A stretch of DNA of 64,000 nucleotides from Candidatus Hydrogenedentota bacterium (GTDB taxonomy: Bacteria > Hydrogenedentota > Hydrogenedentia > Hydrogenedentales > SLHB01), in NCBI GenBank assembly GCA_020849535.1, contig JADLGB010000143.1, positions 1 through 64,000 of the forward strand, given 5' to 3'. Shown here piece by piece: positions 1 through 64,000 of this stretch. Positions within the stretch are counted from its first letter, which is position 1; the number at the start of each line of letters is the position of its first letter. Made by a program: the position numbers and the translations under genes. The notes beneath the pieces were generated by a model. It was not told the origin of the DNA. It ran no database searches and saw nothing but the letters and a program-made list of their open reading frames with translations.

Positions 1-231
1 CCCGCCGTTTCGGCGGGCCAACCCCGGGCTATGAGTACTTAGGCCTTTCAGGCCATTGCGGCGGCTCAACACCACCGATTCGCACCCATCTCACCCAAGC
101 TCCGTTCACTGGGCATCACAATCGACCTGCGGTAGCTCCCAAAGAGAGCCGATGCCAGACGGATGTTGTGGCGGCAAAGAAATGAACAGTTTTGGTGCAA
201 TTGCCCTGGGGAAGGGAATCGGACCGATCGG
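1..231. repeat. REP-like hairpin cluster remnant, no gene
   Basis: The first 70 bases hold an inverted repeat (cccgccg...cggcggg), a ccccgggct block and a ggcctttcaggcc hairpin. The same order of hairpins is seen at about 39.82-39.94 kb and, inverted, before both transposase genes at 7.2 and 8.2 kb. The following bases, including a gtagctcccaaag block near 132-145, also resemble 40.03-40.05 kb. I see no credible gene here. The element is cut by the window start, so its full length is unknown. Confidence 0.6.
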
Positions 232-1230
232 TCAGGGCTTCGCGGGGGCGGTCTGCGCCTCCCAGGCACGGATCATTTCCCCGACCTGGCGCAGGGTCTT
301 CACGTCGATCTCGCGTAGTTTGCCCGCGTAATCAGGGCCGACGTCCAGCGAGAACAGGTTGCCATATTGCACCGCGCCCTTGTAGTCCTCGAAGATCTTC
401 TCCGCGGGGTGGCACAGGTTGTCGTGTTCGGGCAACGAGTAGAACCAGTCCGCGCCGCCTTTGTGTTTCGGCAGAATCGGGTATGTGAACTCAGCGGCCA
501 AATACCCGGTGTAAGCCGCTTCACCCTCCTTGTTGTATTCGGATGCGGCGATATCGCCGATGGGCCCGGGGCGGCCCCGTTCCCGCAACGCGAGCTGTCC
601 CGCGGGCTGTCCGTGGTTGAATCCCACGAAGCAATCGGGTTGGAACTGCTTCACCCACGCCGCCGTGGCGACGTGATCCAGGCCGCCATCCCCCTGCGCG
701 TGATCCATCCAGAAGAATTCGACGGGGCCGTAGCGCGTGCACAGCTCTTTCAACTGCGCCTTCTTCAGCTCCGCGTTCTTGTTTTCGGGCCAGGTCCAGT
801 CGCCTTCGGAGAAGTACAGGGCGAGCTTGATGCCATGGCGGTCGCAGGACTCGCGCAGTGCCGCAAGCACATCTTTGCCCAGCGGACTCTTGGTGACTTT
901 CCAATCCGTCGTGTCGGTGTCCCACAAGCAGAATCCGTCGTGGTGCTTCGTGAGGAAGAGGATGTAGTTCATGCCCGCCTCTTTGGCGGTCTGGCACCAC
1001 TGGTCGGTATCGCAGCCGGTGGCCTTGAAGAAACTCACATCGGTCACGCCGCGGGTCCACTCTTGACCCGAGAAGGTGCTGAAGGACCAGCACACGAACA
1101 TGCCGAAGCGCAGAGACGAGAGTTCCTGAGCACGCACGTGCGGATCAGTCTCCTTCACCTCGCCTTGCGCCATCGCGCTTGTGGCAGCCGCAACGAACGA
1201 CATAACGCACACTTTAGTTACGGTGCTCAT
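232..1230 (-). CDS. Secreted alpha-L-fucosidase (GH29)
   Basis: Predicted to remove alpha-linked L-fucose from glycans outside the cytoplasm. The protein has an N-terminal signal peptide ending near AMAQ, the GH29 hallmark KHHDGFCLW about residue 95, and a later EFFWMDH segment where the family's catalytic Asp nucleophile sits. At about 332 residues it is shorter than many GH29 enzymes (often over 400), so it probably consists of the catalytic barrel without a C-terminal beta-sandwich. I chose the ATG at 1230 because a GGGGG ribosome site lies 7 nt upstream; an ATG at 1236 is too close to it. It is last in a run with the propeller hydrolase and dgkA. The exact linkage cleaved cannot be read from sequence. 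Confidence 0.85.
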   Translation of the reverse strand: MSTVTKVCVMSFVAAATSAMAQGEVKETDPHVRAQELSSLRFGMFVCWSFSTFSGQEWTRGVTDVSFFKATGCDTDQWCQTAKEAGMNYILFLTKHHDGFCLWDTDTTDWKVTKSPLGKDVLAALRESCDRHGIKLALYFSEGDWTWPENKNAELKKAQLKELCTRYGPVEFFWMDHAQGDGGLDHVATAAWVKQFQPDCFVGFNHGQPAGQLALRERGRPGPIGDIAASEYNKEGEAAYTGYLAAEFTYPILPKHKGGADWFYSLPEHDNLCHPAEKIFEDYKGAVQYGNLFSLDVGPDYAGKLREIDVKTLRQVGEMIRAWEAQTAPAKP

Positions 1231-1251
1231 AGACATTCCCCCAATGCACGA

Positions 1252-2718
1252 TCATTCAAACTCGAATGCGTACAGGTCCGCCCCCTCCAACTCGAAGTCC
1301 AACGACACGGCTTTGCCCGCAAGCGAAGCGAAATCCGCGCCGCTCCACTGCACCGGCACGCGCAGTCCATCGGCCGTGGTCGGCGCGCACGCATCGAAAC
1401 CGAACCCCGGCACAACCTCTTTCGTCTGCGCGTCTCGCACCTGCACGCGCACGCGACCCTTTGAAGCGTCCGCGTTGATCGTGAGGCCCTTGGTGCCGAC
1501 GTCCAGCAGGAAAGGAACGGTGCTCAGGAGGCCCGTCTTGTCAGCACGCCGCGCCACGTAGCGATCGAGCGGGATGCGGACCAGGCCGATCTGGCGCTCC
1601 TCGAAGCGGTTCATCTTGTGGCCCTGCTTATAGCCACCGTAGTAAAGATAGACCTGATCGCCGACGACCAGTTGCTCGTCAATCCAGGCGTGCGCGTGAT
1701 CCCACGCGGCGGGGCCGTCGTCGGGCTCGAAGTACTTCGCGCGGTCGCGCACCCAGGTGCGCCCGTCGCGGCTCCACGCGAGCGAGGTGTGCGCGCGGCC
1801 GAAGCTGCCTTCCGCCGTACCCGCCGCGCGCAAGTCATCGCGCAGAATCTTGACCATGCCGATGCGCAGGGGGCCGCGCGTGAGATACCCTTCCATCGCA
1901 TAGAACTGCGTCTCGCCTTCATCCAGGGCATCGCTCGCGGTGACCACAAACCACGGCTCCTCCCAATGTACAAGATCGTCACTGAAACTCATCATCGTCG
2001 TGCGCCGCTGTCCAGTCCAAGCCGCGCCGGTGATGTAGGTTGACACCGTCGCGACGTACGTGTTGCGCAAGGGATCCCAGTCGATCCCCGTGATGTCGTG
2101 ATCCTGCCGCAGGACGACGTCCGGCACGAGCGGTTGCCACGTCAGCCCATCCGGCGATCTCAGGATCCGCATGCCACCGTCCAGCCAATAGCTGTAGACA
2201 TAGCGCGACGCGGGGTCCGGATGCGCGGGACCGCGGTCAATCACCTCGGATCCAAACTGAATCTCTGGTGTCTCGCAGATGCGGTGCGGACGGATGAAGT
2301 GGATGCCATCTTCCGATTCTATCGTGGCGAGGTGGGACCGGCCGGTGTTCCGGTCTTCGCGCGAAGCGCCGTACCACATGCGATACCGCCCACTCGCTTC
2401 ATCGCGAATGACGGTAAGATACGGCTGGAAGCACTTGTCTTCCGGTCCGGTGACGATGGGATTTGGAATCGCGGGATCGCGCTTCGGCTGGACGACCACG
2501 CGGGTTACCTGATCGCTGCTTGCGATGAGATAGTCGTCGATGAGTAGATGCGGACCAGGCTTCGAGGGTACCGGCAACTCCGCTGCGGGCGCGGAGCCCG
2601 GTACGCCGGACTCGGGCTGGTAGATGACGGAGCGATCGGCGCGCGCCGGGCTTGGAGTCTCCTCAGCAGACTGCGCCGGCAAAACCACCAGCGCCAGCAA
2701 AAGCAGTGAACGCAACAC
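1252..2718 (-). CDS. Secreted five-bladed beta-propeller glycosidase-like protein
   Basis: The protein (about 488 aa) begins with a hydrophobic signal segment (LRSLLLLALVVLPAQSA) and carries repeated propeller motifs such as YRMWYGA, HFIRPH and LVHWEEPW, typical of the GH43/GH32/GH130-like fold. A C-terminal beta-rich region of about 90 residues follows. A GTG at 2718 is the best start because GGGGAGG lies 7 nt upstream; an in-frame extension to 2799 would overlap dgkA and lacks a ribosome site. It lies 38 bp after dgkA and 21 bp before the fucosidase, so co-transcription is likely. I cannot assign the catalytic acids or the substrate; a non-catalytic sugar-binding role is possible. Confidence 0.7.
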   Translation of the reverse strand: MLRSLLLLALVVLPAQSAEETPSPARADRSVIYQPESGVPGSAPAAELPVPSKPGPHLLIDDYLIASSDQVTRVVVQPKRDPAIPNPIVTGPEDKCFQPYLTVIRDEASGRYRMWYGASREDRNTGRSHLATIESEDGIHFIRPHRICETPEIQFGSEVIDRGPAHPDPASRYVYSYWLDGGMRILRSPDGLTWQPLVPDVVLRQDHDITGIDWDPLRNTYVATVSTYITGAAWTGQRRTTMMSFSDDLVHWEEPWFVVTASDALDEGETQFYAMEGYLTRGPLRIGMVKILRDDLRAAGTAEGSFGRAHTSLAWSRDGRTWVRDRAKYFEPDDGPAAWDHAHAWIDEQLVVGDQVYLYYGGYKQGHKMNRFEERQIGLVRIPLDRYVARRADKTGLLSTVPFLLDVGTKGLTINADASKGRVRVQVRDAQTKEVVPGFGFDACAPTTADGLRVPVQWSGADFASLAGKAVSLDFELEGADLYAFEFE

Positions 2719-2756
2719 GGCAGGTCCTCCCCATCTCAGGCAATGCTTCACGTTGC

Positions 2757-3131
2757 TCAGAATGCGCGGCTGATCTCGACCAGCACCACGATGAACCACA
2801 CCAGAATACCCAGACCGGCCGCGGCGGCGGCAATGTCCTTAATCACCCCGATCTTGGGATTCTGGCGCTCTTCCACAAAGTCGCATAAAGTCTCAATGGC
2901 CGTATTGAACATCTCCGCCATCAGCATGAAGCCGGTGGCGGCTAAAACGAACAGGAAGTCGATTCGCTGCCGGAAATAGAGGCAGATCGCCAATATGATG
3001 AGGGACAGCACCACCTTGTAGGCCACGCTGAAATCATAGAGCACCGCGTAACGCAGCCCTGACAGGCATACCTTCACCTTGCGCATGGGGTGGTAGCCCG
3101 GTTCGCCGGTTCCCAGAAATTTGTTGCGCAT
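2757..3131 (-). CDS. dgkA: Diacylglycerol kinase, DgkA family
   Basis: A small integral membrane kinase that phosphorylates diacylglycerol, or undecaprenol in Gram-positive relatives, to recycle lipid intermediates. The 124-aa sequence has the family signature EMFNTAIETLCDFVEE followed by KDIAAAAAGLGILVWF, and three hydrophobic spans, matching the usual length and topology. The GGGAG site 5 nt before the ATG supports the start. It is the first gene of a co-directional run with a propeller hydrolase and an alpha-fucosidase, an odd partnership. The lipid substrate cannot be decided from sequence. Confidence 0.85.
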   Translation of the reverse strand: MRNKFLGTGEPGYHPMRKVKVCLSGLRYAVLYDFSVAYKVVLSLIILAICLYFRQRIDFLFVLAATGFMLMAEMFNTAIETLCDFVEERQNPKIGVIKDIAAAAAGLGILVWFIVVLVEISRAF

Positions 3132-3378
3132 GGCTCTCCCGCGCGGCCTGTGGATTCAGAGCCGCGTCCTCCAGCGTAACATGGCAGCGAGCGCAACGTA
3201 CACTCTGCTGAGTACACTTCGTCCAATCCGTCCTAACCGTCTCTTCCATTGGCAAACCGCGTCCACCGTGATAGAATGACAACAACGGGAGCAGGTAAAA
3301 GCGCGTACACGAACCGCTTCCGTTGACCGAACAAGACTCGGCCGGGTGATCAGCACCGACTCTTGGGAGAAGAACGGA

Positions 3379-3573
3379 ATGCCTACCTTCGAGTACCATG
3401 CCATTCGGGCGGAAGGCGATGAAGAGAAGTCCTTCGTGGGGGGTGTTGTCATCGCGAAGTCGCGTCATGAGGCCAAAGAGAAGCTGCGGGAACTGGGCCT
3501 GAAAGCCACCATGCTCAAGAAGGCCCGCGGTGTCATGGCCCTGCTGAAATGGCTGGACGCCGATATCCGTTGA
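3379..3573 (+). CDS. Small protein resembling the GspF/PilC N-terminus
   Basis: This 64-aa protein starts MPTFEYHAIRAEGDEEKSF and continues with SRHEAKEKLRELGLKA, which matches the start of type II secretion/type IV pilus inner-membrane platform proteins (F/PilC: MPxFxYxA...A.s..eA...Lr..Gl). Real GspF proteins are about 400 aa with three membrane helices, and here the reading frame stops before any of them. A GGGAGAAG ribosome site precedes the ATG. The downstream glycosidase starts 36 bp later. It could be a remnant, or a stand-alone cytoplasmic adaptor. It is divergent from dgkA, and no other secretion gene is next to it; a PilB/GspE ATPase lies at 22.7 kb. Confidence 0.5.
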   Translation: MPTFEYHAIRAEGDEEKSFVGGVVIAKSRHEAKEKLRELGLKATMLKKARGVMALLKWLDADIR

Positions 3574-3609
3574 GATTCGCTTCGCCCCGGGGACAAAGGA
3601 GGCCATCTC

Positions 3610-6282
3610 GTGAGGGGAATTCTGTTTCTTGCGTCTATCGTGTGCCTGCACCTCGCCGTCATCGCGCAACCCGTTGAACCAAAAGCTTTTACCCCCGGTC
3701 CCGGCGGAAAACTGTTTGGCCAGCCCGACGTCGACGCGCTCCTCGCGCGGCCCTATCTCGAACATGTGCCTATTGCCTCGACCGGCCAATGCCTCTGGGC
3801 GGGTCACGCCGAAGGCTGGGCCTTTCCTCCGCAAACTATTCATTACTACCTGATTACGGGCCACGGGCTGGGTTTCGACCTCGAAATCAAGGCTGACGGT
3901 CAAGTCGTACTGCCTGTGCAGGCAACAAGTTACCCAAGCCGTGTGGAGCTATCTGGCACGGCAAACGGCGTCGAGGTGAAGGCCGCCAAGTGGATCTCCG
4001 GCGAGGACGTGCTCTCGCTCCGGCTGACGCTCACCAACACGAAACAGGAGGCCGCCGAGGTTGTCTTGCGTGGGACGCTCCAGGCCGCTTCGGTGCCTTT
4101 GGACCAGGGATGTGCCGCTTGGACCGTGGAAAACCGGGGCATGACCATCAACGCAGTGGCGAGTCTGCCCGGGTTCGCGGTGGCGCAGGGGCCAGCCACG
4201 GCCCAAACCGCGATCAGCGTCGAGGGTGAGTCGCCCGCCAGCCAGGCGGGAAGCAAGGGTGACGATACGAAGGCGGCGGCCAGCGGTGGCCGGGTGCTCG
4301 GCAGCAACTTTGGCGGACAGCCGGGCGACAACGCCGTTTATGTATTCCAAGTCCCTGAGCCACAAAAGGATATGGTACTGTCGATCCGCTATGCGCGGGC
4401 CATGGCCGGCAATGCGGATTTCCTGCTGAGGCTGCCCAACCAGAAGCGGCATCCCCGGATTCTGCTGCAACCTACGGGAGGCTGGGGCGATACGGAGCGA
4501 GAATTCGGCATTGTGACCTATCCGGTCGGTGACCTCGCCGCAGGTACCTACAAGGTCCAACTGATGACCATCTCCGCCAACAGCAACGCCAACATCGACG
4601 TGTTGTACCTGCACCCGAAGGGCACGGAAGTCCCAGGACTCCACAGTGCCCGGACCGATATCGAGCAGACGGTCGCCCTGGCGCCCGGCGAGAGCAAGAC
4701 CCTGAACCTCTTCATGGCCGCATCCACGAGGCCCGCCGATGCCGTGGCCGCGTTGGACCGCGCCGTACAGTCCGCGGACCCGCTGCATGACCAGATTACC
4801 GCGTACAACTCCTGGCTGACGGAGAACGTCCCAGCGTTTACCGGGAAAGAGGACCTGACCCGGCAGTACTGGCATCGTGCCACGAGCATCCTGCGCAAGA
4901 ACCTCTTCCGCGCGGGCGAGGGGCGCCTCAAGAACTGGGGCATCTCGGAGGGGCGCTGGACCGCCGACTGGTACGCCAACATGATCTCTTACGGCGCGGG
5001 CCACCAGATCCGCGAGGCGCGCTGGCTACGCAACCCCGAGTTCACCCAGGGCATCATCACCACGTGGTGCGAGAACGAGAAGCCCGACGGTGTGTTCCCC
5101 AATTTCATCAAGCCGAACGAGATCGGCACGGGCCAATACACGGACTGGATCACCTCCACCGTGTGGGATGCCCACTGCGTCCACCCGGACGAGGCTTTGC
5201 TGAAGTCCTGGGCCGACGCCCTCAAACGCAATGTGGACGGTTGGCTGAACGTGTACGACCCGGACCACGACGGCCTGCTTCTCGTCGACAGCCACTGGTG
5301 GACGGGTATGGAGTGGCAGCCATCGTTCTTCTTCTTCAACGGCTTCGACAAAGACCAGCAGAAGCAGCAGCTTGAACGCGTCGACTTGACCGCTTACGTC
5401 TATGGTAACGCCCGCAACCTCGCGCGCATCCTCGCCCTCATTGGCGACACCGAAGGCGCCGCGCGCTACAACGCCACCGCGGACACCATCCGCGATGCGA
5501 CGTTGAAGACGATGTGGGACGACGCGACCAGCTTCTTCTACTCCGTCGAGCCGCAGACCCACGAGAAGGCCCTCGTGAAAGAAGTCATCGGGGTCTATCC
5601 CTTCTACTTCTCGATGTTCGACCCCGCGCAAGGCCAGCGCTACGTCTCCGCGTGGTCGTCTATCCTGGACCCGAAACAGTTCTGGACCAAGTGGCCGGTC
5701 GCGTCCGCGTCCATGGAGTGTCCGGCGTATTCGCAGGACACGAAGTTCAACGGCAAGGAAGTCGGGGGTTGCATGTGGAACGGCCCCACGTGGCCCCACG
5801 CCAACAGCATCGTGCTCTCCGCCATGGCCGCGACCCTGCGCGAATACAAGGAGAGTCCCCTGCGCGTTTCGGATTTCTATGCGCTGCTCCAGTCCTTCAC
5901 GGACGCACAGTTCTACAAACAGGACAGCAACTTCCCGTGGACCGGCGAATACTACAATGGCAACGACGGTGAATGGCGCACCGACCAGCGCGACTATAAC
6001 CACTCGACCTATCTCGACATCCTGATCGCCGACGTGGCGGGCCTGCGCCCGCGCGCGGACGAGACCATCGAGGTCCACCCCCTGATCGATCCAGCAATGG
6101 AGGCCTTCGCGATCGATGGCGTGCGCTACCACGGCCACGACATCACCATTGCCTGGGCTCCCGCCACCGATCCCGCACCCACGCCCGACAGCCTCAAAGG
6201 CCTCCGCGTCTACGTCGACGGCCGCCTCGCCCATCACGATCCCCTGACCGCCCTCCCGGTGACTATCACGCCGGGATCATGA
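3610..6282 (+). CDS. Secreted (alpha/alpha)6-barrel glycoside hydrolase, MGH1/GH63-like
   Basis: An 890-aa exported protein with a signal peptide ending around AVIAQ. Residues about 30-400 are beta-rich and probably form an N-terminal sandwich. From about residue 419 (YWHRATSILRKN) an (alpha/alpha)6 barrel runs to about 860, with aromatic-rich motifs DWYANMISYGAG, GMEWQPSFFFFNG and WNGPTWPHAN, seen in the mannosylglycerate-hydrolase-like/GH63 and related trehalase-type clan. The start is GTG at 3610 with AAAGGAGG 6 nt upstream. It may share a transcript with the GspF-N-like gene. The barrel assignment is fairly firm; the sugar and linkage are not determinable from sequence. Confidence 0.75.
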   Translation: MRGILFLASIVCLHLAVIAQPVEPKAFTPGPGGKLFGQPDVDALLARPYLEHVPIASTGQCLWAGHAEGWAFPPQTIHYYLITGHGLGFDLEIKADGQVVLPVQATSYPSRVELSGTANGVEVKAAKWISGEDVLSLRLTLTNTKQEAAEVVLRGTLQAASVPLDQGCAAWTVENRGMTINAVASLPGFAVAQGPATAQTAISVEGESPASQAGSKGDDTKAAASGGRVLGSNFGGQPGDNAVYVFQVPEPQKDMVLSIRYARAMAGNADFLLRLPNQKRHPRILLQPTGGWGDTEREFGIVTYPVGDLAAGTYKVQLMTISANSNANIDVLYLHPKGTEVPGLHSARTDIEQTVALAPGESKTLNLFMAASTRPADAVAALDRAVQSADPLHDQITAYNSWLTENVPAFTGKEDLTRQYWHRATSILRKNLFRAGEGRLKNWGISEGRWTADWYANMISYGAGHQIREARWLRNPEFTQGIITTWCENEKPDGVFPNFIKPNEIGTGQYTDWITSTVWDAHCVHPDEALLKSWADALKRNVDGWLNVYDPDHDGLLLVDSHWWTGMEWQPSFFFFNGFDKDQQKQQLERVDLTAYVYGNARNLARILALIGDTEGAARYNATADTIRDATLKTMWDDATSFFYSVEPQTHEKALVKEVIGVYPFYFSMFDPAQGQRYVSAWSSILDPKQFWTKWPVASASMECPAYSQDTKFNGKEVGGCMWNGPTWPHANSIVLSAMAATLREYKESPLRVSDFYALLQSFTDAQFYKQDSNFPWTGEYYNGNDGEWRTDQRDYNHSTYLDILIADVAGLRPRADETIEVHPLIDPAMEAFAIDGVRYHGHDITIAWAPATDPAPTPDSLKGLRVYVDGRLAHHDPLTALPVTITPGS

Positions 6283-6318
6283 TGCGTGCGCCAGGGCGCG
6301 CCAGAAAGGAAGGTGCCC

Positions 6319-6939
6319 ATGCCGGAAGTGATATACGAGTTCAAGCAGAGGGCCTTTCTCAAAGACACTCGTACGTTCACGGTCTATGACGACGACACCA
6401 TTTGCGCTTCCTATCGTGAGCTCTGGAACAGATATGAGTATTCCCGGCCTTTGCGGGAGTTTGATCATGTCCCGCGCAACCACGTCTACTTCGACACATC
6501 GAAGCTTGTTGGGGCCCTTTTGACAGCCGCGTTCGCCATCCTTTTGTTTGTCCTCGGCCACGGTCTGGACCGCCAGGAAGGGGGTAAAATCACCTGCTAC
6601 TTTCTCTCAGCACTGAGCGCGTTCAGTACGATTATCTTTCTCGTCGCGTTGCGCCGATACAGCCACCGAATACTCACTTTTGTCTCTGAATCCAGCAACA
6701 ACCTATTCGACAACGTCGTGCTTCTTTGGCAATTGCCATCCCCCGAATCGTTTGAAGAATTCGTCGAATTTCTCAAGACCCAAATCGCACAGGCAAGAGC
6801 AAGGAGTTCCCAATCTGGTCCTCAGAGTATCGCCCAACAACTGCAGGACCTTGCTCGCCTGAAGGAGGAAGGCCACCTCACCCTCTACGAGTTCGAAAAG
6901 GCGAAAGCCCTGATCATCGACGGAAGAGAGAAACCATGA
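6319..6939 (+). CDS. Membrane protein with C-terminal SHOCT domain
   Basis: A 206-aa protein with two adjacent hydrophobic spans, about residues 62-83 (LVGALLTAAFAILLFVLGHG) and 90-111, then a soluble C-terminal part ending in a SHOCT motif at about 174-203 (IAQQLQDLARLKEEGHLTLYEFE). SHOCT is a short helical oligomerisation module usually at the C-terminus of membrane or PH-like proteins. The ATG at 6319 follows AAAGGAAGG with suitable spacing. The first 42-bp minisatellite array begins only 25 bp after its stop codon. Function is unknown. Confidence 0.65.
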   Translation: MPEVIYEFKQRAFLKDTRTFTVYDDDTICASYRELWNRYEYSRPLREFDHVPRNHVYFDTSKLVGALLTAAFAILLFVLGHGLDRQEGGKITCYFLSALSAFSTIIFLVALRRYSHRILTFVSESSNNLFDNVVLLWQLPSPESFEEFVEFLKTQIAQARARSSQSGPQSIAQQLQDLARLKEEGHLTLYEFEKAKALIIDGREKP

Positions 6940-6964
6940 GCGCGCCGCAAATCGTCCGCACGCA

Positions 6965-7127
6965 GATGCTCTCTTGCCCGCGACGACACCGAGAAGCATC
7001 CGGCTTCGCATTCTCTTTCCTGCGGCGGCGTCGAGAAACCCACGGCTTCGCATTCTCTTTCCCGCGACGGCACCGACAAGCCCCCGGCTTCGCATTCTCT
7101 TTCCCGCGGCGGCGTCGAGCCGCCGTA
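6965..7127. repeat. 42-bp minisatellite array 1 (about 4 units)
   Basis: Units begin at 7002, 7044 and 7086, each exactly 42 bp and starting ggcttcgcattctctttc; a shortened unit (6965-7001) precedes them. The last unit ends in cgagccgccgta, identical to the final units of arrays 2 and 3. The period is divisible by three, so frames stay open on both strands. There are no unique spacers, so this is not a CRISPR array. Confidence 0.9.
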
Positions 7128-7245
7128 ATGGCCTGAAAGGCCTAGATACTTATAGCCCCGGGTTGGCCCGCGGAACGCGGGACTACCCAGGGTCAATAGA
7201 TGCCCCAAGAGAATTCCCTGAAGGGGATGCATAGCAGGAGGCTCC
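7128..7245 (+). repeat. RAYT-associated hairpin cluster (REP-like) copy 1
   Basis: Three palindromes lie just upstream of the transposase gene: ggcctgaaaggcc, a nested one with outer arms ccccgggt/acccaggg around inner arms cccgcg-gaa-cgcggg, and ccctgaagggg. Almost identical clusters occur at 8091-8208 and 9013-9123, and inverted single copies at 1-70 and 39.82-39.94 kb. Such imperfect palindromes are the usual substrates of RAYT transposases. Confidence 0.75.
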
Positions 7246-7701
7246 GTGGCACAATCGCTGGCACAGGTTCACCTTCATCTTGTGTTTTCAACCAAGAACC
7301 GCGTTGCGATCTTTCGCGACGTGCGAATCCGGGACGAACTCCACGCGTATCTCGCTGCCACGTTCAAGGCGCAAGGGGCACCAGCCCACACCATCGGAGG
7401 CACGTCGGACCACCTGCATGTGCTATTTGGCCTTCCACGGGATTGTGAAATTGCCTCGCTCGTCGCAAACGTGAAACGGAATTCTTCGACGTGGATTAAG
7501 ACGAAGGGTTCCGGCTATAAATCGTTTCATTGGCAGAACGGGTATGGGGTCTTTTCGGTGAGTCATTCGCACGTGGACAAGGTCAGCGCGTATATTGCCC
7601 AGCAAGATGCCCATCACAAGGTTCTTTCTTTTCAGGATGAATTTCGTAGAATGCTGCAAAAGCAAGGTGTTGAATTCGATGAGCGCTATGTTTGGGATTA
7701 G
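7246..7701 (+). CDS. IS200-like Y1 transposase (RAYT), copy 1
   Basis: A 151-aa single-domain HUH endonuclease. The metal-binding HUH motif is HLH in SDHLHVLFGLP about residue 61, and the catalytic tyrosine lies in SAYIAQQDAHHK near residue 109, matching the YI..Q..HH pattern of REP-associated transposases. The start is GTG with AGGAGG 5 nt upstream. It would nick single-stranded DNA at palindromes such as the clusters on both sides of the gene. It is full length, with no frameshift. Copy 2, 963 bp downstream, is about 85% identical by eye. Confidence 0.9.
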   Translation: MAQSLAQVHLHLVFSTKNRVAIFRDVRIRDELHAYLAATFKAQGAPAHTIGGTSDHLHVLFGLPRDCEIASLVANVKRNSSTWIKTKGSGYKSFHWQNGYGVFSVSHSHVDKVSAYIAQQDAHHKVLSFQDEFRRMLQKQGVEFDERYVWD

Positions 7702-7714
7702 CGGGGCGCAGGCT

Positions 7715-7830
7715 ATGCAACCCTTACAGGGTAGTGAAGATTGGTGACTTGTAACCCAGGGTAGGCCTGCGCTGCGCTTTGGCCAACCCTGGGCTGTGAG
7801 TATTTTGGCCTTTCAGGCCACAAGAATGTG
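7715..7830 (-). repeat. Inverted REP-like hairpin cluster downstream of transposase copy 1
   Basis: Reading ctatgcaacccttacagggta, then aacccagggtagg...ccaaccctgggctg and ggcctttcaggcc, this block has the same hairpins as the upstream cluster but in the opposite orientation. The transposase gene therefore sits between two inverted hairpin clusters. An equivalent block follows copy 2 at 8677-8785. Confidence 0.7.
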
Positions 7831-8090
7831 AGCACGGGTTTGCATCCGCACATGTGTGACATGCGCACGTGAGGCTGCACGGCTTCGCGTTCTCTTGCAC
7901 GCGGCGACACCGAGAAGCCCACGGCTTCGCATTCTCTTTCCCGCGGCGACACCGAGAAGCATCCGGCTTCGTATGCTCTGGCACGCGACGGCACCGAGAA
8001 GCCCAAGACTTCGTATTCTCTTGCCCGCGACGACACCGACAAGCCCCCGGCTTCGCATTCTCTTTCCCGCGGCGGCGTCGAGCCGCCGTA
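7831..8090. repeat. 42-bp minisatellite array 2 with leader (5 units)
   Basis: A leader of about 50 bp (gtgagcacggg...catgtgtgacatgcgcacgtgagg) precedes five exact 42-bp units at 7881, 7923, 7965, 8007 and 8049. Units differ at scattered positions, mostly in the middle gacacc/ggcgtc part, while the final unit is the same as in arrays 1 and 3. The 507-bp space between the two transposase genes is filled by this array and the two hairpin clusters around it. Confidence 0.9.
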
Positions 8091-8208
8091 ATGGCCTGAA
8101 AGGCCTAGATACTTACAGCCCCGGGTTGGCCCGCGGAACGCGGGACTACCCGGGGTCAATAGATGCTCCAACAGAATTCCCTGAAAGGGATGCATAGCAG
8201 GAGGCTCC
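8091..8208 (+). repeat. RAYT-associated hairpin cluster copy 2
   Basis: Same three palindromes as 7128-7245. The outer arms of the nested palindrome are perfect here (ccccgggt/acccgggg). It ends in the AGGAGG site of transposase copy 2. Confidence 0.75.
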
Positions 8209-8664
8209 GTGGCACAATCGCTGGCACAGGTTCACCTTCATCTTGTTTTTTCAACCAAGAACCGCGTTGCGAGCTTCCGTGACACGCGGATCCGGAACGA
8301 ACTCCACGCGTATCTCGCTGCCGCGTTCAAGGCGCAAGGGGCACCAGCCCACACCATCGGAGGCACGTCGGACCACCTGCATGTGCTATTTGGCCTTCCA
8401 CGGGATTGTGAAATTGCCTCGCTCGTCGCAAACGTGAAACGTAACTCGTCCATCTGGATCAAGACAAAAGGGCCTGCTTATGGATCATTCCATTGGCAGA
8501 ACGGCTACGGCGTCTTTTCCGTGAGTCATTCACACGTTGACAAGGTCGCAGCGTACGTCCGGGATCAAGACACGCACCATAGGCGTCTTTCCTTTCAGGA
8601 TGAATATCGGAGCTTGCTTCGAAAGCACGGGGTTCAGTTCGATGAACGGTATGTCTGGGACTAG
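8209..8664 (+). CDS. IS200-like Y1 transposase (RAYT), copy 2
   Basis: A 151-aa protein, collinear with copy 1, with the HUH motif in SDHLHVLFGLP and the catalytic tyrosine in AAYVRDQDTHHR. The GTG start and AGGAGG site are conserved. Differences from copy 1 cluster in the C-terminal third, so the copies are not a very recent duplication, or have recombined. It is intact and presumably functional. The flanking array and hairpins repeat those around copy 1. Confidence 0.9.
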   Translation: MAQSLAQVHLHLVFSTKNRVASFRDTRIRNELHAYLAAAFKAQGAPAHTIGGTSDHLHVLFGLPRDCEIASLVANVKRNSSIWIKTKGPAYGSFHWQNGYGVFSVSHSHVDKVAAYVRDQDTHHRRLSFQDEYRSLLRKHGVQFDERYVWD

Positions 8665-9123
8665 TGACGTGGAGACTATGCAACCCTTACAGGGCAGTAA
8701 GAACGCGCATCCGAATACCCGGGGTAGGCCTGCGCTGCGCTTTGGCCAACCCTGGGCTGTGAGTATTTTGGCCTTTCAGGCCATAAGAATGTGAGCACGC
8801 GGGTTTTCATCCGCATATGTGTGACATGCGCATGTGAGGCCCCCGGCTTCGCATTCTCTTTCCCGCGGCGGCGCCGAGAAGCATCCGGCTTCGCGTTCTC
8901 TTCCCCGCAGCAGCGTTGAGAAACCCACGGCTTCGCATTCTCTTTCCCGCAGCAGCGTTGAGAAACCCACGGCTTCGCATTCTCTTTCCCGCGGCGGCGT
9001 CGAGCCGCCGTAATGGCCTGAAAGGCCTAGATACTTACAGCCCCGGGTTGGCCCGCGGAACGCGGGACTACCCGGGGTCAATAGATGCTCCAAGAGAATT
9101 CCCTGAAAGGGATGCATAGCATG
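8665..9123. repeat. Third REP/minisatellite module, no transposase
   Basis: An inverted hairpin cluster (about 8677-8785) and a leader (about 8786-8844) are followed by four 42-bp units at 8845, 8887, 8929 and 8971, then the forward hairpin cluster at 9013-9123. Similarity to the other modules ends at gcatagca, just where the transposase ribosome site would be. The remaining 110 bp before the stop codon at 9235 show nothing recognisable. Confidence 0.85.
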
Positions 9124-9234
9124 CGACTGAAGCTCATCGTCCAGACGTGCAAAAATCGCGAAGCCCTGTTGCCTTGGTGTCTTTGGCGTCTTGGCGAGAG
9201 AGACTCCCGGAAATGCGGCGCGTGCGCCGGCCGC

Positions 9235-11184
9235 TCACTTCGCCCAGTTGTACCGCACCAGCTCCGCGCGCACCCCGAAGTAGATCCCGTGTTCGTCCAT
9301 CGCGAATCCGCAGCGAATATCCTCTGGATACTCCGCCAGCACCTTCACCGCATAGGTCTCCGGGTCCAACTGAAACACCTTGCGTGTGGACAATCCATAC
9401 AACTTCCCATCCGTCCAAAGGCGCAGACTGCAATCCTGCACGGCGCCCACGTTCATCTTCTCGCGGTGTGGATACGTCTTCGTATCGATGTCGTAAACAA
9501 AGAGGTCGTCATCATTCGAGACGCCGAATACCTTGCGCCCCACGATGCACATGCTGCGTATGGCCTGCGCTCCAGGGAACGGCGCTTCTTCCATCACAAC
9601 CTTCTTCGCCTTCGTGTCGAACGCGAAGAACTTTGATTCCGGTTCGATGGGATCGGTCCCGCCGCCGCCCTGCGTGCTCGATCCCCCGAACACCGTGCCG
9701 GTCTGTGCGTCGTACACGAGACTCACAATCGACTGGTTCTTGATCAGGGGATGGTAGTTCTCGATGAGCCGATCCTGCGCCGGATCCCACACGCCCAGCG
9801 ATCCGCCATGCATCCCGTATTCGGGAAAACTCCCGATGTAGATCATCTCGTTCGGACCATGCACCATCGCCCGCGGGCGCAAGTGTCCCGGTCCGAGATT
9901 CCCGAAGCCACGTGGATTGCTGTTCTCTTCACGTCCGTACTGCCACGGACGCGACGGGTCCCACTTCGACAAAAACGCCCCGGGATACGCGCACACGTAC
10001 AAGCTCCCGTGATGATCGAGCATCGAGTAGATCTCGCCGCCCGTCTCCGTGGGATTGCCGGGATTCTCCATCGCACCTGTCGCCGGGTCGTACCAGAACA
10101 ATTCATTCGGCATCCACGTGCCGCCGTAGATGTGGCCCAGCGGGCCATTCTCCACCATGAAGATGCCTGAACCCGCGCCCGTATACGTGAATCGCCGCTG
10201 CTCCACGGAGCCGTCGGGGCTCACCAGATCGTATGTGCCGTTCAGCGTGGCATTGGCCACGCGCCGCCCGTCCTTCAGCGTCGTGGTCGATACCTGCCCC
10301 GCGGGATTGACCGCTTCCTCGACCTTGCCATCGCGCACGATCAGGGTGACCGTCTGCGGGCGCGTCAGCGCACCGTTCTCCGGATCGCCGTTGAGTACTT
10401 CCATCGCGGTCGCGGTGATATAGACGTTTCCGTCGACGCCCTTCCACACGGTGGCCACCGTCTGCGCCGGATCGCTGCGATACGCTTCCGGCAGGATCGC
10501 TGCGCGTTCGCCCGTCTTCGGGTCGAACGCGATCACATTCGCGCGCCCGAACCCAATACCAAGGTAGATCTTCCCGTCCGGACCCGTGCAGATGCTCCGC
10601 GAATACTTCTGCGTTTCATCCATGACCCCAAGGTCCGCCATCGCGCCCGTCGCGGGGTCGAACGAGATCAGTTTCGCGTTGGGATACGTGCAACCGTAAA
10701 TGATGCCATCATCGCCCGTCGTGTACATCCAGAGATACGATTCCGACTCCGAGGGCCGTCCCACAACCTGAATCTGCTTTTCCGGATGCTTCGGATCGAA
10801 GACGAGTATCCGCCCACTGTCCTCCGCATCGGGCCCTTCGTGCGTGCCGAGATAGATCTTTTGGTCGGGCCCCACGATAAAGCCCCACGCGCCAGTTCCA
10901 ACAGGCGATTGGAACTGCTCAACCTTGTCCGTCGCGGGATCGACTGCCACCAGAAAGAGCTTGCCCGCCTCTTGCCGGAAGTTGAAGTAGATGCGCTCGC
11001 TGCCGTCTTCAGGGCCCGGCCCAACTAGGGTCCCCATGAGACCCGCCTTGGTGACGGGTGTCCCCAAAACCTCAAACGGCGAGTCTGCCGTGGAGGCGGC
11101 TTGGGCAATCGCGCACATCGAAGTGCTCCCAAGCGCGAGGCACCACAGAATGACGGCGCGCTTCCACACAACCCCGCTCAACAC
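9235..11184 (-). CDS. Secreted SMP-30/gluconolactonase-like beta-propeller protein
   Basis: A 649-aa exported protein with a signal peptide ([21 protein letters not shown]). It contains many propeller blades with recurring [17 protein letters not shown] and WDPSRPW motifs, like SMP-30, NHL or PQQ-type propellers. No catalytic residues can be assigned with confidence; it could bind or hydrolyse sugar lactones, or be a binding scaffold. The GTG start overlaps the ilvD stop (GTGTTGA), which suggests translational coupling. An in-frame GTG five codons later is an alternative start. Coupling a secreted propeller to a branched-chain amino acid enzyme has no clear metabolic reason. Confidence 0.65.
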
Positions 11185-12848
11185 AGCGTCGCTCCCGTGT
11201 TCGCACTCGTGACCATGCGCTGGTAACGTTTCAGCCAGCCGGTCAGGTGCCGCTCAGGCGCCGGACCCGCGGTCTTGCGGCGCGCCTCCAACTCCGCATC
11301 GCTGAGCTTCACATTCAGCGTGCGCGCGGGGATGTCGATTTCGACGATGTCACCCGTGCGGATCAATCCGATAGGACCGCCTTCGGCCGCTTCGGGACTG
11401 ACATGCCCGATGCACGCGCCCCGCGTGCCGCCGGAGAAGCGTCCATCCGTGATGAGGCTGACCGATTTGCCGAGCCCCTTGCCCATCACCGCCGACGTCG
11501 GCGACAACATCTCGCGCATGCCGGGCCCGCCCTTCGGGCCCTCGTAACGAATCACCACGACCTGGCCCGGCTTCACCTCGTCCTTGAGGATTCCTTTCAT
11601 CGCCTCTTCTTCACTTTCGTAAACGATCGCCGGACCTGTGTGCCGCAGAATGCTGGGATCGACGCCCGCCGCCTTCACGACTGCGCCCAGCGGCGCGATG
11701 TTGCCGAACAGGATCGCAAGGCCGCCGGTCTCGCTGTAAGCTTTGTCCAGCGGACGAATAACTTCTTCGTTCGCGATGGAGGCATTCGCGATGTTCTCAC
11801 CGAGCGTCTTGAGCGTCACCGTCGGACAATCCAGATGGAGCGCCCCGGGTTTCTTCGCGAGTTCCGCCATGATCGCGCTGATGCCGCCTGCCGCACCCAC
11901 ATCCTGAATGTGCCAGTGGCTGGACGGCGACACCTTGCACAGGTTGGGCACGCGTTGCGAAACCTGGTTGATGCGCTCCAACGGGTAATCCACGCCGGCC
12001 TCGTGCGCAATCGCCAGCGTGTGCAGCACGGTGTTGGTCGATCCGCCCATGGCCATGTCCAGCGCAAGAGCGTTATCGATCGACTTGACGTTGACGATGT
12101 CTCGGGGCTTCAAATCGGCTTCGATCAACTTGATCACCTGCGCCGCGGCACGTTTGACGAGATCGCGCCTGTCTCCGTGCGTGGCGAGAATGGTACCGTT
12201 GCCGGGCAACGCCAGGCCGAGGGCCTCGCACAGACAATTCATTGAATTGGCCGTGAACATACCCGAGCACGAGCCACAGGTGGGGCATGCATTCCGCTCC
12301 AGATCGGCCAGACCTTCCGTCGTCAGTTCACCTTTCTGAAAGGCGCCAACCCCTTCGAACACGCTGATAAGGTCAACCGTTTTTCCCTCACGCGTCTTTC
12401 CCGCTTCCATGGGTCCGCCGGACACGAAGATCGTGGGCACATTACAGCGCATGGCGCCCATGATCATGCCCGGCACAATCTTGTCGCAGTTGGGAATGCA
12501 CACAAGCCCATCCAACTGATGAGCATTCACGACCGTCTCGACACAATCCGCGATCAACTCGCGAGACGGCAGGCTGTACTTCATGCCCGAGTGGCCCATA
12601 GCGATGCCGTCGTCCACCCCGATGGTGTTGAACTCGAAAGGCACGCCGCCCGCCTCGCGCACGGCCTCCTTCGCCAAGCGGCCCAATTCATCCAAATGCA
12701 CGTGACCGGGAATGATCTCGATGAAGCTATTGCAGATGCCGATAAACGGCTTCTTGAAGTCATCGTTCGACTTGATCTGTCCCGTAGCCCAGAGCAGCGA
12801 CCGGTGCGGCGCCCGCTCGAATCCAACTTTCACAACATCGCTCTTCAT
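11178..12848 (-). CDS. ilvD: Dihydroxy-acid dehydratase IlvD
   Basis: Catalyses dehydration of 2,3-dihydroxy-isovalerate and 2,3-dihydroxy-3-methylvalerate, the third step of valine and isoleucine synthesis, in the cytoplasm. The 556-aa sequence has the [13 protein letters not shown] start, iron-sulfur ligand cysteines in [11 protein letters not shown] and [19 protein letters not shown], and the catalytic serine motif [10 protein letters not shown] near the C-terminus. Length matches the family. I chose MKSD at 12848; an ATG two codons upstream (12854) is also possible with GGGAAG nearby. It pairs functionally with cimA at 50.3 kb. Its last codons overlap the secreted propeller gene. Confidence 0.95.
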
Positions 12849-13061
12849 AACCATTCTTCCCTTCTTCCCCGTCGCGGAGCATCTCAAAACCCGCAAAACC
12901 TGATGAATTGTACCTGGCGCGCATAATCTGGTCCAGAATGCGTAGTCCGCACCAATAGGTCTAATAGAATATGCATATCCTGAAACGCCTGTCCGCATCG
13001 GGGCTGCGGCGAATGTGAAGAATCCGTGCACATGTGAACCTGCGGAATTTCGGACCTTCTG

Positions 13062-13111
13062 GCCCGCACATCTCACCGGCCTTCGCGTGGCGGGCGGGTA
13101 GATATGCGGGC
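13062..13111 (-). terminator. Stem-loop just after ehuA
   Basis: Twelve-base arms gcccgcacatct (13062-13073) and agatatgcgggc (13100-13111) pair with one wobble around a 26-nt loop, overlapping the end of the ehuA stop codon. It is placed to end the ect/ehu transcript, but there is no T-tract, so it may act with Rho or only stabilise the 3' end. The rest of the 262-bp gap up to ilvD shows nothing else. Confidence 0.45.
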
Positions 13112-13890
13112 TAGGCTTCGAGGATTGACTTCAGGAACTCGCGCGTGCGCGTCTCCGTGGGCTCTGCAAAGATGCGTTCCGGTGGGCCCTGTTCGACGAT
13201 TTGCCCATGATCGATGAAAACCACCCGGTCCGAGATCTCCCGCGCAAACCGAATCTCGTGGGTGACGAGGATCATGGTCATGTCGGTACGATGTGCAAGT
13301 TCGCGCAAAACACCCAGTACCTCTCCCACAAGTTCCGGGTCCAGCGCGGAAGTCACCTCGTCGAACAGCATGATCTTGGGATACATTGCCAATGCCCGCG
13401 CAATCGCCACGCGCTGCTTCTGTCCCCCCGAAAGCTGCGACGGATAGGCGTCTACCTTGGCGCCGAGTCCCACCTTATCGAGTAGTTCGTGCGCACGCGC
13501 CTCGGCCTCGTCGCGCGATATACGAAGCACGTGTATGGGAGCGCTGGTCACGTTCCGAAGGACCGTCATGTGAGGAAAGAGATTGAAGTGCTGGAAGACC
13601 ATCCCGACTTTGCTGCGCATTCTGCGCAGGTGCTTGGAATCCGCCGGAATCGCCCGCCCGTTGAGGCGCATGTCCCACAAGGGCTCCCCTTCGATTTCAA
13701 TAAACCCCTTCGTGGGTTGCTCAAGCGTCATCAGTATACGCAGCAACGTGGATTTCCCAGACCCGCTGGGTCCGATAACGGACAGCTTCTCTCCTGGGGC
13801 CACATCCAGGTCAATGCCTTGCAGGACATGGACACCGCCATACGACTTCTCCAAGCCTCTCATTGACACCATTTGCTGCTCGGATTTCAT
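13111..13890 (-). CDS. ehuA: Ectoine/hydroxyectoine ABC importer ATPase EhuA
   Basis: The ATP-hydrolysing subunit of a polar amino acid/compatible-solute importer. The 259-aa protein shows Walker [13 protein letters not shown]-loop FQHFNLFP, signature [15 protein letters not shown], Walker [14 protein letters not shown] and the switch His in VTHEIRFA. Assignment to ectoine rather than other amino acids rests on position behind ectABCD and ehuBCD. The ATG overlaps the ehuD stop as ATGA, indicating coupling; longer upstream frames are antisense-type extensions into ehuD. It is the last gene of the locus. Confidence 0.85.
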
Positions 13891-14570
13891 CGCGCCTGCG
13901 CCTTGCCCAGGTATCCCTCGCCCCAACGAACCAAGAGAGACGCACCCAGACTGAGCAGAAGAAAGAGGAGTCCCACCAACGTCAGGGGTTCCAGGTAGCG
14001 AAACCGCTCTGCCCCGATCACCTTCGCCGTCTGGAGCAATTCCAGCACCGTGATCGCCGACAGCATCGGCGTGTCCTTGAACATGGCAATGAGGTAATTC
14101 CCCATGGCGGGCACTACGGGTGGAAGCGCCTGCGGCAGGATGACAAGCCGCCACGTCTCCAGTCTTCCCAGGTTGAGCGCGCGCGCCGCTTCCCATTGCC
14201 CCTTGGGAACTCCTTCCACACCGGCGCGGTAGACCTCCGACAGATACGCGCTGTAGTGGAGGCCGAGCGCGATGACGCCGGTGAACATGGGACTCATCAC
14301 GATCCCGATTTCAGGCAGCACGTAGAACAGAAAATAGATCTGGATAAGCAGGGGCGTGGATCGTATGAACTCAACGGCCAGTCCTGCGAGCGATGACACC
14401 ATGCGCTTCGGGCTTCGCCGCGCAATCGCCCACACAAGCCCCAGGACCGCGGCGGCCAACATCCCCAGCACGGTTGCGAACGCCGTGATTCTCAGCGCGG
14501 ATAGAAGCGCCGGCAAGGTCTCCAAGGCGATGGACCAATCAAATGTCACGTTGCACGCCCCATATGCCAT
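13887..14570 (-). CDS. ehuD: Ectoine/hydroxyectoine ABC permease EhuD
   Basis: A membrane permease of the His/Glu/Gln transporter type (about 227 aa, five predicted spans) with the ATPase-contact EAA loop QWEAARALNLGRLETW. It should form the channel with EhuC. Two starts are plausible: the ATG at 14570, with GGGGAG 7 nt upstream, or a GTG at 14549 forming a GTGA overlap with the ehuC stop and giving an N-terminus (VTFDWS) like known EhuD proteins. Either way it overlaps ehuC and is coupled to ehuA downstream. Confidence 0.85.
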   Translation of the reverse strand: MAYGACNVTFDWSIALETLPALLSALRITAFATVLGMLAAAVLGLVWAIARRSPKRMVSSLAGLAVEFIRSTPLLIQIYFLFYVLPEIGIVMSPMFTGVIALGLHYSAYLSEVYRAGVEGVPKGQWEAARALNLGRLETWRLVILPQALPPVVPAMGNYLIAMFKDTPMLSAITVLELLQTAKVIGAERFRYLEPLTLVGLLFLLLSLGASLLVRWGEGYLGKAQAR

Positions 14571-15205
14571 CTCCCCGCAACGCGGCGTTCCAAGGCACGC
14601 ACCCCTACAATCAACGCCTGCCCTATTCCAAAGTAGATCAGCAACAGAAGACCAAAAACCTGGACGGTATCGAGCGTCTCCGCGCGCAAGATCATGCCGC
14701 GAAACGTGAGATCGCTCAGAGTAATCAAAGACACGAGCGCTGTCGCCTTCATCAATTCGATCAGCAGGTTGCCCGCGGGCGGCAGCATACGTAGGAGGGC
14801 CTGCGGCACAATCACGAGCCAGAGCTGTTGCCGCCGCGTCATATTGAGCGCCACGGCCGCTTCACGTTGATCGCTTCCGATGGAGACGATGGCGCCTCGG
14901 ACTACTTCGGCCCCGTACGCCCCGATATTGAGACCCAGGACCACCACTCCGGTGACGAGGGGCGATAGATGAACGCCGAGGAGCGGGAGCGCATAGAAGA
15001 ACCAGTATAACTGCACCAATGCTGAAGTCCCCCGAAACACTTCGACATACACCGCGGCAGTCGCGCGCACCACGCGATGGGTGCTCAGCCTCCCCAGCCC
15101 CGCGATCCACGCTAAACCAATCGCGACCAAGCTGCCGCCGGCCGTCAACAAGAGCGTGACGGCAAGTCCGTCAAGCAAGGACCAGCAGAGAGCGAAGAAG
15201 CTCAT
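14546..15205 (-). CDS. ehuC: Ectoine/hydroxyectoine ABC permease EhuC
   Basis: Second permease subunit (219 aa) with a cleavable or first-span hydrophobic N-terminus, about five membrane spans, and an EAA loop REAAVALNMTRRQQLW. It resembles EhuD in fold, as expected for a heterodimeric channel. A GAGGGG site lies 5 nt before the ATG. It lies 64 bp after ehuB, and its 3' end overlaps ehuD by 25 bp if the ATG start of ehuD is used. Confidence 0.85.
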   Translation of the reverse strand: MSFFALCWSLLDGLAVTLLLTAGGSLVAIGLAWIAGLGRLSTHRVVRATAAVYVEVFRGTSALVQLYWFFYALPLLGVHLSPLVTGVVVLGLNIGAYGAEVVRGAIVSIGSDQREAAVALNMTRRQQLWLVIVPQALLRMLPPAGNLLIELMKATALVSLITLSDLTFRGMILRAETLDTVQVFGLLLLIYFGIGQALIVGVRALERRVAGRWHMGRAT

Positions 15206-15269
15206 GAGGCCCCTCTTTTCGCGCGGGTTTCAGTGCACGCGCTAATGTCCTCATGACCTCCTCTGGCGC

Positions 15270-16178
15270 TCACGGGGCGCATAAATCCTCTGCTGTGACA
15301 TTTCCCGGCAGATCGCGCTCCGTGAATCCGAACGGCTCCACCAATGCCATGTGTTCCGGACTTCCAAGGAAGGTGCCCAGTGCTACGTTGACGGCATCCA
15401 CGAAGTCGCGGTCCTCCTTGCGAAAGCCGAATGCACCAAATCCACGCACAGGCTCGCCACCGATCACGGGATCCTGAAAGGGGTCTGCACGTTCGACACG
15501 CGTCTGCCCCGCTTTGGAGAGAAGATCGTGGATGGTCAAGCTCGTGCCGGCAAATGCATCGATTCGTCCGATTTGTACAGCTTCCAGACCGCTGGGACCC
15601 TCCGGAAACACGACGACACGCCCGTCGGGGATGCCGAGTTTTCGCGCGTAGCCGCGTTCCACCGCGCCCGCCATCACTCCCAGGGTCGCGGTCTCGTGCC
15701 GCGCGATGTCCTCGTAGCTATGCAGGTTCAACGGGTTGCCCCACCCGACGATCAGGGCCTCTCCAATGGAATAGGTCGGGTTCGAGAACAGAATCTGCTC
15801 GCAACGTTCCGGCGTGATGTACATCCCCGCCGCAATGATGTCGAACCGTCCCGCCCGAAGACCCGGAATCAGCGCGCCAAACTCCGTCAGGACGCCTTCA
15901 ACGTGCTCCACGCCCATAGTCTTCATTACAGCACGCAGTACTTCGGGGGCCTCGCCGGTGAGCTTCCCCTTCGTGGAGTCGAGATACGCATAGGGCGCCT
16001 CGTTGGCGTAGCCAACGCGCACCCGGCCCTCCCGCTGGATTCTCTCCAACGTCGATTCTTCCGGCCGCGCTGCCCCGCCGTGTTGATCCGCGCCGCAGCT
16101 CGCGATCAACACTACGCAGGCTATCGCCTGGGCGGCTGTCCCCACGCGGAACATCACCAGGCGTCGACGCTCACGCAT
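15270..16178 (-). CDS. ehuB: Ectoine/hydroxyectoine-binding lipoprotein EhuB
   Basis: The substrate-binding component of the importer (302 aa, SBP family 3 type). The N-terminus has a hydrophobic stretch and lipobox LIASC, so it is probably lipid-anchored rather than free in the periplasm. Typical family-3 features follow: GRVRVGYANEAPYAY, then FGALIPGLRAGRFDIIAAGMYITPERCE. Its start overlaps the ectD stop by 8 nt (ATGCGTGA), and AGGA lies 9 nt before the ATG. Aromatic ligands for ectoine are not assignable without a structure-based alignment. Confidence 0.87.
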   Translation of the reverse strand: MRERRRLVMFRVGTAAQAIACVVLIASCGADQHGGAARPEESTLERIQREGRVRVGYANEAPYAYLDSTKGKLTGEAPEVLRAVMKTMGVEHVEGVLTEFGALIPGLRAGRFDIIAAGMYITPERCEQILFSNPTYSIGEALIVGWGNPLNLHSYEDIARHETATLGVMAGAVERGYARKLGIPDGRVVVFPEGPSGLEAVQIGRIDAFAGTSLTIHDLLSKAGQTRVERADPFQDPVIGGEPVRGFGAFGFRKEDRDFVDAVNVALGTFLGSPEHMALVEPFGFTERDLPGNVTAEDLCAP

Positions 16179-17106
16179 ACTGCGGTGTCCTCATCAGGTT
16201 ACCGCAGGTGGAGCGAAAGTCCTTAGGCGTTATCACCTCAGGTGCCCGGCTGGCCAAGTACCAGGGACGCTGTCCATTCGCCGAGAACGGTTCTTCAAGG
16301 GTGTTCTCAATACTGTTGTACACAAAGAACGCGTTGCTGCGCGGATAAGGTGTGATGTTGCTGTTCGATCCATGCATCACGTTGCAGTCGAACAGGATGA
16401 TCGATCCCGCCGGCCCCTTGGGCACTGCAATCCCGCATTGAGCCGTCAACCACTCCAACTGCTCACAGCTCGGTACGCCGTATTCCTGTTTTTTCAGGGA
16501 AGTCAGAAAATGATCTTCGGGGGTTCGCCCCGCGCACTGGACGAAGTGCCGGTGAGATCCCGGCATCAACATGAGAGGTCCATTGAATTCATGGTTGTCC
16601 GTGAGAGCCACGGAGCAACTCACCGCCCGCATGGCTGGCATTCCATCTTCGGCGTGCCACGTTTCAAAGTCCGAATGCCAGTAGAATTCCTTGCCGACAA
16701 AACCGGGCTTGAGATTCAACCGCGACTGGTGAATGTAGACATCGCTTCCGAGGATCTGCCGGACCATTCCCAGAATCCGCTGGTCTGCCGCGAGGCTGGC
16801 AAACGCGTCACTGACGGTTTGTACCGCGAAAATGGACCGGATAGCACCACTCGCAGGTTCGGTGATGCTGATCTCGGATTGACGCACGCGTTCCGCGGTG
16901 CGCAGGGATTCCAGTTCAAGCCGAAGCACGGTCACTTCCTCCTCGCTCAAGAACGACTCCAGAAAGCAATACCCGTTGGCATCGTACTCGGCGAGTTGCG
17001 TCGGCGTCAGGGGTCCGCTCGTGCCGTAAACTACGGGATCGGTTCGGGGGAGTATCTGAGCGTCATGCTCGACGCGGCTTGGATACGTGTCATTTGATAC
17101 AGTCAT
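16171..17106 (-). CDS. ectD: Ectoine hydroxylase EctD
   Basis: An Fe(II)/2-oxoglutarate dioxygenase that converts ectoine to 5-hydroxyectoine. The 311-aa protein contains the family signature FYWHSDFETWHAEDGMPAMR, which supplies the His and Asp iron ligands, and the distal His in DCNVMHGSNSN; PLMLMPGSH is also typical. The start is the ATG at 17106 with GGAGAGGAT upstream; the frame remains open into ectC but has no support there. The 107-bp gap after ectC contains a small cccgc-tac-gcggg hairpin. It overlaps ehuB. Confidence 0.95.
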   Translation of the reverse strand: MTVSNDTYPSRVEHDAQILPRTDPVVYGTSGPLTPTQLAEYDANGYCFLESFLSEEEVTVLRLELESLRTAERVRQSEISITEPASGAIRSIFAVQTVSDAFASLAADQRILGMVRQILGSDVYIHQSRLNLKPGFVGKEFYWHSDFETWHAEDGMPAMRAVSCSVALTDNHEFNGPLMLMPGSHRHFVQCAGRTPEDHFLTSLKKQEYGVPSCEQLEWLTAQCGIAVPKGPAGSIILFDCNVMHGSNSNITPYPRSNAFFVYNSIENTLEEPFSANGQRPWYLASRAPEVITPKDFRSTCGNLMRTPQYA

Positions 17107-17213
17107 CTGCGATCCTCTCCAACGGTCTTTCTTGGTTTCGTTATCGTGTGTGCTATCGCGAATACCGCACCACCCGCTACGCGGGGCGCACGGAGATATC
17201 CGGGCTATACCCT

Positions 17214-17612
17214 CTATTCTTCGCCGGCCACTCCGGCCAAACGATAGCCGCCGTGCTCGTCGTGCGTCTCGTTCCCTACACAAGGAGGATTGAAAACGCA
17301 CAAGAGCCGGAGTTCGGTATGTGCCTTCAGGATGTGCTTGTCATGGCAATCGAGGGCATACAGCGTGCCGGGGACAATGACGTGCGTTTCTCGTCTTCTG
17401 AGGTCCTCGATTTCACCCGTGCCTTCCAGGCAATACACCGCTTCGAGGTGGTGGCGGTACCACATCTTCGTCTCTGTACCTGCAAGCATCGTCGTCACGT
17501 GGAGCGAAAACCCCATCCCGTCTTTCTGGACGAGAAGCCGCAGACTCGACCATGTGGGCGCATGAACCTCATGGGGTGTGCCGCGCGTCGACTCAACGCT
17601 CCGGATAATCAT
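17214..17612 (-). CDS. ectC: Ectoine synthase EctC
   Basis: A small cupin (132 aa) that closes N-gamma-acetyl-diaminobutyrate into the ectoine ring, the last step of ectoine synthesis. Family features include MIIRSVES at the start, the metal/cupin region MWYRHHLEAVYCLEGTGEIED and the C-terminal LRLLCVFNPPCVGNE. Length matches known EctC. The start codon overlaps the ectB stop as TAATG, so translation is coupled. It is third in the ectABCD order. Confidence 0.96.
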   Translation of the reverse strand: MIIRSVESTRGTPHEVHAPTWSSLRLLVQKDGMGFSLHVTTMLAGTETKMWYRHHLEAVYCLEGTGEIEDLRRRETHVIVPGTLYALDCHDKHILKAHTELRLLCVFNPPCVGNETHDEHGGYRLAGVAGEE

Positions 17613-18931
17613 TAGAGATCTCCTTGAAGTCGCCCCGGACTCTGCTTGAGGTGGGCAACGTCTACAGCCTCTTCGAATAGCGCAAGTCCACGGTCAAGTA
17701 CCTCCGGTTCGACGGTCAGCGGAGGTAGCAGCTTCACCACGTGGTCGCGCGGACCGCACGTTTCGACAATTAGCCCCTTTTGAAACGCTACGTCGCGGAT
17801 GCACTCGGCCAACTCCGGAGAGGCGCACTCGACGCCAAAAAGCAAGCCCCTGCCCCGTACACCCACGATCCCCGGATACCTTTCGCGAAGCCGGTGAAGT
17901 CCGCTGCCCAGTTTCCAGGACTTCTGCTGGACTCTGCCGTTGAAGCCGGAGTCCCGCCAGTAACGGGAGAGCATTTCCGTAGCGGTTACGAATGCGAGGC
18001 TGTTGCCACGAAAAGTCCCATTGTGTTGTCCGGGTTTCCAAGCGTCGTGCGATGGCTTCATGAGAACGATCGAGAGCGGCAATCCATACCCACTGAGAGA
18101 CTTCGAGAGCGTAATGATGTCGGGACTGATTTGGGCGTCCTCGAAGCTGAAAAAGGGTCCTGTCCTGCCGATACCGGTCTGGATGTCGTCGATGATCATG
18201 AGTATGCCGTGTTCGTTGCAGAGGTGCTGTAATCCCCGAAGCCACCTGTAGCTCGCTTCGTTGACGCCTCCTTCACCCTGAATTGTCTCGACGATGACCG
18301 CGGCGGGAAGGTCTACGCCACTTCCCGTATCGGTGATCATCCGCTCCAAGTAGGATAAGGTGTCCACTGATTCGCCAAAGTAACCGTCGTAGGGCATGAA
18401 CGTGGAGTGATACGCAGGGACGCCAGAAGCGTCGCGGTAGTAGGAATTGCCTGTTACCGCCAGGGATCCCAGAGTCACACCATGGAAGCTGTTGGTGAAG
18501 GAGACGATATTTGCGCGCCCCGTGAGGTTTCGTGCGATCTTGAGCGCCGCCTCAACGGCGTTGGTTCCGGTTGGACCCGTGAACTGAATCTTGTAGGACA
18601 TCTCGCGAGGGGCCAGTATGAACCTCTGAAAGGCTTCCAGAAAGTCCCGCTTGGCCGTTGTGTAAAGGTCGAGGCCGTGAGTCACTCCGTTCTCGGCGAT
18701 GTAGTGGAGGAGCACCTCCTTCAGATAGGGGTTGTTGTGACCGTAGTTGAGCGTACCCGCTCCCGCCAAGAAGTCAACGTACTCGCGCCCTCCCTCATCA
18801 ATGAGTATGGCATTTTGAGCGCGGGAAAAAACCGATGGATAGTTCCGGCAATAACCCCGGACATTCGATTCCAACTTCGTAAAGATCGACTTGCTGGACG
18901 CTCGACTCGCTTCGTGAAGTAATGTTTGCAT
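17612..18931 (-). CDS. ectB: Diaminobutyrate-2-oxoglutarate transaminase EctB
   Basis: PLP enzyme making L-2,4-diaminobutyrate from aspartate semialdehyde, the entry to ectoine synthesis. The 439-aa class-III aminotransferase begins with the ESNVRGYCRNYPSVF pattern of EctB, has the GPTGTNAVEAALKIARN PLP-phosphate site, DDIQTGIGRTG, and the PLP lysine in ITLSKSLSGYG. A GGAGGGGAG ribosome site precedes the ATG. The gap to ectA is 23 bp. Confidence 0.96.
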   Translation of the reverse strand: MQTLLHEASRASSKSIFTKLESNVRGYCRNYPSVFSRAQNAILIDEGGREYVDFLAGAGTLNYGHNNPYLKEVLLHYIAENGVTHGLDLYTTAKRDFLEAFQRFILAPREMSYKIQFTGPTGTNAVEAALKIARNLTGRANIVSFTNSFHGVTLGSLAVTGNSYYRDASGVPAYHSTFMPYDGYFGESVDTLSYLERMITDTGSGVDLPAAVIVETIQGEGGVNEASYRWLRGLQHLCNEHGILMIIDDIQTGIGRTGPFFSFEDAQISPDIITLSKSLSGYGLPLSIVLMKPSHDAWKPGQHNGTFRGNSLAFVTATEMLSRYWRDSGFNGRVQQKSWKLGSGLHRLRERYPGIVGVRGRGLLFGVECASPELAECIRDVAFQKGLIVETCGPRDHVVKLLPPLTVEPEVLDRGLALFEEAVDVAHLKQSPGRLQGDL

Positions 18932-18954
18932 GATGTTTGTCTCCCCTCCAGGAT

Positions 18955-19491
18955 TTAGCTGTGACGAGTAGGCGGCAGCGGCCCGATTCGAATCAGTCGT
19001 TCTTCCTCGTGCTCCTTACTACGGAAAAGGTGTTGTCCAAAGTGGCTGCTTACGTGAAAAGGCGAGTGGTGACGCGAAGCGAAGCGGCGAAAGAGGACCA
19101 GAGACGCGAGGTTGGACGGGGCGACTGTCGCTTCAATGTAATCAAGGTGTGAAAGGGCCTCACGGTTGAGAAGCGACTCGAGCATCAACTGACCAACTCC
19201 CTTTCCCCGGAAGTCCGTATGCACGGCGATCTGCCAAACAAATAGCGTGTCCTTGTGTTCGGGAATGACGTATGCCCCCAGAAACGCCGCCATGCGCTTT
19301 TGATTCAGCGCAACCGCACACGTGGTTCGAAAATGCGTGGAAAGCAGGAGATAGGTGTAGCAACTGTTGATCTCAAGCGGGGGGCATTGGGCAATTAATT
19401 CATGAATATCCGCTGCATCTTCTACGCTCGGGGGACGTATGACTAGCGCGTTCCCGTCTTGAGTTTTGCGTGTGGTCTGTTGAATAGACAT
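18955..19491 (-). CDS. ectA: L-2,4-diaminobutyrate acetyltransferase EctA
   Basis: A GNAT acetyltransferase (178 aa) that acetylates diaminobutyrate. It shows FVWQIAVHTDFRGKGVGQLML (acetyl-CoA binding) and YIEATVAPSN. The ATG at 19491 is chosen because a longer in-frame ATG at 19560 would start within the -35 element of the promoter; the inferred transcript starts near 19525. There is no clear Shine-Dalgarno before the ATG, only an A/T-rich leader of about 30 nt. It is the first structural gene of the ectABCD-ehuBCDA run. Confidence 0.93.
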   Translation of the reverse strand: MSIQQTTRKTQDGNALVIRPPSVEDAADIHELIAQCPPLEINSCYTYLLLSTHFRTTCAVALNQKRMAAFLGAYVIPEHKDTLFVWQIAVHTDFRGKGVGQLMLESLLNREALSHLDYIEATVAPSNLASLVLFRRFASRHHSPFHVSSHFGQHLFRSKEHEEERLIRIGPLPPTRHS

Positions 19492-19531
19492 AGTAAAATT
19501 ATTTTGTGTCAAAATAGTTTGTGTACGAATG

Positions 19532-19560
19532 ATTATAGAAGAAACGTCCCTTGAATGCAA
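19532..19560 (-). promoter_or_regulatory. Sigma70-type promoter of the ect operon
   Basis: On the minus strand TTGCAT (19560-19555) and TATAAT (19537-19532) are separated by exactly 17 nt. Transcription would start near 19525, about 35 nt before the ectA ATG. Five of six bases of the -35 and all six of the -10 fit the housekeeping consensus (TTGACA/TATAAT: TTGCAT has four matches). No overlapping gene explains the sequence. Confidence 0.7.
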
Positions 19561-19578
19561 GTAGATGTGCTAATCTAC
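19561..19578. promoter_or_regulatory. Palindromic operator candidate for EctR
   Basis: GTAGAT (19561-19566) and ATCTAC (19573-19578) form a perfect inverted repeat around a 6-nt spacer, directly against the -35 element of the ect promoter. The size and dyad symmetry suit a MarR dimer, and the regulator gene lies immediately upstream. A single half-site (atctac, 20147-20152) also occurs just before ectR, which could allow autoregulation. Confidence 0.55.
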
Positions 19579-19601
19579 GTAATTTGCTGATATGCTTTGA
19601 G

Positions 19602-20132
19602 TTAGGATGATTGGTCTACAGAAGGATTCACTAGTCCAACATCAAGGATAGGCGCTGCATCGATCTGTTGGGCTTCCATCATGTCCACGATCCGCTCTAC
19701 AGACTGGACAATTTGCAGTTGATCGGCACGGGATAGCTTGGCCAGTTTTTCGACCAGCGCATCCTGCAGAGGAGACGGCGCTGAACGTCCCACATGAACG
19801 CCGGTTTCCGTCGCTTCCAGGTAGACCAAGCGCCTATCTTTGGTGCTGCGTTGTCGACGGACCAGTCCTTTGGCTTCTAAACGGTCAAGAATGCCGACGA
19901 TAGTACTGCTGCTAAGTTGTACGCGACGCGCGATTTCAGAGGGTGCCACGGGTCCATCTTCAATAATACATAGGAGCGTGAGAAGCTGTGGAGTCGTGAT
20001 TTTGTAATGTACCGACAGTTTCCGGGAATGAATGTCAACTGCACGGATAATGCGCCTGAGGGCACGCAAAAGACGGATCTCGATCTGCTGACCTTGCTCA
20101 GGCTTCCCTGTGATAGAAAGTTCCGGATTCAT
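19602..20132 (-). CDS. ectR: MarR-family regulator of ectoine genes (EctR-like)
   Basis: A 176-aa winged-helix regulator. The DNA-binding core is ITTPQLLTLLCIIEDGPVAPSEIARRVQLSSSTIVGILDRLEAKGLVRRQRSTKDRR (given here in part by its ends ITTPQLL and STKDRR, about residues 47-104), with dimerisation helices on both sides. EctR1 of methylotrophs and other bacteria is a MarR repressor of ectABC, usually adjacent, as here. I prefer the ATG at 20132 over an in-frame GTG at 20144; neither has a good ribosome site. It points the same way as ectA with 110 bp between them, which hold the promoter and operator. Confidence 0.8.
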   Translation of the reverse strand: MNPELSITGKPEQGQQIEIRLLRALRRIIRAVDIHSRKLSVHYKITTPQLLTLLCIIEDGPVAPSEIARRVQLSSSTIVGILDRLEAKGLVRRQRSTKDRRLVYLEATETGVHVGRSAPSPLQDALVEKLAKLSRADQLQIVQSVERIVDMMEAQQIDAAPILDVGLVNPSVDQSS

Positions 20133-20800
20133 AAATTTATACACTTATCTACTATTACTTCTATTGTAAATATGGCTGCGAATTTCATCCAATAATCCTC
20201 ACGGCAGTGTAGCATCATCTCATGTGAATCTCCCAGTACAAGTCAGGATTGCTTCTTGTCGGGTAAATGGCATAACTCACATGTAACCACAACATATAGA
20301 ATCAACGGTTTTAGAGATAATCCACAAGTTATCCACAACCCTGAGATGATCTCTTTACGTCGATTTCCTTATACCTCGAAAGACTCTCAATCGGGGTTGT
20401 CTGTGTGAAATTATGTCGTAAGATGTTATTAAATAAGTAATTAGGAATATTGTTCAGACGTGAATTGGTAGGTGTTCAGAGTGGTCAGGTCAGGTGACAG
20501 ATCGGAATTCCACTGCCTTTTCCTGGATATCCCCAAGGTTTTCCACATGGCGCTGGTGAAGTCGTCGAGATGTCCTCCCCCACATGTTGCGCCGCGTGAG
20601 AGGGTTTAGAGAATTTGGCATCGATTCGGGCTCTGTGCGAAGGGTCCCGTGGATAACCGCGACAAAACTACAGACTACCTACCGGGGAGTGTGGTATTTG
20701 GCCGCTTTTACGTGCGGGTGGAAAATACTCGTAAAGCTGGCCGCATTCGTAGAGAGTCAGTACCACGGTCAGTTCCGCCAGGGCGCTACGTGAATGTGGA
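20133..20800. other. Gene-free region with DnaA boxes, downstream side of dnaN
   Basis: No credible gene in 668 bp. DnaA-box-like 9-mers: TTATCCACA perfect at 20329-20337, TAATCCACA at 20318-20326 in the same orientation 11 bp away, TTTTCCACA at 20539-20547, and the reverse form CGTGGATAA at 20648-20656. The stretch 20400-20460 is A/T-rich. Together with 21908-22704 it brackets dnaN and is a candidate part of the replication origin; the ectR promoter must also lie here. Confidence 0.6.
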
Positions 20801-21907
20801 CTAGATCCGGATGGGCATGATGACGTTCAGGTAATTATCCTGCGGACCGTCCTTGTAAGGCTTTACAAGACCCGGGCTCATGGCATCCTTGAGAACGATG
20901 CAGAGTTTCTCGGTATCGATGCGGCGGAGAACCTCCAGAAGGAAGTCTGGATTGAAGGCTATCTCAACCGGGGCGCCTTGATACTCCAAGGGCATCTCTT
21001 CTTCATATTCGCCGACTTCCGGTGTGACAACGTGCAGGGTAATTACCCCTTCCGTCAGCGCGAAGCGCACGGAATTGAATTTGTCGTTGGTCATCGTGCG
21101 TGTGCGGCGAACAGCCTCTGTAAACAATGAGGTGTTGAGTAGGGCTTCTTTGTCGTGCTTCTTGGGAATAACCATGTCGTAATTAGGGAAATTGCCCTCG
21201 ATAAGCGCCGTTACAAGGCGAATAGAATCGAAGGCGAAAGCCGCTTGGGTCTCGTCCAAATAGACGCTGACGTCCCCATCTTCCCCAAGAAGACGTTCAA
21301 GCTCCCCAATCATCTTTCCGGGAATGATGACTTTAAGATTGATGCCATCTGGGATCCCCTCGGACTCCGCATACAAACTCATGCGCCGGCCATCGGTTGC
21401 TACGACAGTCAAGCGGCCACTGTCGAGTTCACAGAGCAACCCTGTGAGGTTGTAGCGGGCCTGATCTGAGCAGATCGCGAAACTCGTCTTCTGAAACATG
21501 CGCTTCAACAAACGTTGTGGAAGCACTAAAGGTTCAATCGTGTCAAAAGACCGTACAGGGGGAAACTCTTCCGCGGACATACTGAAGAGCTTCGTCTGAA
21601 TCTTCCCGCTCTCGAGACTGATGACGTTGTTCCCACCCACAGAAATGGATAGGTCCCCTTCCGGAAGCTCGGACAGAATCGAGGACAAACGCTGCGATGA
21701 AACCGTTAAAGAACCCTGCTCCTCGACCGTGCAATCTACCTTGCATTCGATACTAACCTTGAGATCGGTCGCGGTCAGTTTAACGGAACTCTCCCCCGTC
21801 TCCATCAGAATGTGCGACAGAATAGGCAATGCGGACTTGGGAGAGACTACGGTCTTGACCTTGTTCACCGCATCCAATAAGTCCTGACGAGGAATCGAGA
21901 TTTTCAT
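20801..21907 (-). CDS. dnaN: DNA polymerase III sliding clamp (beta subunit)
   Basis: The clamp that tethers the replicative polymerase to DNA. The 368-aa sequence has the expected three-domain pattern with MKISIPRQDLLDAVNKV, FAICSDQARYNLTGLLCEL, VVATDGRRMSLY, the core GNFPNYDMVIP and the C-terminal hydrophobic-pocket end YLNVIMPIRI. Length matches the family. GGAG lies 8 nt before the ATG. In many bacteria dnaN follows dnaA at oriC; here dnaA is absent, while gene-free DNA with DnaA boxes lies on both sides. Confidence 0.97.
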   Translation of the reverse strand: MKISIPRQDLLDAVNKVKTVVSPKSALPILSHILMETGESSVKLTATDLKVSIECKVDCTVEEQGSLTVSSQRLSSILSELPEGDLSISVGGNNVISLESGKIQTKLFSMSAEEFPPVRSFDTIEPLVLPQRLLKRMFQKTSFAICSDQARYNLTGLLCELDSGRLTVVATDGRRMSLYAESEGIPDGINLKVIIPGKMIGELERLLGEDGDVSVYLDETQAAFAFDSIRLVTALIEGNFPNYDMVIPKKHDKEALLNTSLFTEAVRRTRTMTNDKFNSVRFALTEGVITLHVVTPEVGEYEEEMPLEYQGAPVEIAFNPDFLLEVLRRIDTEKLCIVLKDAMSPGLVKPYKDGPQDNYLNVIMPIRI

Positions 21908-22704
21908 CGAGGTCTCTCCACATCTACGTTTCGGAATGTTTTTTTGGTCTTAGGAATATATTCTCTATTGAGATCTAGAAGTAATCTTAATAGACTCTGT
22001 TGATATCGTTGATAACAATGTAAGTAATTACTTGTGAGTAGTTTAGCGTGTTGATAACTCTCGGGATATCCTGCTCATCCCATCCACGATTTCACATTCA
22101 GAGGTGTATTTCCTCGGAACAGTCCCGTTATGTGTCAAATACTGTGGATAACCTTCACGGGTTATCCAAATCTAAAGCGTAAGTTATGCACATTATCATA
22201 GACATCATACGTAACACGGTCTATTTGGACTTATCCACAGACGTTATCGTTTGCCAGACTATGGGTTGTGGCGAGTCCAGGCTCGACTTCGCACAGATTG
22301 TGGATAACGTGCCGACAATGGAGTTTAGGCCTGGAGTCGTCTTTTTACGGAAGTTGTAACTTCAAATTTCACAAGCACATACAAGCTTACGGAATCACGA
22401 AGGTCATGCCACGCTAGATGGTCTAAAACCAGTGTATCTAGACACTTATAGTAGATTGTGCGTGCGCTGGCGTGATCCCCTCGACCAGTATTTGGAATGA
22501 GTTATCCACACCTTATTCACCGCTATTCAGAAGGTGTATTTACCCCGGCGACATGCTACCAAAGGGTTTTGGGAAAAGCAAGCATAGTAACCAGTATCGA
22601 GATCTTGGAAAAAGCCAGTAGACTGCGTCCTTCCAATCACGAATACCATACCAGAGAGCACAAGCTAAATAATTGATATATGGTCATTTATAAATGAGAA
22701 CGGA
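21908..22704. other. Candidate replication origin (oriC), upstream of dnaN
   Basis: A 797-bp gene-free, A/T-rich stretch. Perfect DnaA boxes (TTATCCACA or its complement) lie at 22143-22151 (reverse), 22231-22239, 22299-22307 (reverse) and 22502-22510. One-mismatch boxes are at 22162-22170 (TTATCCAAA) and 22049-22057 (TGTTGATAA). A/T-rich segments near 21940-22020 and 22650-22700 could serve for unwinding. The dnaN promoter must also be here. Box density and position beside dnaN support an origin role. Confidence 0.7.
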
Positions 22705-24687
22705 CTACGTTCGAATGACACGCAAGAATTCCTCTGGAGCAACGATACCCTGCTTCACTTTGATTCGACAGCGATCGGCCATCGTCTTGAGCTTAGACGC
22801 CTTGACGATTTTTTCCGTAGGTTCGTCCGCGGCAATCATGCGGCGCAACTCGGGAGTGATCTCAAGAATCTCGAAAATCCCTGAGCGACCCTTATTGCCG
22901 GTGTGGTAGCAACTGTCACATCCTTTGCCGCGGTAAAGCTTCTTGGTGGTTTCCGGAAGCCTCAATGATTTCAACAGTGGTTTGGTGGGTGTAAACGGGG
23001 TACGGCAATCGGGGCAAATCTTGCGGACCAGACGTTGCGCCACCACGCAGGTCAGGGCACTGGAGATCAGGTACGACGGCACCTGCATGTTGCGGAGGGT
23101 GGTTAGTGCTTCCGGGGCATCGTTGGTGTGCAAGGTGCTAAACACCAGGTGACCTGTCATCGCGGCGCGAATGGCAATCCGGGCGGTATCGCTATCGCGG
23201 ATCTCGCCCACCAGCAAGACATCGATATCCTGACGCAGGGCCGCGCGAAGCGTATTGGCGAAGGTAACTTCAATGTCGGTATCGATCTGGACTTGGTTGA
23301 TCCCGGACATCTGGTATTCCACCGGGTCCTCCAAAGTGACGATGCTCTCGGTCAGTACATTCTTCCGGTTCAGTGCGGCGTATAGCGTCGTGGTCTTTCC
23401 GCTTCCCGTTGGTCCCGTAACCAGGATCATTCCATAGGGCTGGGCAATCATCCGGGTGACGGTTTCTTCATCCTCGGGTTCCAGTCCCAGATCTTTGATG
23501 CCTGAAAGCACGGAGGACTGATCGAGGAGCCGTAACACAACGCGCTCGCCCAGATAGGTAGGCAGGGTCGCGACGCGGATGTCGAACTCGCGGTCTTTGG
23601 TTTCAATACTGATGTGACCATCCTGAGGCCGGCGGACTTCGGTAATATCCAGGTCGGACATGATCTTGATGCGGGACACGACGGCATTTTCGATCTCGGG
23701 GGCGATACTCATCACATCGTGCAGGACGCCGTCGATGCGATACCGCACGCGCATTTCCGGTTCCTGGGGATCGAGGTGAATGTCCGTGGCGCCGGAATTC
23801 ACCGCGCCTTCAATAATCGTCGAGACCATTTTGATTACGGGAGCGCCTTCGGCTTGCTTGGCAATTTCGTCGAAGCGACGGGTGTCTTTGGTTGGTTCCG
23901 CGGTAGCCACTGTACTCGTCCCCTCCTCTTTTTTGGTCCCCTTGACTTCTTTCTTCGGTGGAGTGCTTGCTTTCACAGGAGTCTCGGTCTGGGTTTTGGA
24001 CAGGGCCTTGGCGGGTGGCGGCTCCATCTTGGTGCGCGCAACCGTTGCCTTGGCCGGTGAACCGTAGCGAACCCGAATCTCACTCTTGAAATCGTCGCAA
24101 CTGGTGAGAATCGCGTGGATTCTCTTCCCGAGGATCACACCCAGATCGCCCAGGCTGTCCCTGTTCTGCGGTTTGGCGACGAGCACCGTGAGGCGGTCGC
24201 CTTCCAAAGATACCGGGATCAACTGGAACTTGCGTGCAATGCTCTCTGGAACCGCTTCGAGTGCTTCGCGCTTGCTCGCGGTCTTATCCAAATCGCTGTA
24301 TTCCATTCCGTACTGTTTGGCGAGCGCCATCGAAATGGTCTGCCGCGTGATCGCACCGCTATCCAGAAGAATCTCTCCCAGAAGGCGGCCCGTGCGATCC
24401 TGCTCTTTCAGCGCCTGCTGGAGCTGCTGCTCCGTGATGGCTTTGAGCCCGACGAGCGTTGTTCCCAACGACTGATGCTCGTCCCGAACCGACTTCGGAT
24501 GAAACTCGTGGCGCAACGTTTGATCGAGCGTGTCGTAGGAGATTTTTCCGATCTGCAAGAGGGACCGGTACCAGGGCACGCCGGACGTCTTCTCGCGTTC
24601 CCTGGCCTTGTCCAGGTCTTCGCGCGTAATGATGTCATCCTTGACGAGCGCATCGCCTAACTTTGCCTGTTTCTGCTCTTCCGCCAT
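22705..24687 (-). CDS. PilB/GspE-family assembly ATPase
   Basis: Cytoplasmic hexameric ATPase that drives type IV pilus extension or type II secretion. The 660-aa protein has an N-terminal MshEN-like region with repeated KLGDALV..., LGEILLDSGAIT segments, a Lys/Pro/Thr-rich linker (about 210-265), then the motor: Walker A GPTGSGKTTTLYA near 425, Walker B LLVGEIRD near 491, His box and a zinc tetracysteine motif (CPDC about 558, CDSC about 590). The ATG at 24687 has GGGAGG 9 nt upstream; an in-frame extension to 24792 is unsupported. No other pilus or secretion gene adjoins it, except a GspF-N-like small protein at 3.4 kb. Confidence 0.88.
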   Translation of the reverse strand: MAEEQKQAKLGDALVKDDIITREDLDKAREREKTSGVPWYRSLLQIGKISYDTLDQTLRHEFHPKSVRDEHQSLGTTLVGLKAITEQQLQQALKEQDRTGRLLGEILLDSGAITRQTISMALAKQYGMEYSDLDKTASKREALEAVPESIARKFQLIPVSLEGDRLTVLVAKPQNRDSLGDLGVILGKRIHAILTSCDDFKSEIRVRYGSPAKATVARTKMEPPPAKALSKTQTETPVKASTPPKKEVKGTKKEEGTSTVATAEPTKDTRRFDEIAKQAEGAPVIKMVSTIIEGAVNSGATDIHLDPQEPEMRVRYRIDGVLHDVMSIAPEIENAVVSRIKIMSDLDITEVRRPQDGHISIETKDREFDIRVATLPTYLGERVVLRLLDQSSVLSGIKDLGLEPEDEETVTRMIAQPYGMILVTGPTGSGKTTTLYAALNRKNVLTESIVTLEDPVEYQMSGINQVQIDTDIEVTFANTLRAALRQDIDVLLVGEIRDSDTARIAIRAAMTGHLVFSTLHTNDAPEALTTLRNMQVPSYLISSALTCVVAQRLVRKICPDCRTPFTPTKPLLKSLRLPETTKKLYRGKGCDSCYHTGNKGRSGIFEILEITPELRRMIAADEPTEKIVKASKLKTMADRCRIKVKQGIVAPEEFLRVIRT

Positions 24688-25033
24688 AGAACCCATCCTC
24701 CCGGGAAGTTTGCGAACACCCCACCCGCGCGGGTCCGCAAGAGTGGTCTCATTATAGGAGGGCGGAGGCCAATCGTAAAGCACTTTTCGCACCTGGACGG
24801 AAAATGCGGGGAAAGCCTTCCACGCAACCGGAACTTCGGGAAGAGAAACCTGCTTATCACTACCCTCACCCCGCCATGCTCGCGAACGCGGGCATCCATT
24901 CCATTCCCGGTGTCCCCGTGGCCAGATAACAGGAAGAGCAATTCAAACCACGGGGTCACGGGGAACACGGGGAAGGATGAAGAAGTGTGAGAATCAAGAG
25001 TGGAAGCCGGGCGCTGCCGGGAAACGGGCAAGA
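24688..25033. other. Intergenic region with short direct repeats
   Basis: 346 bp with no gene. It holds the presumed promoter of the PilB/GspE gene and, at 24953-24975, short repeats of the type cacggggtcacggggaacacgggg, with a partial inverted copy near 24909-24923 (ggtgtccccgtgg). I see no terminator with a T-tract. Confidence 0.5.
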
Positions 25034-28000
25034 CTAAAGCTCGAAGCCGAGCGTGGTTTCCTGACCAGGACTCAACGTGACGGTTTCCGCAATGATGCGT
25101 GTATCGGCCGGCTGGCCCTTGCGGGATTCATCACACGATGCTGTCACGATGTACGTGCCGGGAGGAATACCCCGGATAAGGTATTCGCCGTTACTCATAT
25201 GTATCGTTGCAGCGATGACCAGCTGGGGAGAGTCGAGCCGCCAAGGTTGCCACGAGGACGCGAAATTGGTTGGATCGGGTATGCCAACCGTGACGCGGAC
25301 ATCGCCGGCCGCTGACGGCGCAACGACGTGACCGCGCAACGTACACGCCCCGCTCAACTCGAAATCTTGTGTGTATTCGACACCCGGCTTCACCTCCAGC
25401 ACGACGGTTTCCAGGCGCATCCAGCGAAATCGTTGGTCCTCCGTAGACTGCTGGGCAACAATGATCAGCGCATAGGATTCTGGTTCAAGATTCTCAATAC
25501 GGAATGTGCCGTCTTCGGACACCGTATACTGATGGGAGTTTTCGGGAGCGTCCAAGGGTCTGCAATAGAGACTTCGCGCCGCCGGCGACAGTGGGGAGCC
25601 ATCCACATAGACAGTGCCCTGGATGGCCGCGGTCACTTCTTCCGGGGGCCGGAGCATGAGCCGAAGCCCGGCGATATCGGCGCCCGGTTCTACTTTCAAC
25701 GTGTGGACATCCTGTGCCGGGTACCCTTCCGCTTGTGCCCGCAGCGTAACGGTACCGGGGAAGACCCCTGCGAGCCGGAATCCCCCGGGTCCCCGTCCAG
25801 CCTGGAACCGGTTTGACGGCCCATAGTCGTCGCCGTTCTCGCCCACCACGCGCGCGACTTCGACTTTGGCGTCCGCGACAGCCAGGGAAGTGTCCTTGGC
25901 GAAAACCGTGCCGGCCAGCGTTCCACACTCGGCCGCGGTGGGGACGACTACACGGAGTCCCTGGAGGCTCTCGGTACCTTCGACCGTAACGGTTGGGTTC
26001 ATTGTGCGTCCATCGAACGGAATGTCGAGGTTCGGGCTGAAGAATCCCGAAGCCTCAAACTGGTACTCGCCCGGCGGCACGCCGGTCGAAATGGTGAACC
26101 GTCCGTCAGATCCAGAGAACCCACCAACACGATTCTTGTACCTATTGCGGTCTGCCGGGCTCATTCCCAGCCCCACGAAGGGCAATGGTTCTCCGCGCAG
26201 TGTTACGACGATTCCGGAGACCGTAGCGGCGGGTTGGAGCGTGAAGTGCTTATCCTCCATGTCAGCAGTCACGTGGAAGGGTCCCGACTCGAACTGGGCG
26301 TAACCCAATGCGCTGATGCGGATTGTGTAGGTCCACTCAGTGGATGGAGAGAACCCGCGTAGCGTGTAGTACCCGTCTTGATCGGTGAACGCGGCACTTG
26401 TTTGAAGAGGAAGTCCCTGGCCAGACTGCTCGCCGCCTTCCTGGCTGCGCTGTGAATTGACCGCAAACAGGCTGGCCCCCTCGATGGGGATTCCATCGCT
26501 ACCGGTGACCTGACCGGATACCGAGACTCCTCCCTGAAAAGTGAAATCGATGCCCGTTCGATGATCTTCGGGTCCCACTTCGACCTCTCGAGCAGGACCT
26601 GGCAAACCTTGGTCCATATAGTGAAAGTGACGGACCACGTTCTCGGGAGGAATACATTTCACGCTGTATTTGCCCGCGGACAGGGACTGCAGATGATACG
26701 TTCCATCCGGCCCGGTGACCGCCTCGCGTACGGAATCGCTTGTTCGCGTGTGATTGATGCGGACATGCACGCCCGCAATCGGTTCATCGGTCTCCTCCAC
26801 GTACACCCTCCCGGAAATGCTGGCGCCTGGGGATACGAGTAGTTCGACATCGTCGATGGAGCCGGTCTTGCGCAAATCGAGCTTGTGCGCCTCGATGGAC
26901 ACGAGGCCGGTCTCCGTATCGGTCAGACTGATCACATACAGCTTTGCGGCGAGGCCATCAAACCGGAAAGACCCATTCTGGTCTGTCACGGCGACATTTC
27001 TGGGATCCAGATCGGAAACCGTTTGCAGGGTGACTTGCTTGCCGGTGACTGGTTGGCCCGTCTCCTTGAGGCGAGCTACCCCCGAGACACGATGGGCCGT
27101 TTCGAGGACAATATCGTTACTTGAAGATTCCGCGGGTACGTCGTGAATCATCGTGGGCGCGTAGCCTTTGGCATATGCGACCAGCGAACTCTTCCCCTCC
27201 GGAGTCAGGATGTTGTGAATGGCGAACCGCCCATCGTTATCCGTGCGCACATTCTGGCTGAGGCCTACAGCGAGAAATGGGTTGCCTGCGGTTGCCACCA
27301 CCGCGCCCTCGACAGGCGCCCCATCCGCATCAAGCACCCGGCCGGTCATGGGCGGCGCCGCACTTGGCCGAATAGAGAGATTCCTGCGGCAGCGCAGTCC
27401 CGCACTCGGGCCGGGCTGGCTGCCATCGGGGAACACAGGAGCCGACCCGAACTGTGCCAATCGATCCGCCAAGTCAGAGAAAAGGTACAGTGCAACATGC
27501 CCGCTGGCGGCGCCCGCCGCTGACACGGCGGTCAGTTGATAGAGCCGCGAGATAGGCAGATCGGTGATTTCGTACGCTCCGCGGGCATTGGCGACGGTCT
27601 CGGCATAGCCATGTTTCCACCAGCTATCCCTGCAGAACAACGTGATGCGCGCCCCCGCCACCGGCTTTCCATTGGGATCGGTGATGGTTCCGTAGACGGC
27701 CCCAGGTCCCTTCTCGATCGGTTCATAAAGGTAGAGGAACTCGGCGGGTACACCCTGCGTGAGTGGAGGCAATGCACCCGGCGCAGCCGAGTCTGAAGAT
27801 ACCGCTTGCGGTATTGCGGGATCGGATCGCGGGGATGTTTCCCTCGCCGTAATGACCGGTTCGGGCATGGCTGCCTGTTCCGCGATTACGGTGTTGTCCG
27901 ACGCGTCTTCTCGATTCACGAGGAGCACTGTGGATACGACCGTGACGAGAGGAATCGCCGCGGCGGTCAAGACCCTTGTGAGAAGGTGTTGGGTTAGCCA

Positions 28001-28666
28001 CCCGCCCGCGAGTCCGGCAGTTCCCTTTGTGGATTGTGCCAGAGCCAGTTTTCCCAACGATGCCGTGAGGGCGGACGGCACTTCCGCCGCCTCCGTGAAA
28101 TGGCTTGCGAACAACGCCGCAAGGGTGCCTGCGCCCGCCGTGATGTGGCGCTTTCGCAAATCGGTGGCGATGCGTTCGAGGCCCTTTGCGATGCGATACC
28201 GGACCGTAGGAGGCGCGATTCCCATCTGGCGCGCTATTGCTTCGTGGGTCATGCCTTGAAGGAAATGGGACGTGACGGGGACTCGCAACTTTTCGGGCAG
28301 CGCTGCGATGATCTCGTCAACGCATTGGTAGATGTCATCCCAAGTTGGCTCTACGCGAGCGCTTTGGGTGTCCGCGTACTGTTGTTCGCGTATTCTGCGG
28401 CGTCCCGACGCGCGGAGGCGTTTGAGTGAAAGGTTGGTCGCCACCCGATGGAGCCACGGCCCGAGGTAGTGGTACGGAGGCCGCGGGGCCGTGACCAATG
28501 CCTCGAAACATTCCTGCGTGACATCCTCGGCCTCGACGGCATCGCGCAGAACCCGGCGGCATGTCGCGTAGACCATTCCAGCGTGGCGTCCGACAATCGC
28601 ACGGAAGGCTTCCGGATCCCGTTGCGAGCACCAGCTTTGCAGAAGTTCATCCCCGGGACGGTTCAT
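25034..28666 (-). CDS. Membrane-anchored ECF sigma factor fused to surface-type repeat domains
   Basis: A 1210-aa fusion. Residues about 10-90 are sigma region 2 (GMVYATCRRVLRDAVEAEDVTQECF), about 112-172 region 4 with helix-turn-helix GMTHEAIARQMGIAPPTVRYRI. A linker with the ASHFTEAAEVPSALTASLGKLAL pattern leads to one membrane span at about 227-251 (LLTRVLTAAAIPLVTVVST). The remaining 950 residues contain at least eight carboxypeptidase-regulatory/Cna-B-like beta-sandwich repeats (e.g. GTITDPNGKPVAGARI, SGRVYVEETDEPIAGVHV). Topology predicts the sigma part inside and the repeats outside. A GAGGGGGAT site precedes the ATG. No separate anti-sigma gene is adjacent, so the fused region may do the sensing. 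Free sigma would need proteolysis, or the factor works at the membrane. Confidence 0.85.
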   Translation of the reverse strand: MNRPGDELLQSWCSQRDPEAFRAIVGRHAGMVYATCRRVLRDAVEAEDVTQECFEALVTAPRPPYHYLGPWLHRVATNLSLKRLRASGRRRIREQQYADTQSARVEPTWDDIYQCVDEIIAALPEKLRVPVTSHFLQGMTHEAIARQMGIAPPTVRYRIAKGLERIATDLRKRHITAGAGTLAALFASHFTEAAEVPSALTASLGKLALAQSTKGTAGLAGGWLTQHLLTRVLTAAAIPLVTVVSTVLLVNREDASDNTVIAEQAAMPEPVITARETSPRSDPAIPQAVSSDSAAPGALPPLTQGVPAEFLYLYEPIEKGPGAVYGTITDPNGKPVAGARITLFCRDSWWKHGYAETVANARGAYEITDLPISRLYQLTAVSAAGAASGHVALYLFSDLADRLAQFGSAPVFPDGSQPGPSAGLRCRRNLSIRPSAAPPMTGRVLDADGAPVEGAVVATAGNPFLAVGLSQNVRTDNDGRFAIHNILTPEGKSSLVAYAKGYAPTMIHDVPAESSSNDIVLETAHRVSGVARLKETGQPVTGKQVTLQTVSDLDPRNVAVTDQNGSFRFDGLAAKLYVISLTDTETGLVSIEAHKLDLRKTGSIDDVELLVSPGASISGRVYVEETDEPIAGVHVRINHTRTSDSVREAVTGPDGTYHLQSLSAGKYSVKCIPPENVVRHFHYMDQGLPGPAREVEVGPEDHRTGIDFTFQGGVSVSGQVTGSDGIPIEGASLFAVNSQRSQEGGEQSGQGLPLQTSAAFTDQDGYYTLRGFSPSTEWTYTIRISALGYAQFESGPFHVTADMEDKHFTLQPAATVSGIVVTLRGEPLPFVGLGMSPADRNRYKNRVGGFSGSDGRFTISTGVPPGEYQFEASGFFSPNLDIPFDGRTMNPTVTVEGTESLQGLRVVVPTAAECGTLAGTVFAKDTSLAVADAKVEVARVVGENGDDYGPSNRFQAGRGPGGFRLAGVFPGTVTLRAQAEGYPAQDVHTLKVEPGADIAGLRLMLRPPEEVTAAIQGTVYVDGSPLSPAARSLYCRPLDAPENSHQYTVSEDGTFRIENLEPESYALIIVAQQSTEDQRFRWMRLETVVLEVKPGVEYTQDFELSGACTLRGHVVAPSAAGDVRVTVGIPDPTNFASSWQPWRLDSPQLVIAATIHMSNGEYLIRGIPPGTYIVTASCDESRKGQPADTRIIAETVTLSPGQETTLGFEL

Positions 28667-28819
28667 GCTGAGATCCCCCTCGGTCTCGACTCATTCTACC
28701 CTATGTATCCCCGGGGAAGGTTCGATCAGCGAAGCGTGCATTTGGGATGGAATCGAGAGATGGGCCGATTTCGCTGAGCGAGGGGGCAGTCCCTTTCATC
28801 TGCCGTTTTTGGGATGAAG

Positions 28820-28890
28820 ACACAGGCTGGAGGCCTGTGTAATGCTTGACAATCGGACCGATTCGTCCGATCAGTCTGATTCCATTCAAG
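28820..28890. repeat. Palindrome plus atcggac-type repeat between sigma fusion and nrdR
   Basis: An acacaggc/gcctgtgt stem (28820-28840) with a 5-nt loop is followed by aatcggaccgattcgtccgatcagtctgatt. Both motifs recur in other intergenic spaces (30.04, 43.83, 51.95 and 60.91 kb). On the minus strand this lies just downstream of nrdR and might help end that transcript. Confidence 0.55.
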
Positions 28891-28892
28891 GA

Positions 28893-29342
28893 TCAGGTAA
28901 GCAGGGTCTTGAGTTCGTTCATGAACTCGTTGAGGTCTTTGAACTGGCGGTAGACCGATGCGAAACGCACGTAGGCCACTTCGTCGAGGTCTTTCAAGCG
29001 CGCCATCACGGCCTGGCCGATCGCGTCGGTGGAAACTTCGTGCTCGGTCGAATTGAAGAGGCTGCGCTCGACGTCGTCGATCAGAGATTCGACTTGCTCG
29101 AGTCCAACGGGTCGCTTCTCGACCGCTTTCAGAATACCGCTCTTGATCTTCCATCGGTCGAACGGTTCGCGCCGCCCGTCTTTCTTGATGACCATCTGGG
29201 CGACTTCCTCGATGCGCTCGTACGTGGTGTAGCGGCGCGCGCATTTCAGGCATTCGCGGCGTCGGCGGATGGAATCCCCCTCTTTCGAGGAACGCGAATC
29301 GACTACCTTACTTTCAAGAAACGCGCAGAAGGGACAACGCAT
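28893..29342 (-). CDS. nrdR: Ribonucleotide reductase repressor NrdR
   Basis: A zinc-ribbon/ATP-cone transcription factor that represses ribonucleotide reductase genes by sensing ATP/dATP. The 149-aa protein starts [17 protein letters not shown], has [16 protein letters not shown] completing the zinc ribbon, then [19 protein letters not shown] of the ATP cone. The ATG at 29342 gives a family-typical length; a 34-residue upstream extension lacks similarity. The surrounding genes are co-directional. Confidence 0.95.
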
Positions 29343-29457
29343 GGCGGCTGTGTTCCTATCCCCTGACCCCTGGCTCAAACACAAGAGCGCAACGCACAAT
29401 CCAAAAAGACATCTATATGTTGTGCCACGCTCACGATACCACATACAACATAGTGCG

Positions 29458-30006
29458 TCAAGCGAAAAAGGTCAGGGTTACGGTACCGTACGTGACCTGC
29501 CTCTGACGGGTGAGAGACCTCACGGATCCGGGCATAGCCACAGTGCTCGCATGTTCAATAATGACAAGGCCTTGCGGACGGAGAAGTTCGTCCGAAACAA
29601 GGGTTTCCAGGAGGGCGTCATAGGAGGTGAAATCGAAAGGGGGATCGGCATAGACGAGGTCAAACGGGGCCTCGGTTTTGCGCAGTCTGGTCAAGCCCGA
29701 GGGCAGGCGGAGCTGGTATTGTGTGGCTGTGGCGCTCAGCTTGGCACGCGCGAGGTTCTGTTGGACACTGTCCAAGCTGCGCGCGTCGCTATCTACAAAG
29801 ACCGCGGCTGCGGCACCGCGGCTGAGCGCCTCGATGCCGTTTGCGCCACTGCCTGCGAACAGATCGGCGAAGCGCGCCCCCGGCAGCCGGGGCATGAGGA
29901 TGCTGAAAAGAGACTCGCGGACGCGGTCCAGCGTAGGGCGAACAGTCGCGCCTTCCGGCGCGTCGAGCCGGATCCCTTTGGCAAGTCCTGCGATGACTCG
30001 TGGCAT
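29458..30006 (-). CDS. rsmD: 16S rRNA (guanine-966-N2)-methyltransferase RsmD
   Basis: SAM-dependent methylation of G966 in 16S rRNA during small-subunit assembly. The 182-aa sequence has [13 protein letters not shown]-like start ([17 protein letters not shown]), the SAM motif [18 protein letters not shown] and the catalytic DPPF in [12 protein letters not shown]. Length matches RsmD. It is followed by nrdR after 115 bp, in the same direction. Confidence 0.93.
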
Positions 30007-30036
30007 GAGACCCCTCTGATTCGGGCTGGCCCTTTG

Positions 30037-30227
30037 GCTTCATCGGACCGATCGGACGGGCGTGGGCGTCACAGGCGCCTGTGACTTTCACCTGGGCGAC
30101 GAGGGACAGACCCCGTGTTTCGCTGCGCAGAGCCTTCGCGAAAGACGGGGTCAGTCCCACTTGCGCGAAGTCAGTCCCATAAGTCCCATACTTCCCATGA
30201 TTCCCATTCGTGGGTCAGTCCCGCGCG
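30037..30227. repeat. Palindrome and short repeats upstream of rsmD
   Basis: This gap holds atcggaccgatcggac (from 30039), a perfect 18-bp palindrome gtcacaggcgcctgtgac at 30068-30085, and a run of short related words (agtcccata, agtcccata, cttcccatg, attcccatt) at 30171-30207. No gene is seen. The palindrome is related to the acaggcg...cgcctgt stems of the 152-157-bp elements. Confidence 0.6.
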
Positions 30228-31301
30228 TCAGCGCAGCCACGTATCCCGGTGCTGCGCGACGAAGGCATCATCATTGAGGTGAGGATAGGCCTCGTAGACG
30301 CGGTCGATCTCTTCGCGTTGCCCGGGCGACAAGGCCTCTTTCGGGTCGAGGCAACGCCGGCTTGCCATGAGACCTTGACGCACGAGCACATCATGGATAC
30401 CCGCAATGCACCCGCGAAACGCGTTGGCCACGTCGAAAAAGGCCGCATTGGAATCGGTGACCTCAATTGCGCGGGTCAACAGTTCCATGGGCACGTCGTT
30501 ACCCGGAACGGCGACGCGGTGACATTCCTCGAGCAGGTGCACGGCCTGCCGGGTCCAGCATGCCCAATGTCCCAAAAGACCACCGACGATACGCAGACGC
30601 ACCCGTTTGCTGTCCACGGCAATGCGGTACGTCGTGAGCAGATCCAAAACGATGCTGTCATCGTTACCCGTGTAGAGGGCGATATCGTCGGCACGGCCCA
30701 CTTCGGCCACGGCGCGCACCACGTCGAACGTTTGGTACCGATTGAAGGGCGCCATCTTGATGGCCACCACGTTTTCGATCTCCGCGAAGCGCCTCCAGAA
30801 TTCCACTGGCAGCAAGCGGCCGCCCACGGCGGGCTGCAGGTAGAATCCCATGATCGGGATTTCCTTCGCGATGCGCTTGCAGTGGGCGACGAGTTTCGGC
30901 ACGCTGGCCTTCGCCATCGCGGCGAGACTCACCATGCCCACGTGATAGCCAGCCTCGCGCAGATAGGCGGCCTCGCGCACGGCCTGGGGCGTCATGCCGC
31001 AGACACCGCCAACCTTGATGATGGGCGTTCCCGTCTCCGCCACGAAAGTGTCGACGGTCTCACCCGCCAACTCGATCACGGGCCGGAAGAGGCCGTGCTT
31101 CGGATCGCGGATCGCGAACTGCGTGGTGTGCACGCCAACCGCCACACCGCCCGCGCCCGCGTGACAGTAATATCGCGTCAATGCGCGCTGACGGCGCTCA
31201 TCGAACTTGCCGCGTGCGGTCAGGGCCAATGGATGCGCGGGAATCACGAGACCCGCACGCAGCCGGCTCAAGAGGGGTTCGGGCAGTTTTGGATTGGCCA
31301 T
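30228..31301 (-). CDS. Dihydrodipicolinate synthase-family aldolase
   Basis: A 357-aa class-I aldolase-like (beta/alpha)8 protein. The Schiff-base lysine is probably that in NVVAIKMAPFN, and GFYLQPAVGG supplies the family tyrosine. It is longer than DapA (about 290 aa) and has extra C-terminal helices, so it is more likely an aldolase or lyase of sugar-acid breakdown than the lysine-pathway enzyme. It lies 2 bp after an extended-SDR epimerase gene, which suggests they act on the same sugar. Substrate unknown. Confidence 0.7.
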   Translation of the reverse strand: MANPKLPEPLLSRLRAGLVIPAHPLALTARGKFDERRQRALTRYYCHAGAGGVAVGVHTTQFAIRDPKHGLFRPVIELAGETVDTFVAETGTPIIKVGGVCGMTPQAVREAAYLREAGYHVGMVSLAAMAKASVPKLVAHCKRIAKEIPIMGFYLQPAVGGRLLPVEFWRRFAEIENVVAIKMAPFNRYQTFDVVRAVAEVGRADDIALYTGNDDSIVLDLLTTYRIAVDSKRVRLRIVGGLLGHWACWTRQAVHLLEECHRVAVPGNDVPMELLTRAIEVTDSNAAFFDVANAFRGCIAGIHDVLVRQGLMASRRCLDPKEALSPGQREEIDRVYEAYPHLNDDAFVAQHRDTWLR

Positions 31302-31303
31302 GG

Positions 31304-32332
31304 TCAGAACTTTCCGTCCCGTGCTTCGAAGTGCGTGGGTTTGTTGAGGGTGACCCCGCCTTGCTTCAGCCAAGCGGCCGCCCATTCCACCATCATGTCG
31401 AGATCGACTTCCGGCGATCCAAAGCGCGCGTGGCAGCGAGACGCGTTGCTCAAGAGCGCCGTGGGCGATTCTGTGCCGCGAAAGACGGGTGCGACACCGA
31501 GAAGTTCGCCGAGGCGCGTGGCGAGTTCGCGCACGCTCGCGCGTTCCATTCCCGTGACGTTGAGAATGGCCGGAGGCGAGGATGCCAGCCCCAGGCACTT
31601 CAGCGCCACCGAGTTCGCGTAGCCTTGCCAGATCACGTTGAAGAAACCTGCGCCAAGATCGACCGGTTCTTGCCGGAGGACGCGTTGCGCGATGTCGACG
31701 ACAACGCCGTAGCGCAGGTCCACCGCGTAATTCAGGCGGTAATGCAGCACGCGTGCGCCGGCCTCGTTCGAGAAGTGATCGAACATGCGCTCGCGCCCGA
31801 GGCAAGACATCGCATACTCGCCCACGGGATCGGGCGGCGTGTCTTCCGTCGCACCACCCGAATCCACGGGAACGAAGGGATAGATGTTGCCGGAAGAGAA
31901 GGCGACGATGCGCGAAGCCGCGTAGCGTTCCGCCACGCGCCCGGCCACGAGGACGTTCGTGGCCCACGTCAGCCATTCCGCGCCGGTCGAGCCAAACTTG
32001 CGCCCCAGCATGTAGATTACGTTTGCGGCGTCGGGCAGGGACGCGACCGCGCCAGGCGCCAACAGGTCGGCTTTGTGCGTCGTCACGCCAAAAGATTCGA
32101 GTTGCTCGCGAAGTCCGGACTGCGAGAATGTGGACACGCCGGTGATGCGGCGCGATACGCCCGCCGCCTCGTCCGCGCGCGCGGCCATCCGCGCCAATGT
32201 GGGCCCCATCTTGCCGCCGACGCCAACTATCACGAGGTCGCCGTCGAGCGTTTTCATGAAGTCGATCAGTGCCGGGTCGGGGCAGGTCAACCGCTCTTCA
32301 AGTGCTTCGATGCTGTCGATGGTCTCAGACAT
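31304..32332 (-). CDS. NAD-dependent epimerase/dehydratase-like protein
   Basis: A 342-aa extended SDR protein with the nucleotide-binding LVIVGVGGKMGPTLARM motif and SSGNIYPFVPVDSGG. The usual catalytic YxxxK appears as YAMSC in GEYAMSCLGRERMF, so the lysine is missing; activity may differ or be lost. It precedes the aldolase gene by 2 bp and is probably translated with it. The sugar acted upon is unknown. Confidence 0.65.
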   Translation of the reverse strand: MSETIDSIEALEERLTCPDPALIDFMKTLDGDLVIVGVGGKMGPTLARMAARADEAAGVSRRITGVSTFSQSGLREQLESFGVTTHKADLLAPGAVASLPDAANVIYMLGRKFGSTGAEWLTWATNVLVAGRVAERYAASRIVAFSSGNIYPFVPVDSGGATEDTPPDPVGEYAMSCLGRERMFDHFSNEAGARVLHYRLNYAVDLRYGVVVDIAQRVLRQEPVDLGAGFFNVIWQGYANSVALKCLGLASSPPAILNVTGMERASVRELATRLGELLGVAPVFRGTESPTALLSNASRCHARFGSPEVDLDMMVEWAAAWLKQGGVTLNKPTHFEARDGKF

Positions 32333-32484
32333 GCGAACTCCACTCCACTCAGAAGGCCAGCATCACGTTCCACACCCATTAGGCATTCTGCCAGATGAAG
32401 ACGAGCCGCGCAACGGCGCCGGGCGGACGCGGGATCGGACATGATTCAACCGAACACGCAGAGTTCAGGACAAGTGAAAAATGG

Positions 32485-32636
32485 GACACAGGCGAGGGCG
32501 CCTGTGCCACACGCGCTTGCCCAGCCTCGAGTTTCTATTTCTATCTTCCGGTCCTTGGTTTGCACGAAGACCAGAAAAATTTCTAACAGCCAGGGGCCGT
32601 GGGTGGACGTGTGGCACAGGCGCCCTCGCCTGTGTC
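32485..32636. mobile_element. MITE-like element A (152 bp, 29-bp inverted ends)
   Basis: Ends gacacaggcgagggcgcctg (from 32485) and its inverted copy ending cgccctcgcctgtgtc at 32636 match over about 29 bp; each end is itself a small palindrome. Similar elements of 157 and 154 bp lie at 38880 and 60751. The rest of the 395-bp gap between the epimerase and recG shows no gene. No flanking target duplication is obvious. Confidence 0.65.
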
Positions 32637-32727
32637 TTGAGTGGAAGGAAAACTGACAGAGATCGAATGAGAGCACGTCTGTATGCGGTTTTGCCTCGCG
32701 TCATCGCGTGGGGAGGTTCTCATCGAA

Positions 32728-34824
32728 TCACGTGTTGACGGCTTCGAAGCGGCGCGCGGCTTCCGCGAGGAGGGCATGCTCCGTACGCGTGAGGGTGGGG
32801 TCCATAGCGAGAATGTTTTGCGCGTCGCGTCTCGCGGCATCGAGGAGACGCACGTCGCGCACGAGATCCGCGACTCGTAGATCACTGAGGCCCGCCTGGC
32901 GCAAGCCCTGAAACTCGCCCGGGCCGCGCATTTCGAGGTCGGCCTCCGCAATATCGAAGCCGCTGGACGATTCACACAGGATTTCCAGGCGGCGCTTGCC
33001 GTCGGCGGTCACGGGTTTTCCGAGGAGGAAGCAGTAGGACTGTGCCGGACCGCGGCCCACGCGTCCGCGCAACTGGTGCAACTGCGTGAGCCCGAATTGC
33101 GCGGCGTCTTCGATCACCATGGTCGTGGCGTTGGGGCAGTCGATGCCGACCTCGATAACCGTCGTGCTGAACAGCACGTCAATCTCGCCGCGCTTGAAAC
33201 GGTGCATGACGTCGCCCTTCTCGGAAGAAGGCAGACGTCCGTGGATCATCGCGGTCCGCATTCCGCTTAGCGGCCCCGTCGACAACTCAGCGAAGTGTGT
33301 GGTCACCGCCGTGAGCTGCCGCGCGGCGGACTCCTCGACAAGCGGACACACGTAGTAAGTCTGATACCCCGCGGCCGCCTGTCGGCGCAGATAGTCGTAT
33401 AGGCCTGGGGTCTTCGCGGGCGTGATCCGGCGCGTCTTTACGGGCGTGCGGCCCGGGGGCAGTTCGTCGATAATGGAAAGGTCCATGCCGCCGTAAACAG
33501 TAATGGCGAGCGTGCGCGGAATCGGCGTCGCCGTCATGTGCAGCAACTCGGGATCGAGCCCCTTCGCATGCAGGGCCGCGCGCTGCACCACGCCGAAGCG
33601 ATGTTGCTCATCAATAATCACAAGCCCGAGCTTATGAAAGGCGGTTGCTTCTTGAAGCAGCGCGTGCGTTCCCACGATGACAGTAGTTGCACCGGACGCG
33701 ATGCGGGCACGCACAGCTTTCGCGTTCTCCGTCGAGCCCGTGAGCACGGCGACCTCCAAGCCCAGCGGCGCGAGAAACTCGCGAAGGTGGATGCCGTGCT
33801 GCTCCGCGAGGATTTCCGTGGGTGCCATCAAAGCCGACTGATACCCGCCATCGCAGGCGGTCGCGATCGCGTGCAGCGCAACGAGCGTCTTGCCGCAACC
33901 CACATCGCCTTGAAGGAGGCGCACCATGGGACGGTGCGACGCCATGTCGCCGAGGATGTCCGTCACCGCACGTTGCTGGCCCTGCGTGAGCGCGAAAGGT
34001 AACGCGGCGCGCAGCGCGCGCAGGTGCGGACCGTCCACGATGTGGCGGTGACGCTTGTGTTCGAGATGCCGCTTGGCGCGCGCGGCGAGCACGCCGAGCT
34101 GGATGCCGAGCAGCTCTTCGTAGGCGAAGCGGCTCTTCGCGCGTTCGCCGGAGTCGATTGCATCGGGGAAATGGGCCTGGCGGAGCGCTTCGTGCGCGCC
34201 GGGAAATCCGTGCGCCTCTCGCTGGGCATGGGGCAACGATTCGTCAGGCGGTTCCGCAAGGTCCAGCGCGGTGCGTACAAGACGCCTCAGCATGCGTTGG
34301 CTGACACCTTCCGTGAGACGATACACCGGCACGATGCGGCCCGAGTTCATGCGATCTTCTTCGTCGCCCGAGTGCAATTCGTAGTCCGGATTGCGCAGCG
34401 CGAGGCCTTTCCACGCGCCCGCCGCGCCGGTGAAGAAACCGCGCGAACCCGGCTTCAATACACGCGCGAGATAGTCTTGCCCAAACCAGATCGCGCGGAT
34501 CTCGCCGGAGGCATCGCGCAGTGTCACGTCCGCCATGGAAAGCCGGCGCCGCAGGTGGATAGCGCGGGCCTTCACCACTTCCGCTTCGATGGTAACGGTG
34601 TTGCCCTCTTGAATGTCCGTGATGCGCGTGAGCACGCGCCGATCCTGGTACGCGCGCGGAAAGTGATACAGCAGATCGCGGATCGTGAACAATCCGAGGA
34701 CGTGAAGCAGCTCCGCGCGCTTCTCCGCGACGCCCGGCAAGGCGGTGATGGGTTCGGCGAAAGATAGACGCGGCCCGGAGGCTGTGCTCCGGGCCCGTTT
34801 GGTATTCGCTACGATCTCGTCCAT
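32728..34824 (-). CDS. recG: ATP-dependent DNA helicase RecG
   Basis: Branch-migration helicase that remodels stalled forks and recombination intermediates. The 698-aa protein has an N-terminal wedge/OB domain (VTIEAEVVKA...IRAIWFGQDYLAR), Walker A GDVGCGKTLVALH, DEQHRFG, TATPIPRTLA, and the C-terminal QLRGRVGRG and GFDIAEADLEMRGPGE motifs of RecG. Length matches the family. AGAGGAGA immediately before the ATG at 34824 fixes the start. It follows the beta-helix gene by 8 bp. Confidence 0.96.
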   Translation of the reverse strand: MDEIVANTKRARSTASGPRLSFAEPITALPGVAEKRAELLHVLGLFTIRDLLYHFPRAYQDRRVLTRITDIQEGNTVTIEAEVVKARAIHLRRRLSMADVTLRDASGEIRAIWFGQDYLARVLKPGSRGFFTGAAGAWKGLALRNPDYELHSGDEEDRMNSGRIVPVYRLTEGVSQRMLRRLVRTALDLAEPPDESLPHAQREAHGFPGAHEALRQAHFPDAIDSGERAKSRFAYEELLGIQLGVLAARAKRHLEHKRHRHIVDGPHLRALRAALPFALTQGQQRAVTDILGDMASHRPMVRLLQGDVGCGKTLVALHAIATACDGGYQSALMAPTEILAEQHGIHLREFLAPLGLEVAVLTGSTENAKAVRARIASGATTVIVGTHALLQEATAFHKLGLVIIDEQHRFGVVQRAALHAKGLDPELLHMTATPIPRTLAITVYGGMDLSIIDELPPGRTPVKTRRITPAKTPGLYDYLRRQAAAGYQTYYVCPLVEESAARQLTAVTTHFAELSTGPLSGMRTAMIHGRLPSSEKGDVMHRFKRGEIDVLFSTTVIEVGIDCPNATTMVIEDAAQFGLTQLHQLRGRVGRGPAQSYCFLLGKPVTADGKRRLEILCESSSGFDIAEADLEMRGPGEFQGLRQAGLSDLRVADLVRDVRLLDAARRDAQNILAMDPTLTRTEHALLAEAARRFEAVNT

Positions 34825-34832
34825 CGTCTCCT

Positions 34833-36761
34833 CTAGCGCGAAGCCGGCGCGGTTCCCGCGGCGAAGGCCGACTCGAACAGCTCTTTGAGGCTTCCATCGT
34901 AGGTGGCGCGCTTGACGCTCGCCCACGTGAGCTGATCGCTGACGGTGTAGTAAATGTAAGTCTTGCCGTCGCGCTCGATGAGATCCACGTCCGAGTTGTT
35001 GACGCACTCATCGTCATCATCGGCGGTGAGCAATGGATTGTTCGGACTCAAGGTCCAGGCCTTCAGATCCGGCGAGCGCGCGAGCCAAGCCTCGAAGAAC
35101 CAGCGCGGTTCGCGGTGCTCGGTGTAGATCACGTAGTACATGCCATCCACGAAGCGGATGCACGGGCAGGCCGTGTAGCGGTCGCGCCCGAGAATCGCGT
35201 CGGGGAGCTTCTCCCAATTCAAGAGGTCCTTTGATCGCGCGAACTTGGTCGTGAACGCGGGATACTGTTTGTCGTTCGATTCGTACGCCATCACGAAGCC
35301 GTCGGCGTCCGCGCACACGGAGCTGTTGAAGAGATGCTCGTTCTCCTGCGTGATGACGGTCTTCGACTCCCACGTCTTCAGATCCTTGGAGTAGAAGGCG
35401 GTGACGTCGTTCCAGTCGTTGTTTTCGTGACGCGATGCGAAAGCGTAGAAGGTGCCGTCACGCACGATCGCGCAGGCGAGCCCGTAACCTTGCGCGAAGC
35501 GCGCGAGTTCCTCATTGGTTTCGGCGTCGCGCAGGCATAGGTAGTATTGGGAATCCTCTCCGCCACTTGCCGGGCGGACGCAGTCCATGATGCAGAGGCG
35601 GCCGTTCCATTCCACGGGCGTGACCTCGCACATCTCGGTGCGTACGACGGATTCCTTGCGTAGCTCGGGGCCATATTGCGGCGGCGCGGGTGGCACGATG
35701 GACGCGAAGGCCTCCGCGGGCCAATAGCCGATGCGATGCATGCCCTTGGGCGTGTCCTGTTCAAATTGGACGTAGGCACGCACGGATCCCTTTGTGCTGT
35801 ACGAGACCTCGCCTTCGCCCGCGCCAAAGACTTTGTACCCCATCAAGGTACAGTCTTCGAGATCGACGTGGAGGAGGCGGCCTTCGATCGTGCTCACGAT
35901 GATCCCGCTGCCGGGCGTGCCGCGTGGCTGCGAGTAGTTCAGTGAGATGAGCCGGCAGTCTTTCAGTTTCACGCGCGTGAATCCGCTATACGTCGGGTTG
36001 CCCGCCTGGAGCGCGTTGTCCGGACCGACCAGCGTGCAGTCCTCAAACGTAACATCCGGCGTCTCTTGCATGGATTCGTTTTCAGCGCGCACGTAGGCGC
36101 CCGCGGCGTCGCCCCACCAGTCCTGGCTCCAGAGGGTGCAGCGGCGAAAGACGATCGGCTCATCCGCCCGCGGGAGGATGTGCCCCACCCCGCCGCCGAA
36201 CGCGCGCCCGATGCCCACGCTGTCCTCCACGACGACGGTGAACGGCTCGACCTTCGGGGGAAGGTCCCAGAACAAGCCCGCGTCACCGCCGGTCGCGTAG
36301 ATGTGGCGCAACTTCCAGCGGTCCCAATCCACACCGGAAAACTCCGGCGACTCGCGGAAGTTGCTCCACCAATCGACGCTCTTGAGGCCCAGCTTGGCAT
36401 CGCTCGCATCGAGCACGGCATATCCCGAGCGACCGGAGCCTTGGCTGCCGTCGAAGTCGACCTCGAGCGTGTTGTAGTTGCCGGGCGCGCCTTTGAACGC
36501 GGGATGCAGATTGGCCTCCATGTAGGTGCCGGGCCGGATGAGGACGCGGTGTCCGCCCTTTTCATCGGGCACGGCGTCAAGCGCCGCCTGCACGGTCGTG
36601 AAGGCTTTCTCCCAACTGGAACCGTCGCTGTTGTCGCCCATGGCGGACACGTGCAACGTGACGCCCGCATGGGCCACGAAGGCCGGAGCCACGACGGTGC
36701 TAAGGAACAGCACAAAGGACGCGACCCGTGACGCTGAGTATCGAAGTGTATAACGCTGCAT
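34833..36761 (-). CDS. Secreted beta-helix plus GH43-like propeller protein
   Basis: A 642-aa exported protein (signal peptide about residues 1-32, ending FVAHAG). Residues about 33-340 resemble right-handed parallel beta-helix polysaccharide lyases: an AMGDNSDGSSWEKAFTTVQAALDAV start then rungs such as VTFEDCTLVGPDNAL and VKLKDCRLISLN. Residues about 350-635 form propeller blades (WYTAFYS-like VTAFYSKDLKTWES, FARSKDLLNWEKL, LARSPDLKAWTL). The combination suggests a two-part enzyme or binding protein for a complex polysaccharide. GGAGGGG lies 9 nt before the ATG. It lies 8 bp before recG but is otherwise unrelated to it. Confidence 0.7.
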   Translation of the reverse strand: MQRYTLRYSASRVASFVLFLSTVVAPAFVAHAGVTLHVSAMGDNSDGSSWEKAFTTVQAALDAVPDEKGGHRVLIRPGTYMEANLHPAFKGAPGNYNTLEVDFDGSQGSGRSGYAVLDASDAKLGLKSVDWWSNFRESPEFSGVDWDRWKLRHIYATGGDAGLFWDLPPKVEPFTVVVEDSVGIGRAFGGGVGHILPRADEPIVFRRCTLWSQDWWGDAAGAYVRAENESMQETPDVTFEDCTLVGPDNALQAGNPTYSGFTRVKLKDCRLISLNYSQPRGTPGSGIIVSTIEGRLLHVDLEDCTLMGYKVFGAGEGEVSYSTKGSVRAYVQFEQDTPKGMHRIGYWPAEAFASIVPPAPPQYGPELRKESVVRTEMCEVTPVEWNGRLCIMDCVRPASGGEDSQYYLCLRDAETNEELARFAQGYGLACAIVRDGTFYAFASRHENNDWNDVTAFYSKDLKTWESKTVITQENEHLFNSSVCADADGFVMAYESNDKQYPAFTTKFARSKDLLNWEKLPDAILGRDRYTACPCIRFVDGMYYVIYTEHREPRWFFEAWLARSPDLKAWTLSPNNPLLTADDDDECVNNSDVDLIERDGKTYIYYTVSDQLTWASVKRATYDGSLKELFESAFAAGTAPASR

Positions 36762-36875
36762 AAGCGATCCCCTCCTGGACAAAAATGCTACCATATCGGC
36801 CCCGACGAAAACCCGGTGTTTCGTGGTTTGTTTGAGGGAATGCTCGCGACACTTGCCAGGAGACAGGTTTGGCCC

Positions 36876-38843
36876 ATGCATGATTCCGCGTTCCTGATGC
36901 ACATCGTGGTGCTGCTCGGCACTGCGGTCGTTTCCGCGTGGATGTTCCGAATGGTGCGCGCGCCTTCAATCATAGGCTACCTGTTCGCGGGCATCCTTAT
37001 CGGTCCATCGGGCCTGGAACTGATCCCCGAGGAAGAAGTGGGCAGCCTCGCCGAGATGGGCCTCGTCATGTTGCTTTTCACCATCGGGCTTGAACTTTCA
37101 CCCAAGCCACTCATCCGCATGGGCAAGAGCCTGCTGCTGGCGGCCTCTCTCCAGATCGGCGTCACGGCAGTGCTTTCGGGCGCCCTGGCTTGGCAGCTCA
37201 TGGACCTGTCTCCCACTCCGACCGCCTTGGTCGGGATCGCCGTATCGTTGAGCAGCACGGCCATCGTGCTCAAGCAACTCAGCGATCGCGGCGAGACCAA
37301 TTCCGTGAGCGGAATGATCGCCACGGGCATCCTGCTGCTGCAAGATGTCAGCGTCATCGGGATCATGCTGTTTCTCCCGCTTCTGGGCGCCGGTGAAGGC
37401 GGAGAATGGAAAGGTGCGGCGTTGCGGGGCGGACTGGGCTTTGCGGGACTCGTCTTCGCGGCCGTGTTTGGACGCCACTTGTTGGCGTGGTTTCTTGCGA
37501 AGGTGGTGCGCTCGGGCGGTCGCGAGCTGGTGGCCTTGTTCGCGGTGCTGATGGCGTGCGGCGGCGCGTGGCTGGCAGGCCTCGCGGGTTGGTCGCTGGC
37601 TTTGGGCGCTTGCGTCGCGGGGCTTCTGCTCGCGGAGTTAGACGTGCGTCACCAGTTGGTGGCGGACATCATGCCGTTCCGCGATGTATTCAACGCGTTG
37701 TTTTTTGTGTCGCTGGGCATGAAGGTTGATCTCGACCTCGCAGGCACGCACCTGCCGGCCATCGGCTTGGCCATTCTGGTCACGCTGCTGGGGAAGTCCC
37801 TGCTGACGACAGGAGCCGTTCGTCTGTCGGGGTGGCCGCTCCGGCCCGCGATTCAGGTTGGAATCGGCCTGTGTACGGTGAGCGAGTTCGGGTACGTCCT
37901 CGGACTCGAAGCGGAAAAGCTCGGCTTGCTTCCCACAGACATCTTGAACGGGATCATTGTGTATGCGGTAGGGTCGATGATTGCCGGCGCGGCATTGGTT
38001 CCGCTTTCCGGTCCGATCGCGACGGGGCTCGCAGGTTTTCTGGTGCGCCGCGGTGCGCAGCCGGAAGCGGAGGGCGAGCGCAAGCCCGTCGGCGCGCACC
38101 ACGTGATCATCGTGGGCTACGGTATGAACGGCCAGAATCTCGCACGAGTCCTGCGGTCCACCCACATCCCGCACACGGTTATCGAAATGAACCCGAACCT
38201 GGTCGAGCAGGCCCGCGAGGCAGGCGCCGAGGTCGTCGTGGGCGATGCGGATCGCCGCGTGATCCTCGAGCACGCGGGCCTTGCCCATGCGCATGCCCTC
38301 GTGATCGCCATCAACGACACGCAGTCCACGAAACGGATCGTATCGGTGGCACGCGCGGCGCGTCCGGACTTATTCATCCTCGCGCGGACGCGCTTCGTGA
38401 CGGAGCTTGACGCGCTGTATCAACTGGGCGCGGACCGCGTCATTCCCGAGGATTTTGAGACCTCGATCGAGATTGCGGCACACGTGCTCAAAGAAATGGA
38501 CATTCCCGATAACATCGTCGAAGCCCAGCTTGCCGCGGTGCGCGCGGGGCGCTACGGCATGCTGCGCGGCATGGCCACGGACCGCACGGCGACCGAGGAG
38601 CTGCTACAGGTCCTGCAACTGACCGTGACGCGGAGTCATTACATTGCGGCGGACAGCCACGCCGTGGGCCAGACGATCGCCCAGCTCAACTTGCGCGCAA
38701 ACACGGGAGTGTCGATCATCGCCGTCGTGCGAAACGGAGCGCCCGTGACAAACCCGCCGCCTGACTTCACGCTGGCGGCCGCGGATGTGCTGGTGCTGGT
38801 CGGCGCGCATGCCCAGCTCGAGGCCGCCAAAGCGGAACTGTAG
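36876..38843 (+). CDS. CPA2-type cation:proton antiporter with TrkA domains (KefB/RosB-like)
   Basis: A 655-aa membrane protein with about twelve spans (1-395; motifs LFTIGLELSPKPL, SLSSTAIVLKQLSDRGE, FFVSLGMKVDL) followed by an NAD-binding TrkA-N domain (HVIIVGYGMNGQNLARVL near residue 408) and a TrkA-C domain ending the protein. This is the layout of Kef/RosB-type K+ or Na+/H+ antiporters for pH and ion balance. The ATG at 36876 best fits the first span, although AGGAG is 13 nt away; upstream GTG/ATG options add an unsupported extension. It is divergent from the beta-helix gene. Confidence 0.88.
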   Translation: MHDSAFLMHIVVLLGTAVVSAWMFRMVRAPSIIGYLFAGILIGPSGLELIPEEEVGSLAEMGLVMLLFTIGLELSPKPLIRMGKSLLLAASLQIGVTAVLSGALAWQLMDLSPTPTALVGIAVSLSSTAIVLKQLSDRGETNSVSGMIATGILLLQDVSVIGIMLFLPLLGAGEGGEWKGAALRGGLGFAGLVFAAVFGRHLLAWFLAKVVRSGGRELVALFAVLMACGGAWLAGLAGWSLALGACVAGLLLAELDVRHQLVADIMPFRDVFNALFFVSLGMKVDLDLAGTHLPAIGLAILVTLLGKSLLTTGAVRLSGWPLRPAIQVGIGLCTVSEFGYVLGLEAEKLGLLPTDILNGIIVYAVGSMIAGAALVPLSGPIATGLAGFLVRRGAQPEAEGERKPVGAHHVIIVGYGMNGQNLARVLRSTHIPHTVIEMNPNLVEQAREAGAEVVVGDADRRVILEHAGLAHAHALVIAINDTQSTKRIVSVARAARPDLFILARTRFVTELDALYQLGADRVIPEDFETSIEIAAHVLKEMDIPDNIVEAQLAAVRAGRYGMLRGMATDRTATEELLQVLQLTVTRSHYIAADSHAVGQTIAQLNLRANTGVSIIAVVRNGAPVTNPPPDFTLAAADVLVLVGAHAQLEAAKAEL

Positions 38844-38879
38844 CCGCGCGACAGGTCAGAGAGCTCGGCAAGCTCTGAA

Positions 38880-39036
38880 GACACAGTCACGCAGGGCGTG
38901 ACTATGCCACACGTCTGTCTACCGCTCCTCGTTCTTCTGAAACTTTTGAAGTCCTCGCGCAAACAAGGACAGCAAGAAAGGAGGTGTCCCTACAGGCAAG
39001 GCAAGCGCGTGTGGCACAGGCGCCCTCGCCTGTGTC
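38880..39036. mobile_element. MITE-like element B (157 bp)
   Basis: The right end (39008-39036) is identical to that of element A; the left end (38880-38913) keeps gacacag and gccacacg but has a different inner hairpin (cacgc-agg-gcgtg). It lies 36 bp after the antiporter stop codon. The interior shares an A/G-rich tract (caagaaaggagg) with element C. Confidence 0.6.
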
Positions 39037-39049
39037 TTCCACACACAGG

Positions 39050-39071
39050 GCCGGCATCTCTGCCGGCTTTT
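39050..39071 (+). terminator. Stem-loop with T-run downstream of the antiporter
   Basis: gccggca-tctc-tgccggc followed by tttt. This is the clearest intrinsic-terminator shape in the window. It lies about 200 nt after the antiporter stop and could end that transcript beyond MITE-like element B. Confidence 0.5.
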
Positions 39072-39340
39072 CGAGAGCCCAGCGCGGCATAGCCGCAACC
39101 AAACAAGGAGAGTTGTCCACCGATTTCGCCGATTGAAGAAACAGACCGGCAAGGGGGAACGGGCGTCTTGCCCGTGGTTTGAGATCGCTCAAACGCGGAG
39201 GCGCGGCCTGCGCGGAGGAACGCAAAGAATCGCGAGAGCGGAACGCTCCTCAGTACTGCCTCGCTTTCCAAGCGCGGCAGCACAGTGCCTTCATGCAAGT
39301 GATCGGCGTGACGGCTTGTATCGCCTCCCACGCACCTCTC

Positions 39341-39785
39341 TGATCTTAAGCCCCGGAGGGGCGCAGGTGCATAGCCCCGGGTGGAGCCGCAGGCGGAACC
39401 CGGGGTAGGCATGCTCTCCCCTTACGAAAGCCCCAGCGGGGCGCAGGAGTTTTCGCCACGGTGCGATATCGCTTCTTCTTGCGCCTTTCCAACGTTGCTG
39501 TTGAATTGGACCGGCCTCAGGCGCTTGGACTTCCCCCGCCCACGCTGGGGCTTGATCGCATGGTGCCGCACCATCCACGGGTTCCGCCTTCGGCTCCACC
39601 CGTGGCGAAATGCCTGCGCCCTTACCAGGGCGGTGGCAGCACGCCGCGCTCTTATGGCCTGAAAGGCCAAAGTACTCAAAGCCCAGGGTTGGGCGTAGCG
39701 GCAGCGAAGCCCTACCCTGGGTATCGGGATGCACATTCTGACTACCCTGTAAGGGTTGAATAGTCGTCGAGTCCCCAATCTCAAA
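39341..39785. repeat. REP-like palindrome array, no gene
   Basis: Contains paired words agccccggaggggcgcag and agccccagcggggcgcag (39350 and 39430), a nested palindrome agccccggg...cccggggt near 39373-39405, then ggcctgaaaggcc, cccagggtt...accctggg and accctgtaagggt at 39656-39760. These match the hairpins around the transposase genes but no transposase is present. Between 39072 and 39340 I see nothing definable. Confidence 0.6.
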
Positions 39786-39814
39786 ACACACCGTTCATGA
39801 GATTGAACTATAGG

Positions 39815-40140
39815 CTATGCACCCCCTTCAGGGGATTCCTCTGGAGCGTGCTGACCCTGGGTAGTCCCGCCGTAACGGCGGGCCAACCCAGGGCTGCGAG
39901 TATCCAAGCCTTTCAGGCCATTGCGGCGGCTCAACGCCGCCGATTCGCCGGTGAGCCTGGGGACCCCTGCAAGAACGTATGTCACTCCGGCTCGGCTCAC
40001 GCTCTATCACTATCAACTTGCGATAGCTCCCAAAGAAGGGCGATACCAGCCAGACTTTGTGAGAGTAACGGAACGGGCGGATTCAGTGCGATTGTCCCTG
40101 CATGCGAAACTGGATTGCGCCTCAGCCGCCGTGAGATGAT
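39815..40140. repeat. Solo REP-like hairpin cluster (inverted orientation)
   Basis: Reads cccccttcagggg, accctgggta-gtcccgccgtaacggcggg-ccaacccagggct, ggcctttcaggcc, then a gcgatagctcccaaag stretch also present near base 130 of the window. It is the closest relative of the element at the window start. It ends just before the propeller hydrolase gene. Confidence 0.65.
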
Positions 40141-40170
40141 TACGCGTTCAGGACCGGGAAAGGAGTCGTA

Positions 40171-41112
40171 GTGCTGCGTTTTATTGAAAGGGCGCTGGCC
40201 GAATACGAGGTCGTGCTGCAACCCGATCGGCAGGTGGCGGAATGGTGGGCCGGCGCGCCGAGCGTCGTCCGCGCCGCGGACGGAACCTTCTATATGGCCG
40301 CCCGCCTGCGCGACGCCGATTCGCCAAAAGGCAAGCGGGGATACGAAATCCGCATCCTGAGAGGATCGGACGGCGTCCATTTCGAGCCCGTCGGGCATAT
40401 CGCCCGGGAAGCCGCGGGCGTGCCGGGATTTCAACGGCCCGCGTTGCTGCGGGACCCGCGTTCCGGGTTATACCGGCTGTACTGCTGCGCGTGGCTGGAT
40501 GAGGGCTGGTCGGTTCTCAAGTTTGACGACGCGCCTTCTCCTGAGCAATTCGTCCCCGCCACGGCCAGACCGGTTCTCCAAGCGGATTGGGAAGACGACG
40601 ACACGATTCAGGTGAATGGGTACAAGGATCCGGTGATACTCTGGACGCAAGGCTGCTGGCATATGTTTGTGATCGGCCTCGATCGCGTCGAGCGCATTCA
40701 CCATTTCGTGAGCGATTGCGGCGAGAAGTGGACCCAAGAGGGGCCGGTGCCGGTTTTCGAGAACACGGGCTGGCACAACATGTTTACGAGACCCGCGAGC
40801 GTGGTGCCGATGTCAGTCGGTTACCTCTTCGTGTACGAGGGGTCGAAGCTTGGCTGGTTCGATCCGAACTATAACATCTGCACAGGGCTGGCGTTTACGC
40901 CGGACCTGGTCACCTTCTACGACCTGACCCCGAACGCGCCGCTGTTGACGAGCACTACGCCTGGACATTTCCACAACACCTGGCGGTACTCCAGTTGGAT
41001 GCGCGTCGGCGACGAAATGTTCGTCTACTTCGAAGCGGCATGCGCGAACCGCACCAATGAAATCCGGCTGGCCCGTTTCCCCGCGACCGACGCCCTGACT
41101 CTGGCGGTATGA
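40171..41112 (+). CDS. Cytoplasmic five-bladed propeller glycosidase-like protein
   Basis: A 313-aa protein without a signal peptide, built of propeller blades (WWAGAPSVVRAADGTFYMAARLR, GYKDPVILWTQGCWHMF, FNTWRYSSWMRV-like HNTWRYSSWMR). This fits the GH43/GH130-like group, which includes intracellular phosphorylases. GTG start with AAAGGAG 6 nt upstream. It is followed after 1 bp by a small membrane protein gene. Activity and substrate cannot be assigned. Confidence 0.6.
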   Translation: MLRFIERALAEYEVVLQPDRQVAEWWAGAPSVVRAADGTFYMAARLRDADSPKGKRGYEIRILRGSDGVHFEPVGHIAREAAGVPGFQRPALLRDPRSGLYRLYCCAWLDEGWSVLKFDDAPSPEQFVPATARPVLQADWEDDDTIQVNGYKDPVILWTQGCWHMFVIGLDRVERIHHFVSDCGEKWTQEGPVPVFENTGWHNMFTRPASVVPMSVGYLFVYEGSKLGWFDPNYNICTGLAFTPDLVTFYDLTPNAPLLTSTTPGHFHNTWRYSSWMRVGDEMFVYFEAACANRTNEIRLARFPATDALTLAV

Positions 41113-41113
41113 C

Positions 41114-41434
41114 ATGAACGACGTGAACGCCTCGCCGCGCGAACGGGTCATCACACTGACAATCGGGTTGCTTTACCTATGGCTGACGTTGGGTGCATCG
41201 GGCAACGTCAATGCGGGGATCGGCGCCGCGGTCTTCGTTGCCACGGCGTGCCTGTTCATCTGGTACCCGCGGCAGTTGTCCATGATTACCGTGAACCGCG
41301 GCATGTATTGGCTGAAACCGATTCCACCGATTCTCTTTCGCTGGTTCGGATGGTGCCTCTTGCTGCTGCCTCTTGCGTTCGCCATGGTGTCGTCTCTGGT
41401 GATGACTCTCGGCGAACTCCAGACGCGGCCGTGA
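41114..41434 (+). CDS. Small integral membrane protein
   Basis: 106 aa with about three hydrophobic spans (residues about 13-29, 34-50 and 77-98) joined by a conserved-looking segment MYWLKPIPPILFRWFGW. No family recognised. The ATG lies 1 bp after the propeller gene stop, so translation is probably coupled. Confidence 0.6.
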   Translation: MNDVNASPRERVITLTIGLLYLWLTLGASGNVNAGIGAAVFVATACLFIWYPRQLSMITVNRGMYWLKPIPPILFRWFGWCLLLLPLAFAMVSSLVMTLGELQTRP

Positions 41435-41528
41435 CCCAACGGGGATCCAGGAAGCGACACGGTTTAGTGGTTGGGCCGAATGCACCGGCATGAGGGGCGT
41501 CTGGTTGCGCCCCGCGGGAGGTGCTCGA

Positions 41529-42236
41529 ATGATTGCGAGACTCGCGACGGTGGTGATGGCGGTGGCGCTGGCGTGCCCGGCGTGGGCGCAGGATACGGAG
41601 TTTGCGATCGATCGCGACGAAAGCGTTTTCGCCGTCGTCACACACAAGGGCGGGGTCGCCGCCCGCTTCGCGCACAACCACTTTGTCTTTCCCAGGGAAT
41701 ATGAATACCGGATTACTTCAGCGCAGAAAACGATTGAGGATCTGACCTTCTCGCTGAGCTTCAAGACGTCCGCCCTGGCGTCCGATCTTCCGGATGCACA
41801 GAAGAAGTGGTTCCCCGAGCTGAAGAGGAGCGGGGTGTTGAAGGATCCGTTCCGCGAGATCGCGGAGGACGACCGCGTAACGATTCGCGAGCATATGCTT
41901 GCCGAGGATCAACTGGACGCCAAGGGGCACCCCGATATCACCGCAGAACTCATCGGCCTGCGGCGTGAATCCGCCACGCTCGGTGAGGCGCCATTTGATT
42001 GGATGGCGAAGATTGCTCTGACCGTGCGCGGCAAGCGTGTCGAGCGAGAGATCCCCGCGCGGATTACGTTGAAAGAGGGTAACCTCAGCATCGATGCCAT
42101 TGGCGCGTTCCGGTTCACCGAGTTCGGAATCAAGCCCTATTCGGCCATGCTGGGGGCGGTGAAGAACGAGGACGAGTTCCACGTGTTCGCGCATATCCAA
42201 GCCCGCGCGGGTGCGGCGGCCGAAAGCGGGGGCTGA
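41529..42236 (+). CDS. Secreted YceI-like lipocalin-fold protein
   Basis: A 235-aa exported protein with signal peptide ending CPAWAQ. The pattern FAIDRDESVFAVVTHKGGVAARFAHNH, LSFSLSFKTSALASDLPD-like strand and the closing FRFTEFGIKPYSAMLG fit the YceI family, whose barrel binds isoprenoid-like lipids. GGGAGG lies 8 nt before the ATG at 41529. The gene is followed by a glycosyltransferase after 20 bp. Confidence 0.7.
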   Translation: MIARLATVVMAVALACPAWAQDTEFAIDRDESVFAVVTHKGGVAARFAHNHFVFPREYEYRITSAQKTIEDLTFSLSFKTSALASDLPDAQKKWFPELKRSGVLKDPFREIAEDDRVTIREHMLAEDQLDAKGHPDITAELIGLRRESATLGEAPFDWMAKIALTVRGKRVEREIPARITLKEGNLSIDAIGAFRFTEFGIKPYSAMLGAVKNEDEFHVFAHIQARAGAAAESGG

Positions 42237-42256
42237 AGGAGGATCGCGGGCACGCC

Positions 42257-43810
42257 ATGAAGGTCTGCATTCTGACAAAGGGGGAACCGTGGGCGTGGAC
42301 GCGCCACTACATTCAGGCGTTTCGCGAGTGCGGCCACGATGTGCTCACGATAGGTCCCAACGTCACGCGCGAAGAACTGGCGAGTTTACATCTCGAGTAC
42401 CTCTACGAGACATTCACACCCAACGATATTGAGTCCCGCCTTGAGCCCGATGTGGTGCTCGCCGAGCTTCTGCCGGCGCAGTGGTTGCCCGATCTCATCG
42501 TGGCCATTTCCGTGGAAGGGATGCCGATCTGTCCGATCATGGACGAATTGAGGTGCCCTTCGGTCTATATCAGCACCGACACGTGGCAGAGCCCCCGCGA
42601 CTACCTGGACGCGATCGCATACGATTTCGTTTTCGTTGCCCAGCGCGAACATGTGCCGCGTATGCGGGCGCTGGGCGCGCGCAACGTGTCGTGGCTGCCG
42701 CTGGGGTGCACGCCGGCCATTCACTACCCTTGTCCGCGGGAACCCGTGGCGGACATTTCCTTTGTGGGCTCGATAGCCTTGCCGATTCACCAGGAGCGGT
42801 ACGATCTGCTGCGGCACATCGAGGCCCATTTCCGCGTGTTGGCGCGGAGTTGTCTGTACGGCGACGAACTCTGCCGTTTGTGCGGCTCCACGAAGCTGAC
42901 GTTCAACCACAGTGCCGTGCGCGACCTGAACATGCGCGTCTTCGAAGCGCTCGCCATGGGCGTGCCATTGCTCACGAACCGGGACTCCGCTGTCAACGGC
43001 CTGCTCGATCTCTTCGAGGAGGACACACATCTCATCGTCTATGATTCGGCAGACGACCTCCTCGTGAAGGCGCGCCGGTATCTCGATGACGATGCGGCGC
43101 GGCGGCGCGTGGCGGAGGCCGGGTTCGCCGAAGTCCTCGCGCGCCATACCTACCGGCACCGGGTCGAGGCGCTCGTGGAAACGGTGGCGAAATGCGTGCC
43201 GCGATTCGGCGCGGCCTGGCCGGCGAAGTGCCATTCGATGTCGATCGTGAACCAACTGCCCGCGGGTCCGGACTCGCTCCTCGATTTCGGGATGAGGCTT
43301 GCGCCCGCTGCGGACAACCTGCGGGAGCGGGGCGTGCAACAACTCACGGCGGTCACGCGTGACGGGTCCAGCGTGGCCGCCTACGACAGCGTGCTCGCGT
43401 GGCGTTCGGATCTGCAAGGGCCCGAAGAGGTGGATGTGGCCGTTGTGGACGATATCCGCGCCCTGCCGGCCCCGGTGGACGAGTACCTGCGCGCCGCCTA
43501 CGGCTCCCTGCGCAGCGGCGGCACGCTGCTCCTGCGCCTTCGCACGGAGGAACTGGCGGCTTTCGGCATTCCGCTCGACGCGGAGGCCATGCGGTTGTGG
43601 CTGCTGCGCCATGATTTCCTGTTCCAACGCGCGAACCTGGAGGGCGACGGCTCGAGCGGGGCGGTCACTGCGTGCATCCTGTGCGCGAGGAAGCGCACCC
43701 GGAGGCTTCGCGACGCCATCGATGAGACCTTCGCCAACCTCACTGCGAACTGCGCCAGCGTGCACGAGGCCATCTGCCGCTGGTGCGAAAACTACCCCTC
43801 CGGAATCTAA
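42257..43810 (+). CDS. Glycosyltransferase (CgeB-like GT-B) with extra C-terminal domain
   Basis: A 517-aa cytoplasmic protein. Residues 1-310 look like a GT-B sugar transferase of the CgeB/DUF3880 type: KVCILTKGEPWAWTRHYI start, SFVGSIALPIHQERYDLLRHI, and the donor-binding region FNHSAVRDLNMRVFEALAMGVPLLTN. Residues about 330-500 resemble a degraded SAM-methyltransferase-like fold (SLLDFGMRLAP, DVAVVDDIRALPAPVDEYLRAAYGSLRSGG), without a clear glycine-rich SAM motif. It may glycosylate a surface polymer or protein. Confidence 0.65.
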   Translation: MKVCILTKGEPWAWTRHYIQAFRECGHDVLTIGPNVTREELASLHLEYLYETFTPNDIESRLEPDVVLAELLPAQWLPDLIVAISVEGMPICPIMDELRCPSVYISTDTWQSPRDYLDAIAYDFVFVAQREHVPRMRALGARNVSWLPLGCTPAIHYPCPREPVADISFVGSIALPIHQERYDLLRHIEAHFRVLARSCLYGDELCRLCGSTKLTFNHSAVRDLNMRVFEALAMGVPLLTNRDSAVNGLLDLFEEDTHLIVYDSADDLLVKARRYLDDDAARRRVAEAGFAEVLARHTYRHRVEALVETVAKCVPRFGAAWPAKCHSMSIVNQLPAGPDSLLDFGMRLAPAADNLRERGVQQLTAVTRDGSSVAAYDSVLAWRSDLQGPEEVDVAVVDDIRALPAPVDEYLRAAYGSLRSGGTLLLRLRTEELAAFGIPLDAEAMRLWLLRHDFLFQRANLEGDGSSGAVTACILCARKRTRRLRDAIDETFANLTANCASVHEAICRWCENYPSGI

Positions 43811-43824
43811 CCCAATCGCAAGAG

Positions 43825-43912
43825 ATCGGACGGATCGGACGAATCGGACGAATCGGACCGATCAGACAAGTCAGTCCGATCGGTCTGATCGGTCCGATCC
43901 GTCCGATTGGCA
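43825..43912. repeat. atcggac tandem/inverted repeat (88 bp)
   Basis: Copies of atcggacga/atcggaccg run forward for about 43 bp, then their complements (gtccgatcgg, tctgatcgg, gtccgatcc) for about 38 bp, so the whole can fold into a long hairpin. It lies 15 bp after the glycosyltransferase stop and may end its transcript. Shorter relatives are at 28851, 30037, 51948 and 60908. Confidence 0.8.
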
Positions 43913-44024
43913 AGCGGCGCCGTAGGCGCCCAGGCCTGTCTCCAATCAGGCCGCATCCTGCGTGGGGTTGCATTGGAACGCGATCCTGTGGTGTGATGCG
44001 AGGCGATTGGAGGGAGTCAGTAGG

Positions 44025-46487
44025 GTGGGGCGCTGTGCAGCGAAAAAACTAGCCTGCGTAGTGGCCGCACTGTGGATCGTCCAGACCGCCTGGAGCGATC
44101 CCGATGCGGTAACACTTTATTATTGGGGTAACGACCTCGCCCTCGAAAACGATGTCCTCGTCGCCCAGGACCTCATCCAGGACTTCGAGAACCGCCACGA
44201 CGGTAGCGACGGCCGCCCGGCCATCAAGGTGATTCTCGGCCAAAGCGCAACCTTTGACAGGACCAGTGACCCCCAGCGCCTCTTGTGCGCCATCGCGGGC
44301 GGCGATCCGCCCGACGTGGTGTGGTTTGACCGCTTTGCCGTAGGCGAGTGGGCGTCGCGCGGCGCGTTTGTCCCGCTGCAACCCTTCCTGGATGAGGATC
44401 TCGCCCAGCGCCCCGACGACCCCTTTACCATGCGCCCGGAACAGTTTTACGAGGCCTGTTGGGCTGAAAGTGTTTACAAAGACACGCTTTACGCGATTCC
44501 GGATTACACCGACAACCGCGCCCTGTTCTACAACCAGGACCTCTTGGAGAAACACGCCGCCGAGCTGATTGCCGCGGGCTGCGTGGACCCCAAAGACCCG
44601 TCAAAACCTGGCCCTCCCCGGACCTGGGAGCAACTGAAGGCGGCCACCCGGATCCTGACCATTTTCGATGGGAACGGAGACTTGGTCCGCATCGGGTTCC
44701 TCCCGCACAGCCCCACCTTCGGGAACTCGTGGCTCTACCTCTACGCCTGGCTGAACGGCGGGGAGTTTCTCAGCCCGGACGGCTCCGTGTGCACCTTGGA
44801 TTCCCCCAAGGTCGTTGAGGCGCTCGCATTCATGACGGAGCTGTACGACATCATGGGCGGTGCCGAAAAGGTCATCGCCTTCCAAACCAGTGCGATGGGC
44901 GGCGACCTCGACCCCTTCCTCTCCGACAAAGTCGCTATGAAGATCGACGCTGACTATTATCTCACCGACATTGCCAACAAGCGCCGCGACATGCGGTTGG
45001 GCGTCGCGCTGGCCCCCGCGCCCGAAGGGATGCGGCAACTGGGTTGGTGCGGTGGCCATGCCTTTGTCATTCCCCGGGGCGCGAAGCATCTGCCCGAAGC
45101 GTGGGAGTTCATCAAGTACCTGTCCTCGCAACGGGCCTTCGAGATCAAGGCCGACGCGGGGAAACAGCTTTCCCGCGCTTCGGGCAACGTCTACATTCCG
45201 AGCATGAGCGGACGCAAGGACGTTACTCTATGGGCAATGGAAAACTATTTATATAGCGATCCAACTATCGCGGCCAAGTTCAAGGACGCCAAGCGGGTAT
45301 TCGTGGACGCCATGCCCTTCTCCCGGTACCGTCCGGTCACCCCGGTGGGCCAGCTCCTCTGGAATGAACAGGTCCGCGGCATGGAGCAGGGGATCTATAA
45401 GCGCTACGACAAGCAGGATATCCTGCGCAACTCCCAGATCTCACTCGAGCGCAGCGCCGCCGCCGTCCAGGCCGACTTGAACCGGGTGTTGCACCCCGTG
45501 GAATATCCCACGTTGAGCTGGAGCCCGATCATCGTGATCTATGTGCTCATGTTAGCCGGGGGCACCACGTGTCTCTACATCTACTTCAACCGGCGGGTAC
45601 AGGCCCGCGGATACTTCCGCAGGGAGTTCTACGCCGGTTATCTTTTTGCCTCACCTTGGTTTATAGGATTTGTCATCTTCGGTGGCGGCCCCATCTTCTT
45701 CTCGTTCGTGATGAGCTTCTGCCAGTACGACGTCATGACGCCACCGAAGTGGGTAGGTCTCAACAACTACTCCGAGATGTTTTTCAGCGACCCCCTCTTC
45801 TACAAGTCACTGTACAATACCCTCTTCATGGCCTTGTCCATTCCAATCACCATGGTACTCGGACTCGGCATCGCCATGCTGCTGGCCAAAGAGACGCGGG
45901 GTATGGCCACGTACCGCACCATTTTCTACCTGCCCACCATTATGCCGGCTGTGGCCGCTGCCATCCTTTGGACGTGGATCTTCAATCCCCAAGAGGGGGT
46001 TCTCAACAGCGTGCTGCGTTCGGCCGGGTTGCCCGCGCCGGCCTGGCTCCAGGATGTGGGCCTCGCCAAGACCGCCCTGATCATGATGATGGCGTGGGGT
46101 GCGGGCGGAAGCATGATCATCTGGCTCGCGGGCCTCAAGGGTATCCCCCAGCACCTGTATGAAGCTGCGGAGATGGACGGCGCGGGGCCGATCCGGCGCT
46201 TCTGGAGCATCACCCTACCCATGTTGAGCCCGTACATCCTGTTCAACCTGATCATGGGCTTGATTGCCACCTTCCAGGTCTTCACCCAGGCTTATGTCAT
46301 GACCCGCGGCGGCCCCCTTGACGCGACGCTCTTCTACGTCTATGCCCTCTTCAATAATGCCTTCCGCTACATGAAGATGGGCTACGCCTCGGCCATGGCG
46401 TGGGTGTTGTTCGCCATCGTGCTGATCTTGACCCTGGTGCAACTGCGCTTGAGCAAGCTGTGGGTGCACTACGAGTCCGAAGAATGA
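44025..46487 (+). CDS. Sugar ABC importer: binding protein fused to MalF-type permease
   Basis: An 820-aa fusion. After a signal-like segment, residues about 25-485 are a family-1 solute-binding protein (VTLYYWGND..., AGGDPPDVVWFDRFA, KVAMKIDADYYLTDI, AWEFIKYLSS). A first span near 497-515 leads to a MalF-like permease (YAGYLFASPWFIGF from about 539) with EAA loop YEAAEMDGAGPIRRFW near 713. Binding protein and channel are normally separate genes. The GTG at 44025 gives the best start (GGAGGGAG upstream, signal-like N-terminus); an in-frame GTG at 43962 is possible. ATGA overlap with the next permease. Confidence 0.85.
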   Translation: MGRCAAKKLACVVAALWIVQTAWSDPDAVTLYYWGNDLALENDVLVAQDLIQDFENRHDGSDGRPAIKVILGQSATFDRTSDPQRLLCAIAGGDPPDVVWFDRFAVGEWASRGAFVPLQPFLDEDLAQRPDDPFTMRPEQFYEACWAESVYKDTLYAIPDYTDNRALFYNQDLLEKHAAELIAAGCVDPKDPSKPGPPRTWEQLKAATRILTIFDGNGDLVRIGFLPHSPTFGNSWLYLYAWLNGGEFLSPDGSVCTLDSPKVVEALAFMTELYDIMGGAEKVIAFQTSAMGGDLDPFLSDKVAMKIDADYYLTDIANKRRDMRLGVALAPAPEGMRQLGWCGGHAFVIPRGAKHLPEAWEFIKYLSSQRAFEIKADAGKQLSRASGNVYIPSMSGRKDVTLWAMENYLYSDPTIAAKFKDAKRVFVDAMPFSRYRPVTPVGQLLWNEQVRGMEQGIYKRYDKQDILRNSQISLERSAAAVQADLNRVLHPVEYPTLSWSPIIVIYVLMLAGGTTCLYIYFNRRVQARGYFRREFYAGYLFASPWFIGFVIFGGGPIFFSFVMSFCQYDVMTPPKWVGLNNYSEMFFSDPLFYKSLYNTLFMALSIPITMVLGLGIAMLLAKETRGMATYRTIFYLPTIMPAVAAAILWTWIFNPQEGVLNSVLRSAGLPAPAWLQDVGLAKTALIMMMAWGAGGSMIIWLAGLKGIPQHLYEAAEMDGAGPIRRFWSITLPMLSPYILFNLIMGLIATFQVFTQAYVMTRGGPLDATLFYVYALFNNAFRYMKMGYASAMAWVLFAIVLILTLVQLRLSKLWVHYESEE

Positions 46488-48157
46488 GCACGCTGCGTCA
46501 GACAGGCCAGGCCGCGAAGCGTTTTCTACTGCACGTGGCGCTCCTGGCGGGTTCCATCCTTTTTGCCTTCCCCTTCATCTGGCTGCTCAGTACCAGCGCC
46601 AAAGTTCCCGATGAGATGTATCCCCTCAGATGGTTCCCTCAGATTCCCGGCGGGGTCACGGTGTCTCCCCATATGGCAGTGCGTGCGAATGAACGCGCGG
46701 TCAAGCCCGCCTTGGTGAGCAGTGAAGACTGGGAGCGCGTCCATGACCCGTGCTTGAAGGCCATTTCCGCGATTGCCGTGGAACTCACGCCATCACTGCC
46801 GGAGTATTTCGCACCGCATTTGGACAACGAGGATTTGGCGGAGGGCATCTACGCCCGCCTCGTGCGCCGTACGCCCGACAGCGTTTTTCAACTGTCCGAG
46901 CCGGAAGCGGGGCGCTGGTTCGCGCAACGCGTGGACCTTGACCTGGTCCGCGAGGTCTTTGATTCGGTCTACCGCCGGGTGGCGGTTTCCGAGGTGACTC
47001 TACACGGATGGGATCTCGCAGTTGAGCGTCCGACCGCGAATGGGACCTTCAACTGGCTGGTGGTGAGCGGGGATGCGGAATTGTCCCGACGCGACGGAGA
47101 CGGCGGCCGTCCTTCTCAGGAGGTTCATTACTCCTTCGAGAAGGAGAAGGCATTTGAGCTGCGGACGGAAGTGCCGCTGCAGATGGATCTTGCAAATCTC
47201 CGCAAGGTGGTGGTAGCCAATCATGCGGACCGTTCCTGGCACCGCATCAAGGCGACGATCGAAGTGGGCGGGCGGCGCTACGTGTCGACCCAGACCGCGT
47301 TCACGGGCACGGACCAATGGCAGGATTTAACGTGGCAGTTCGCCAGTCCGGACGACGACACGATCAAGATGAAGAACTGGCTGCGGCTCGAAGAGGCGGG
47401 TCCGTCTGAGGTGAGCGATCCGAAGATGCTGCGGATCACGCTTCGCTACGAATACGCTCCGCACCTTCTCGCGACCTGGTACAAGTACACCGACAACTAC
47501 CGGAAGGTGCTTCGCGTGGCGCCGATCCTCGTGTACGCCCGGAACAGCACCCTGCTGGTGCTGCTGAACGTGATTGGACAGGTTCTCGGTTCGGCGGTGG
47601 CGGCCTATGCGTTCTCCCGCCTGCACTGGCCGGGACGCGACTTCTGCTTTCTGCTGGTGCTTGCCACTCTGATGATTCCGCCGCAGGTCACCATGATTCC
47701 GGTGTTCCTGATCTTCAAGGAGTTGGGATGGTACAACACCTTGCGGCCCTTGTGGATACCGTCCTTCTTCGGGAGCGCGTTCTACATCTTCCTGCTGCGC
47801 CAGTTCATGCTGGGGATTCCCAAGGACCTCGAGGACAGCGCAAAGATGGATGGGTGCGGCTATCTTGGAATTCTGTGGAATATCATCCTGCCCTTGGTTA
47901 AACCCGCGTTGGCGACAATAGGCGTGTTTACCTTCCTGGGCGTCTGGAATGACTTCATGGGGCCGCTGATTTACGTGAGCGACCAGCGCTTGTATCCGCT
48001 GAGCTTGGGATTATTCTCGTTGCAGGTGATGAACGCCCACGCGTACGGCGGGTTGATGGCGGCATCGGTGCTGATGACCCTTCCGGTGATTGCCCTGTTC
48101 TTCGCGGCGCAACGCCAGTTCATCCAGGGCGTGACCTTGACGGGGCTCAAGGGGTAA
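46484..48157 (+). CDS. MalG-type ABC permease with large extracytoplasmic insertion
   Basis: A 557-aa permease. TM1 (VALLAGSILFAFPFIWLLST, residues about 18-38) is separated from the rest of the channel by about 300 residues (about 45-340) that are beta-rich and include a sandwich-like part (WLVVSGDAELSRRDGD, TAFTGTDQWQDLTWQF). The standard core follows: NSTLLVLLNVIGQVLGS, ATLMIPPQVTMIPVFLI, EAA loop EDSAKMDGCGYLGILW and a C-terminal GVTLTGLKG. MalG proteins are usually about 280 aa. ATP-binding subunit not in the window. The 3' end overlaps rsmG (opposite strand) by 11 bp. Confidence 0.85.
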   Translation: MSTLRQTGQAAKRFLLHVALLAGSILFAFPFIWLLSTSAKVPDEMYPLRWFPQIPGGVTVSPHMAVRANERAVKPALVSSEDWERVHDPCLKAISAIAVELTPSLPEYFAPHLDNEDLAEGIYARLVRRTPDSVFQLSEPEAGRWFAQRVDLDLVREVFDSVYRRVAVSEVTLHGWDLAVERPTANGTFNWLVVSGDAELSRRDGDGGRPSQEVHYSFEKEKAFELRTEVPLQMDLANLRKVVVANHADRSWHRIKATIEVGGRRYVSTQTAFTGTDQWQDLTWQFASPDDDTIKMKNWLRLEEAGPSEVSDPKMLRITLRYEYAPHLLATWYKYTDNYRKVLRVAPILVYARNSTLLVLLNVIGQVLGSAVAAYAFSRLHWPGRDFCFLLVLATLMIPPQVTMIPVFLIFKELGWYNTLRPLWIPSFFGSAFYIFLLRQFMLGIPKDLEDSAKMDGCGYLGILWNIILPLVKPALATIGVFTFLGVWNDFMGPLIYVSDQRLYPLSLGLFSLQVMNAHAYGGLMAASVLMTLPVIALFFAAQRQFIQGVTLTGLKG

Positions 48158-48887
48158 TTTGGCCGGAGGCGCGGATGATGTGGAGCGTGCCGCGCCGGAG
48201 AGCGGTGGCAGTCCACGAGTCTTCAAAATGTTCCACGTGGAACATTGGCGCCGAATGTTCCACGTGGAACATTTTGGGGGCGACACTTCTCGGGTCGCCC
48301 GCTTGACACAGCAGCACCGCCCCGCTCTTCACCCACTCTCCCAATGTCGGCAAAACCTTGTCGGGCCGCTCAATCGCCCGGGCAGTGATTACGTCCGCCC
48401 GAACCCCCTCCGCCACCTTCGGAAACTCGCCGCTTCGCACCTCGGCCCCCGTCAGCCCCAAGGCCGCCACGGCCTTTCGCAGGAAGCCCGCCTTCCGCTC
48501 CGACCGCTCGACCAGCACCGCACGAAGTCCTGGGAGCGCTATCAGCAGCGGTATCGCCGGGAAGCCTCCCCCGCTCCCCACGTCCAGCAGAAGGCCCTCC
48601 CCCACCCCTTCGCGCAGCAGGACCGGAACCAGCGACAACGAGTCAACCGTGTGCCGGTCCAGGAGGTGCGGCAAATCGCTCGCGGAGACCAGTGAGACCA
48701 CTCGATTCCATTCCTCAACCAGCCCGACGTGGTCACGGAGCCGGCCCAAGGCGGCCTCTCCCAAGACCACTCCGCCCGCACGAAGCAAGTCAATGGCCGC
48801 CTGAATACGGGGTAGGCCAACTCCCCCGTCCGCGCCGGGCTCCGATGGGCTCCAAAAACACCTGAAATGCTGCAATTTCAACCACAT
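48147..48887 (-). CDS. rsmG: 16S rRNA (guanine-527-N7)-methyltransferase RsmG
   Basis: Methylates G527 of 16S rRNA with SAM. The 246-aa sequence has LLEEWNRVVSLVS-like EEWNRVVSLVSASD, HTVDSLSL, the SAM motif LLLDVGSGGGFPAIPLLIALP and VITARAIERPDKVL. The C-terminal tail carries MFHVEHSAPMFHVEHF, encoded by two parS sites. The start at 48887 is uncertain, since no good ribosome site was found. It is divergent from apgM. rsmG often neighbours parAB and the origin, but parAB is not in the window. Confidence 0.92.
   Translation of the reverse strand: MWLKLQHFRCFWSPSEPGADGGVGLPRIQAAIDLLRAGGVVLGEAALGRLRDHVGLVEEWNRVVSLVSASDLPHLLDRHTVDSLSLVPVLLREGVGEGLLLDVGSGGGFPAIPLLIALPGLRAVLVERSERKAGFLRKAVAALGLTGAEVRSGEFPKVAEGVRADVITARAIERPDKVLPTLGEWVKSGAVLLCQAGDPRSVAPKMFHVEHSAPMFHVEHFEDSWTATALRRGTLHIIRASGQITP
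48229..48244. promoter_or_regulatory. parS site 1
   Basis: tgttccacgtggaaca, a perfect 16-bp palindrome equal to the ParB-binding consensus (TGTTNCACGTGNAACA). It lies in the coding sequence of rsmG and encodes part of MFHVEH. It would nucleate ParB loading for origin segregation. Confidence 0.9.
48256..48271. promoter_or_regulatory. parS site 2
   Basis: Second identical copy of the 16-bp palindrome, 27 bp from the first and in the same reading frame of rsmG. Confidence 0.9.
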
Positions 48888-48968
48888 AACCTTGACTTGC
48901 CCGGCGCTCCCGTGTTATCTTGGCAACACCACCATGTTTGGACCTTTGGGTCTTGGGGAGATGCCTCG

Positions 48969-50201
48969 TTGAAATACCTAGTCCTGCTCGGAGACGGCAT
49001 GGCCGACTTCCCCGTGGCTGAATTGGACGGCCGGACTCCACTCGAGGTGGCGAACACGCCCGCCATGGACGAAGTAGCGGCTTTGGGTATCTGCGCCCTC
49101 TTCAATCCCATCCCCGAAGGTCTTCCTCCCGGCAGTGACATTGGAAATCTCTCGGTTTTCGGCTATAACCCCCGGGCGACGTACACCGGCCGGGCTCCCC
49201 TGGAGGCGGCCCGCCGTGGAATCCTGCTGGCCGAAAATGAGGTGGCATTCCGCTGCAATCTGGTTACCCTCGCCGACGGGCTGATGCAAAGCTTTACCGC
49301 CGGCCATATTACCACGGAAGAGGCCACGCAGCTCATTCACGCCCTGAACGAGGCCCTCGCCGAGCTTCCCATCCGGTTCAGTCCTGGGGTCAGCTACCGG
49401 CACCTCGGCATCATCACGGCCGGCCAGGTTTCGGTGGATGACTTGGCGTCGGTCTTTTGCACGCCTCCCCATAACATAACCGATCAGAAGTACGAGCCGC
49501 ACCTTCCCGAGGGGCCGGCAGGCAAGCTGCTTTGCGCGGTGATCGAGCGGTCGGCGGACGTCTTCCGCGGCCACCCGGTTAACCAGGCCCGCGAAGCCTC
49601 CGGTAAGCCCCCCGCGACACACGCATGGTTGTGGGGTCAGGGCCGCTCGCCTATCATGGAGCCGTTTCACGAGCGCTTCGGGATTCGCGGCGCGGTGGTG
49701 TCCGCGGTGGACCTGGTGAATGGTATTGGCGTTTGTGCTGGATTAGAGGTGTTGGAGGTACCTGGTGCAACAGGATATCTGGACACCAACTACGCGGGCA
49801 AGGTGGCCGCGGCGCTGGACGCCTTGGACCGGGTGGATTTCGCGTACGTGCACGTGGAGGCCCCGGACGAGACAGCCCACGAAGGCCGGCTCGATCTGAA
49901 GCTGCAGGCCATCGAGGATTTCGACGCGAAGATCGTGGCCCCATGCCTGGAATACGCCAAGGAGCGCGGCGACGTGCGCATCCTCGTGGCGCCCGACCAC
50001 GTGACGGCGCTGTCGACCAAGACGCACGCCGGGGGCGCGGTGCCGTTTGCGTTGTGCGGACCGGGGATCGTGCCCGACGCGGCGGTGTCGTACAGCGAGC
50101 GCGCGGCCCAGGACTCCGGCCTGCTCTTCCCGGACGGACACGAGATGCTGCCGTGTGTGATACAATCGGCCCGAATCGGCGCGGGCGCCATTCTCACGTA
50201 A
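48969..50201 (+). CDS. apgM: Cofactor-independent phosphoglycerate mutase, archaeal type (ApgM)
   Basis: Interconverts 3- and 2-phosphoglycerate without 2,3-bisphosphoglycerate; some relatives act on phosphonates or homoserine. The 410-aa protein belongs to the alkaline phosphatase superfamily with LGDGMADFP, the metal/nucleophile region GNLSVFGYNP, and VHVEAPDETAHEGRLDLKLQAIEDFD and VAPDHVT. The start is TTG at 48969 with GGGGAG 8 nt upstream; an in-frame extension to 48867 overlaps the rsmG start. It is followed 87 bp later by cimA. Confidence 0.88.
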   Translation: MKYLVLLGDGMADFPVAELDGRTPLEVANTPAMDEVAALGICALFNPIPEGLPPGSDIGNLSVFGYNPRATYTGRAPLEAARRGILLAENEVAFRCNLVTLADGLMQSFTAGHITTEEATQLIHALNEALAELPIRFSPGVSYRHLGIITAGQVSVDDLASVFCTPPHNITDQKYEPHLPEGPAGKLLCAVIERSADVFRGHPVNQAREASGKPPATHAWLWGQGRSPIMEPFHERFGIRGAVVSAVDLVNGIGVCAGLEVLEVPGATGYLDTNYAGKVAAALDALDRVDFAYVHVEAPDETAHEGRLDLKLQAIEDFDAKIVAPCLEYAKERGDVRILVAPDHVTALSTKTHAGGAVPFALCGPGIVPDAAVSYSERAAQDSGLLFPDGHEMLPCVIQSARIGAGAILT

Positions 50202-50288
50202 CCTTTCGCCCCTCGTTGGGGCCCTCCCCCATGGTTCGGGTGCGCATGGCCCCGCATACAAGAAACAGCAGCAGTGGAGAACGGCCCA

Positions 50289-51890
50289 GTGTCGAAGCGT
50301 GTTGAGATTTACGATACGACCTTGCGCGACGGTGCGCAGGGACGGCTGATCAAGTTTTCCTCCGAAGATCAGTTGCGCGTGGTGCGCGCGCTCGACGAGT
50401 TCGGCGTGCACTACATCGAGGGAGGTCAGCCGGCCTCGAACCCCAAGGCGGCCGAGCTGTTCGCGCGCACCCACGACATGGATTTGAAGCATGCCAAGAT
50501 GGCTGCCTTCGGAAGCACGCGGCATCCCAAGTCGGCGGTCGAGGACGACGCCAACATCAAGGCGCTGCTTTCGGCGGACACCGAGGTCGTGACCATCTTC
50601 GCCAAGTCCTCCCCCACACACGCAACGCAGATCCTTCGCGTATCCCTCGATGAGAATATCCGGCTCACGGCCGAGTCCGTGGCCTACCTCAAGTCGCAAG
50701 GACGCCGCGTGTTTCTCGATGCGGAACACTTCTTCGACGGGTACAACGAGGACAACGAGTACGCGTTGTCCGTGCTGGAGGCGGCGTGGCGCGCGGGCGC
50801 CGAGGTGCTCGTGCTGTGCGATACCAACGGCGGGCGGCTGCCCTCCGAGATCGCGGCGATCACGCGGACGGTGCGCGAACGTCTGCCCGACGCGCAGGTA
50901 GGCATCCACACGCACAACGATGGCGGGTGCGCCGTGGCGAACAGCATCGCGGCCGTGCAGGAAGGGGCCGTGCAGGTGCAGGGGACGATCAACGGGTACG
51001 GGGAACGCACGGGCAATGCGAACCTATGTACTATTATTCCATCCTTGCAGCTCAAGCTGGGCTTCCCGGTCGTGGCCCCGCAACAGCTCGCGGGATTGAC
51101 CCAGTTGTCGCACCTCGTGGCGGAACTCGCCAACATGAACCCGCGCGATTCCGAACCGTACGTCGGGCGCGACGCGTTCACGCACAAGGGCGGCATGCAT
51201 GCGGATGCCGTGAACAAACTCAAGACCAGTTACGAGCACATTCCCCCGGAACTGGTCGGCAACCGGACGCAGATCACCGTGAGCGAAGTGTCGGGCCGCT
51301 CGAGTCTCTTGCAGAAGGCGGCGGACTTCGGCATCGAGTTGAACCGGGAGGCGCCCGAAACGCGGGCCGTGCTCGAGCACGTGAAAGCACTCGAGAACCA
51401 GGGCTACGAATTTGAAGGCGCAGACGCGTCGCTCAAGCTGCTCATCCTGCGCGCGCAAGGCAAACACCGCCCCTACTTCAAGCTGCATGGACTGCGCGTC
51501 AGCGTGGAGCGGCGCAACGGAGAGCCGGAGGGCGTGTCAGAGGCGACGGTCAAGATCGAGTTGCCGGATGGCAAGGTGAACCACACCGTGGGCGAGGGTG
51601 CGGGCCCCGTCGACGCGCTCAACAATGCGCTGCGCAAAGCGCTCGAAAGCTGGTACCCGGAATTGGCTGAAGTGCACCTCGAGGATTACAAGGTGCGCAT
51701 CCTCGACGCGCAATCCGCGACCAAGGCGAAAACGCGCGTGCTGATCGAGTCCGCCGACGGCCAGGACGAGTGGGATACAGTGGGTGTTTCGGAGAACATC
51801 ATCATCGCGTCGTACGAAGCGCTGGTGGACAGCATCGAGTACAAGTTGTATCTCTCACGCGGCGGCGGCAAGGCGGCGGGGCTGGCGTAG
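50289..51890 (+). CDS. cimA: Citramalate synthase CimA
   Basis: Condenses acetyl-CoA and pyruvate to (R)-citramalate, feeding isoleucine synthesis without threonine. The 533-aa protein has the DTTLRDGAQG start of the HMGL/LeuA family, metal-site HTHNDGGCAVANSIAAV, the NGYGERTGNANLCTIIPSL motif typical of CimA-type enzymes, and the LeuA_dimer-like regulatory region from about 390. GTG start at 50289 with GGAG 9 nt upstream; a second GTG 15 nt earlier is less likely. It pairs with ilvD at 11.2 kb. Confidence 0.9.
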   Translation: MSKRVEIYDTTLRDGAQGRLIKFSSEDQLRVVRALDEFGVHYIEGGQPASNPKAAELFARTHDMDLKHAKMAAFGSTRHPKSAVEDDANIKALLSADTEVVTIFAKSSPTHATQILRVSLDENIRLTAESVAYLKSQGRRVFLDAEHFFDGYNEDNEYALSVLEAAWRAGAEVLVLCDTNGGRLPSEIAAITRTVRERLPDAQVGIHTHNDGGCAVANSIAAVQEGAVQVQGTINGYGERTGNANLCTIIPSLQLKLGFPVVAPQQLAGLTQLSHLVAELANMNPRDSEPYVGRDAFTHKGGMHADAVNKLKTSYEHIPPELVGNRTQITVSEVSGRSSLLQKAADFGIELNREAPETRAVLEHVKALENQGYEFEGADASLKLLILRAQGKHRPYFKLHGLRVSVERRNGEPEGVSEATVKIELPDGKVNHTVGEGAGPVDALNNALRKALESWYPELAEVHLEDYKVRILDAQSATKAKTRVLIESADGQDEWDTVGVSENIIIASYEALVDSIEYKLYLSRGGGKAAGLA

Positions 51891-51902
51891 TCTCGGAGAA
51901 AG

Positions 51903-52069
51903 ACCAAGAGCATAGCCGGCTGTGCCACACGCGATTGCCCGGCCAGCCGGATCGGACGGATTGGACGAATCGGACCGATCGGACATGGGCGTCCGCCCCT
52001 GTCTTTTTATTGGGCCTGCAAGCTCCGGTGGCACTGCAGAGGGCGAAGAAAAGCGGCTGCAAGCCGCTT
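51903..52069. repeat. Repeat cluster between cimA and the amidohydrolase
   Basis: A half copy of the gccacacgcg end (about 51924-51933), then atcggacggattggacgaatcggaccgatcggac (51950-51983), and a stem aagcggct-gca-agccgctt at 52051-52069. These match families seen elsewhere in the window. No gene is evident in this 213-bp gap. Confidence 0.55.
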
Positions 52070-52111
52070 CTACTTTTGACGAGTTGCTCCTCATTACTAC
52101 AGGTACGAGCC

Positions 52112-53461
52112 ATGCTGCGATATGCTTCGATAGGAATCGTCATGATGGTCTGCATGACTTCCTCGCCCGCTTACAGCCAATCTGCCCAGCCGGAAGGCTG
52201 GACCGCCGTGTCCATTCGCGACGAGATACGCCCTGCGTTTTCCTACGATCCCCAAGGCGGCCCGCACAAAGACGGCGCCCTCATCATCGAGGCCGATGGC
52301 CGCGAAGGGTTGGAAGGCCGTTGGGTGCGCACGGTGCCAGTCGAAGGCGGCAAGGACTACAACTTCAAAGCCTTTGTCCATCTGACCAATGTAGCTTCGC
52401 CACGCCGATCCGCGCTCGTCCGCATTCTATGGCAAGACGGCGCGGGCAAGCCCGTGTATCGCGACGAACCCGGCGCGGAGACGTTCGCGGGCGGCCGGGC
52501 CCCGCTCGCCGAGCCTGAGTATCCGCGATATAGCCCGGGTCGCATGGCCGAAGGATGGACGGGCTTCTTCGGCGACTACAAAGCGCCTGCCGCTGCCAGG
52601 CAGGCCCTCGTGGAGCTGCACTTTCGCTGGGCCTCAAATGCCAGGGCCGAGTGGAGCGGCGTCACGCTGGAACCGTCTGAGGCGATCCGGCCACGTAAGG
52701 TCAAACTAGCCGCGATCCACTACGTTCCCAGCGGCGGCACGAACGCGATGGAGAACTGCAAACAGTTCGCCCCCCTTATCGAACAGGCCGCCACGGCAGG
52801 CGCGGACCTCATCGTGTTGCCGGAGACCCTCACCTGCACGAACAACGGTCTCACGTATCACGATGTGGCTGAACCTATCCCCGGGCCGAGCACGGAGTAT
52901 TTTGGTGGACTCGCGAAGGAGTTCAGCACGGTGCTTGTGGCGGGCCTTGTCGAACGCGACCAGCATCTCATCTACAACACGGCCGTGTTGATCGACGAGC
53001 TTGGGCGTTTCGTTGGCAAATACCGGAAGGTCACCCTGCCTCGCACGGAGGTGGATGCGGGGATCACGCCGGGGACGGAGTATCCCGTCTTCGACCTGTC
53101 GTTCGGGACCGTGGGTATGATGATCTGTTACGACGGGTTCTTCCCGGAGGTCGCGCGCCAACTGAGCAACAACGGCGCGGAGATCATCGCGTTTCCCGTG
53201 GCGGGGTGCAATCCGCTGTTGGCCGCCGCGCGCGCCTGCGAAAACCACGTGTTTGTGGTCAGCAGCACCTACTCCGACGTCAGCCTTGACTGGATGATCA
53301 CCGGCGTGTACGACCGCGAAGGCCAGGTCATCGCCCGAGCGAAAGATTGGGGCAGCTTCGCGATCGCCGAAGTCGATCTCGACAAGCACCTCTACTGGTC
53401 GAGCCTCGGCGATTTCCGCGCCGAACTCCCGCATATCCGGCCACTGCCCGTGCAGGAGTGA
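52112..53461 (+). CDS. Secreted nitrilase-superfamily carbon-nitrogen hydrolase
   Basis: A 449-aa exported protein (signal peptide ending SPAYSQ). Residues about 28-195 form a beta-rich N-terminal domain; residues about 195-430 are a C-N hydrolase domain with the catalytic triad visible: Glu238 in VLPETLTC, Lys306 in YRKVTLP and Cys339 in MMICYDGFF. It should cleave an amide outside the cytoplasm. Its last 14 codons are duplicated at 57387-57431, beyond the helicase island. Start ATG at 52112; the ribosome site is weak. Confidence 0.85.
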   Translation: MLRYASIGIVMMVCMTSSPAYSQSAQPEGWTAVSIRDEIRPAFSYDPQGGPHKDGALIIEADGREGLEGRWVRTVPVEGGKDYNFKAFVHLTNVASPRRSALVRILWQDGAGKPVYRDEPGAETFAGGRAPLAEPEYPRYSPGRMAEGWTGFFGDYKAPAAARQALVELHFRWASNARAEWSGVTLEPSEAIRPRKVKLAAIHYVPSGGTNAMENCKQFAPLIEQAATAGADLIVLPETLTCTNNGLTYHDVAEPIPGPSTEYFGGLAKEFSTVLVAGLVERDQHLIYNTAVLIDELGRFVGKYRKVTLPRTEVDAGITPGTEYPVFDLSFGTVGMMICYDGFFPEVARQLSNNGAEIIAFPVAGCNPLLAAARACENHVFVVSSTYSDVSLDWMITGVYDREGQVIARAKDWGSFAIAEVDLDKHLYWSSLGDFRAELPHIRPLPVQE

Positions 53462-53467
53462 GCGGGA
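53423..53467. repeat. Left 45-bp direct repeat (attL-like)
   Basis: gaactcccgcatatccggcc and onward to gagtgagcggga: the final codons and stop of the C-N hydrolase. The same 45 bp, with two substitutions, recurs at 57387-57431. Between them lie only the helicase and the BlaI-type gene. Confidence 0.85.
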
Positions 53468-53505
53468 GGCGGCGGCGGATGACGGCGGCTGAGGGTCCTC
53501 CGAAG

Positions 53506-56500
53506 TCAGGCAACGCGTCTCGCCCAAGCGAGAGCACGAGCGGGCAACGGGTGTTCCAATCGCCACGTTATTGACATCGGCTGGGACCCACGATGCTTGA
53601 CGTACTCCAGAGGCCCAGCAAAGAAGTATGGACTCGTCAAACCAACAGCATTCTTTTTGCGCTCTCTCAGGAAAAGGACCGGTGTATACTCCTGCTCACG
53701 GTGCCCAATGTAGCGCCGCCCCGTCAAAGACGATTCACTGGTGGTTGATTGACTTTGCCAGTGAAATAGCCGGTCGGTAATCGCGTAGTCTTCATACATT
53801 GTCGAGGGAGAGAAATCGGCTTCGGCTTTGTGGATGTCTGCGAAAAAGACATCCAGTTTCCTGGAAGGTACGTGCAGTACGCCCTCTCTGGAACTGTGTG
53901 GCTTCTCAAACTGGCCCAACCCAAGTGCCAGCAGGATCTGCTCCCGCGTGTACGATGCGTGCAGTACCAAAGGCCCCGTCATGGCTGGCAATCGCGTGGC
54001 TGGAATAGGCGTCCGGTGCGAGAGCAACCAATCCAGCAACTCAGCAAGGTCGTGCCTGAGACCCGACCTTGCGCGCAGGTAGTCGTCAACGTCATCAAGT
54101 GTACCATCGCCTGGCTTTTTGTTACCCCAAATGACACAATGAAGCATCGCTTTTGTCACGGGTTCAATGCCTCGTCCTTCCATCACCCAATTCCTAGCGT
54201 CGCTCAAGAAATGGGAATCATCCATCAACAAAAGACGCCTAAAACCCGCCGACAGTTTGTACTCAGAGATGCTGTCATCAATGCGGCGTTTCTGGGCTTG
54301 CGCGAATAGCAAGTGTGGAAGTCCACGTCTGTACAACTCATCAGGATCCTCAAGGTGCAAGTAATCGAGGAGTTCTTGCAGAGAAATCTCCCCCTCCGAG
54401 CGACGCCGAAGTTCCCGAAGCTCCCTTATCAGGAGTTCGCCGCGCAGACTTCGCGTAGCGGCTCTGATGTTGTTTAGTACATGTTCTTTAGCTTGTTCTT
54501 CCAAATGAACTAGACAGCCGGATGGGACAAAGGGCATGCCGGTGTCAATCTGTTTGTCGACGCGCAGCTCGGGACGACTCGAGAGCGCTTGAAAACGCTT
54601 CGCGAGGCGGAATTGCCGATGCTGCGGGGCAATGAAGTCAAGTACCGTAAGATGGGACTTTTCGTCGTGCAGTCGCAGACCTCTGCCAAGTTGCTGAAGG
54701 AAAAGCGTGAGACTCTCGGTTGGTCTGAGGAAGAGCACTGTGTCAACACATGGGATATCAACACCCTCATTGTAGATATCCACAGTGAAGATAAATCGTA
54801 TCTCCCGCTGTTCAAGTTGGCGCTGAACCCTTTGGCGCACGTCACGACCAGTCTCCCCTGTCAGAGCGACACTAGGCAACCCCGATCGTCTAGAATGCTC
54901 TGCCATAAACTCTGCGTGTTTTACACTCAGACAGAACCCAAGCCCCCGTACTTGTTGCAGATCGGCGAGATATCGATCTGCTTGACTCATCACCCAATTT
55001 GCACGCGCGTCGTTGCCCTCTATCAGCGATGCCAGTTCAGAGACATCATAGCCACCACGCTTCCAGGAGACCGCAGAGAAGTCCAGACCTTCGAGATCGG
55101 GTACGCCGAAGTAGTGGAAGGGGCAGAGGAGTGCTCGCTCAATGGCCTCGGGAAGACGAATCTCGTGCGTGAAGGCGCCATCGAAGTCGTCACGGATGTC
55201 GGCACCATCGGTACGCTCCGGTGTTGCAGTGAGGCCGAGCAAACTCTTTGGTTTTACATGGTTCACAAGCGCCTGGTATGAAGCGGAACTGGCGTGATGG
55301 GCTTCGTCAAGCACAACATACGCGTGGTGATCTGGCGGGAACTTGTCAAAGCCCCGGCTCATCCAGCTCTGTACAGTGCAGAAGAGATGGTCATGCTGCG
55401 GAAGCTCTGCACCTCCAATGACGAGATCACCAAAACTGCCATCACGTAACACTTGACGAAATGTGGCACGTGCTTGACGCAGTATTTCTTCACGATGCGC
55501 TACAAAAAGGAGGCGCGGCAGCCCGCCCGACTGGGTACAGAATGCCTTATAATCAAAAGCAGAAATCACGGTCTTGCCAGTGCCCGTAGCAGCAATCACC
55601 AAGTGTTTGCGCCTTCCAGCTGCCCGCTCCGCCGCAATGTCTTCCAGGATGGCCTTTTGGTATTCGTAGGGCCGAAGATCAAAGAATCCGACTTCCTCAA
55701 CCATTTGACGTGGGGCTATTTCCAGAGCCAATGCGCTACGCAACGTAGGCAAGTCGAGCATATGACACGGCGTGAACTCCGTCGCATCCTCCCAATGTGA
55801 CTCAAAAGTGGCTACAATATGCCGCCAAAGGTGCGCGGTTTCGTATTGGCTGATCTTGGCTGTCCACTCGAGGCCATCATCCAGCGCCGCCTTTGACACA
55901 TTTGCAGACCCAATGTACGCGGAGCCAAAACCGGTGTCGCGATGGAAAAGGTAAGCCTTTGCGTGTAGGCGAGTGCGTTTTGTGTCGTAGGAGACGCGTA
56001 TCTCTGTGTTCGGCAGCTTGAGCAATTCCTCGATGGCCTTTACGTCGGTAGCACCCATGTAAGATGTCGTCGCGATCCGCAATCGTGGACTCCCGTCCGG
56101 CGCAGGACTCTGAGTAAACGCGCGTAATGTGCCCAGCAATGGAACAATTCCAGCGTATTTGATGAACGAGACCAACCAGTCAGCGCGGTCACAAGTCGCA
56201 AGTTCTTTTTCCAGTTGGGTGCGCAAAGCCGGGCTCCGCGATGACCCAGTAAGTAAGGCAGACATGGCCAAGGGTGTATCCGGCCTGGATGTCCCTCTCA
56301 TTTCGCGCAACGCTGGTGAGATCTCATACAGCATCTTGGCCTTATCCGGCATAACCTCGGGCATAAGCGCCGTGATTATGCCCGGCGCGCAGAATGCACT
56401 CGTCAAGGCTTCCGTCCATACGCATTCATCTGTGCCGGTGATTATTTCGGTGACGTATGCTGCAAGCTCACGTGCCACGTGAGTCGTCAGCCTAGTCGGC

Positions 56501-56619
56501 AACTCCGCCGGGTCGATGCTTTCCCACGCGGCCCGTTGAGACAATCCGGCCTCCTCGAGTCGCTTGCGCAGTTGTGGTGTGTGAAGGAGTTCGTATAGGC
56601 CGTCAGGAAGTTCTTGCAT
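53506..56619 (-). CDS. PLD-nuclease/SF2 helicase fusion with DUF3427-type C-terminus
   Basis: A 1037-aa protein. A phospholipase-D-like nuclease domain lies at about 150-265 with one HKD motif (RLHAKAYLF, H219/K221, and GSANVSKAAL). An SF2 helicase follows: Walker A ATGTGKT about 344-350, DEAH about 438, LTATPERTDG, and motif VI QLGRGLR. The C-terminal part (about 850-1020; YTREQILLALGLGQFEKPHSSREGV) resembles DUF3427. Such nuclease-helicase fusions occur in defence and repair contexts. DNA here is visibly more A/T-rich than its neighbours, and 45-bp direct repeats flank the locus. The start at ATG 56619 is preferred over a TTG at 56637. Confidence 0.85.
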   Translation of the reverse strand: MQELPDGLYELLHTPQLRKRLEEAGLSQRAAWESIDPAELPTRLTTHVARELAAYVTEIITGTDECVWTEALTSAFCAPGIITALMPEVMPDKAKMLYEISPALREMRGTSRPDTPLAMSALLTGSSRSPALRTQLEKELATCDRADWLVSFIKYAGIVPLLGTLRAFTQSPAPDGSPRLRIATTSYMGATDVKAIEELLKLPNTEIRVSYDTKRTRLHAKAYLFHRDTGFGSAYIGSANVSKAALDDGLEWTAKISQYETAHLWRHIVATFESHWEDATEFTPCHMLDLPTLRSALALEIAPRQMVEEVGFFDLRPYEYQKAILEDIAAERAAGRRKHLVIAATGTGKTVISAFDYKAFCTQSGGLPRLLFVAHREEILRQARATFRQVLRDGSFGDLVIGGAELPQHDHLFCTVQSWMSRGFDKFPPDHHAYVVLDEAHHASSASYQALVNHVKPKSLLGLTATPERTDGADIRDDFDGAFTHEIRLPEAIERALLCPFHYFGVPDLEGLDFSAVSWKRGGYDVSELASLIEGNDARANWVMSQADRYLADLQQVRGLGFCLSVKHAEFMAEHSRRSGLPSVALTGETGRDVRQRVQRQLEQREIRFIFTVDIYNEGVDIPCVDTVLFLRPTESLTLFLQQLGRGLRLHDEKSHLTVLDFIAPQHRQFRLAKRFQALSSRPELRVDKQIDTGMPFVPSGCLVHLEEQAKEHVLNNIRAATRSLRGELLIRELRELRRRSEGEISLQELLDYLHLEDPDELYRRGLPHLLFAQAQKRRIDDSISEYKLSAGFRRLLLMDDSHFLSDARNWVMEGRGIEPVTKAMLHCVIWGNKKPGDGTLDDVDDYLRARSGLRHDLAELLDWLLSHRTPIPATRLPAMTGPLVLHASYTREQILLALGLGQFEKPHSSREGVLHVPSRKLDVFFADIHKAEADFSPSTMYEDYAITDRLFHWQSQSTTSESSLTGRRYIGHREQEYTPVLFLRERKKNAVGLTSPYFFAGPLEYVKHRGSQPMSITWRLEHPLPARALAWARRVA

Positions 56620-56864
56620 ATTCCACCACGTGCTCAAGTTGCTGGTGTGTAGTTACCCTAGAATGCCCGAGCGTGCGTCGGGAAGCAATAATAGTGAATT
56701 ACCGCACCTTGAACATAGTCGCTTTGCCTCTACATCGCTGGTTCTGCAACCAAATTCACATAGCTCTGCTTTTGTCGCTTTAACAAGTCTACCGAGTCAC
56801 CCCGTATACATACTCAACCTTTTTTGTGCTAGAAACACGCATTTCTGGTCATCGTTTCATGCGC

Positions 56865-56893
56865 TTGACAACTCCTTATTAAGATAGTAGAAG
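56865..56893 (+). promoter_or_regulatory. Promoter candidate for the BlaI-type gene
   Basis: TTGACA at 56865-56870 and tagaag at 56888-56893 with a 17-bp spacer, about 24 nt before the start codon. The -35 is perfect; the -10 is weak. The 297-bp gap between the divergent genes is A/T-rich and must also hold the helicase promoter. Confidence 0.4.
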
Positions 56894-56916
56894 TAGAAGG
56901 AACCCTGGAGGGCTAT

Positions 56917-57345
56917 ATGCCGAGGCACAGAAACATCGACGAATCCGAACTTCTGGTGCTGCGAGTCCTTTGGGCACCGAATACCCATTCTATCCGCGAC
57001 GTTATCAAGTCTCTAAAGACACAAGGGATTGCTTGGGCGCGGACCACGGTTCAAACCCACTTGACCCGTCTGGAGGCGAAAGGCCTTGTCAAGTGTGATA
57101 GATCCCGACGGGAACATGAGTACCGAGCCGCCTGCTCACGCGAGGAGATCGGAGCTCAAGGTCTCCACAGGTTGGCTGACGAGCTTTGCGAAGGATCAAT
57201 GACTCAGCAGTCGTTGTGGCTCATGACCAATCTACCGTTCTCGCACGACGATATCGCACGGTTTTGCACGCTTCTCGAAAGATTCAACAGGTCCACACCT
57301 GAACCACTCTCAGCGTCAGATGGCTCGACAAAGACCTACATCTAA
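56917..57345 (+). CDS. BlaI/MecI-type transcriptional repressor
   Basis: A 142-aa winged-helix protein. The DNA-binding half (LNIDESELLVLRVLW-like IDESELLVLRVLW, IAWARTTVQTHLTRLEAKGLVKCDR) matches the BlaI/MecI/CopY family, with a variable C-terminal dimerisation part. GGAGGG lies 6 nt before the ATG. There is no BlaR-type sensor protease beside it. It is divergent from the helicase and inside the same pair of direct repeats, so it probably controls the helicase. Confidence 0.75.
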   Translation: MPRHRNIDESELLVLRVLWAPNTHSIRDVIKSLKTQGIAWARTTVQTHLTRLEAKGLVKCDRSRREHEYRAACSREEIGAQGLHRLADELCEGSMTQQSLWLMTNLPFSHDDIARFCTLLERFNRSTPEPLSASDGSTKTYI

Positions 57346-57386
57346 CCGGCGATTTGATCTTTGAACCCATGCGTCGCTTCAAGGCT

Positions 57387-57431
57387 GAACTGCCGCATAT
57401 CCGGCCATTGCCCGTGCAGGAGTGAGCGGGA
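57387..57431. repeat. Right 45-bp direct repeat (attR-like), remnant gene 3' end
   Basis: Matches 53423-53467 in 43 of 45 positions. Both differences are silent leucine-codon changes (ctc/ctg, ctg/ttg), and the frame with its TGA stop is kept; one codon upstream R/K also agrees in type. This looks like the 3' end of a diverged hydrolase gene copy. Confidence 0.85.
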
Positions 57432-57485
57432 AGGGCGGGGGATGTCCTTCGCCAATGCCCCGCGCTTGGGCAAAGCATCGCACTC

Positions 57486-58901
57486 CTACCTTCCATACCC
57501 GATGGATTTGATGGCTTCTTCGGTCTCGGCGTCGACGCTCGTGGTGGCGCCCGCGTTTCCGAAGTAGGGATGCGCCTCCATCGTCCGATGATGCGCCGCC
57601 AACGCTTCGCGCAGTGCTTCTTCCGCAGCGGACGTTTCGGACGGAGCTTGCTCTCCCGGATCGGATTGCAGATTGTAGTATCGCGTCTGCTCCGTCTTCC
57701 GATTGATGATCGCCTTGTTCGTTCGCACGACCACGCATTCGAGGTCCACATTGGATCCCGGAATCGACGCTTGCGTCGAAGTGAAAACGGGCCGCTCCGG
57801 ATCGAGTCCCTCGGGATTCGAGACGATGTCGCGTCCTTGCCATTCTCTGCGCGGCGCAAGACCTGCGGCGTGCGCGCAAGACGGCAAGATGTCGGCCGTC
57901 TCGACCGGCGCATCGATGGCGCGCGGAGGCGCGTCCGGCGCGTGCACGATCAAAGGCACCCGCGACAGCTCCTCGTACACGGTTTTCGCGTGGCCGATGG
58001 ACCCGTGGTCCCACAGCTCCTCGCCGTGATCCGCGGTGACCACGATCAGCGTGTTCGGATGATTCTCGCGCAGGTAGGCAAGCAGGCGGCCGACTTCCTC
58101 ATCGAGATACGCCGCCTCCTCATCGTAACGTTGCCGGATGTAGGCTTCGCCCTGCGGCGAGAGATTTCCGAAGTGCCGTTCCTTGGTCAGTCCCATTTCA
58201 TGCAGCACGCGATCGATATATGAAGTACCGTAATCCGCGAGCAGCGCTTGGTCGTCCGCGGACAGCGCGGGCGGCGTGCCGAGTGAATCGCGGAAGGGAG
58301 CGGGCGGATCGTACGGCGCGTGCGTGTCCATGTAGTGCGCGTAGAAGAAGAACGGCCCGTTAAGTGTCTTCAGCGTCTCGATCGACTCATCCGTCACATC
58401 GCGTCCGCGATAGTCCGGGTACTTGTGAAACACGTACGAATCGAACCCCTGGTGAAATCCAAACGCCTCCGTGATGTTGGCATTTGTCTGGATCCCCGCG
58501 GTCGCGTAGCCATTGCCCTTGAAGAATCGGGCCATCGTCTCGAGACTATCGGACAACACGTCGGCCTGCGGCGGCTGCCCTTCGTAGATAGTGTCGTGAA
58601 TGCCGAAGAGCACCTTGTGCACTTCCGGATACAATGACGTGAAGATGGTGGCCATGGACGGCTTGGTCCATGTCGCCTGCACGTGGGCGTTGCGGTAGTC
58701 ATACGATTCCGACGCGAACTGCCGCAACTTCGGCATGAGCGGTTTGCCGTTGTGCTCCGCGGTGACACGGTCCATGCGCAGCGCATCGGCCACGATGAGA
58801 ACGACATTCAGGCGCGTCTCTTCGATGGGCGCCGTGGTGCGTGGACCGCAGCCCGCACACAGGATTACGCAAAGCAACATGCAGTGTTTGAAGCGTGTCA
58901 C
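57486..58901 (-). CDS. Sulfatase-family lipoprotein with threonine at the active site
   Basis: A 471-aa alkaline-phosphatase-superfamily hydrolase, probably lipid-anchored (lipobox LCAGC, cleavage before Cys18). It has VVLIVADALRMDR and VVTADHGEELWDHG for metal binding. The nucleophile motif, C/S-x-P-S-R in sulfatases, reads T-K-P-S-M (Thr79 in ATWTKPSM). It therefore cannot carry formylglycine; threonine nucleophiles are known in phosphotransferase relatives such as EptA. It may act on phosphate or phospho-diester groups rather than sulfate. It follows the SDR gene by 35 bp. Confidence 0.8.
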   Translation of the reverse strand: MTRFKHCMLLCVILCAGCGPRTTAPIEETRLNVVLIVADALRMDRVTAEHNGKPLMPKLRQFASESYDYRNAHVQATWTKPSMATIFTSLYPEVHKVLFGIHDTIYEGQPPQADVLSDSLETMARFFKGNGYATAGIQTNANITEAFGFHQGFDSYVFHKYPDYRGRDVTDESIETLKTLNGPFFFYAHYMDTHAPYDPPAPFRDSLGTPPALSADDQALLADYGTSYIDRVLHEMGLTKERHFGNLSPQGEAYIRQRYDEEAAYLDEEVGRLLAYLRENHPNTLIVVTADHGEELWDHGSIGHAKTVYEELSRVPLIVHAPDAPPRAIDAPVETADILPSCAHAAGLAPRREWQGRDIVSNPEGLDPERPVFTSTQASIPGSNVDLECVVVRTNKAIINRKTEQTRYYNLQSDPGEQAPSETSAAEEALREALAAHHRTMEAHPYFGNAGATTSVDAETEEAIKSIGYGR

Positions 58902-58936
58902 GTTTTCAGACTTTCCCCTTTGCCTCAGCGACTTCG

Positions 58937-59764
58937 CTACGGTTCGTTCAATCCAAACTTCTTCATGAGTACGCGCTCGAGAATTGCGGCGGGCACGAGG
59001 CGCTTGAATAGCGGGTACCGATACCCGCCATGCCCCACGCGCAGCACGCGCGGTGGACGCGCCCGCGTCGCGGCGTTCACGATCTGTGCGGCGACCTTCT
59101 CCGCGGCCGCGGCGGCGATCTGTGAGTACTGCGCGCGCGCCTCGAGATGGCTGGACAACGCCACATACGCGGAGCCTTCGGGCAGATGCACGTGTTCGGC
59201 CTGCTTATCGCCGAGGCGCGATTTCACCCCGCCCGGCTGCACGATGAGCACGTGAACCCCGAACGGCGCCAGTTCCATGCGCGCCGACTCGGATAGCGCG
59301 TGCAGGGCCGCTTTTGAGGCACAATACGACCCCGCGAAGGGTGTTGTCAGAATGCCCGAGACGCTGCCGATCTGCACGATACACCCATGCCGTTGCCGGA
59401 TCATGTGCGGGGCCACCGCCTGCATCAAGGCCACCGCGCCAATGACGTTGGTTTCCATCAGCAGGCGCAGTTTCTCGAGGGGCACGTCGATCATCGGGTT
59501 GATGAGGCCGAACCCGGCGTTGTTGACGAGAATATCGATGCGGCCCGCATCTTCGGCGACAGATGCGGTGGTGTGCGCAATGGACTCCGCGTCCGTGACG
59601 TCCAACGCGCAGGTGCGGATGCCCTCGCGCTCGAGGTCCGCGAGGGTGTCGAGACGCCGCGCCGTGGCGTAGACGCGATGTCCGGCCTTTGCGAAGGCAA
59701 GCGCGAGTGCGCGCCCGATGCCGCTTGAACACCCCGAGATCAAGACCACTTGCTGTGAGGCCAT
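58937..59764 (-). CDS. Short-chain dehydrogenase/reductase
   Basis: A 275-aa classical SDR oxidoreductase: cofactor motif VLISGCSSGIGRALA, NNAG in DILVNNAGFGLINP, catalytic YCASK (Tyr and Lys). The N-terminal ATARR suggests NADP(H). GGAGG 5 nt before the ATG at 59764 fixes the start. Substrate unknown. It sits between queC (31 bp upstream) and the sulfatase-like gene, probably in one transcript. Confidence 0.82.
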   Translation of the reverse strand: MASQQVVLISGCSSGIGRALALAFAKAGHRVYATARRLDTLADLEREGIRTCALDVTDAESIAHTTASVAEDAGRIDILVNNAGFGLINPMIDVPLEKLRLLMETNVIGAVALMQAVAPHMIRQRHGCIVQIGSVSGILTTPFAGSYCASKAALHALSESARMELAPFGVHVLIVQPGGVKSRLGDKQAEHVHLPEGSAYVALSSHLEARAQYSQIAAAAAEKVAAQIVNAATRARPPRVLRVGHGGYRYPLFKRLVPAAILERVLMKKFGLNEP

Positions 59765-59795
59765 CACGTCCTCCGCGCTGACAGGCAGTCTTCGC

Positions 59796-60494
59796 TCATT
59801 CGTACGGAAGGGGGTCTTCGAGGCCGGCCTCTTTGAACGCCTTGAGGCGTTCGACGCAGGTGGGGCACACCCCGCAGGCCCGTGCGCCGCCCCGGTAGCA
59901 CGACCATGTCTGATTGAAGAGCACGCCGAGTTCAACACCCAGGCGGACGGAGTCGGCCTTCTTCTTGCTCACGAACGGCGCGTGAATAGTCACGGGCTCG
60001 CGCCGGTTCAATGCGAGGACGGCGTTGACGCGTTCGAGGAAGTCCTTCGTACAATCCCAATAGCCGTATTCATCCAACGCCTGGGCGCCGTAATAGACGT
60101 CGCGGATGCCCTGGGCCTCCGCGTGGGCCGCGGCGATGCTCAGCAGGATCATGTTGCGGTTCGGCACGTAGGTGGGCGGCTGGTCGAGGTCGCCCGCCGC
60201 GAGATCTTTGAACTCCGGCACCGACTTGCCGCCCGCGATGAGGGCCGATGCGCCGCGCACCAGACCGCCCATGAACGAGATGTCGATGATGCGGTGCGTC
60301 TCGGCGTCCACGGCGTCGGCCTGCCAGCGAGCGCAATCCAGCTCCTTCGCATGGCGCTGGCCGTAGTTGAAACTCAGCACGTGAATGGGCGCGCGTTTCA
60401 GGTTTCGCGCCACATAGTGCAACAAAACGGAAGAATCAATGCCGCCGCTCACGAGAACGACCGCGCCTTGGTTGGTGTTGGTGCTCATTTCCAT
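59796..60494 (-). CDS. queC: 7-cyano-7-deazaguanine synthase QueC
   Basis: Converts 7-carboxy-7-deazaguanine to preQ0 with ATP and ammonia, in queuosine synthesis. The 232-aa protein has the PP-loop VLVSGGIDSSVLLHY, VPNRNMILLSIAAAHAE and a zinc site CYRGGARACGVCPTC. Length matches QueC. AAGG lies before the ATG at 60494; a second ATG two codons in is possible. No queD/E/F neighbours or preQ1 riboswitch seen. Confidence 0.95.
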   Translation of the reverse strand: MEMSTNTNQGAVVLVSGGIDSSVLLHYVARNLKRAPIHVLSFNYGQRHAKELDCARWQADAVDAETHRIIDISFMGGLVRGASALIAGGKSVPEFKDLAAGDLDQPPTYVPNRNMILLSIAAAHAEAQGIRDVYYGAQALDEYGYWDCTKDFLERVNAVLALNRREPVTIHAPFVSKKKADSVRLGVELGVLFNQTWSCYRGGARACGVCPTCVERLKAFKEAGLEDPLPYE

Positions 60495-60967
60495 AAGACC
60501 TTCTATGTCCGGGACCAGACCTCAGCGGAATACTCGGCACCACGGTGCCGGTTTTTCAGCGCTTTTTCAACTTGCGCGGGAAAAGAGCGGGAAGAGGCCC
60601 TCGCAGAGGCGCCATGGAAGCGGTGTAGGATGACAGGCGAGGGCGCCTGTCCCACACGCGCTCGCTGTCCCTTGGATGGTTTGATCTTCTTTCAGGCTTG
60701 GGTCGGCACTGGGACTGCAAGAGAATCAGACTGGTCCCGGAAGGGGATAAGACACAGGCGAGGGCGCCTGTGCCACACGTCTATCTCCCCTTCCCAGGTC
60801 GTTTTGGAATGCCCGGAGCCCGAATACTAATCGAGGTCCAGAAGAAAGGAAGAATCAACCAAGGCATGGCAAGCGCGTGTGGCACAGGCGCCCTCGCCTG
60901 TGTCTTGGATGGTCCGATCCGTCCGATCGGTCGAATCCGTCCGATGGGAACCCGCAAGCGGGACATC
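60495..60967. repeat. Repeat-filled gap upstream of queC with MITE-like element C
   Basis: No gene in 473 bp. A single end-type palindrome (gacaggcgagggcgcctgtc) lies at 60632-60660. Element C spans 60751-60904 with ends identical to elements A and B. Its right end is followed at once by tccgatccgtccgatcggtcgaatccgtccgat (60912-60944), a member of the atcggac family. Confidence 0.7.
60751..60904. mobile_element. MITE-like element C (154 bp, inverted ends)
   Basis: Left end gacacaggcgagggcgcctg (from 60751) and right inverted end cgtgtggcacaggcgccctc to 60904. Interior contains gtccagaagaaaggaag, which resembles the interior of element B. No coding capacity. Confidence 0.65.
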
Positions 60968-63304
60968 TCACTTATGCGATATCCACGCGACTGCGGCGTC
61001 GTGCCACTTGAGGAGGCTGCTGTGTCCGGGGACGAGGACCACCTGCAGGGTCACGTCCGGTGGGAGGCCCCGTTCCTGGGCGGCCGCGGCCACCCGCCGT
61101 GCGAATGCGACGGCCTGGTCCGTGCCCACACGATCATCCGCGTTGCCGATGATGATCCAGAGCGGACGATTGCACAGCGCGGCGGCGCTGTTCTGGAGGT
61201 CCAGTTGGCGCGTAAATGGGTCAGCGTCCAATCCTTCAAACTCGCGCAGGGCCGGCAGTTCAGTCACGGGGGCGTACGCGGCGACGGCGCGGATCTTCGG
61301 GTTGGCCGTGGCGGCCTGGCACGCCATGTAGCCACCGCGCGAAGTGCCCTCCGCGTAGATGCGTTCCGGATCGGCGATGCCGCTTGCCACAAGATGGTCG
61401 AGGACATCGTTCACGCGGCGTTGCCAGTCCGCCACGATGTTCTCGCCTTTCTCGACGCGGTCGCGCCAACCTTCGAGCTGCTGGCGCTCGCCTTCGCGAT
61501 GGTCCGTGCCGTGGCAGGGCAGGTCGAGGGCGATCACGTTCCAGCCGCGCGAGTGAAGGATGCGCGGCGAAGACCCATACATCACGTGCGTGAGTGTCTC
61601 GTCCGCCGTGGTCGCGCAGACCAGCAGCGTTGGCGCGGGTTGCTTGGCCGCCGGGAGGATAGAGAATGCCGTCCCCGTGGGTGTGGTTCGTGCTTCCGGT
61701 GTAGATGCTGCTGGCGCCTGACGGTTGCGCAGATACAGGGCGTAGACGCGTGGTTCCAGCGTGCCTTCACGCTTCGCGTGCACGCGGAAGCGGACCGTCT
61801 TTCCCGAATGGGCGTCCAACGTACCGCCCGGCCACGCTACGGGACAGTCCAGCCCTTCGGTCCCGTCGACGGTCCCGGCGAGGTCCTCAGAGTATTCAGG
61901 GAGAAGGTTGAAGCGCTCGTCGCTGATTTCTACGCGCAAACCTGAGACACCATCGGCGTTCAAGAAGAGTTCGCAGCCGTCTTCAGGCAGGGTTACCGGC
62001 GTGGTCCAGAACGACCCCTCGTTCTTGCCGGGGACGAGCCCGAGCGCGCCCCAGCGGTCGCGGGGCAGTGTGGCGAGCGCGATCTCGGCGTAGTAGTCCT
62101 GCTCTTCGATGCCCGGCTTCAAGGACCCTGCGTTGCGCCAGCGGCCATGGTAGATGCGCGTCTCGTCACCCACGTTCAGGATGCCGTTGGCTTGGCAAAG
62201 GACCGTGTTGTAGTTCTTTCCAGGCACCGGCGTGACGGGGGATTCAGCCGTCGAAAGCCAGGTGTGGCCCTTCACCGGCTCGCGAAAGGCCAGTCCGTCA
62301 TTACTGACGACGAGGCCCAGGTCGCCGGAGATGTTCGCGAACTCGGCGTCGTTGTGCCAAACGCAGTAGAGACCCACCAGCACGTTTCCGAAACTCGCCG
62401 CGCCCACGCCCAGGTGCACCTCGTCGCGCCGCGGGCCGTCGGCGTAGGGCAGGGCGAAGGACTCCGCGCACTCCGGGATCCAGTGGTCGAAGTCCGCTGA
62501 GATCCACGCGGCCCCTTGCCGCCCGCGCTCGCGTCCGGACTCGCCGGGCAGGAAGGTCTGCGCGTTTGCGAAGAAGTAGCGATTGTGCTGGTAGAAAGAT
62601 GCGTGTTCGAGAAACGCTTCGATCGGCGGTTTCTCCGCCGCGGTCCAATGGATGCCGTCAGGACTGACCGCGAGCCGCATGGTCGGATAGTCGTAGGGGT
62701 CGTACTGCGTCCAGAAGGCGAGCTTGTAGCGGCGCGCGGGGTCGGGGTCCGCGTCGTCGCGGACCACGCACGCGTCGCCTGTCAACGCACTGGGCAGGTC
62801 GAACGCGTTGTTGTCGCGACTGCCTTTGAAGAGTAGTTGCCCGAGGTTCGGCTTGGTCCAGTTCAGGCCGTCGTCGCTTTCCGCGTAGCAGAGTGGCCCG
62901 GGGATGATGTTGCCTTTCCAGCGGTCCGCCTGTGCCGTCAATGCCGGAGTCCAATCCGGGTTTCGCCCAAGATGGCAGGCGTAATACCACATGCGGAACT
63001 TGCCGTTCTCAAAGAGCACCGTGCCGTAGAAATGCGTGGCGAGGTAGTCCGGCGCGTTGGGGTTGTCGCGCGTGGGCGTCAGCACAGGCTCGGGATGTAC
63101 GGCGGGTTTGCTGAGATACAGGCACATGTCGCGCTTCAACGACAGCGACACATCGTCGATGGCCAGCAGAACGGCCTCTCCCGGCACGCGGATGCCCGTC
63201 GACGGGAAACTGAACGCACCACCATCTGCGTGGCCCGCACCCGCGGAGAACATGGCCGCCAGGCCGACCGCCAGCAACAGTGTCAGGGAACACCACCGCA
63301 TCAT
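60968..63304 (-). CDS. Secreted sugar-propeller/alpha-beta-hydrolase fusion
   Basis: A 778-aa exported protein (signal peptide ending AGHADG). Residues about 40-430 are GH32/GH43-like propeller blades (FENGKFRMWYYACHLG, PLCYAESDDGLNWTKP, MRLAVSPDGIHWTA); about 430-530 is a beta-rich segment. Residues about 540-775 are an alpha/beta hydrolase with nucleophile elbow GTSRGG, a later GNADDRVGT for the Asp and PGHSSLLKWHDA for the His. It may deacylate a glycan that the propeller part binds or cleaves. The gap downstream holds repeats. Confidence 0.78.
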   Translation of the reverse strand: MMRWCSLTLLLAVGLAAMFSAGAGHADGGAFSFPSTGIRVPGEAVLLAIDDVSLSLKRDMCLYLSKPAVHPEPVLTPTRDNPNAPDYLATHFYGTVLFENGKFRMWYYACHLGRNPDWTPALTAQADRWKGNIIPGPLCYAESDDGLNWTKPNLGQLLFKGSRDNNAFDLPSALTGDACVVRDDADPDPARRYKLAFWTQYDPYDYPTMRLAVSPDGIHWTAAEKPPIEAFLEHASFYQHNRYFFANAQTFLPGESGRERGRQGAAWISADFDHWIPECAESFALPYADGPRRDEVHLGVGAASFGNVLVGLYCVWHNDAEFANISGDLGLVVSNDGLAFREPVKGHTWLSTAESPVTPVPGKNYNTVLCQANGILNVGDETRIYHGRWRNAGSLKPGIEEQDYYAEIALATLPRDRWGALGLVPGKNEGSFWTTPVTLPEDGCELFLNADGVSGLRVEISDERFNLLPEYSEDLAGTVDGTEGLDCPVAWPGGTLDAHSGKTVRFRVHAKREGTLEPRVYALYLRNRQAPAASTPEARTTPTGTAFSILPAAKQPAPTLLVCATTADETLTHVMYGSSPRILHSRGWNVIALDLPCHGTDHREGERQQLEGWRDRVEKGENIVADWQRRVNDVLDHLVASGIADPERIYAEGTSRGGYMACQAATANPKIRAVAAYAPVTELPALREFEGLDADPFTRQLDLQNSAAALCNRPLWIIIGNADDRVGTDQAVAFARRVAAAAQERGLPPDVTLQVVLVPGHSSLLKWHDAAVAWISHK

Positions 63305-63333
63305 CAGTCCCTGCCTTTCCGTGGGAATCTGCG

Positions 63334-63480
63334 CGTAGGGCGGGATTTGTTCCCGCCCATCTTGATCTCGTGAGATTCATGACTGACCGATGAAGAAGGC
63401 GGGAATCAATCCCGCCCTACGAAGACGACTCGCTCTTCGGCAAACTGTCGCAAGTTGGGGCGGGACTCCGCCGGAGCGTG
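63334..63480. repeat. Direct repeat unit 1 (about 147 bp)
   Basis: Starts cgtagggcgggatttgtt and includes its inverted form gggcgggaatcaatcccgccctacg, then ctcttcg...gtcgcaagttg and gggactccgccggag. A second copy follows at 63583-63730. Each unit can fold into a long hairpin. It lies upstream of the propeller/hydrolase gene. Confidence 0.8.
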
Positions 63481-63582
63481 AGGTCAGTGTCTAATGCGGG
63501 TATGATACCTTGCGCATGGCAACGCCTTACAGTGACGGGTCTTGGAGCGCAAGCGGGTCAATTGAGATGCATGACCGGTCTT

Positions 63583-63730
63583 CGTAGGGCGGGATTTGTT
63601 ACCGCCCATCTTGGCCTCGTGCGATTCATGACCGCCCCGCGAAGAAGGCGGGAATCAATCCCGCCCTACGAAGACGATTCTCTCTTCGACAAGATGTCGC
63701 AGGTTGCGGTGGGACACCGCCGGAGAGCGC
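63583..63730. repeat. Direct repeat unit 2 (about 148 bp)
   Basis: Same order and ends as 63334-63480 with about a dozen substitutions. The 102 bp between the two units show nothing recognisable. Confidence 0.8.
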
Positions 63731-63737
63731 AGCCTCG

Positions 63738-64000
63738 TTAGAAGGTATAACCCACCGCGAGGCCGACGCTGTTGGCGCCGGCATTGTCTTCGCTCAGGCC
63801 GCCGTTGGAGATGTGCTGGACCTGCAAGGTCACGTGCCAGTTGCTCTTGAATTGATACCCGAGGCCGCCTTCCAGGAGGAAGTCCATGGTCGCATCATTG
63901 CCTTCGATGTGGTTGGAGTGGAACAGGACGCTGGCACCCCCTTCCACGAACACCCCGTCGCGGGTGTCCTTGTTCTGGTAGACGCGCGAGGCGATGCCGA
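63738..64000 (-). CDS. PagL-like lipid A 3-O-deacylase / acyloxyacyl hydrolase, 3' part only
   Basis: The last 87 residues of a gene that continues past the window end. The frame ends with WHVTLQVQHISNGGLSEDNAG and VGLAVGYTF; the HISNG stretch matches the catalytic His-Ser region of PagL outer-membrane deacylases, and the final aromatic residue fits a beta-barrel C-terminus. This implies an outer membrane. The start is not visible. Confidence 0.7.
   Translation of the reverse strand, partial: GIASRVYQNKDTRDGVFVEGGASVLFHSNHIEGNDATMDFLLEGGLGYQFKSNWHVTLQVQHISNGGLSEDNAGANSVGLAVGYTF

Follow-up and report, generated by a model that had tools for sequence, protein, structure and literature searches.

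Within the window (the whole 64,000-nucleotide stretch of contig JADLGB010000143.1, here contig C143, from a Candidatus Hydrogenedentota assembly of 7.8 Mb in 336 contigs with 94% completeness), two genes lie between two copies of the end of a C-N hydrolase gene. This arrangement raises the question of whether the two genes were acquired from elsewhere, what they encode, and how they came to occupy this site. A sequence-only reading had described 45-bp direct repeats (53423-57431) around a helicase gene and a BlaI-type gene and had proposed a compact, possibly regulated anti-phage cargo integrated at a gene 3′ end. The repeat is real, and its full length is 48 nt, three more at the start than previously described; the two copies are 94% identical (3 differences) and spaced 3964 nt apart (Table 1), and in a gapped alignment the similarity runs ~16 nt further downstream. 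Each copy consists of the last 13 hydrolase codons and the stop (AELPHIRPLPVQE followed by the stop codon) plus 6 nt (GCGGGA). All 3 differences are synonymous, and the distal copy is in frame. The window contains exactly two occurrences of the 21-nt core of the repeat, and none of 100 dinucleotide shuffles contains any. A search of the whole genome returned good matches at the two island edges only (next match, E 0.24); therefore, a genome-wide repeat family was rejected as a candidate.

The two open reading frames (ORFs), a helicase on the reverse strand and a BlaI-type gene on the forward strand, stand alone between the repeat copies, as ORF and Pfam analysis confirmed. The interior is also A/T-richer than its surroundings, as had been claimed, with a GC content of 50-56% compared with about 60-66% outside. 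At third codon positions, the GC fraction is 0.57 for the helicase and 0.60 for the BlaI-type gene, whereas the flanking genes range from 0.76 to 0.84. Both island genes are foreign by composition. No integrase, excisionase, or other recombinase ORF was found in the island, which holds two genes only according to the ORF list and Pfam.

Table 1. Features of the island and its flanks (positions in the window)
Feature	Position	Strand	Remark
C-N hydrolase gene (PF00795)	51770..53461	+	Intact 3′ end, insertion target; G001 ortholog 87% identical (protein)
Proximal repeat copy	53420..53467	+	Functional last 13 hydrolase codons, stop, and 6 nt
Predicted SauUSI-type Type IV restriction endonuclease (PLD-SF2-DUF3427)	53506..56637	-	Likely start ATG at 56619
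Divergent intergenic region, 279 bp	56638..56916	.	45.5% GC; without canonical BlaI operator
BlaI promoter-like frame	56865..56889	+	TTGACA-N2-TCCT-N8-TAGTA
BlaI/MecI-family repressor (PF03965), orphan	56917..57345	+	Penicillinase_R (Pfam)
Distal repeat copy	57384..57431	+	Probable displaced hydrolase 3′ end
Sulfatase gene (PF00884)	57486..58901	-	Right flank, convergent with hydrolase

The phylogenetic placement of the helicase-nuclease is likewise displaced. Its closest homologues (63-66% identical) come from Chlorobiaceae (Chlorobiota), Campylobacterales (Campylobacterota), Mariprofundaceae, and one further bacterium, and in the tree the island nuclease groups with the Chlorobiota, Campylobacterota, and Mariprofundaceae homologues at 100/100 support. 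In contrast, the homologues from the same family and order (G004 and G025) are only 35-40% identical and distant in the tree. Since the nearest kin belong to other phyla and the same-order homologues are distant, horizontal transfer is the best reading. As for a phage or plasmid vehicle, the viral-contig, plasmid, and phage collections yielded only relatives of the nuclease below 45% identity. Taken with the repeat, we assign a probability of about 0.8 to the reading that a 3.96-kb segment with genes for a SauUSI-type nuclease and an orphan BlaI came in by horizontal transfer and was inserted at the hydrolase 3′ end. The insertion would have left the hydrolase gene intact, with its end now also present, as another 48-bp copy, beyond the inserted genes.

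A hydrolase ortholog was present in 17 of the 68 genomes of the order, and a collinear locus in the sister species (G001) only. Outside the genus, another gene lies downstream of the hydrolase, commonly an ORF reading like an amidohydrolase, and in a further genome of the genus (G002) this place is taken by a DUF1559 prepilin gene. Contig C414 of the sister species matches the window at 45993-53469 (86% identity) and its contig C724 at 57437-60672 (83% identity). Both matches end at the island edges, so that removing 53.42-57.38 kb rejoins the two matching stretches. At the hydrolase/sulfatase junction of the sister species, which is likewise convergent, neither island gene is present, and no full SauUSI homologue was found in its assembly, which is 81% complete. 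The comparison of empty and occupied sites that the sequence-only reading had proposed therefore bore out in part: a sister with the same flanks and without the cargo exists, and, together with the composition and the repeat, it upholds the idea of a compact, foreign, integrase-free insertion at the hydrolase 3′ end, but no fully empty site turned up. The junction of the sister species was rejected as such a site since it contains an insert of its own, a Type II restriction-modification (R-M) system.

That insert begins about 12 nt past the hydrolase stop with genes for a C5 methyltransferase and an NgoMIV-type endonuclease (L069:1-1388 on C414); the endonuclease gene is cut by the contig end, and the junction as a whole is split over C414 and C724. 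At its other edge, an 814-aa PMT-type glycosyltransferase gene lies ahead of the sulfatase (L096:156-2940 on C724), and this edge is marked by 40-nt repeats ending in GGGGGATG; no close copy of the glycosyltransferase was found in the genome of the window. The insert resembles the island in its position and in being a restriction system. It differs in that its genes (C5 methyltransferase and NgoMIV-like endonuclease) are unrelated to those of the island, its far end lies beyond the contig, and the hydrolase-end repeat, present once in the sister species, has no copy on the sulfatase side. The two sister species thus carry unrelated restriction systems at this junction, which has the appearance of a small docking slot for restriction genes, as judged from one comparison in which the sister assembly is 81% complete and its contigs are split. 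Since hydrolase and sulfatase are convergent here, an insertion between them should harm no promoter, and we infer that such a convergent-gene junction may serve as a recurrent landing site.

Two further elements were observed in these genomes. A second C5 methyltransferase gene of the sister species lies on its own contig C143 (17377-18627; L215, L218), together with a weak SF2 helicase match at 3523-3948, and this contig is possibly a defence island. In addition, a MITE-like interspersed repeat of ~155 bp occurs in the window at 32485-32636, 38878-39036, and 60749-60904 and also at L096:6140-6291, in L081, and in L207, and it is found in the sister species too; it has 29-31-nt terminal inverted repeats (GACACAGGCGAGGGCGCCTGTGCCACACG) and folds as one long hairpin.

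Which of the two repeat copies is the older bears on how the segment arrived. At 3 of the 3 positions that distinguish the copies, the distal one matches the base of the sister species (distances over 42 coding nt: 3 proximal-distal, 4 distal-G001, and 7 proximal-G001). Therefore, the distal copy is probably the displaced original end of the hydrolase gene, with three sites being too few as proof. An ancestral tandem pair of hydrolases, in which the distal copy would be what remains of a second hydrolase gene lost by deletion around genes inherited vertically, would also explain an in-frame copy with synonymous changes only. We regard such a history as extremely improbable, since the similarity stops sharply at 57384, tandem hydrolases were seen in none of the orthologous loci examined, and both island genes are compositionally foreign.

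For the insertion of an acquired segment, the polarity of the copies is compatible with an element that carried a gene end of its own and also with duplication of the target, after which the living copy would have drifted at synonymous sites. The insertion chemistry, which we infer, could thus have taken either of the following forms: (i) site-specific integration, in which an attP site mimicking the hydrolase 3′ end would have crossed over at the 5′ edge of the 48-bp block and restored the gene end, with a tyrosine recombinase acting in trans or since lost, leaving a non-autonomous cargo, or (ii) recombinase-free insertion of restriction genes with a long target duplication, in which the 48 bp would be target sequence duplicated during insertion.

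A repeat that runs from inside a gene to past its stop, with the gene end retained, is the typical anatomy of 3′-end integration. The island repeat starts within the hydrolase gene and ends just past its stop, an intact gene end is kept, and it is the distal copy that agrees with the sister species, all in keeping with the first form. However, the island is without an integrase or excisionase ORF, and the rest of the genome contains no further copy of the 48-bp repeat. Moreover, among the 58 helicase homologues with flanks, flanking direct repeats of at least 22 nt were detected at only 4 loci; these were mostly hairpin-like by eye, and none was recognized as a gene-end copy. Site-specific integration is therefore a tentative explanation, to which we would give somewhat less than even odds.

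For the second form, two papers that cite Nobusato 2000 and Furuta 2010 (PMC3874152, PMC3031569) describe restriction genes whose insertion involves no mobile element and leaves long, variable target duplications of the order of 100 bp. This is the closest described parallel to the island, which likewise has a predicted restriction gene, no mobile-element gene, and a flanking direct repeat of the target. It differs from the described cases in its repeat of 48 bp, in the position of the repeat exactly at a gene 3′ end with the gene preserved, and in a cargo of Type IV and BlaI-type genes. The restriction-gene cargo favors a long target duplication, as does the 3′ untranslated GCGGGA, which both copies share and which is missing in the sister species, as expected from copying. 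With the sister species as reference, all 3 differences fall in the functional copy and 0 in the dead one, which speaks slightly against equal decay of two duplicates on the few sites available. We consider this second form an even bet.

What the island would do for its host depends on the larger gene. Pfam domains of its product, a protein of 1037-1043 aa, are ResIII, Helicase_C, DUF3427, and RE_NgoFVII (PLD), and PADLOC assigned it to mREase_IV, a Type IV methyl-directed restriction enzyme (E 2.7e-205). The best match in the PDB was SauUSI (7clg; phmmer 4.9e-88). In a Foldseek search, the full-length AlphaFold model, built with 38 homologues, matched SauUSI over 938 columns (E 1.4e-38); the pTM of this model is only 0.63, and its TM-scores against SauUSI are low, which is expected if domain placement differs. 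When modeled alone (AlphaFold, pLDDT 84), the C-terminal domain again matched SauUSI (9.7e-6) and, after it, the SRA domains of SUVH6, AbaSI, MspJI, LpnPI, and UHRF1, which read modified cytosine. This places an SRA-fold/DUF3427 target-recognition domain at residues about 880-1040. The PLD motifs comprise HxK at H225/K227 and GSAN at 243-246, with H225, K227, and G243-S244-N246 invariant in the 38 homologues, and the SF2 ATPase motifs are intact (ATGTGKT at 350-356, DEAH at 444-447, TAT, and QQLGRGLR as motif VI). By predicted fold and catalytic motifs, the protein is a SauUSI-type Type IV restriction enzyme.

The comparison with SauUSI was extended to the catalytic and flipped-base residues named for that enzyme (PMC7913695). 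H225/K227 are the counterparts of SauUSI His-119/Lys-121. Among the 5mC-pocket residues compared (Y831, F841, I842, D858, and W868), D858 and W868 align with D950, which is invariant, and W960; F931/F932 are hydrophobic, and Y831 is paired with L921, the sequence alignment being weak. If this last pairing holds, the modification recognized may differ from that of SauUSI. The two enzymes are thus alike in domain order (PLD nuclease, SF2 ATPase, helical coupler, and SRA-fold target domain), in the HxK and helicase motifs, in the D858/W868 counterparts, and in being encoded by a stand-alone gene, and they differ in an N-terminal extension of about 100 aa, in the Leu aligned with Y831, and in overall identity, which is about 23-24% in the structural alignment. 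On SauUSI as a guide, the SRA-fold domain would bind DNA with modified cytosine (5mC- or 5hmC-like), and the nuclease would translocate by ATP hydrolysis before the PLD domain cuts the DNA. Most likely, the island nuclease serves as a barrier against modified foreign DNA in the manner of SauUSI, its activity and specificity being predictions, and the earlier idea of an anti-phage cargo is supported in this form, as a predicted anti-foreign-DNA nuclease. Beside SauUSI-like helicase genes in 13 loci, we also observed a NUDIX-domain ORF, often on the same strand and overlapping the helicase gene (L083:37-657, L113, L145, L148, L153, L157, L159, L162-L165, L175, and L176); a NUDIX protein may be a genuine partner of these enzymes.

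Because an enzyme that attacks 5mC DNA might leave its carriers without C5 methyltransferases, the distribution of these genes was compared. None was found in the genome of the window (94% complete), none in G004, and several in G025. Overall, 19 of 42 nuclease carriers compared with 37 of 68 genomes in the order gave a Fisher p of 0.43, and exclusion was undetectable at this level. One could also imagine the junction as an allelic restriction slot, in which incompatible systems (a 5mC-writing Type II system and a predicted destroyer of 5mC DNA) replace each other between sisters, with a retuned orphan BlaI silencing the latter until needed. Drawn from two genomes and set against a negative genome-level exclusion test, this scenario is highly doubtful.

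The BlaI-type gene remains to be placed beside the nuclease. Its product has Penicillinase_R along its length and shares 46-49% identity with a paralogue elsewhere in this genome (G000:C181). In that paralogue and in the other BlaI relatives examined, an M56-like sensor gene follows (M56 read from sequence), whereas the island contains no M56 (BlaR1-like) gene beside its BlaI. Similarly, one or two CTACA-N3-TGTAG operators lie upstream of the paralogue and of all nine best-scoring BlaI relatives, and positions 56601-56960 contain no such operator with fewer than 4 mismatches (the best sites miss 4 of the 10 fixed bases). The BlaI-M56 operons of the order have paired TCCTACA-N3-TGTAGKA-type operators just upstream (L207:4305-4770, L208, L209, L210, and L188-L196). 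The island BlaI promoter keeps the frame and spacing of the BlaI-M56 promoters of its relatives, the only such frame in the window, but its operator core is changed to TATTAAGA instead of, for example, ACAAAGTG. The protein in turn differs from its BlaI-M56 relatives at residues 42, 48, and 50, in the probable recognition helix, and in the ′STPLV′ stretch. Compared with BlaI/MecI and BlaR1/MecR1 (M56) systems, the island gene therefore retains the fold and the promoter frame and departs from them in sensor, operator, recognition helix, and ′STPLV′ region. From these features, the gene may encode a self-repressor that has been retuned, or it may be an orphan in decay.

These observations bear on the proposal that the two genes form a regulated defence module, in which BlaI would repress the divergent helicase gene until relieved by infection or a cell-wall signal. 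The divergent orientation over a 279-bp A/T-rich gap, the foreign composition common to both genes, the promoter frame retained from autoregulated BlaI promoters, and the three recognition-helix changes alongside a changed operator core would all suit it. However, no BlaI-like ORF lies near any of the 87 related helicase loci, at E-values up to 10; the canonical operator is absent near the helicase start; and the M56 sensor gene of the close BlaI relatives examined is missing. On this evidence, a regulated module is unlikely. A regular partnership of BlaI with the helicase was rejected on the 87 loci, among which the pairing expected by the sequence-only reading never occurs. A literature search for BlaI controlling restriction genes found nothing relevant. 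A passive gene or retuned self-repressor would be the likelier state of BlaI than part of a conserved helicase-BlaI system, and the locus advises caution in that two divergent neighbors need not form a regulated pair just by sharing an island.

Each part of the island is of a known kind, and the paired occupancy of one junction is the point of moderate interest. In an uncultured lineage, a predicted Type IV restriction enzyme appears to have been captured at a gene 3′ end with the target duplication preserved, and a second, unrelated restriction system occupies the same spot in a sister species. If this holds in more genomes, convergent-gene junctions would be small docking sites that take up restriction genes without an integrase, and the direction of insertion could be read from the polarity of the repeat copies.
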